A stretch of DNA of 20,901 bases from the IMG/VR virus record IMGVR_UViG_3300025806_002075, positions 1 to 20,901 of that record; one strand, 5' to 3'. The stretch comes from a virus. A program made the translations under genes and the position numbers. Every line of letters begins with the position of its first letter. The stretch's first letter is position 1. Under the pieces are notes generated by a model that did no database searches, was not told the DNA's origin, and worked only from the letters and a program-made list of their open reading frames with translations. This document shows positions 1 through 20,901 of this stretch, in pieces.

Positions 1-2
1 AA

Positions 3-824
3 ACAGAGGCTCTTGGAGGGCATGTCAAAGGACACATAGATGGTGTCGCTAGAAACCTACCAGGCTTGAAAGAAAACATACCCTATCTGTTAGAGTTTAA
101 AACAGCTAACGACAATCGTTTTAAAAATTTAGAAAAGCTAGGTAGTTATTGTGCTTGGTCAGAAGAGTATGACGCACAGATTCATTTGTACATGGGACTT
201 TTTAAAATGGATCATTGCATAGCTATCGTTTACAACAAAAACAATTCAGCTTTGTATACAGAAGTTATTGACTTTGATTACTTAAAGTTTGAAATGCTTA
301 TGGAAAAAGCAGAGCATGTATTGAAAACTAATACGCCACCTGACAACAACATACCCGAGACTGACTACAGAATACGTAGCTTTATGTCTGCTAAAGAAAG
401 GGCCGCATACCTTGGCAGATCTTTACCTGAGAAAGTTCATTGCAGATCATGTCGCTTTGCTAGTGTTGATATTAACAAGGGTGGAGGGTATTGGCATTGC
501 TCTCAACATGACAAAGGGATCAGCGAGGATAGACAGACCAAGGGATGTCCAAGACATAACTATATACCAGAGCTAATACCAGCAACCATGATTGAAGAGG
601 ATGATAACTTTGTTATGTATGAGAAAGATGGGTTTAAGTTTATTAACGTAGCTAGTCAGAAAGAATCTACTGGCGACAACCTTTACTCTAGTGAGGAGCT
701 GATAGAAGTAATCAACAGTGGCTTTCCAAAAGAATTACTAGAACAGTGTGCTTCTGCTAAGAGATTAATGAATGGTACGATCAAGAGTATCAGACCTTGG
801 GTTGAAACAGGCGTGCCTTTCTAA
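3..824 (+). CDS. RecB/Cas4-like PD-(D/E)XK exonuclease, 5' end outside window
   Basis: The reading frame is open to the left edge, so the gene is partial at its 5' end. A TTG at 66 can be read as a start, but the upstream codons carry a nuclease motif (GHIDG, 33-44), so 66 is not the real start. GHIDG followed by LLEFKT about 15 residues later is the D...ExK core of PD-(D/E)XK nucleases. A Cys/His cluster follows (CRSC, WHC, GCPRH), probably binding a metal. Phage enzymes of this kind resect DNA ends for recombination or degrade host DNA in the cytoplasm. It is the only plus-strand gene here and probably the end of a replication/recombination operon. Its TAA at 822-824 overlaps the TAG of the convergent gene. 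The nuclease fold is well supported; the exact substrate is not. Confidence 0.75.
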   Translation, partial: TEALGGHVKGHIDGVARNLPGLKENIPYLLEFKTANDNRFKNLEKLGSYCAWSEEYDAQIHLYMGLFKMDHCIAIVYNKNNSALYTEVIDFDYLKFEMLMEKAEHVLKTNTPPDNNIPETDYRIRSFMSAKERAAYLGRSLPEKVHCRSCRFASVDINKGGGYWHCSQHDKGISEDRQTKGCPRHNYIPELIPATMIEEDDNFVMYEKDGFKFINVASQKESTGDNLYSSEELIEVINSGFPKELLEQCASAKRLMNGTIKSIRPWVETGVPF

Positions 825-1150
825 GCTTTAGCTTTTTTTATTACTATAATTTCTACGCCTGGATACAGAGCTTCAACAAGTTTCTTCTTTAATCTAAACA
901 TAGGTGTCTCTATACCCTTGGTATCTTCTATGATCTCATCGCCATTGATGTTCTTATATTTAAAGTCAGCCTTGTAAAGACATACCTTCTTCTCATTAAC
1001 AAAGCATGGGAAGGGTGGGTGTACTTCTATGTCAGAGATTAGGCCTTGATCTTCTAGTTCTTTAAGATGATTGTATCGAGCTGCCTCAAGTTTGCTATCA
1101 AAAGTATAGCCATCGAGTCTTACTTTCTTTGCTCCGTATTTGTTATACAA
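821..1150 (-). CDS. DUF1064 family PD-(D/E)XK nuclease-like protein
   Basis: This 109-aa protein has the DUF1064 pattern: KYGAKK near the start, FDSKLEAARY at 17-26, an HPPF motif at 44-47, ADF at 61-63 and EDTKG at 75-79. D62 and D76-T-K78 fit a PD-(D/E)XK active site, so a small endonuclease or resolvase-like role on phage DNA is likely. The start is TTG, because the frame has no ATG and family members begin just before KYGAKK. An AGGA sequence lies about 8 nt upstream. The gene begins one base after the stop of the 1316-aa virion gene and is the last gene of the minus-strand train. A replication-type nuclease trailing a virion operon is a common oddity of marine phages. Substrate and biological role are unknown. 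Confidence 0.8.
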   Translation of the reverse strand: MYNKYGAKKVRLDGYTFDSKLEAARYNHLKELEDQGLISDIEVHPPFPCFVNEKKVCLYKADFKYKNINGDEIIEDTKGIETPMFRLKKKLVEALYPGVEIIVIKKAKA

Positions 1151-1151
1151 G

Positions 1152-4100
1152 TTAGATTCCTAGTATTTTCTTTTCTTCTTCTTCTCTTAATAACTGAGAT
1201 GCTCTGCTAGGTTGAGCAAGATTAGGTGCTTCAAACTGTCCTTGTAAAGATTGTCCAGTTAAATCTATTGAAGCAGAAGCCAAGTCTCCAATAGGTACTT
1301 CTTGAGGTGCTTTAATATCTGTTCCTTGTAAAGCAAAGTTAAGTACATCTTGATTAACTTCACTAGGTTTAAATATACCTAGCATAACCAAGTCTCTGTT
1401 AGCTACCTTAGCAATCTTTAACTGTTCGCTAATAGCATAATCAGGAACTCCCAATGTTCTTGCATCTTCTATAGCTGTGTAAAGAGTTCTTAAAGAATTG
1501 TATCTGTCTTTGTTTGTATTGATGTAACCTTTAACAAAACTTTCTGCATCTCTTCTGTTATTTGATCTAAGCAATCTATTAAATTCATTAGTTGTTTCTC
1601 TTATAGCTCTCTTAGACTCTGCTGCTTTGTAATACAGAGATCTTTCTAGCTGTGGTTTAACAACTTTAATACCAGAGAAAGCTTGTACCATTGTCTCTGC
1701 TACATCAATAGGTTTTCCTTTTGGACTAATTAAATCTTCTTCTCCTGTAAAGACAGAGGCTGCAGCTGTTACAAAATCTTTAGGAACTATCTGTGTTCCT
1801 TCTGCATCAACTTGTACTGAAAAAGGCAGTGCTGTAGGTGCTATAGAATTAAAAACGTGAATCATTGATTTTAAACCCTTATCACCTAATAAATCTGATT
1901 CGTTATAAATAATTTTACCTGTTGATGTTTGACCAGATTGTGCTTCAAGCAAGGCGTTAGCACCTATACTTGTAGATAAAAAAGGATTTGCCATTTCTCC
2001 TACTGAATCTATTGTTGCATTACTTGCTATGCTTAGTAGACTAGCTTCGTTTCTATTGCCAGTAGCAACTGCATTTAATACAGCTCTAAATGGTCTTTGC
2101 AAATAATCATAGGGATTGGTGTAACTGTAATTAATAAATCCTGTAATATTTCCTTGTGCATCAGTGCTGGTTGGAATCATAGTCGCAGTCTTTTCCCAAG
2201 GTGCAGCAAAAGATCTTTTATATGCGTCTATCTGTTCTTGACTTGAACCAGTTAGGGCTAGACCTGCTGCGGTTAAACCTGCTGGAACTCCAACAGTAGT
2301 AGTTAGTCCAGACGTTAGTCTTCTCATTCCTACTTTTTGTAATTCTGCATTGTTACTTGCTAGTTCTTTAATACCTCTTGATATAGTGTTGCCAGTATTT
2401 CTTACTATCTCAGCAGGGAAAGCTGTAAAGTTACCTATGACTGGTATAAATTTTAATTGTTTTACTATCTCAGGAACTCTTGAGTAAGTGGGAGTTACAT
2501 TCAAAGCTATGTCAGCAGACTCTGCTTTAATAAATTTATCTAAAGCATCATCGCTAACAGATTTTAATTCACCAACATTGATAGTACCATCTTGTCTAAT
2601 AAGTTTTTGAATATCAGTATTAGAAAAATTCTTAGCAGCATTGACAGGAATAAAGGCATCATCAGTAGAGTCAGCTATAACCTTTGTAAGTTTTGCTTGT
2701 TCGCCATTCCAATTAATCCACCTAGCCGCGTTATCTGATCCTGTATAAATTCTTTCAACAGGTTTTAATGCTTTCTGTAATTTATTTGTAAGACCGTTTG
2801 ATTGTAATTTTTTCATCAAAGCAACATCTTCTATAGCATAAGAAGCTAAGTCAGCTATTTCTTCTAACTGCGTACCTCTTCCTACAACAATACCGTACTC
2901 TCTTCCTTCTTTAATATCTTTGTTGTATTTTGTTTTTTGCCTTGGATCAAAAACACCAGCAAAAGACTTTTGAAAAGTTTTTGTAAACTCAGCAGAAGGC
3001 CCAAGGTTTCCATTCATAGCAGCAAATAATGGGACACTTGTATTGTTTCTTATATGAGCACCAACAGATAACAAGGTTTTGTTATATTGTCCTACTGTTT
3101 TTAAACCTAACAAACCCTTGTAAACATTTTTTAAAATGTTAGGCATAGTATTCATAAAATCTTTTGATGATCCTGTAACAGCATCAACAAAAACTTTTGG
3201 TGCATAGGTATCTTGTAAAGCACCTTGCTTGTCATTAAATTTTACATAATCAACGCCGTCTATTGTAACTTCATCTCTTAGTGAAGGAATTTCTTTTCCT
3301 GTCTTTGGATCTTTTTTAGGAGCAATTTGTTTTCCTGTCTTTGGATTTATTTCAGGAGCTTTTAATACATTTATTCCTTCAGCTGTTAATTGATCAGGAG
3401 TCTTTAAAAAAGATGTGGTTCCTAATTGTTTTGCATTATCATTAATTAATCTTATATCATCATAAACTTTTATATTTCCTACTGAAGTAGCAATTTTAGA
3501 TATAGTAGAAGTAGCTGCAAAAGTCTCATCTACTAAAGCTTTTCTCCACTCAGATCCTTCTTTGTATGTAAGGGGAGTTATCTCACCTAAAGCTTCCCTA
3601 ACTTCAGGTAAGTTTTTTAATGTTTTTCCTTTTAGTAAGCCACCTTTTATATTGTTTACTAAAAGCTCTGGAGTTTCGTGAGGGTTTAAAGAGTTTTTAG
3701 GATTTCTTATATCATCAAAAATTTGTATTGCTTTAGATGTTCCAAGAGGATCACCCTCAAGTCCTGCTACTGTTTTAATTTTATCAATGGCTGCATCGTA
3801 TACTTCTTTAGATGGCTCAAAACCAGAATCATTTATGGCTCTGTAAAGAGTTGTTCCATACAAACCTCTGTTTTTAAGTAACGCATCTTTAAAATTTTGA
3901 TCTAAAGTTAAACCTGCAACAGTAGGTCTATCAGAAACTAAATCAAATAATAGTTTTTGTTCTAATTCAAATATTGTTTTATTGTTTTGAACTATAGAAG
4001 ATATTGTATTATTAGGATCTATTCCTAGAGCCTCGTAATCTATTTTGTTTCCTGATCCTTCAAAACTTTTAATCTTTTTTAAAGCTTCGTCTTGAAGTTC

Positions 4101-5102
4101 TTTTGCTTTAATTCTTTTTGCATCGTCAGCTAAAGAAGGAAACTGTCTTTCAACAGCAAGCAAAGGTGCTCTATAAGTTGATATAGATTTAACTAATTCT
4201 AAAGAGTCTTTATCATTTAATTTACCACCATTGGTAACAGCATCTTCCATTGTTCTTCTTATCTTATCTCCAGCATCAGCTATCTCTAATCCAAGATTAG
4301 ATGCGTAAGCTTTTTGTGTTTGAAATACATCTGATATTAATTTATTATTTTTTGTAGTTTGTTCAAAAGTTCCACCGTAACTAAAGTTTTTTCTTAAGTA
4401 ATCAAATAAACTTTTATCTGCTTTGGTTGCAGAAGCAAGAGCTTCATTTGGGCTAACTTTTTTAGCTAATGCACTCATGTAAGGTGCAATTAGATCTAAT
4501 CCAACACCAGCTGTTTTAAGAGTTCCTCCCACAACCTTGGGTGCAGCATAAACAAATGATGCTGTCTCAGCGAATACTTGCATTCTTTCTTTTAGTCTTG
4601 CAGCTGCGGCATCTCTGCCTGCAAGATTCTTAATTCTTTCTTCGTCACTTTCTTTATCAAAGATCATGTCAGCAAAAGTATCAACATCATCTGTAGCTAC
4701 AGCAGCATCGACTGCACCTATAGCTCCTAGTTGTTTTGCTTTACTTAATTTAGATAGAGCACTTGCTGTGCCAAGACCAGGTATACCAAACTGAGCAATC
4801 ATTTGTGCTGTTTTACCAGCAGTGCCTTCTACTTCAGGTTTAATACCTTCAAAAAATTCGTTTACATTGTCAGTTACTTCTGTATTAAATAGAAGATCAA
4901 TACCAGTTGTCGGTATGGTAGCAAGGCCTTGAGGTATAGAAACAACACCTGCTGCTATTCCTCTACCTATGTCTCCTGCTAAAGAACCAGATGATCCAGT
5001 TCTTTTTCTTTTCATTGATTTTTGTTTTGCTTTTTCTATTTCTTTAGGATCATTACTATCTACAAATAATTTTCTTCCATCCTCAAGAACCACTAAAGGC
5101 AC
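1152..5102 (-). CDS. Very large putative internal virion / DNA-ejection protein
   Basis: At 1316 aa this is the longest gene in the window. It uses a GTG start with GGAG about 8 nt upstream, directly after the stop of the 300-aa gene. The N-terminus (MPLVVLEDGRKLFV) is followed by a basic, Gly/Ser-rich stretch and Gly/Ala-rich hydrophobic segments around 45-140, then mostly charged helical sequence. A further Gly/Ala-rich hydrophobic stretch lies near 950-970. The last 25 residues hold RASQLLREEEEKK, a type of tail I associate with marine phage virion proteins. A 12-residue unit, NPKTGKQIAPKK / DPKTGKEIPSLR, is tandemly duplicated. No catalytic motif such as a transglycosylase was recognised. 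Size, position in the virion block and membrane-compatible segments suggest a capsid-internal protein ejected with the DNA. That is inference; a polyvalent protein of unknown role is the main alternative. Confidence 0.55.
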   Translation of the reverse strand: MPLVVLEDGRKLFVDSNDPKEIEKAKQKSMKRKRTGSSGSLAGDIGRGIAAGVVSIPQGLATIPTTGIDLLFNTEVTDNVNEFFEGIKPEVEGTAGKTAQMIAQFGIPGLGTASALSKLSKAKQLGAIGAVDAAVATDDVDTFADMIFDKESDEERIKNLAGRDAAAARLKERMQVFAETASFVYAAPKVVGGTLKTAGVGLDLIAPYMSALAKKVSPNEALASATKADKSLFDYLRKNFSYGGTFEQTTKNNKLISDVFQTQKAYASNLGLEIADAGDKIRRTMEDAVTNGGKLNDKDSLELVKSISTYRAPLLAVERQFPSLADDAKRIKAKELQDEALKKIKSFEGSGNKIDYEALGIDPNNTISSIVQNNKTIFELEQKLLFDLVSDRPTVAGLTLDQNFKDALLKNRGLYGTTLYRAINDSGFEPSKEVYDAAIDKIKTVAGLEGDPLGTSKAIQIFDDIRNPKNSLNPHETPELLVNNIKGGLLKGKTLKNLPEVREALGEITPLTYKEGSEWRKALVDETFAATSTISKIATSVGNIKVYDDIRLINDNAKQLGTTSFLKTPDQLTAEGINVLKAPEINPKTGKQIAPKKDPKTGKEIPSLRDEVTIDGVDYVKFNDKQGALQDTYAPKVFVDAVTGSSKDFMNTMPNILKNVYKGLLGLKTVGQYNKTLLSVGAHIRNNTSVPLFAAMNGNLGPSAEFTKTFQKSFAGVFDPRQKTKYNKDIKEGREYGIVVGRGTQLEEIADLASYAIEDVALMKKLQSNGLTNKLQKALKPVERIYTGSDNAARWINWNGEQAKLTKVIADSTDDAFIPVNAAKNFSNTDIQKLIRQDGTINVGELKSVSDDALDKFIKAESADIALNVTPTYSRVPEIVKQLKFIPVIGNFTAFPAEIVRNTGNTISRGIKELASNNAELQKVGMRRLTSGLTTTVGVPAGLTAAGLALTGSSQEQIDAYKRSFAAPWEKTATMIPTSTDAQGNITGFINYSYTNPYDYLQRPFRAVLNAVATGNRNEASLLSIASNATIDSVGEMANPFLSTSIGANALLEAQSGQTSTGKIIYNESDLLGDKGLKSMIHVFNSIAPTALPFSVQVDAEGTQIVPKDFVTAAASVFTGEEDLISPKGKPIDVAETMVQAFSGIKVVKPQLERSLYYKAAESKRAIRETTNEFNRLLRSNNRRDAESFVKGYINTNKDRYNSLRTLYTAIEDARTLGVPDYAISEQLKIAKVANRDLVMLGIFKPSEVNQDVLNFALQGTDIKAPQEVPIGDLASASIDLTGQSLQGQFEAPNLAQPSRASQLLREEEEKKILGI
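3294..3346 (-). repeat. Short in-frame tandem duplication in the 1316-aa gene
   Basis: The 17-bp sequence TTTTCCTGTCTTTGGAT (+ strand) occurs at 3294-3310 and again at 3330-3346, a 36-bp period. It encodes two copies of a 12-residue unit starting [ND]PKTGK. The frame is kept, so this is a local duplication within a linker rather than a regulatory repeat. Confidence 0.75.
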
Positions 5103-5104
5103 TG

Positions 5105-6007
5105 TTATTCTCCAGCTACAATCATCTCAGCTAATTGTGTTATGTCTCCGCCAGTTTGTTGAAACATTGCTAAGAAACTAATTAAATTTATTTCATTTCC
5201 ATTAAGATCAGTTAGCTTTCCATCTTTCTTGTTTGTTAGTTCTTTTCTAAATTGAGCTAATAAAGCAGCTGCTCCAGCTATTGCTGTTTGATCTATTGGG
5301 GAAGCACCAGCTTGAATTTTTTGTAACTTTTTAATATCTTCATCACTCATTGCTAGTAACTGTTCTTGATCTGTCATTGCATCTTCTTGTCTTGCACCCT
5401 CTTCCATAGCAGCTTGACCAAAGTCAGAGATAGCATTCCTTGGAACAAAGCCTTCGCTTGGTTGCATCATAGCTAAGAATCCTGCCATCATTTGTTTTGC
5501 AAACTCAGGATCTCTACTAACTTTTTCCATATAGCTTGATGGAAAAGCTTTTACATAATCAAGGAATACAGGTGATTCTCTTCCTGCTTCCATTGCAATC
5601 TCCATGGTTTTTTGTTTAAGAATATCTTTTAGTGCGTCTGAATCATTAACTTCTTTAAGTCCTGATACTTTTTCAATAGGAGGTGAAACTTTAGTTTTTT
5701 CATCATCGCCTGTTAGTCCCATATATAAACCTGCCGCTGGAACTCCACCGTAACCAGCCGCTCTAATTGCACCTGTTACTGCACTTCCCTCTGGTCTACC
5801 TGGATTTTTACCAATACTTCTTAAGGTTGATTGAATTACTTTTCCACTGCCAACAAAAGGAGCAACCATTTCTGATGGAATAACTTTAGGAGATGCTGGT
5901 TTAGTTTTAGTAATAGCTGTACTAGGTTTGGGCTTAGGTTTGGGTTTAGGCTTAACTTTTTTAATTAAAGATGCTATTCCTTGTATTGCTTTCTTTTTTA
6001 ATGCCAT
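5105..6007 (-). CDS. Hypothetical virion-associated protein with Lys-Pro repeat
   Basis: I do not recognise a family for this 300-aa protein. The basic N-terminus (MALKKKAIQG...) leads into five consecutive Lys-Pro pairs at 19-28, a rigid positively charged arm that could bind DNA or another virion protein. A Gly/Ala-rich stretch near 75-100 is followed by an acidic, Met-rich helical region (about 110-240) and a leucine-rich C-terminus. The ATG start has GGAG about 8 nt upstream and lies 2 nt after the previous stop. It sits between the 171-aa protein and the giant putative ejection protein and may be a second internal or ejected protein. Position is the only support for a virion role. Confidence 0.6.
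   Translation of the reverse strand: MALKKKAIQGIASLIKKVKPKPKPKPKPSTAITKTKPASPKVIPSEMVAPFVGSGKVIQSTLRSIGKNPGRPEGSAVTGAIRAAGYGGVPAAGLYMGLTGDDEKTKVSPPIEKVSGLKEVNDSDALKDILKQKTMEIAMEAGRESPVFLDYVKAFPSSYMEKVSRDPEFAKQMMAGFLAMMQPSEGFVPRNAISDFGQAAMEEGARQEDAMTDQEQLLAMSDEDIKKLQKIQAGASPIDQTAIAGAAALLAQFRKELTNKKDGKLTDLNGNEINLISFLAMFQQTGGDITQLAEMIVAGE
5924..5953 (-). repeat. 12-bp tandem repeat coding Lys-Pro pairs
   Basis: Two 12-bp units starting AGGTTTGGG (5924-5935 and 5936-5947) differ at one base and are followed by a half unit AGGCTT. They encode the Lys-Pro arm of the 300-aa protein. Copy number is likely to vary by slippage without breaking the frame. Confidence 0.7.
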
Positions 6008-6009
6008 AA

Positions 6010-6525
6010 TTATTGCTCCAACGTATAGCCTTCAGGCACTTCGTTATCTTCAAATAAATAATACTCTTCATCTACTGGATCATAATAAAAATAATTTCCA
6101 GAATCTTCATCAATATAAGCCACACTAGGATTAGTGTAATCTTCGCTCAAGCCTTCTTTGATTGCATCTCCAATGGTATAAGCAAGAGCTCCTCCAGCTG
6201 CTGTATTTGTTACTGGATTAGAAAGTTTAGATGCTGCGTTAGCAGCTTTTCTCATTTTATTTCCTGTGCTTAATGCTTTTATTCCAGCACCAGCTAATCC
6301 CAAACCTGGAATTGCCATCGCATAATCTAAGGGATTATATGGATCAAAAATTAAACCATCTCTACCGAAATATTTTGTCCCTGCTTCTCCACCCTCAGCA
6401 AATCCTTCTATGCCACGTCCTCTAAGAATATCTTTTTGAGTTACTTTGCCATCACCTGTTAGATCAGGAAAGCCACCGTCTTTTAATCTTACAGGAGCCA
6501 TGCCTGACATTATTCCTCTGTTCAT
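6010..6525 (-). CDS. Hypothetical virion protein with EF-hand/dockerin-like loop
   Basis: This 171-aa protein carries an EF-hand-type loop near its N-terminus, FPDLTGDGKVTQKDIL (19-34), with Asp at loop positions 1, 5 and 12 (D21, D25, D32). Calcium binding is therefore plausible. The loop lies between two DGG/GG motifs (KDGGF and GFAEGG) that recur in the 476-aa protein. A Gly/Ala-rich hydrophobic segment (about 70-120) could contact membrane. The C-terminus is acidic and Tyr-rich (about 130-171). Its ATG overlaps the stop of the S74 fibre gene by 3 nt (ATGA), so translation is probably coupled. I recognise the loop-plus-DGG pattern from marine phage virion proteins, but no function has been assigned that I know of. 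Confidence 0.65.
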   Translation of the reverse strand: MNRGIMSGMAPVRLKDGGFPDLTGDGKVTQKDILRGRGIEGFAEGGEAGTKYFGRDGLIFDPYNPLDYAMAIPGLGLAGAGIKALSTGNKMRKAANAASKLSNPVTNTAAGGALAYTIGDAIKEGLSEDYTNPSVAYIDEDSGNYFYYDPVDEEYYLFEDNEVPEGYTLEQ

Positions 6526-8078
6526 GAAAGAACCTTGGAGTAATCAACAGCATAATAACCATCTTTAACTACTACTGCATCTGGTTTAACTTCTAATACT
6601 TCTTGAGCTAAAACACCTTCCGTTGGTTCTGATTCTGCTCCAAGCTCCATGGCTTTATCATTCCAATCCCATGTGTACCAACCAATGTTAGGTTCAACTT
6701 CACCAATCTTTTTAATGTTAGTTTTTAATTCAACATCAGATATAGCAAATAAAGAAGCTATGGTTCCTGCCGCACCTAATGCTTTTGATGCACTACTTGG
6801 CTCTTGATAAGATCCACGTTGATAAGCACTTGTACCAGTACCACCAGAGAGTCCTCCCATTGGTGATCCAGCAAGTAATGCTTGACCTTGTTGTAGTCTT
6901 TGCATTGGCTCGTTCGCAAGTTGCTGTGCTCCTTGGAACTGTCTTGATAGTGCAGCTTGTTGAGTTGCTTGACCTTGTTGACCGAGTTGATTCAACATAT
7001 TGATTTGGTTTCCTAACATTCCTTGTCCTTTTTGTCCTAGACCTGCAATGCCTTGACCTATCTGACCAAACTGTTGTCCCATACCACTAGCTAATTGACC
7101 TAAGCCACCTAGTTGTTGTCCACCTTGCATAAGGCTAGAACCAAAACCACCTAGGGCTTGTCCTCTTTGTACTTGTTGTTGACCTAGACCAGCCATCTGA
7201 CTACCTAGTGCGGCCTGCTGACCACCTATAGCTGCTTGTTGTCCGCCTAAACTTGCTTGCATTTGACCTAATCCAGCTTGTCTACCTTGTTGTGATTCAA
7301 AGGATTGTCTTGCAGCATCTTGAGCTCTGCCAAATCCTTGACTTCTAAGAGCACCAACTGCTTCAGCGGCCCCTCTTCCTGTTTGTCTTGCTAATTCTTC
7401 TTGAGTTATCCTACCTCTTGATCCACCAAAGGCACCAGCGGATACAGCTCTATCACGTAGCCCTATGTCTTGTTTTGCTGATTGTCTGTTTATATCTTCT
7501 AATGTTTGTTGTACTACTTGATCTTCGTATGGATTATAAAAAGCAGATGAGCTACTAGGATCAAACATTTTAGTAGCACCCATTGCACTTTGTTCTGCTC
7601 TTTGTAATGCACCTATACCACCTGCTACAGTATCAGCTCCTGTACCTATCATCCTTTCTGCTGCATCTGAGAATCTTCCAGCACCTCTTGCTAAATCAGA
7701 TCCTTCTCTTTGAAAGCCCATACCTTCTTCAATACCAGCTTGAGCCTGTGGCACAAAGCCCATGGCTTGATCTAGTGCATCTTCTTGTCTGCCGTATAAT
7801 CTACCAGCATCTTCTATATAAGGTTTAAATTCTCCTAAACCACCTGCTGCTTGACGTGCTTGTATTTGTAATGGTGTAAGACCTGCTGTTTGTTCTATGG
7901 GTATATCTCTAGCTCGAGATATTAGTCCTTCGTATTCACCAGGAGAGCCAAAGTAGGAAGCAAGAAGTCTTCTTGAGTAGTCCTCCATGTAAGGAGATAT
8001 AAAAGAATAACCTGTTTCTGGAGTTGTTATTACATCTGCTTCTGGCCCTTGTTTAGTTTTGCTACTAAATATTCCCAT
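6522..8078 (-). CDS. Fibre/tail protein with S74 self-cleaving chaperone domain
   Basis: This 518-aa structural protein ends in a short peptidase S74 (intramolecular chaperone) domain. It begins ISDVELKTNIKKIG, with Ser447 and Lys452 in the S-D-x-x-L-K arrangement, and continues with GVLAQEVLEVKPDAV and a YYAVDY motif. In the S74 family this domain promotes trimer folding and is then cut off before the Ser. Residues 1-170 are helical and Gly/Ala-rich. NRQS...RDRAVSAGAFGGSRGR (about 198-223) resembles a region seen in other phage proteins of this type. Residues 270-353 have Gly at every seventh position, probably a trimeric shaft. Its start shares one base with the preceding stop (TAATG). A fibre or tail-tip role is likely; its receptor is unknown. 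Confidence 0.75.
   Translation of the reverse strand: MGIFSSKTKQGPEADVITTPETGYSFISPYMEDYSRRLLASYFGSPGEYEGLISRARDIPIEQTAGLTPLQIQARQAAGGLGEFKPYIEDAGRLYGRQEDALDQAMGFVPQAQAGIEEGMGFQREGSDLARGAGRFSDAAERMIGTGADTVAGGIGALQRAEQSAMGATKMFDPSSSSAFYNPYEDQVVQQTLEDINRQSAKQDIGLRDRAVSAGAFGGSRGRITQEELARQTGRGAAEAVGALRSQGFGRAQDAARQSFESQQGRQAGLGQMQASLGGQQAAIGGQQAALGSQMAGLGQQQVQRGQALGGFGSSLMQGGQQLGGLGQLASGMGQQFGQIGQGIAGLGQKGQGMLGNQINMLNQLGQQGQATQQAALSRQFQGAQQLANEPMQRLQQGQALLAGSPMGGLSGGTGTSAYQRGSYQEPSSASKALGAAGTIASLFAISDVELKTNIKKIGEVEPNIGWYTWDWNDKAMELGAESEPTEGVLAQEVLEVKPDAVVVKDGYYAVDYSKVLS
7020..7271 (-). repeat. Twelve Gly-anchored heptads in the fibre gene (21-bp period)
   Basis: The coding sequence for residues 270-353 of the S74 protein has Gly at 271, 278, 285, 292, 299, 306, 313, 320, 327, 334, 341 and 348. 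The residue before each Gly is usually Leu, Ile, Met or Phe. The DNA copies are diverged, so the period is kept at protein level. This was counted residue by residue. Confidence 0.85.
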
Positions 8079-9508
8079 TATCTGTATTTCCTCATCATTT
8101 GTTCGCCTTCTTTTTGTAGAGCATACATTTGACGTGCACCTTCTAGGCGTTGTTCGTATTCGTCTTGTGGGTTAGCACCTGCTGCCACACCCATACCTCT
8201 AACTGCTTCAGCATTAACAACAAACTCACCATCACTTAACATGGCTGGTATCTTGTCGCCACGCTCTCCACCTGGGCCTGTAATTAATTCGCTTCTATCT
8301 ACAAATTTACCGTCAGCTGCATATAACTGACTGGCTATTCTTCTTGGTTGTAGATCATCTACATAAGTAGCTTCTTTAGGAGGTGCCACTAATGGTGAAA
8401 AAGATGTGCCTTTCATTTGTGAATAAAGTTTTGATACTTCACTAGGGTAGAATCTGTAAGCATCTGGTGTTTCATCTCTAGCATCAATAGATATAGATGC
8501 TCCAGGAGTTTGAAAGCCATAACTACTACGACCTGGTGCACCTGATCCTCCATAACCTTTTGCTAATCTAGCTGCTGCTTGTTTAGCTTTTTGTTCTGCA
8601 ATCTCTTCTTCTGTTGGTGGTGTATAGCTATATCCTCCACCTCCACCTGGTAGGTTTATAATTCCACCAAAGTTACCAAAGTCTATATCACTAAAATCAA
8701 AATCATCAAACATATAATCATCAAAATTAAACTCTCTTTCACGTTCAAATTTTCTTTCATCAGCCATGCCACCTCTTCTAAATCTTTGTATGTCAACCTT
8801 TGATGCTCCTGTTCCTTTGATCATTTGACCTTCAGTCTGACCATAGGGTTCTGGCATAAAACTTTGTGCTTGCTCAAATCTATTAGCCATTTCTTCTGCT
8901 TTTGTTTTTCTAATAGCTTCATTAATATTTTCTGTATCGTTTGCAGCATCTGAAATAGAGTCATATTCTTTACCATTCAATACATATTTTCCAGTTGTAG
9001 CATCATATTCAGGTGCTACAGATTTTGATAAACCAAAAGAATCTTTGTCTTCAAAAATATCATCTTCAAAATCTATATCCAAAATTCCACCATTTGCAAA
9101 ACCAGCTATACCACCATCAGCAAGCTGAACAGAAGTATCTCTTTCTAAACTTTGTTGAAATTTATTAAAATCTTTTTGAGCATCATCAACAGCTTCAGGA
9201 TTACCAGGTTTTATATCTGGAGTATTTATGTCAGATGAACCTATAGAAAAACCTTGCATGACTTTATTTTCTTCATCTCCTCCACTTAAACCACCTAAAG
9301 CACTAGCAATTTTTCCAAAATCCATACCTCCACCAGTACCTCCACCAGTACCTCCACCAACACTACCGCCAGTAAAAAAATTAACTATGCCGCCATCCAT
9401 GTAACTTGAAACATCAAAATCTTTATCATCTCTAAGTCCAGGAAGTAATTTTTTTAATAATGCTATTCCACCTAATGTTTTTAAAATTTTCTTGTGTGAT
9501 TTCTTCAT
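8078..9508 (-). CDS. Putative virion protein with DGG motifs and IPAMLSDGEFVVNA motif
   Basis: This 476-aa protein is mostly low-complexity: a Gly/Thr repeat at 47-61, an Asp/Phe-rich stretch around 265-285 and a Gly-rich loop near 290. Two copies of an xDGGI...F...GG motif lie at 37-48 and 130-141, with a related RRGGM near 245. Near the C-terminus is GDKIPAMLSDGEFVVNA (417-433), which I recognise as recurring in marine phage tail and virion proteins; its function is unknown to me. The N-terminus is basic. It lies directly before the S74 fibre gene, sharing one base (TAATG), so assembly or attachment of fibres is possible. No Shine-Dalgarno precedes its ATG, but a TATAAT does. The virion assignment rests on motifs and context. 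Confidence 0.6.
   Translation of the reverse strand: MKKSHKKILKTLGGIALLKKLLPGLRDDKDFDVSSYMDGGIVNFFTGGSVGGGTGGGTGGGMDFGKIASALGGLSGGDEENKVMQGFSIGSSDINTPDIKPGNPEAVDDAQKDFNKFQQSLERDTSVQLADGGIAGFANGGILDIDFEDDIFEDKDSFGLSKSVAPEYDATTGKYVLNGKEYDSISDAANDTENINEAIRKTKAEEMANRFEQAQSFMPEPYGQTEGQMIKGTGASKVDIQRFRRGGMADERKFEREREFNFDDYMFDDFDFSDIDFGNFGGIINLPGGGGGYSYTPPTEEEIAEQKAKQAAARLAKGYGGSGAPGRSSYGFQTPGASISIDARDETPDAYRFYPSEVSKLYSQMKGTSFSPLVAPPKEATYVDDLQPRRIASQLYAADGKFVDRSELITGPGGERGDKIPAMLSDGEFVVNAEAVRGMGVAAGANPQDEYEQRLEGARQMYALQKEGEQMMRKYR
9326..9359 (-). repeat. 12-bp tandem repeat coding Gly-Gly-Gly-Thr
   Basis: The unit ACCTCCACCAGT (+ strand) is repeated perfectly at 9326-9337 and 9338-9349, followed by ten matching bases. 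It codes for the Gly/Thr stretch of the 476-aa protein and is a likely slippage site that preserves the frame. Confidence 0.8.
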
Positions 9509-9514
9509 AACTAA

Positions 9515-9543
9515 ATTATATACAATATTGTTTTAAGTGTACC
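9515..9543 (-). promoter_or_regulatory. Possible minus-strand promoter before the 476-aa gene
   Basis: The 56-bp gap at 9509-9564 is the only real intergenic space in the virion block. On the minus strand it holds a perfect TATAAT (9515-9520), 6 nt before the ATG of the 476-aa gene. The palindrome ACAATATTGT (9522-9531) lies just upstream. The hexamer 17 nt upstream (GGTACA) is a poor -35. If the promoter is used, the transcript would be nearly leaderless, which would fit the missing Shine-Dalgarno. A TATAAT by chance is common in such A+T-rich DNA. Confidence 0.25.
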
Positions 9544-9564
9544 ATTTTTTCTATGTATCATCTC

Positions 9565-9900
9565 TTATGAGGTTGTTACATTAATTGATATGTTTCCATC
9601 TGTCTTAACAGAAACAGATCCTAGTGATGCAGTTGTCTCGAAGCCTTGTGGATTCTTCGGAGTGTGTAACTGTACCCATTGGTTGCCTATATATACTTGT
9701 AAAACACCAATAGATGTATTCCATATTACATCACCTACGTTAAAAGCTAAAGTAGAAATTTGAGAATCATTAAACTGTGGTGTTGAGCTAGGATCGAATG
9801 TTCCTAGGTTTAACTCAAGGATTCTTATTAATCTGTTGAATACATTAGCATCAACCTCACCACTTGCTTGAGGTAATCTACTTGCAAGAAGCTTGGCCAT
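9565..9900 (-). CDS. Hypothetical small virion-associated protein
   Basis: This 111-aa protein has a helical first third (LASRLPQASGEVDANVFNRL) and a beta-rich remainder with a short motif VGDVIWNTSIGVLQVYIGNQW. The C-terminal 25 residues are Thr/Ser/Val-rich. No known catalytic motif is visible. The start shares a base with the stop of the stabilization protein gene (TAATG), which points to co-translation with a tail or portal-proximal component. The GVLQVYIGNQW segment resembles the small domains often seen at the ends of phage tail or fibre proteins, so an adaptor role is possible. I do not recognise a named family. Confidence 0.6.
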   Translation of the reverse strand: MAKLLASRLPQASGEVDANVFNRLIRILELNLGTFDPSSTPQFNDSQISTLAFNVGDVIWNTSIGVLQVYIGNQWVQLHTPKNPQGFETTASLGSVSVKTDGNISINVTTS

Positions 9901-11765
9901 TATCTTCTGCCGTCAGTTCTAATATCAATCCTGTTTGCACCTAGTCTCCATTTAAAACCAGTTCTTGATCCTGTTGCCGCATCATCATCTGATTCAACTC
10001 TAAGAACAAGCTGTCTGCCTCTAGCACGTGTAAACGCTTGTTGAGTAGTGCTTGTAATATTGTTAGTTGAATTAGTTGTTAAGCTTTCTCCAGGAAAGTT
10101 ACGAGTTTTTAATACAAAATTAATCTGTCCATCTGTAGGTGCTGTGCCAAAAAACTTAACATCTGGAATAATTCTGCTAACAAAACCCAGTTGATTACCT
10201 TCTTCTATATCTATATCACCAGACTCTATGAAAACATTATCCATAGGTGATCCGTCATCATCATCAGTGCTTTCATGTATATATACATAGCCATCACCAT
10301 CGCTGTCTTTACCTGTAGCTCTAGGCTTTTCAAATACACCATCATCTATCCATGCTGTTCTTGATAGATTGCCTATGCTCCATGCACCTTCTAAGTAGTT
10401 ATAAGTTACATACCTATCTATCTCTTCAGAAGAAGAAGAACAATAGAACCAACCAACCTCATTAAATTCTCTGTTAGTAAAAGCTAATGTTTTAAATGAT
10501 TGAGTAGTATTAATATCATCTAATACATAATTTAATACGCTACAAACTAATCTTTTAACTGATCCTGAGTAAGTATAGAAGCCATCTCTAGCCATCCAAT
10601 AGACACCATCAGGTGCATTAATCATGCCACTAGGAGATATAAGACCTACATTTTCATTAACTAGGTTTAATCCAAAAGTAAACGGAGCACCAATAAATTG
10701 CATACTATACAAAGAAGTATCAGTCCAAATAAGTATCTCTTGTCTTGATCTTAATCCGCCAACTATCTGTGATCCAGATGATAGCCTTAATGATCCAGCT
10801 GTATTGGTAGCTGTTGGTTCCCAATTTGTAACACTTTCTTGATCTGAGAAAGCTATAAGTAAAGGATCTATAGAACCAGACCTAGAACTACCAACAATAG
10901 GATCAGCACCTAGTACAATAACATGTCTATCAATGTCACTTACTATAACTTGTAAACCTTTTGTTGGTGCAAGATTAGCACCACTTAAAGTGCTAATAGC
11001 TACAGCTCTATTATCTTCACCACCAGACTCATCCCAGTAATAGATACTACCTGCTCTTGGATTAATAATTAAATCTTCACCAAAAGCATCGTGTGACCAA
11101 AGCCTTAGCTGTCCTGTTTCTGATAGTGCGTTTGTTGATCCCCAACCACCCGCACCCCATGTACCTGCACCCCAACCTGTTGATGGTACATACACATCTA
11201 ATCCTACATTTATTTGATAGGCTGCATCAGCTCCTGATCCGCCATTACCTGTATCACTTCCATTTGCTGTAGCTGTTGCTGTAAAAGTAAATGTATCTGC
11301 ACTTGGTATAGAAGTTATTTGATACTCTTTATTTAAAACTGTTGCTGTTATGTTACCGCCAAGACTTACTGCACCACTAATAGTTACAAAATCATTTACT
11401 ACAGCTCCATGATCATTGTCAGTTGCAGTTATAGTAGCACTACCATTTGTTGCTGCAAAAGTAATGCCATTGGTTGTTGTAGCTCTAATTGGAGTTATAT
11501 CAGAATAGTCTGATCCACTATTAACATAATATTTCCAAGTAGTTCCTAGTCCTAAATATTTTGTATACTCTAAATCAACCCATGCTAACAATGCTCTGCC
11601 TGTTCCTAAGTAAGAGCTGTTGTTTGATTTTTGCCAACCTCCTATTTTTTCTGGTAATCCTTTTCTAAATCTAACTAAATTACCGTCAGCCCAGCCGCCT
11701 TTGTCCATAAGATCAGTCATCTCTTTGTTGATTCCTGGGGTAAATTGTAATTTACTTAACGGCAT
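9900..11765 (-). CDS. P22 gp10-like packaged-DNA stabilization / tail accessory protein
   Basis: The start is placed at ATG 11765, giving a protein that begins MPLSKLQFTPGINKE. A longer frame runs to a TTG at 11795, but GAGG lies 6 nt upstream of 11765, only one base separates that ATG from the lysozyme stop, and this N-terminus fits the family. The KLQFTPGINKE...GGW.DGN.VRFRKGLPEKIGGW pattern (about 4-44) is typical of large marine-podovirus structural proteins related to P22 gp10. The remaining 580 residues are beta-rich, with many Trp, Gly and Asp, and suggest repeated blades (for example VYWMARDGFYTYSG and GWFYCSSSSEEIDRY). P22 gp10 plugs the portal and keeps packaged DNA in the head. The structural role is fairly sure; the precise P22 equivalence is less so. 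Confidence 0.7.
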   Translation of the reverse strand: MPLSKLQFTPGINKEMTDLMDKGGWADGNLVRFRKGLPEKIGGWQKSNNSSYLGTGRALLAWVDLEYTKYLGLGTTWKYYVNSGSDYSDITPIRATTTNGITFAATNGSATITATDNDHGAVVNDFVTISGAVSLGGNITATVLNKEYQITSIPSADTFTFTATATANGSDTGNGGSGADAAYQINVGLDVYVPSTGWGAGTWGAGGWGSTNALSETGQLRLWSHDAFGEDLIINPRAGSIYYWDESGGEDNRAVAISTLSGANLAPTKGLQVIVSDIDRHVIVLGADPIVGSSRSGSIDPLLIAFSDQESVTNWEPTATNTAGSLRLSSGSQIVGGLRSRQEILIWTDTSLYSMQFIGAPFTFGLNLVNENVGLISPSGMINAPDGVYWMARDGFYTYSGSVKRLVCSVLNYVLDDINTTQSFKTLAFTNREFNEVGWFYCSSSSEEIDRYVTYNYLEGAWSIGNLSRTAWIDDGVFEKPRATGKDSDGDGYVYIHESTDDDDGSPMDNVFIESGDIDIEEGNQLGFVSRIIPDVKFFGTAPTDGQINFVLKTRNFPGESLTTNSTNNITSTTQQAFTRARGRQLVLRVESDDDAATGSRTGFKWRLGANRIDIRTDGRR

Positions 11766-11766
11766 A

Positions 11767-12210
11767 TTAAACCTCGTGCCATTCCTTGCCTTCAAATAGT
11801 AAGGCTTCTGCTTCTCTACGTCTTATAAGTCCTTCAAGCACTTTGCCACCAGCTTTATTCCATCTTTTAATTTGTGCAGGCACATTATCAAAATCACTTG
11901 AGTTCAATACTTTAAGCATAGTCGAAGCTTTTAAGTTAGCAGGCCCTAGGTTAAATACCCAAGATACCAATGCATCAAATTGATTTTGATCAAGATCAAC
12001 AGTAACGCTATCTTTAACATAACCTTCAAACTCTTTTATATCTTGATCTAATATTTCTTCTGCTTCTCTTTGACAAATTAAATCACCTTCTTTAACGCCA
12101 GCAGTATGACCATATCCTATTGTCCATACACCTGCTGCACATTTGTAAGCATTGTATTCAACACCTTCAAACTTTTTAATTAAACTTAATCCTTCTTGCG
12201 ATATATTCAT
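11767..12210 (-). CDS. GH24 (T4/lambdoid-type) phage lysozyme, endolysin
   Basis: This 147-aa enzyme cleaves the glycan strands of peptidoglycan at the end of infection. The active-site segment is KKFEGVEYNAYKCAAGVWT, with Glu15 and Thr30 in the T4 Glu-8-Asp-5-Thr spacing; the middle position is Cys24 instead of Asp, a variant also found in other GH24 endolysins. WVFNLG, LIRRREAEALLF and the final EGKEW match the family. The frame extends upstream to an ATG at 12273, but AAGGAGAG lies about 9 nt before the ATG at 12210, and the extra 21 residues overlap the o-spanin gene. The mature form has no signal peptide or anchor, so it should need a holin to reach the wall. It lies directly after the spanin genes. 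Confidence 0.9.
   Translation of the reverse strand: MNISQEGLSLIKKFEGVEYNAYKCAAGVWTIGYGHTAGVKEGDLICQREAEEILDQDIKEFEGYVKDSVTVDLDQNQFDALVSWVFNLGPANLKASTMLKVLNSSDFDNVPAQIKRWNKAGGKVLEGLIRRREAEALLFEGKEWHEV
11772..11775 (-). promoter_or_regulatory. Shine-Dalgarno fixing the stabilization-protein start
   Basis: GAGG on the minus strand, 6 nt before ATG 11765. It supports that ATG over the TTG at 11795, which would overlap the lysozyme gene by 29 nt. Confidence 0.75.
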
Positions 12211-12214
12211 ATTT

Positions 12215-12586
12215 TTACTCTCCTTCTTTTGTAGTAACTTTTTTGTAATAGACAACAACTTCTTTAAGTTCATTTATATACCTTTTTAATTCCTGCATAT
12301 TATATGACATGAGCTCGTAATCGGGCACAGACATAGCTAAGAATACCACTTGACCTTGGTCTTTCTCAACTCTTGTTAAGAACTCTTCTAAATTTTTATC
12401 TGACACTACATACCAATACGGATCTTTTAGATCTATTTCTCTAGGCATTACAGGTTGCACTATAGTTCTTTCTATAGGTTTAGATATAACCTCAACCTGT
12501 TGTTTACTTGGTATCAGGCTGCAACTGCAAGCCATCATCAAGACTGTCAATGTTACGGCTGTCTTCTTCAATGCTATCAAATACAT
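12215..12586 (-). CDS. Outer-membrane spanin (Rz1-like) lipoprotein, putative
   Basis: This 123-aa protein begins with a basic, hydrophobic signal (MYLIALKKTAVTLTVLMMAC) ending in a lipobox-like site at Cys20, so export and lipidation are expected. The mature part contains DPYWYVVSDKNLEEF (55-69) and a helical C-terminus. Its 5' end overlaps the i-spanin gene by 83 nt in another frame, as in Rz/Rz1 pairs, and AGGA lies 8 nt upstream of the ATG. With the i-spanin it should span the periplasm and disrupt the outer membrane in the last step of lysis. It is larger than classical Rz1 and not Pro-rich, so the o-spanin call rests on lipobox, overlap and neighbours. Four bases separate its stop from the lysozyme start. 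Confidence 0.7.
   Translation of the reverse strand: MYLIALKKTAVTLTVLMMACSCSLIPSKQQVEVISKPIERTIVQPVMPREIDLKDPYWYVVSDKNLEEFLTRVEKDQGQVVFLAMSVPDYELMSYNMQELKRYINELKEVVVYYKKVTTKEGE
12218..12225 (-). promoter_or_regulatory. Shine-Dalgarno fixing the lysozyme start
   Basis: AAGGAGAG on the minus strand lies about 9 nt before ATG 12210 and inside the end of the o-spanin gene. It selects the 147-aa lysozyme over the 168-aa frame. Confidence 0.8.
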
Positions 12587-12899
12587 CTTTAGTTCCTTTG
12601 TTTACTCTTGGTTCAATCAAACCTGGTTTAGCTGCGGCTAATTTAGTTAAGTTATGTCGTTTAAATATGTCAAGGTATCTTGACATTTCTTGTTGAATCT
12701 CTTGATTTCTACTTTGTAAGTCTAGTAAGCTCGATGTCTGTAAAGCAAAATCATTTTGTAATGATTCTATTGCTAACCTTTGTTCTTGATTTCTTATTTC
12801 AAATGCTTGATTAAGAGCAGATAGTTTAGAGTTTTCATTCCATAGTAAATAAGTAGCTAATCCCATAACTACTATAATTCCTATCAAAACTTTAGACAT
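12504..12899 (-). CDS. Inner-membrane spanin (Rz-like)
   Basis: This 131-aa protein has an N-terminal membrane helix (about 4-20) followed by a long heptad-rich coiled coil (about 22-78), the usual i-spanin build. After it comes FKRHNLTKLAAAKPGLIEPR (79-98) and a VNKGT motif, a conserved block I associate with i-spanin-type proteins of marine and T4-like phages. It would sit in the inner membrane with the coiled coil in the periplasm and bind the o-spanin. The o-spanin gene starts inside its last 83 nt. The start ATG shares one base with the stop of the XhlA-like gene (TAATG). Confidence 0.75.
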   Translation of the reverse strand: MSKVLIGIIVVMGLATYLLWNENSKLSALNQAFEIRNQEQRLAIESLQNDFALQTSSLLDLQSRNQEIQQEMSRYLDIFKRHNLTKLAAAKPGLIEPRVNKGTKDVFDSIEEDSRNIDSLDDGLQLQPDTK

Positions 12900-13084
12900 T
12901 AACTAATAACCTGCGACAAAACTATTGATACTAGTATGAATGGATACACAGCCCAAATCATATTCTCTAGCTTATCAAAACGCTTTGCACCGTCTTCTAG
13001 TCTTTTATCAATACTTTTATATAATGCTTTGCATTCTCTTTCATGAGATTCTATTGCAGTAAGTGCGTCTTTTGCTGTTGCCAT
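12899..13084 (-). CDS. XhlA-like small membrane protein, candidate holin or holin partner
   Basis: This 61-aa protein has a charged helical first part (AIESHERECKALYKSIDKRL) and one C-terminal membrane segment (about 42-60, NMIWAVYPFILVSIVLS). That topology and the KRFDKLENMIW junction match XhlA/haemolysin-type phage lysis proteins. Start ATG 13084 is preferred to the TTG at 13096, because GAGGAAAG lies 2 nt before it in the spacing window and the TTG would sit inside the cyclase stop. It directly follows the adenylate cyclase and precedes the spanins and lysozyme, so a part in inner-membrane permeabilisation is likely. Two other small membrane proteins (18525-18875, 19445-19600) are rival holin candidates. 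Confidence 0.65.
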   Translation of the reverse strand: MATAKDALTAIESHERECKALYKSIDKRLEDGAKRFDKLENMIWAVYPFILVSIVLSQVIS

Positions 13085-13086
13085 AT

Positions 13087-13094
13087 CTTTCCTC
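13087..13094 (-). promoter_or_regulatory. Shine-Dalgarno for the XhlA-like gene, overlapping the cyclase stop
   Basis: GAGGAAAG on the minus strand precedes ATG 13084 and includes part of the cyclase TGA (13093-13095). Translation of the two genes is probably coupled. Confidence 0.7.
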
Positions 13095-14841
13095 AAATTG
13101 TATATACGTTTAAAGATTTTTCTTTACCTTTAACTTTAATTGCTTCTAAAGATTTTAACTCAAAACTACAGTTTTTGGCAGTCTCTTCTCCTATAAGTAT
13201 ATCAACTCCAGCTTCTTTTGTACCAGACTCAAGTCTAGCTGCTATATTTACGCAGTCTCCGATAGCTGAAAAGTCAAATCTAGTATCAGATCCCATGTTA
13301 CCTACCACAGCTGTACCAGTATTTACTCCCACCCCAATAGCAATCTCATGTGATAATTCTTTATTAAGTTCTTTTATACGATCCTGCATTTCGATAGCAG
13401 TCTTTACTGCTTTGTCTTCGTGATCTTCTAAATCTAAAGGTGCTGAGAATATAGCCATGCAAGCATCACCAATAAATTTATCTACCATGCCTCCATTTTT
13501 TTGTACGCATTCTACTTGTACTGTTAATGCTTTGTTCATTATCTCAGTAACTTCTTCTGGTTTTAGTTTTTCTGAAAGACTGGTAAAGCCTCTAACATCT
13601 GTAAACAAAAATGTAGCGTATCTTTTTTCGCCACCAAGTTTTAATAGATTAGGATTATCTTGTAATTGTTTAACTTGTCTTGGATCAAGGTAATGTTCAA
13701 ATTGTTTTTTAATTAATTGACGTAACTTAAACTGTTTTCTAAAGTTTAAATAGAAAGCTATAGCACCAGTAATGAATTGTGATACAAAAGTCCACGAAAA
13801 ATCTATTAAATAACCCTTTTGAATGCTATAAGCTCCTGTAAGGCTTGTAGTAAAGAGTAAAATTACAGCTAGACTTACGCCTTTAGTTATACCAAGATAG
13901 TTAATTACAAGCCATGTCAACGACACAAATATTGCAAAAATTAATATTTCCAACGCAAGAGCAAAATCTGGGATAAAAGGAGAGTTTTCTAACAAAATTG
14001 ACTCAGATAATGCTGCTTGAATTTTATGTGGCTCTAATAATCCAACCGGAGTTGCAACTTGCGGCATGATTCCTGGGGCAGTGACTCCAACAAAAACAAA
14101 TTTACCTGCTACATCCATTTCTTTTAATGTTGTTTGTGGTGTATTAACCCAACTAATCCACTTACGACCAAGACTATCTGTTTTGACTGGTGGTATTCCT
14201 CTGACTGATATCTCTTGTATACCATTATCATTTGTAGTGATAATGTAAGTTTTAGCACCTGTTAATACTTTTAAGACTTCTGTGCCAAAAGAAGATACAT
14301 ATCCATCTGGTGTTTTTAATAATAATGGTATTCTTCTAACTAAATTATCTATATCAACCGGTGCACTTGCTATACCTTGATTTGATTGATCTTGTAAGAT
14401 ATCAATATTTTGTATAACGCCTGGTGTAAACATACCACCTATATCATTACCTTTTATGACTGTTCCAGTTGTTTTAGGATACTTACCATTTCCGTTTTCA
14501 AACATAGCCAGCACAGATGGTGCATAACCTAAAGTAGTAGCAAAGGTTTCATCACCACCCATACGATCAGCTTGTGGAAATCCTATAACCCAACCAACTC
14601 CCATAGCCCCTGCATTGATAAGATCTACTTGAATTTTTGCAAGACTTCTTCTAGGGAATGGCCAACCTCCTTGCTCTGATACATCGTTTTCAGTAATGTT
14701 TAATATTACAAAATTACCGCTTGGCTCGGGTGTTGTTACAAAAGCGTCAAATATTTTTAACTTAAGTATTTCTGTAGGGGTGCTTTGAAATATTAAAGGT
14801 AGTGATAGTAATATAAGTATAGGTAATAAAAGTTTATTCAT
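13093..14841 (-). CDS. CHASE2-domain membrane class III adenylate cyclase
   Basis: This 582-aa protein has a membrane helix at 3-18, a periplasmic CHASE2 sensor (about 25-290, with KLKIFDAFV and [13 protein letters not shown]), three membrane helices (about 293-316, 320-338 and 347-364), then a cytoplasmic class III cyclase (about 407-582). Metal-binding Asp415 ([10 protein letters not shown]) and Asp459 (KFIGDA), substrate Lys455, Ser525 (FDFSAIGD) in the Thr/Ser position of class IIIb enzymes, and transition-state Asn532 and Arg536 (VNIAAR) are all present. It should be active and make cAMP from ATP when the periplasmic domain is triggered. The gene overlaps the methyltransferase stop by 8 nt and sits between it and the lysis cassette. 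A FecR-domain gene lies one gene upstream, a pairing I know from bacterial CHASE2-cyclase loci. The ligand is unknown. Such an enzyme is very unusual in a phage. Confidence 0.93.
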
Positions 14842-14846
14842 TAATT
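14831..14846 (-). repeat. 16-bp direct repeat, copy at the cyclase start
   Basis: AGTTTATTCATTAATT (+ strand; minus AATTAATGAATAAACT) contains the cyclase ATG. An identical copy lies exactly 670 bp away at 15501-15516 and contains the methyltransferase ATG, so both proteins begin MNKL. The flanking bases differ on both sides. Confidence 0.9.
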
Positions 14847-15511
14847 CTTTTTTTAGCTATATCAAAATATTCTTTTATTGCTTCAAATCCTATAAAATTT
14901 CTGTTGCTATTTACTGCAACATAGCCTGTAGTTCCTGATCCCATATAAGGATCTAACACTGTTTTTGCATCAGGAAATACTGCAAGCATATCAGCAACAA
15001 ATTGTTCTGGAAAAGCTCTCGTATGTGAGCCACGAGTTCCAACAGGCTTCCACTCTGTCCAATCAAAAACATCGTGTTTATTAATTGTATTAATAAGTTT
15101 TGTTTTAGGGCTTTTAGTTAGCCAGTAAATTCTTTCTGTCCAAGGATAAAATCTTATTTTATCAAAATTTTGGCTTCTATTTATCCATACTAATTCTTGT
15201 TTAATAATAAAATTACTTTTAAGTAACCATTCGTAAGGAGATATTTGAATTCCTTTTTTAATTCTATTTTTATGATTATAAATCATACTTCCATCATCTT
15301 TTAAAACTCTAAAACATTCATTTAAAAGTTTTATTTGTGTTTCTTGGTATTCTTTTTCAGGCAAATTATCGTTGTATGCTTGATGTCTTTTGTTACCAGT
15401 ATGATGGCTGTTGCCTAAATTGTAGGGTGGGGATGTAATAATAATATCTATAGATGAGTTATTTATTTTTTTAAAAGAATTAAAACAATCGTCTAAATAT
15501 AGTTTATTCAT
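14834..15511 (-). CDS. Solitary beta-class DNA methyltransferase (N4-C or N6-A)
   Basis: This 225-aa enzyme should transfer a methyl group from S-adenosylmethionine to a base in phage or host DNA. The catalytic motif IV, TSPPYN (26-31), precedes motif [11 protein letters not shown] (187-196), an order typical of the beta class. The Ser before PPY suits N4-cytosine or some N6-adenine enzymes, so the base is undecided. HTRAFPEQF (about 162-170) is the usual motif X region. No restriction enzyme lies next to it; protection from host restriction or an epigenetic role is possible. The gene sits exactly between 16-bp direct repeats, and by eye it is more A+T-rich than the curli genes. It splits the FecR and cyclase genes and looks like a late insertion. 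Recognition sequence unknown. Confidence 0.9.
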
Positions 15512-15516
15512 TAATT
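15501..15516 (-). repeat. 16-bp direct repeat, copy at the methyltransferase start
   Basis: AGTTTATTCATTAATT (+ strand) is identical to 14831-14846. This copy also holds the FecR stop (TAA at 15511-15513). Recombination between the copies would remove the methyltransferase and leave the FecR stop directly followed by the cyclase start. Confidence 0.9.
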
Positions 15517-16704
15517 ACTCTGAGTTATTTTTATAATACTACCATTTCCACCATTTATTTTAATTAAATTAGAAGTACCATCTTGTATGAAGATTACAGT
15601 ATAGCTTCCAGAAGAATCTATATCTACTCTAGCTGTATCGCTAACACTACGCATAAGTGTTAATACTTCTCCTGTTATAAAAGATGTTATCTGCGTGCCT
15701 AAGTCTTGACCTAGTTTAGTACCAACAATATTAGTAGATGTAGCGTCTTGTGCTAACTGATCTTCTTGTTGTATTTCTTGTAGTGCGTCTATGACATCTA
15801 GCAAATCTTCCAGGAAGTTTACATCAAGATAGTTTATATCTAACTCTGTAAACTCTAGTTCTTTTTCTGAGTCTAAAAAATCTTCTTCTAAAAAGTCCTC
15901 GTCTAAACCATCAAAGTCTAATATGTTTTTCTTTTTGGTTTGTGTTGTTTCTTCTATAGCCACCTCTTCTTTAGGTGGATTAACAATAAGCATATTATCT
16001 ATAAGGTCTAGTGTTAGGTCTAAGATTACAGGTGAGCTAGGTGATTTTTCAAAAACATCTACCGTTGTAGCTTCGTAAGGTTTATTAAGTGTAACTGTAC
16101 CCATAGCTGTAGTTACTAATATCTCACCACTAGAATTACCAAATTCATCTGGTAAAAGTATCAACAACGACCTGCCGATTTCATCTACGGTAACTGTGAA
16201 ATCAGTACCACGAATTGCTATGTTTGCTGTGGGTGTTTTAAGATCTATATTGTTTTTATCTATTTTGTTTAGACCGCCAGTAATAAACCTAGCTGTACCA
16301 AGACCAAAGGTAATAGCCATTTTAGATTTACTAGGGTTAGGATCAAAGATGTATTCGTCTATGGTGAGCTGAGAGTTTTCTGTAAGTCTTACCTTGGAGT
16401 CGTCTAGGAACGTAATAGCCATACGACCATTGGTAGTAATTGCTTCATCATTTTGTTGTATATCAAAAGACTCTTCTGCTTGATAAGGCTTGTCTCTTAC
16501 TATTTGTGCTGAACCATTTAGTTCAGATATGTTTCCTATATCAACAGCTTGTGGTTGTTCCGCCATCGTTCTGAACGACACAAACAGTACCGTTAGAACC
16601 AGTAGAGTTAATCTGTAACCAATCACTAGCAAGAGTTGATGACTGTATGATATTGAATGTTCTACTGTTTCCTGTTTGGTCGAGATAGAAGTAACCACCT
16701 GCAT
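15511..16704 (-). CDS. FecR-domain envelope protein with acidic linker and curlin-like tail
   Basis: This 397-aa protein has a hydrophobic export signal or anchor at 31-44 ([14 protein letters not shown]). A FecR domain follows (about 55-215; [19 protein letters not shown], then [18 protein letters not shown] at 158-174). An acidic linker (260-320) repeats short units such as [12 protein letters not shown]. The last 30 residues ([18 protein letters not shown] then [11 protein letters not shown]) look like curlin repeats. FecR domains sit in the periplasm and relay or sense envelope signals; here no sigma factor or TonB receptor is nearby, and the likely partner is the CHASE2 cyclase. ATG 16704 has AGGAAG about 7 nt upstream. 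An ATG at 16566 would lose the export signal. The chosen start overlaps the curlin-repeat gene by 164 nt. FecR is sure; the exact N-terminus is not. Confidence 0.85.
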
Positions 16705-17257
16705 ATCCGCTTCCTGTAAAGTTTACTGTGTTGCTATCTCCATCTACATCTACATAGTTAGTAGCACCATCATAGTTTATATCAAAATCAAATGTGTTGC
16801 TGTCACCATTTATAATCCAGTCTAAATCAAGAGAACCTGCAAGTGCAGATGTTCCTGTATCTAAGGTAAAAGTATTAGAGCTACCAGTTACGTCTACGTT
16901 ATAATCTGAGCCATCAATACCATAAGTGTCTGTAGGATCCCCTTGAATAGTAAAGGTATTGCTATCTCCATCAAATTCAAAAAAACCTGTAATATTATCA
17001 CCTAGAATATCTCCTAAAAATTTATTGGTATTACCTATTTGGTTTATATCTAGTGTTAAGTTTAAGCCATCTAAATCTAGTGCTGTAAGCGTTCCTGCAA
17101 CAGAGTTTAGACCTCCAATAATGTTAGATGATCCTAACTGTTCTAAGTCTATATTTGCTGTGGCACCGCTTTGGTCTATATATATTTCGTTATCAGCCGC
17201 GTATAGCACTGACACATTCATCAGTACAATTAGGCTCATTAATTTTCCAATATCCAT
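16541..17257 (-). CDS. Secreted curlin-repeat (CsgA/CsgB-like) protein
   Basis: This 238-aa protein starts with a signal peptide (about 1-20, LMSLIVLMNVSVLYA) and then consists of about nine repeats of a hydrophobic-x-x-x-G-x-x-N-x-hydrophobic pattern. Examples are IDQSGATANIDL, INQIGNTNKF, FDGDSNTFTI, VTGSSNTFTL, INGDSNTFDF, VDGDSNTVNF and [10 protein letters not shown]. The anchoring Gly residues are mostly 22-28 residues apart (31, 42, 75, 97, 125, 151, 173, 196, 220), close to the CsgA period of about 22. Early repeats keep the curlin Gln (DQSG, EQLG, NQIG); later ones are Asp-rich. Two Cys lie at the end (226, 238). AAGGAAGGA precedes the ATG inside the csgG-like gene. It is the likely cargo of the CsgG/CsgF pore and may form an amyloid-like fibre; that is inference. 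Confidence 0.75.
   Translation of the reverse strand: MDIGKLMSLIVLMNVSVLYAADNEIYIDQSGATANIDLEQLGSSNIIGGLNSVAGTLTALDLDGLNLTLDINQIGNTNKFLGDILGDNITGFFEFDGDSNTFTIQGDPTDTYGIDGSDYNVDVTGSSNTFTLDTGTSALAGSLDLDWIINGDSNTFDFDINYDGATNYVDVDGDSNTVNFTGSGYAGGYFYLDQTGNSRTFNIIQSSTLASDWLQINSTGSNGTVCVVQNDGGTTTSC
16710..16715 (-). promoter_or_regulatory. Shine-Dalgarno supporting the long FecR start
   Basis: AGGAAG on the minus strand lies inside the curlin-repeat gene, just before ATG 16704. The ATG at 16566 has no comparable site, so the longer FecR form with its export signal is preferred. Confidence 0.5.
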
Positions 17258-18047
17258 TTGTAATTCCTTCCTTAATTGTTTGTAATACAGCCGTTTCTAT
17301 AGCTGTTTGTAAGGCAATATTAATAGATTCGTTTCTTACTAAACCGTTTTCTATTTCAACAAGTTCTGTTGAATCGGTTATAAACCTAAATACATCTTGA
17401 TCTATAGATGCACTTAATATTGTTTTGGTTACAAGAACCTCTAGCAGTACCTTTCCTGTACTGACGGAAACTGTGCGTAAAGATATGGTTACGGTGTCTT
17501 GCTTGTATTGCCTAGACATTCCAATGCCTAAGTATCTAGCACCTGCACCACCAGATTTTACGTTGCTTTCGTATGATATCACGCCACCTTGCATTATCAA
17601 ACCTGCAAATAATAGATCTGGTAGCTTTTGTTTATTTTTATTTTCTTGTCTAGCACTCCTAATAATCTGTCTTTCTTTGGTTACATTGTCTAAACCAACT
17701 CTTTCAACCACTTCAAAAAAACCATCATATCTACTACCAGCGTGTTTTAAGGCTCTAATTAAGTATGCGTCTGGTGCCTGGGTTACTGCTGATGAAAAAG
17801 TTGCGTACGAACTATTACTTCGTCTTTGTCCTGTTTGATCTGTGAAAGAAGCTGCATAAATAGCTACAACTGGTTTTTTTTTGTTAGCTGTTTGTATGTT
17901 TGCTAGTTCAGGAACAAGTAATGTTCCTATCGTTGGCTTTTCTATCTTTTGTAATGGGGGTAAGTTGTTTTCTAATGGATCTATTATTAATGCACAGCTA
18001 GAAAGTAAAGCTACCAATAGGAAGGGATATAGTTGTCGTATTGCCAT
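17193..18047 (-). CDS. csgG: CsgG-like curli secretion pore lipoprotein
   Basis: This 284-aa protein has a lipoprotein signal ending LLSSC (Cys18), so it should go to the outer membrane. Family motifs run in the E. coli CsgG order: PVVAIYAASFTDQTGQ (59-74), FSSAVTQ (84-90), FFEVVERVGLDNVTKERQII (110-129), SYESNVKSGGAGARYLGIG (158-176), SLRTVSVSTGKVL (189-201) and KTILS...DVFRF (208-222). CsgG forms a nonameric pore that exports unfolded curli subunits. The Phe of the constriction loop is kept (Phe84), but the Asn before it is Thr. Length matches the family apart from a short Cys-containing tail (274, 278). The gene overlaps the csgF-like gene by 50 nt and the curlin-repeat gene by 65 nt. No CsgE-like gene is visible. 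Confidence 0.95.
   Translation of the reverse strand: MAIRQLYPFLLVALLSSCALIIDPLENNLPPLQKIEKPTIGTLLVPELANIQTANKKKPVVAIYAASFTDQTGQRRSNSSYATFSSAVTQAPDAYLIRALKHAGSRYDGFFEVVERVGLDNVTKERQIIRSARQENKNKQKLPDLLFAGLIMQGGVISYESNVKSGGAGARYLGIGMSRQYKQDTVTISLRTVSVSTGKVLLEVLVTKTILSASIDQDVFRFITDSTELVEIENGLVRNESINIALQTAIETAVLQTIKEGITNGYWKINEPNCTDECVSAIRG
17265..17273 (-). promoter_or_regulatory. Strong Shine-Dalgarno for the curlin-repeat gene inside csgG
   Basis: AAGGAAGGA on the minus strand lies about 7 nt before ATG 17257, within the csgG-like coding sequence. It supports this start and suggests high translation of the putative cargo protein. Confidence 0.75.
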
Positions 18048-18525
18048 CTGAGTCTGTTATTTTTAAAGTTATTATTCCATCTACAACATTATACTCTATC
18101 CTGTTACCTTCTAACTCTAGCACACCACTATCGCTAGGAGTTTCTCCAAATAGGTTTTCTACTAGCTGTCTTGATAATTGTGCATATATTCTTGATTCTA
18201 AGTTACGAATAAACCTAGCTAATGTTGTGTTTTCTTTGTCTCTTTCTATTTCGTCTTGTAAAGCTTTTATTTCTGCTTTTAGTGCTTGCTTACGATTAAA
18301 CTGTTGATTCTCAATAGTAAGATAGTGTGCAGATGTACCTATACCAGAAAATGATGGAGACTTAAACTTATGTACCATTTCGTCTGCTTTCGTGTTTTGA
18401 ACTAAAACTAATGCAAACATAATTAAACCCATAAATAAAAACCATGCACCCACTCTAGCTTTTGCAGCTTCTTCTTGTTCTATTTCTTTTTTTGTAAGTC
18501 CTCTTTTTTTATAACTTGCAGTCAT
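17998..18525 (-). CDS. csgF: CsgF-like curli assembly factor with N-terminal extension
   Basis: The mature part of this 175-aa protein resembles CsgF. After a hydrophobic segment (27-43) and a possible cleavage site TKA-DE comes MVHKFKSPSFSGIG (50-63), matching the E. coli CsgF N-terminus that enters the CsgG constriction (F.F..P.F.G). A central helix (about 78-127) is followed by IEYNVVDGIITLKITDSDGN (143-162), equivalent to the CsgF C-terminal beta region. In curli systems CsgF caps the CsgG pore and helps attach fibres. The start at 18525 has AGAGGAAGGA upstream and shares a base with the preceding stop. This leaves 26 charged residues before the hydrophobic segment, unlike the short signal of bacterial CsgF. 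The gene overlaps csgG by 50 nt. Confidence 0.85.
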   Translation of the reverse strand: MTASYKKRGLTKKEIEQEEAAKARVGAWFLFMGLIMFALVLVQNTKADEMVHKFKSPSFSGIGTSAHYLTIENQQFNRKQALKAEIKALQDEIERDKENTTLARFIRNLESRIYAQLSRQLVENLFGETPSDSGVLELEGNRIEYNVVDGIITLKITDSDGNTTTISLPIGSFTF

Positions 18526-18875
18526 TAATCCTTCCTCTGGTCGTCTCTATCAGCTTTTGCTAATCTATCAGTATGCATTAGCTGTGGTACTCCAAGTATA
18601 GTCTTGAGAAGCGTATCTTGTCTAATAATCTCATTATCTACAGACCTAACTCTGTCTATAAGTGCTACTAATATACCGTGTTGTGAGTCTAGTTTTTGAC
18701 CTAATCTTGCTTCTATTTCTGATATTTGAGCTGATACTTTTTCATCTAAAACATCTACTTTAGTTTCCATGCCATCAATTATTTTGTTAATTAGCTTCCA
18801 GATAAACATACCAAGCCCTATAGCTGCTGCTATTGGAAAACCAACTTCATTAATTAATTGAACTACAGAATCCAT
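18525..18875 (-). CDS. Holin-like membrane protein with coiled coil
   Basis: This 116-aa protein has an N-terminal membrane segment (about 10-33, NEVGFPIAAAIGLGMFIWKL) followed by a heptad-rich helix (about 35-90) and a charged C-terminus. The build is that of small phage holin-like proteins, and I recognise the NEVGFPIAAA...WKL type from marine phages. It may be a holin or a holin regulator; it could also be an envelope partner of the csgFG genes, which start immediately after it (TAATG, one shared base). No strong Shine-Dalgarno is seen before its ATG, 5 nt after the thermonuclease stop. No named family can be assigned with certainty. Confidence 0.6.
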   Translation of the reverse strand: MDSVVQLINEVGFPIAAAIGLGMFIWKLINKIIDGMETKVDVLDEKVSAQISEIEARLGQKLDSQHGILVALIDRVRSVDNEIIRQDTLLKTILGVPQLMHTDRLAKADRDDQRKD

Positions 18876-18880
18876 TAGGG

Positions 18881-19264
18881 TTAGTAATCACCCCAAACCT
18901 TACTTTTGGTACCCCCGTGGTACTCAACTGCATGACCTTCATCTATAAGCATTTGACAAATGTCTTTACCATTTTCTGTATATGGTATTCCTAATATGCG
19001 GCCATACTTACCTTTGCCTAATGATTTAATTTTAAACTTACCAGTACAAAGTTCTTTTAATCTTTCTTTTGCTGCAAGACCTAGTTTTTTTTCTGCAAGA
19101 TCCCTAGTACGAGATTCTGGAGTATCTATGCCATGCAAACGAACACGTTGTTTATGTAGCTTTACATCAAATCCAAGATCGAGACAGCAATCAAAAGTAT
19201 CACCATCCACTATACGTTCTAACGTAGCGTTATATACAAAGGCATCTGGTGCTTTTTTAGCCAT
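18881..19264 (-). CDS. Staphylococcal nuclease-like (thermonuclease) protein
   Basis: This 127-aa SNase-fold nuclease has every catalytic and metal residue in place: Asp20/Asp22 (RIVDGDTF), Arg42, Asp47-Thr48 and Glu50 (VRLHGIDTPESR), and Arg89 (KYGRILG). The family cuts DNA and RNA phosphodiester bonds using calcium. There is no signal peptide, so it should act in the cytoplasm or be packaged in the virion. Possible jobs are host DNA breakdown or trimming of DNA; the sequence does not decide. The start shares a base with the stop of the small upstream gene (TAATG). The C-terminus (GGTKSKVWGDY) is complete and typical of short phage SNase proteins. Confidence 0.9.
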   Translation of the reverse strand: MAKKAPDAFVYNATLERIVDGDTFDCCLDLGFDVKLHKQRVRLHGIDTPESRTRDLAEKKLGLAAKERLKELCTGKFKIKSLGKGKYGRILGIPYTENGKDICQMLIDEGHAVEYHGGTKSKVWGDY

Positions 19265-19443
19265 TAGCCTGTGTTGTTTATGTTAATATTACTTTTTTTC
19301 TTAACTCTTTTTGTAGTGTAAGCTTCGTTGATGTTAGGAGTAGATTTATCATCTGCAACATAGTGTCCTTTTTTATTTCTTGATCTTACTTCAACTCGTT
19401 CAGTGCCAGTAACTTTATCCCAAAATTTACTAAGAATACCCAT
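19264..19443 (-). CDS. Small hypothetical basic protein, 59 aa
   Basis: This short gene reads MGILSKFWDKVTGTERVEVR and then RNKKGHYVADDKSTPNINEA, ending in a Lys-rich tail. AGGA lies about 8 nt before its ATG, and its stop shares a base with the thermonuclease ATG (TAATG), the same coupling used throughout this gene train. It also closes an otherwise empty gap. The N-terminal GILSKFWDKVTG could be an amphipathic membrane-binding helix. No known family is recognised. Confidence 0.7.
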   Translation of the reverse strand: MGILSKFWDKVTGTERVEVRSRNKKGHYVADDKSTPNINEAYTTKRVKKKSNININNTG

Positions 19444-19444
19444 A

Positions 19445-19600
19445 TTACTTTTCCTTTGCTTTACCTATGTTTAAAGCTAAAAGATCTACAAACTTATAAA
19501 GTTTACCGATCCAAGCATCATCTTTAGGGGTTGGCGTACTTGCAGCTATTAAACTAGCAACCGTAACTATTGTGGTAACCCACATAATAATATCTACCAT
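19445..19600 (-). CDS. Small single-span membrane protein, 51 aa, holin-like candidate
   Basis: The protein has one N-terminal membrane segment (about 3-20, DIIMWVTTIVTVASLIAA), a short linker (STPTPKDDAW) and an amphipathic C-terminus (IGKLYKFVDLLALNIGKAKE). I recall similar small proteins in other marine and enteric phages, where they lack a firm function; holin or holin-like activity is a possibility. The start shares a base with the stop of the 68-aa gene (TGATG), and the next gene starts one base after its stop, so it fits the gene train well. Confidence 0.7.
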   Translation of the reverse strand: MVDIIMWVTTIVTVASLIAASTPTPKDDAWIGKLYKFVDLLALNIGKAKEK

Positions 19601-19806
19601 CATTTTTTCTCCTCTGAAATATCATCAGTTTGTGATTTCATGCTTTCAGCCAAGGCTTGCTGATACATATTCAGACTTGGCCTTAACTCGTCAATCTCAA
19701 ATTGATGTTGATTTATTTTTGTTGACAAGCTTTGTATATGAGCTTGAAAACTTTTTTGTTCAGGCGTAAATTCTACCTCAACATTATTTTTTTTGGCTTT
19801 TGCCAT
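19600..19806 (-). CDS. Small hypothetical coiled-coil protein, 68 aa
   Basis: The protein begins MAKAKKNNVEVEFTPEQKS and is predicted to form one long helix (about 15-55) with a charged end (DDISEEKK). No function is recognised; it could be a structural spacer or scaffold. A longer frame reaches an ATG at 19845, but ATG 19806 is preferred: AGGAGGTG lies 5 nt upstream and the ATG shares one base with the stop of the oxygenase gene (TAATG). It is one of three small genes between the oxygenase and the thermonuclease. Confidence 0.7.
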   Translation of the reverse strand: MAKAKKNNVEVEFTPEQKSFQAHIQSLSTKINQHQFEIDELRPSLNMYQQALAESMKSQTDDISEEKK

Positions 19807-20507
19807 TATTGCACCTCCTGGGGTGTTGGTTGTTGCACATCCCAACAGTTTAAGTTGGATGCGATGGTTCGTCTTTCTCCTTCACCTTTGAAGGGGTAGA
19901 CCATGTGTTGTAACCAAGAAGGGAATACTAATAGTTTTCCTACTTCTGGAGTCATAACAAATGATTGAGCTGGTTTTAATCTTTCACTATCTATAACGGA
20001 AACTTGTCCGTATTGAAATGCTATACAGCCGTCTGAATGTCCACTTTCGTTATATAGCGAATAAGTTGGTGATTGAGCATTAACGTTACCTATTTGTGGT
20101 GGTACTTTAGTCCAGGCTGTTGTTGACATACCCATTAATGTTTTGGTGCCGTGATCGTGTATAGGATTGTAATCACCGTCATAACTATGTACTGACCAAG
20201 TTTCGTCTATTGCTACTTGCTTCGGACCTTTAAGAGAGTTTTGCTTAGCAAAATTATTAATATACTCAACACCAAGGTTACAGATAAAATTATTATACTC
20301 AACCATTCTTTTATCATTATGATCTAACAGTAACTGTTCTCCTTTATCTATTTGCCCTACTAAAGTATTAGCTAATGATTGTTTGTTTTTATCATGTTTA
20401 TATTCGTCCATATAATCATTAACGCTATCAATCATATCTTGAGGCATTTGTGTTTCTAGCACATATACCGCAGGCATACTGTGCATCTGAAAAGGATGTC
20501 CGTCCAT
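19806..20507 (-). CDS. 2OG-Fe(II) oxygenase-like protein
   Basis: This 233-aa protein resembles the 2-oxoglutarate/Fe(II)-dependent dioxygenase-like proteins common in marine phages. The putative iron ligands are His117 with Asp118/His119 (NPIHDHG) in a first strand and His201 (FPSWLQHMVYP), with Arg212/Arg213 (GERRTIASN) positioned to bind the 2-oxoglutarate carboxylate. The order, spacing and LLVFPSWLQH motif fit the double-stranded beta-helix family. Such enzymes hydroxylate proteins, nucleotides or small molecules; the substrate is unknown. Two bases separate it from the preceding stop. Genes of this kind often lie near tail genes, so modification of a virion or host surface component is possible. 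The exact ligand set (HxH rather than HxD) is uncertain. Confidence 0.75.
   Translation of the reverse strand: MDGHPFQMHSMPAVYVLETQMPQDMIDSVNDYMDEYKHDKNKQSLANTLVGQIDKGEQLLLDHNDKRMVEYNNFICNLGVEYINNFAKQNSLKGPKQVAIDETWSVHSYDGDYNPIHDHGTKTLMGMSTTAWTKVPPQIGNVNAQSPTYSLYNESGHSDGCIAFQYGQVSVIDSERLKPAQSFVMTPEVGKLLVFPSWLQHMVYPFKGEGERRTIASNLNCWDVQQPTPQEVQ
19812..19819 (-). promoter_or_regulatory. Near-perfect Shine-Dalgarno for the 68-aa gene
   Basis: AGGAGGTG on the minus strand lies inside the end of the oxygenase gene, 5 nt before ATG 19806. It is among the strongest ribosome sites in the window and fixes the start 13 codons inside the longest frame. Confidence 0.85.
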
Positions 20508-20509
20508 AC

Positions 20510-20854
20510 TTAACTAGGAACGCTAAATGCTTGGTCTGGTGTGCTTTCAACTGGTGGGTTAGTTATAACGCTATCTACCTGACTAGCAAATATTGTATCC
20601 CATTTTGATACAGGGCATATAGCTACTAAGTTAGCATTAGACCAACTACCTTTAGCTTTTAGTGTAAAGTTAGTTGTTGTACTACCGTCTGGATTAGTAT
20701 CTGTTTGATTTACTGTAGTGCTAAAAGTAGTAGTATAGTAAGTGCTATCGCCCTCACTATCATTTTCATAAGTCATTTCTATATTCCACTTATCTACTTT
20801 ACTAGATGCATTTTCATAAGGTGTGCATTTAGTTATTGCTTTTGTTACTGCCAT
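20510..20854 (-). CDS. Hypothetical beta-rich protein, 114 aa
   Basis: I do not recognise a family for this protein. It is rich in Thr, Ser and Asn, has alternating patterns suggesting beta strands (STYYTTTFSTTVNQT, STTTNFTLKAKGSW) and a C-terminal part with CPVSKWDTIFA. There is no signal peptide or membrane segment. AAAAGGAG lies about 7 nt before its ATG, inside the end of the upstream gene. Its stop is 2 nt from the oxygenase start, so the two are co-transcribed. Small beta-rich proteins at this location in marine phages are often virion-associated, but nothing here proves that. Confidence 0.65.
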   Translation of the reverse strand: MAVTKAITKCTPYENASSKVDKWNIEMTYENDSEGDSTYYTTTFSTTVNQTDTNPDGSTTTNFTLKAKGSWSNANLVAICPVSKWDTIFASQVDSVITNPPVESTPDQAFSVPS

Positions 20855-20855
20855 A

Positions 20856-20901
20856 TTATTCTCCTTTTAAAGTTTGTATTTCGGCTTTTAATTCATCTAC
20901 T
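20856..20901 (-). CDS. 3' end of a coiled-coil gene, cut by window edge
   Basis: On the minus strand the last 46 bases encode VDELKAEIQTLKGE and then TAA (20856-20858), directly before the ATG of the 114-aa gene. The Leu/Ile heptad spacing suggests the end of a coiled coil. The spacing and the shared Shine-Dalgarno region match the rest of the train, so this is probably a real gene that continues beyond the right edge. Only 14 codons are visible. Confidence 0.55.
   Translation of the reverse strand, partial: VDELKAEIQTLKGE

Follow-up and report, generated by a model that had tools for sequence, protein, structure and literature searches.

Late genes of the window

The window, that is, the whole analyzed stretch of 20,901 nucleotides of the IMG/VR virus record IMGVR_UViG_3300025806_002075, encompasses a block of late genes on the minus strand, including those for a 171-aa and a 476-aa protein that contain short glycine-rich strings (Table 1). 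In DSL-LC04, the position of the gene for the 1316-aa protein is taken by an annotated DNA transfer protein. Ejection proteins, the class with which we associate this block, are the subject of PMC8954989.

Table 1 Features of the late-gene block (window coordinates)
Feature	Position	Strand	Matches
631-aa stabilization-type (gp10-like) virion protein	9900..11795	-	phrog_3287; 40.6% identity to DSL-LC04
476-aa ORF: variable glycine-rich N-terminal part, conserved C-terminal part	8078..9508	-	
Motif 1 MDGGIVNFFTGG, aa 37-48 of the 476-aa ORF	9365..9400	-	
Motif 2 ADGGIAGFANGG, aa 130-141 of the 476-aa ORF	9086..9121	-	
Tape-measure-type C-terminal module GPGGERGDKIPAMLSDGEFVVNAEAVRGMG, aa 411-440 of the 476-aa ORF	8189..8278	-	PHROG tape-measure families at aa 401-442
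518-aa ejection-type protein, C-terminal Peptidase_S74 chaperone domain	6522..8078	-	
171-aa ORF, cassette carrier	6010..6525	-	
Upstream half-motif KDGGF, aa 15-19, read as glycine hinge before the cassette	6469..6483	-	
EF-hand-like cassette FPDLTGDGKVTQKDILRGRGI, aa 19-39 of the 171-aa protein	6409..6471	-	
Downstream half-motif GFAEGG, aa 41-46, read as glycine hinge after the cassette	6388..6405	-	
300-aa protein; relatives have it fused to the 171-aa protein	5105..6007	-	
1316-aa virion structural / DNA-transfer-type protein	1152..5102	-	phrog_22602; position as in DSL-LC04

The relatives of the 171-aa protein are modular, with lengths of 143, 170, 262 and 265 aa, or 676-701 aa when fused to the 300-aa protein. 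The initial annotation regarded the 171-aa and 476-aa proteins as otherwise unrelated neighbors, which is only partly right: in one relative (G004/L026/L052), a single 668-aa protein joins a start similar to the 171-aa protein, a segment of the 476-aa protein and an end similar to the 300-aa protein, and its middle part aligns with the segment between the two motifs of the 476-aa protein at 46% identity (116 aligned positions; query 32-142). The 476-aa protein also shares the segment GPGxxxxDKIPAMLSDGEFVVNAxAV with the C-terminal modules of tape-measure proteins (phrog_25241, phrog_17300 and others), but it sits in an ejection-type block rather than in an obvious long-tail gene set, and these families match it only at aa 401-442, not over most of its length as would be expected of a tail tape-measure protein.

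Glycine strings as probable hinges

All four strings listed in the initial annotation are present, but the proposal that both proteins share one motif, DGG...F...GG, holds for the compact form in the 476-aa protein alone; the 171-aa protein has separate half-motifs 21 residues apart. The pattern [DN]GGx(0-6)FxxGG occurs twice in the ORFs of the window, against 0.03 expected, and none of 2000 residue shuffles reached two. For the looser core [FYLM]x[DNEK]GG, six occurrences were found against 2.4 expected (68 of 2000 shuffles reached six), with two in the 171-aa ORF (0.20 expected; 84/5000 shuffles) and three in the 476-aa ORF (0.42 expected; 37/5000). These figures overstate the surprise because the patterns were written post hoc, with the strings already seen.

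That DGG...F...GG itself serves as a docking, cleavage or membrane tag common to several virion proteins, as originally suggested, appears highly improbable. Within the 476-aa family, motif 1 is nearly invariant (G40 never varies, and M37 and G39 hardly do), and the full motif was found in five of 311 ORFs, against 1.2 expected, in a small sample drawn from a pair of related contigs and portions of four cultured phages; all five lie in the late block, as judged by eye from gene position, so that the equal occurrence in non-virion proteins that had been named as evidence against the tag was not observed. Against it, motif 2 is present in only 5 of the 14 aligned sequences, the window included, the 171-aa protein lacks the compact motif, the motif segments have pLDDT below 50 in a poor model, and tape-measure-type proteins of numerous phages commonly have the motif. 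In particular, the string GFADGG[IM], all 80 examined loci of which fell inside ORFs of 40 aa or longer, commonly leads into tape-measure-type C-terminal modules (39 of the 80, by regular expressions); one of the glycine-motif scans of viral contigs yields a lower bound, that is, at least the number of matches counted. Cleavage and membrane insertion were rejected as functions, the homologs offering nothing in their favor.

We take the DGG...GG strings instead to be flexible, glycine-based hinges within late proteins that are mosaic and change rapidly. Probably, they are low-complexity linkers combined with tape-measure-type C-terminal leaders, and the originally described motif needs no further explanation. 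The context of GFADGG[IM] and the hypervariability of the first 300 aa in the 476-aa family favor this reading, and the structure models are mostly unstructured; nevertheless, both AlphaFold2 models (mean pLDDT 39.9 and 36.4, shallow alignments) are too poor to prove disorder. Among all core-bearing proteins, internal BLAST alignment ends lie 8 aa or less from a motif in 63 of 336 distinct cases, against 46.9 expected (12 of 1000 draws), which is weak evidence of module borders because the ends come from related pairs. Single cases of a border at a glycine motif are clear (G004, L035 and L018). The linker reading accounts well for the glycine strings, but it leaves the conserved element between them unaccounted for.

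A conserved 21-residue cassette on changing carriers

The real find at this locus is the cassette FPDLTGDGKVTQKDILRGRGI between the half-motifs, not the glycine strings. Its consensus, FPDL[TN]xDGx[VI]TxAD[IV]LKGRGV, is represented at no fewer than 203 loci and in 53 carrier groups (delineated with the cassette masked) among the matches listed. A scan of 2.9 million viral contigs with DLTGDGKV yielded at least 120 loci, and this string lies inside an ORF at 121 of the 123 loci that were examined (including three from other searches). The converse scan with ADILKGRGV, which is blind to the loop, produced 83 newly seen loci among the matches listed; all 83 are preceded by F, P and D and have D at loop position 5 and T at position 9, with N (47) or T (36) at position 3. 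Thus, either half of the cassette, used as the query, finds the other half.

Among the 53 representatives, the conserved residues are F49 P51 D53 L52 D53 G53 T53 D53 L52 K49 G52 R51 G48 V50. The loop has acidic or polar ligands at positions 1 (D53), 3 (T41/N12), 5 (D53) and 12 (D53), along with glycine at position 6 (G53), as is characteristic of an EF-hand loop; the search patterns predetermine part of these counts, although only position 12 in the case of the converse scan. Because shared codons often differ synonymously (median 58%, range 0-95%, 40 representatives), the cassette is conserved as a peptide. Glycine pairs occur within 15 aa downstream of it in 96 of 121 carriers, compared to 35% of random windows, and are mildly enriched upstream (55/121 vs 30%).

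The cassette occupies the N-terminal part of the carrier in 17 representatives, the middle in 21 and the C-terminal part in 15. There is one copy in each of 16 records of 31-118 kb, chosen for holding a copy, and, by exact pattern, in 21 of 22 records (eight in common with the former set); G013 has two. Given the single copy in 16/16 whole records, the cassette is not a mark shared by several proteins within a virion. Nor is it essential across the lineage, considering that the complete relatives DSL-LC04, HTVC023P and CRP-901 have no match, and in the relative L017/L035, it is cleanly absent from the homolog of the 171-aa protein, with the flanks intact. A scan of 84,980 cellular genomes, restricted to the exact T form FPDLTGDGKVT, gave two matches. 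Judged by eye, both (L383 and L384) resemble contigs of phages within MAGs.

An alternative that we consider rather unlikely is that all carriers are orthologs, members of a single rapidly evolving family of small basic late proteins in which the cassette is the conserved core rather than a mobile module. A single orthologous gene would fit the one copy per record, the mostly basic, often short and glycine-rich representatives (30 of 38 with pI above 9), and the short distance (up to about 3.4 kb) between the carrier and an SU10-adaptor-like gene in 11 of 14 records having both. However, several carriers are clearly different, namely, an 837-aa protein with a tape-measure-type segment (L329), proteins of 1221 aa (L319) and 506 aa (L291), a 396-aa protein adjoining a T4-type major head protein (L374), and the 171/708-aa family of L279 and the window; moreover, the cassette has no set position along the carriers (start, middle or end) and, within one family, is present or absent between intact flanks. 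The carriers were clustered by BLAST with the cassette masked; because the proteins are often short and lysine-rich, some clusters may be diverged relatives, and the 38 clusters of the first carrier set collapse to 29 at E 0.1.

Carriers often, but not always, adjoin head genes. Among the first 150 of 220 neighboring proteins from 97 loci, 14 matched SU10_adaptor and 11 GTA_holin_3TM, counts that are not independent because related contigs recur; SU10_adaptor matched one of 147 control proteins (out of 190, three of the first 150 being left out without a stated rule), which come from other phage types. The L329 carrier adjoins portal and major head genes, and the L319 carrier lies within a phrog_3287 block. 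The L400, L408 and L421 carriers belong to runs of small lysine-rich genes, and the identified neighbors of the last one are ribonucleotide reductase and recombinase, with no head genes.

Possible role of the cassette

The docking part of the original proposal thus does not extend to the whole DGG...F...GG tag but finds a candidate in the EF-hand-like loop between the half-motifs, a conserved cassette in many carriers. Our reading, which we hold at a little under an even chance, is that the strings are glycine hinges and the cassette is a distinct module, a putative calcium-binding docking peptide on a flexible, exchangeable mount. The cassette would bind calcium, and the loop, together with the invariant FP and LKGRGV, would dock the carrier to one conserved partner. 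If the carrier supplied a flexible mount only, it could change while the cassette stays. In the lineage of the window, the mount would be a protein of the genome-ejection block, and in several other lineages, the product of a gene adjoining portal, adaptor or major head genes; such placement makes participation in assembling the head or delivering the genome our leading guess.

It seems improbable that the cassette acts outside the virion, by binding a host factor or after entry, for example, on a calcium-dependent host protein. Its invariance across very different phages would suit a conserved host partner, and some carriers lack head-gene neighbors, but the neighbor counts tilt toward adaptor, portal and holin genes. 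In a bolder form of the docking reading, which we consider unlikely, the nearly invariant calcium-loop peptide might serve aquatic phages as a docking key shared across lineages, needed about once per genome on an interchangeable mount; it would act as a switch between the low-calcium cytoplasm and high-calcium outside water, for instance, by fixing a protein of the head interior or of the ejection apparatus in place after release.

Several known systems are similar in part. The capsid-targeting sequence of T4 is a short peptide that sends different internal head proteins into the capsid; it is N-terminal, cleaved and present on several proteins of one virion. The cassette likewise is one short peptide on different proteins, but it occurs once per record (the 16 records included no case of the same tag on several proteins) and at any carrier position. 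The type I dockerin repeat (PF00404), a docking module found on many carriers, resembles the cassette in combining a DxNxDGx[VI]xxxD-type loop with a short segment, whereas the cassette has a single loop instead of two, and the FP before and LKGRGV after the loop are its own. The best Dockerin_1 match fell on the cassette in seven of eight records, with none of the eight over the cut-off; with one loop and sub-threshold scores, the cassette does not qualify as a type I dockerin, which has two calcium-loop repeats. Cohesin (PF00963) had no match in 12 records at E up to 1, although the partner may be a host protein or one of another kind; no curated calcium-binding family scored over the cut-off on carriers in Pfam scans, and the one EF-hand_5 match in eight records (G014) was off the cassette. 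In a phmmer search of the PDB, EF-hand proteins matched weakly (best E 0.021).

Position 3 of EF-hand loops is mostly D or N. Like EF-hand and other Dx[DN]xDG loops, the cassette keeps D1, D5-G6, a hydrophobic residue at 8 and D12, with N or T at 3, but it is an isolated loop in variable proteins and has T at position 3 in 41 of the 53 representatives. A structural search of Dx[DN]xDG loops allowed D, N, S or T at this position (PLoS One 2011, PMC3123361). The portion of the open-licence literature covered contained no phage case of the cassette peptide or of a dockerin-type module, and gp44 of HTVC027P is not named in the available part of the transcriptome paper on this phage (PMC12753301).

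Many phage proteins without an assigned function evolve fast and are unreadable, so that a fixed 21-residue element amid changing carriers provides a handle. If the docking reading is true, phages would have in the cassette a counterpart of dockerin-type modularity; otherwise, it is still a useful marker, unreported by current family libraries above their cut-offs. The cassette would point to one conserved partner and can be made as a peptide, and its only good match in a cultured phage is HTVC027P gp44.

Gene block and glycine-rich strings

The window (20,901 bases) makes up a separate virus record. The 476-aa and 171-aa proteins belong to a gene block that is listed in order in the table, and both also occur, at 100% identity, on a 48,007-base contig. 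As judged by the 631-aa protein, the nearest annotated phages include DSL-LC04 (40.6% identity), with the Roseobacter phages CRP-901/902 and the pelagiphages HTVC027P and HTVC023P also near; at the corresponding places, DSL-LC04 is annotated with a stabilization protein, a tail tape measure protein and a DNA transfer protein. By eye, the Peptidase_S74 end of the 518-aa protein is missing in the homologue at locus L009 (445 aa) and kept in that at L017 (596 aa).

Features of the window and of related loci (L handles), gene-block proteins in block order
Feature	Position (strand)	Description
631-aa protein		stabilization-type; phrog_3287
111-aa protein		
476-aa protein	8078-9508 (-)	motif 1, aa 37-48; motif 2, aa 130-141
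518-aa protein	6522-8078	ejection-type; Peptidase_S74 end
171-aa protein	6010-6525 (-)	KDGGF, aa 15-19; cassette, aa 19-39; GFAEGG, aa 41-46
300-aa protein		
1316-aa protein		structural
Curli-type cluster	13093-18525	
KGG-repeat protein, L043	12025-12216 (-)	
KGG-repeat protein, L047	9969-10157 (+)	
Lysine-rich run, L400	4010-6048	
Lysine-rich run, L421	8106-10518	

The initial annotation proposed that a DGG...F...GG motif shared by unrelated neighbours is a virion-entry tag. All four DGG/GG strings are present in the window sequence where it placed them, but the compact form, [DN]GGx(0-6)FxxGG, occurs only in the 476-aa ORF (both copies), whereas KDGGF and GFAEGG, spaced 21 residues apart, are all that is present in the 171-aa ORF. 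Compact matches number 2 against 0.03 expected, a count of two being reached in 0 of 2000 residue shuffles; for the looser core, 6 were seen where 2.4 are expected. Scanning with GFADGG[IM] yielded at least 120 matches, and with the scrambled control DGGFAG[IM] 87 stretches in total; the former lies inside an ORF of 40 aa or more in 80 of 80 loci examined, versus 63 of 80 for the control. Tape-measure-type signatures, defined by regular expressions, follow GFADGG[IM] in 39 of the 80 loci and are absent in 41, some of which resemble this type by eye. In DSL-LC04, FANGGIASLAKGG lies a short way upstream of INGPGTATSDSIPAMLSDGEFVF. The two structure models are of poor quality (mean pLDDT 39.9 and 36.4), which is in keeping with flexible chains but is no proof of them. 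We conclude that the DGG...GG strings are glycine hinges. The proposed motif is ordinary; the EF-hand-like loop, mentioned only in passing, is not, and forms a conserved cassette. By eye, GFADGGMSRRTFLKIMAALASFPVVGK, within 616-728-aa phage proteins at loci L092 and L111, consists of a glycine motif followed by a Tat-type-signal-like stretch.

Among 14 aligned sequences of the 476-aa protein (window included), the last 140 residues are rigidly conserved and the first 300 variable; motif 1 hardly changes (G40 never does), and 5 of the 14, window included, have motif 2. In the window's 476-aa protein, tape-measure family matches are confined to aa 401-442. The 171-aa family is built from exchangeable pieces: the start (MNxGIMSGMxP) is common, a piece of ~88 aa closing with FADGGISN and an EF-loop piece may each be present or absent, and the ends differ. 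A homologue on the contig of loci L035 and L017 lacks precisely the EF-loop piece; at L008, L010, L012, L014 and L037, a single protein combines the 171-aa and 300-aa proteins, with DGGIIGFAKGG at the junction; and in record G004, a 668-aa 171/300-type protein contains the inter-motif segment of the 476-aa protein. Tested generally, the association of protein borders with glycine motifs is weak (63 of 336, 46.9 expected).

A conserved cassette in changing carriers

The 21-residue peptide between the half-motifs of the 171-aa protein is FPDLTGDGKVTQKDILRGRGI. A DLTGDGKV scan gave at least 120 loci; with three loci from other searches added to the 120 listed, 121 of 123 place the string inside an ORF of 40 aa or more, and residues beyond it are also conserved. 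In a converse scan with the other half, ADILKGRGV, meant to remove search bias, such a loop precedes the string in all 83 new loci among the matches listed, with N (47) or T (36) at loop position 3; 79 match the strict loop expression and 4 deviate at one position. Pooled, the scans comprise at least 203 loci, which, among the matches listed and with the cassette masked, form 53 clusters of carriers (the proteins holding it); the consensus is FPDL[TN]xDGx[VI]TxAD[IV]LKGRGV. A median of 58% of the cassette codons (range 0-95%) show synonymous differences, and therefore the peptide is conserved, not the DNA.

Among records chosen as carriers, 16 of 16 spanning 31-118 kb have one cassette match, and the exact pattern is single-copy in 21 of 22 (two copies in G013); the short locus L429 has two. 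HTVC027P gp44 gives the only good match in cultured phages (50,697 records); it lies four genes downstream of the terminase large subunit, ahead of the capsid gene. Matches in HTVC103P and HTVC104P are at chance level (E 5). A search of 84,980 cellular genomes for the exact T form gave two matches, both on marine MAG contigs. The cassette was not found in DSL-LC04, HTVC023P or CRP-901, nor in the partial records G004 and G007. That it is a conserved, mostly single-copy unit that swaps carriers is well supported.

Neighbourhood and likeness to calcium loops

Pfam searches of 150 of 220 neighbour proteins identified SU10_adaptor (14), GTA_holin_3TM (11) and SU10_portal (5), compared with SU10_adaptor (1) and SU10_portal (2) in 147 control proteins; terminases were no rarer in the control. 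PHROG matches additionally include major head, head-tail adaptor and portal proteins. The L329 carrier has portal on one side and major head on the other, that of L374 adjoins a T4-type major head protein, and that of L319 lies within a phrog_3287 block. Contrary cases are L400, L408 and L421, with carriers among small lysine-rich genes and, in L421, ribonucleotide reductase and recombinase nearby. We infer that the cassette docks in or near the virion.

The small proteins in the lysine-rich runs of L400 and L421 share a start like MATVKKxKKAQxG, and one member of each run holds the cassette. L043 and L047 encode 62-63-aa basic proteins with ~12-residue repeats ending KGG (GTKYMSKGGA), near SU10-adaptor-like genes.

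The cassette would be likely to bind calcium. The sole Dockerin_1 match falls on it in 7 of 8 records, each below the cut-off; the EF-hand_5 model has no match on it, a Protein Data Bank search gave weak EF-hand matches (E 0.021), and no cohesin is present in the 12 records searched. Given these results, the cassette might act, if at all, like half a dockerin, yet by the tests made is not a dockerin member. A structural search for such calcium loops (PMC3123361) let the second acidic position be D, N, S or T.

Elsewhere in the window, CHASE2 plus nucleotide cyclase (582 aa), FecR (397 aa), CsgG (284 aa) and CsgF (175 aa) are clustered, and a 238-aa repeat protein with no Pfam match occupies the place of a curli subunit. 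Because HTVC023P-type pelagiphages are described as having a curli module that includes FecR and adenylate cyclase (PMC9599517), this cluster is a further example.
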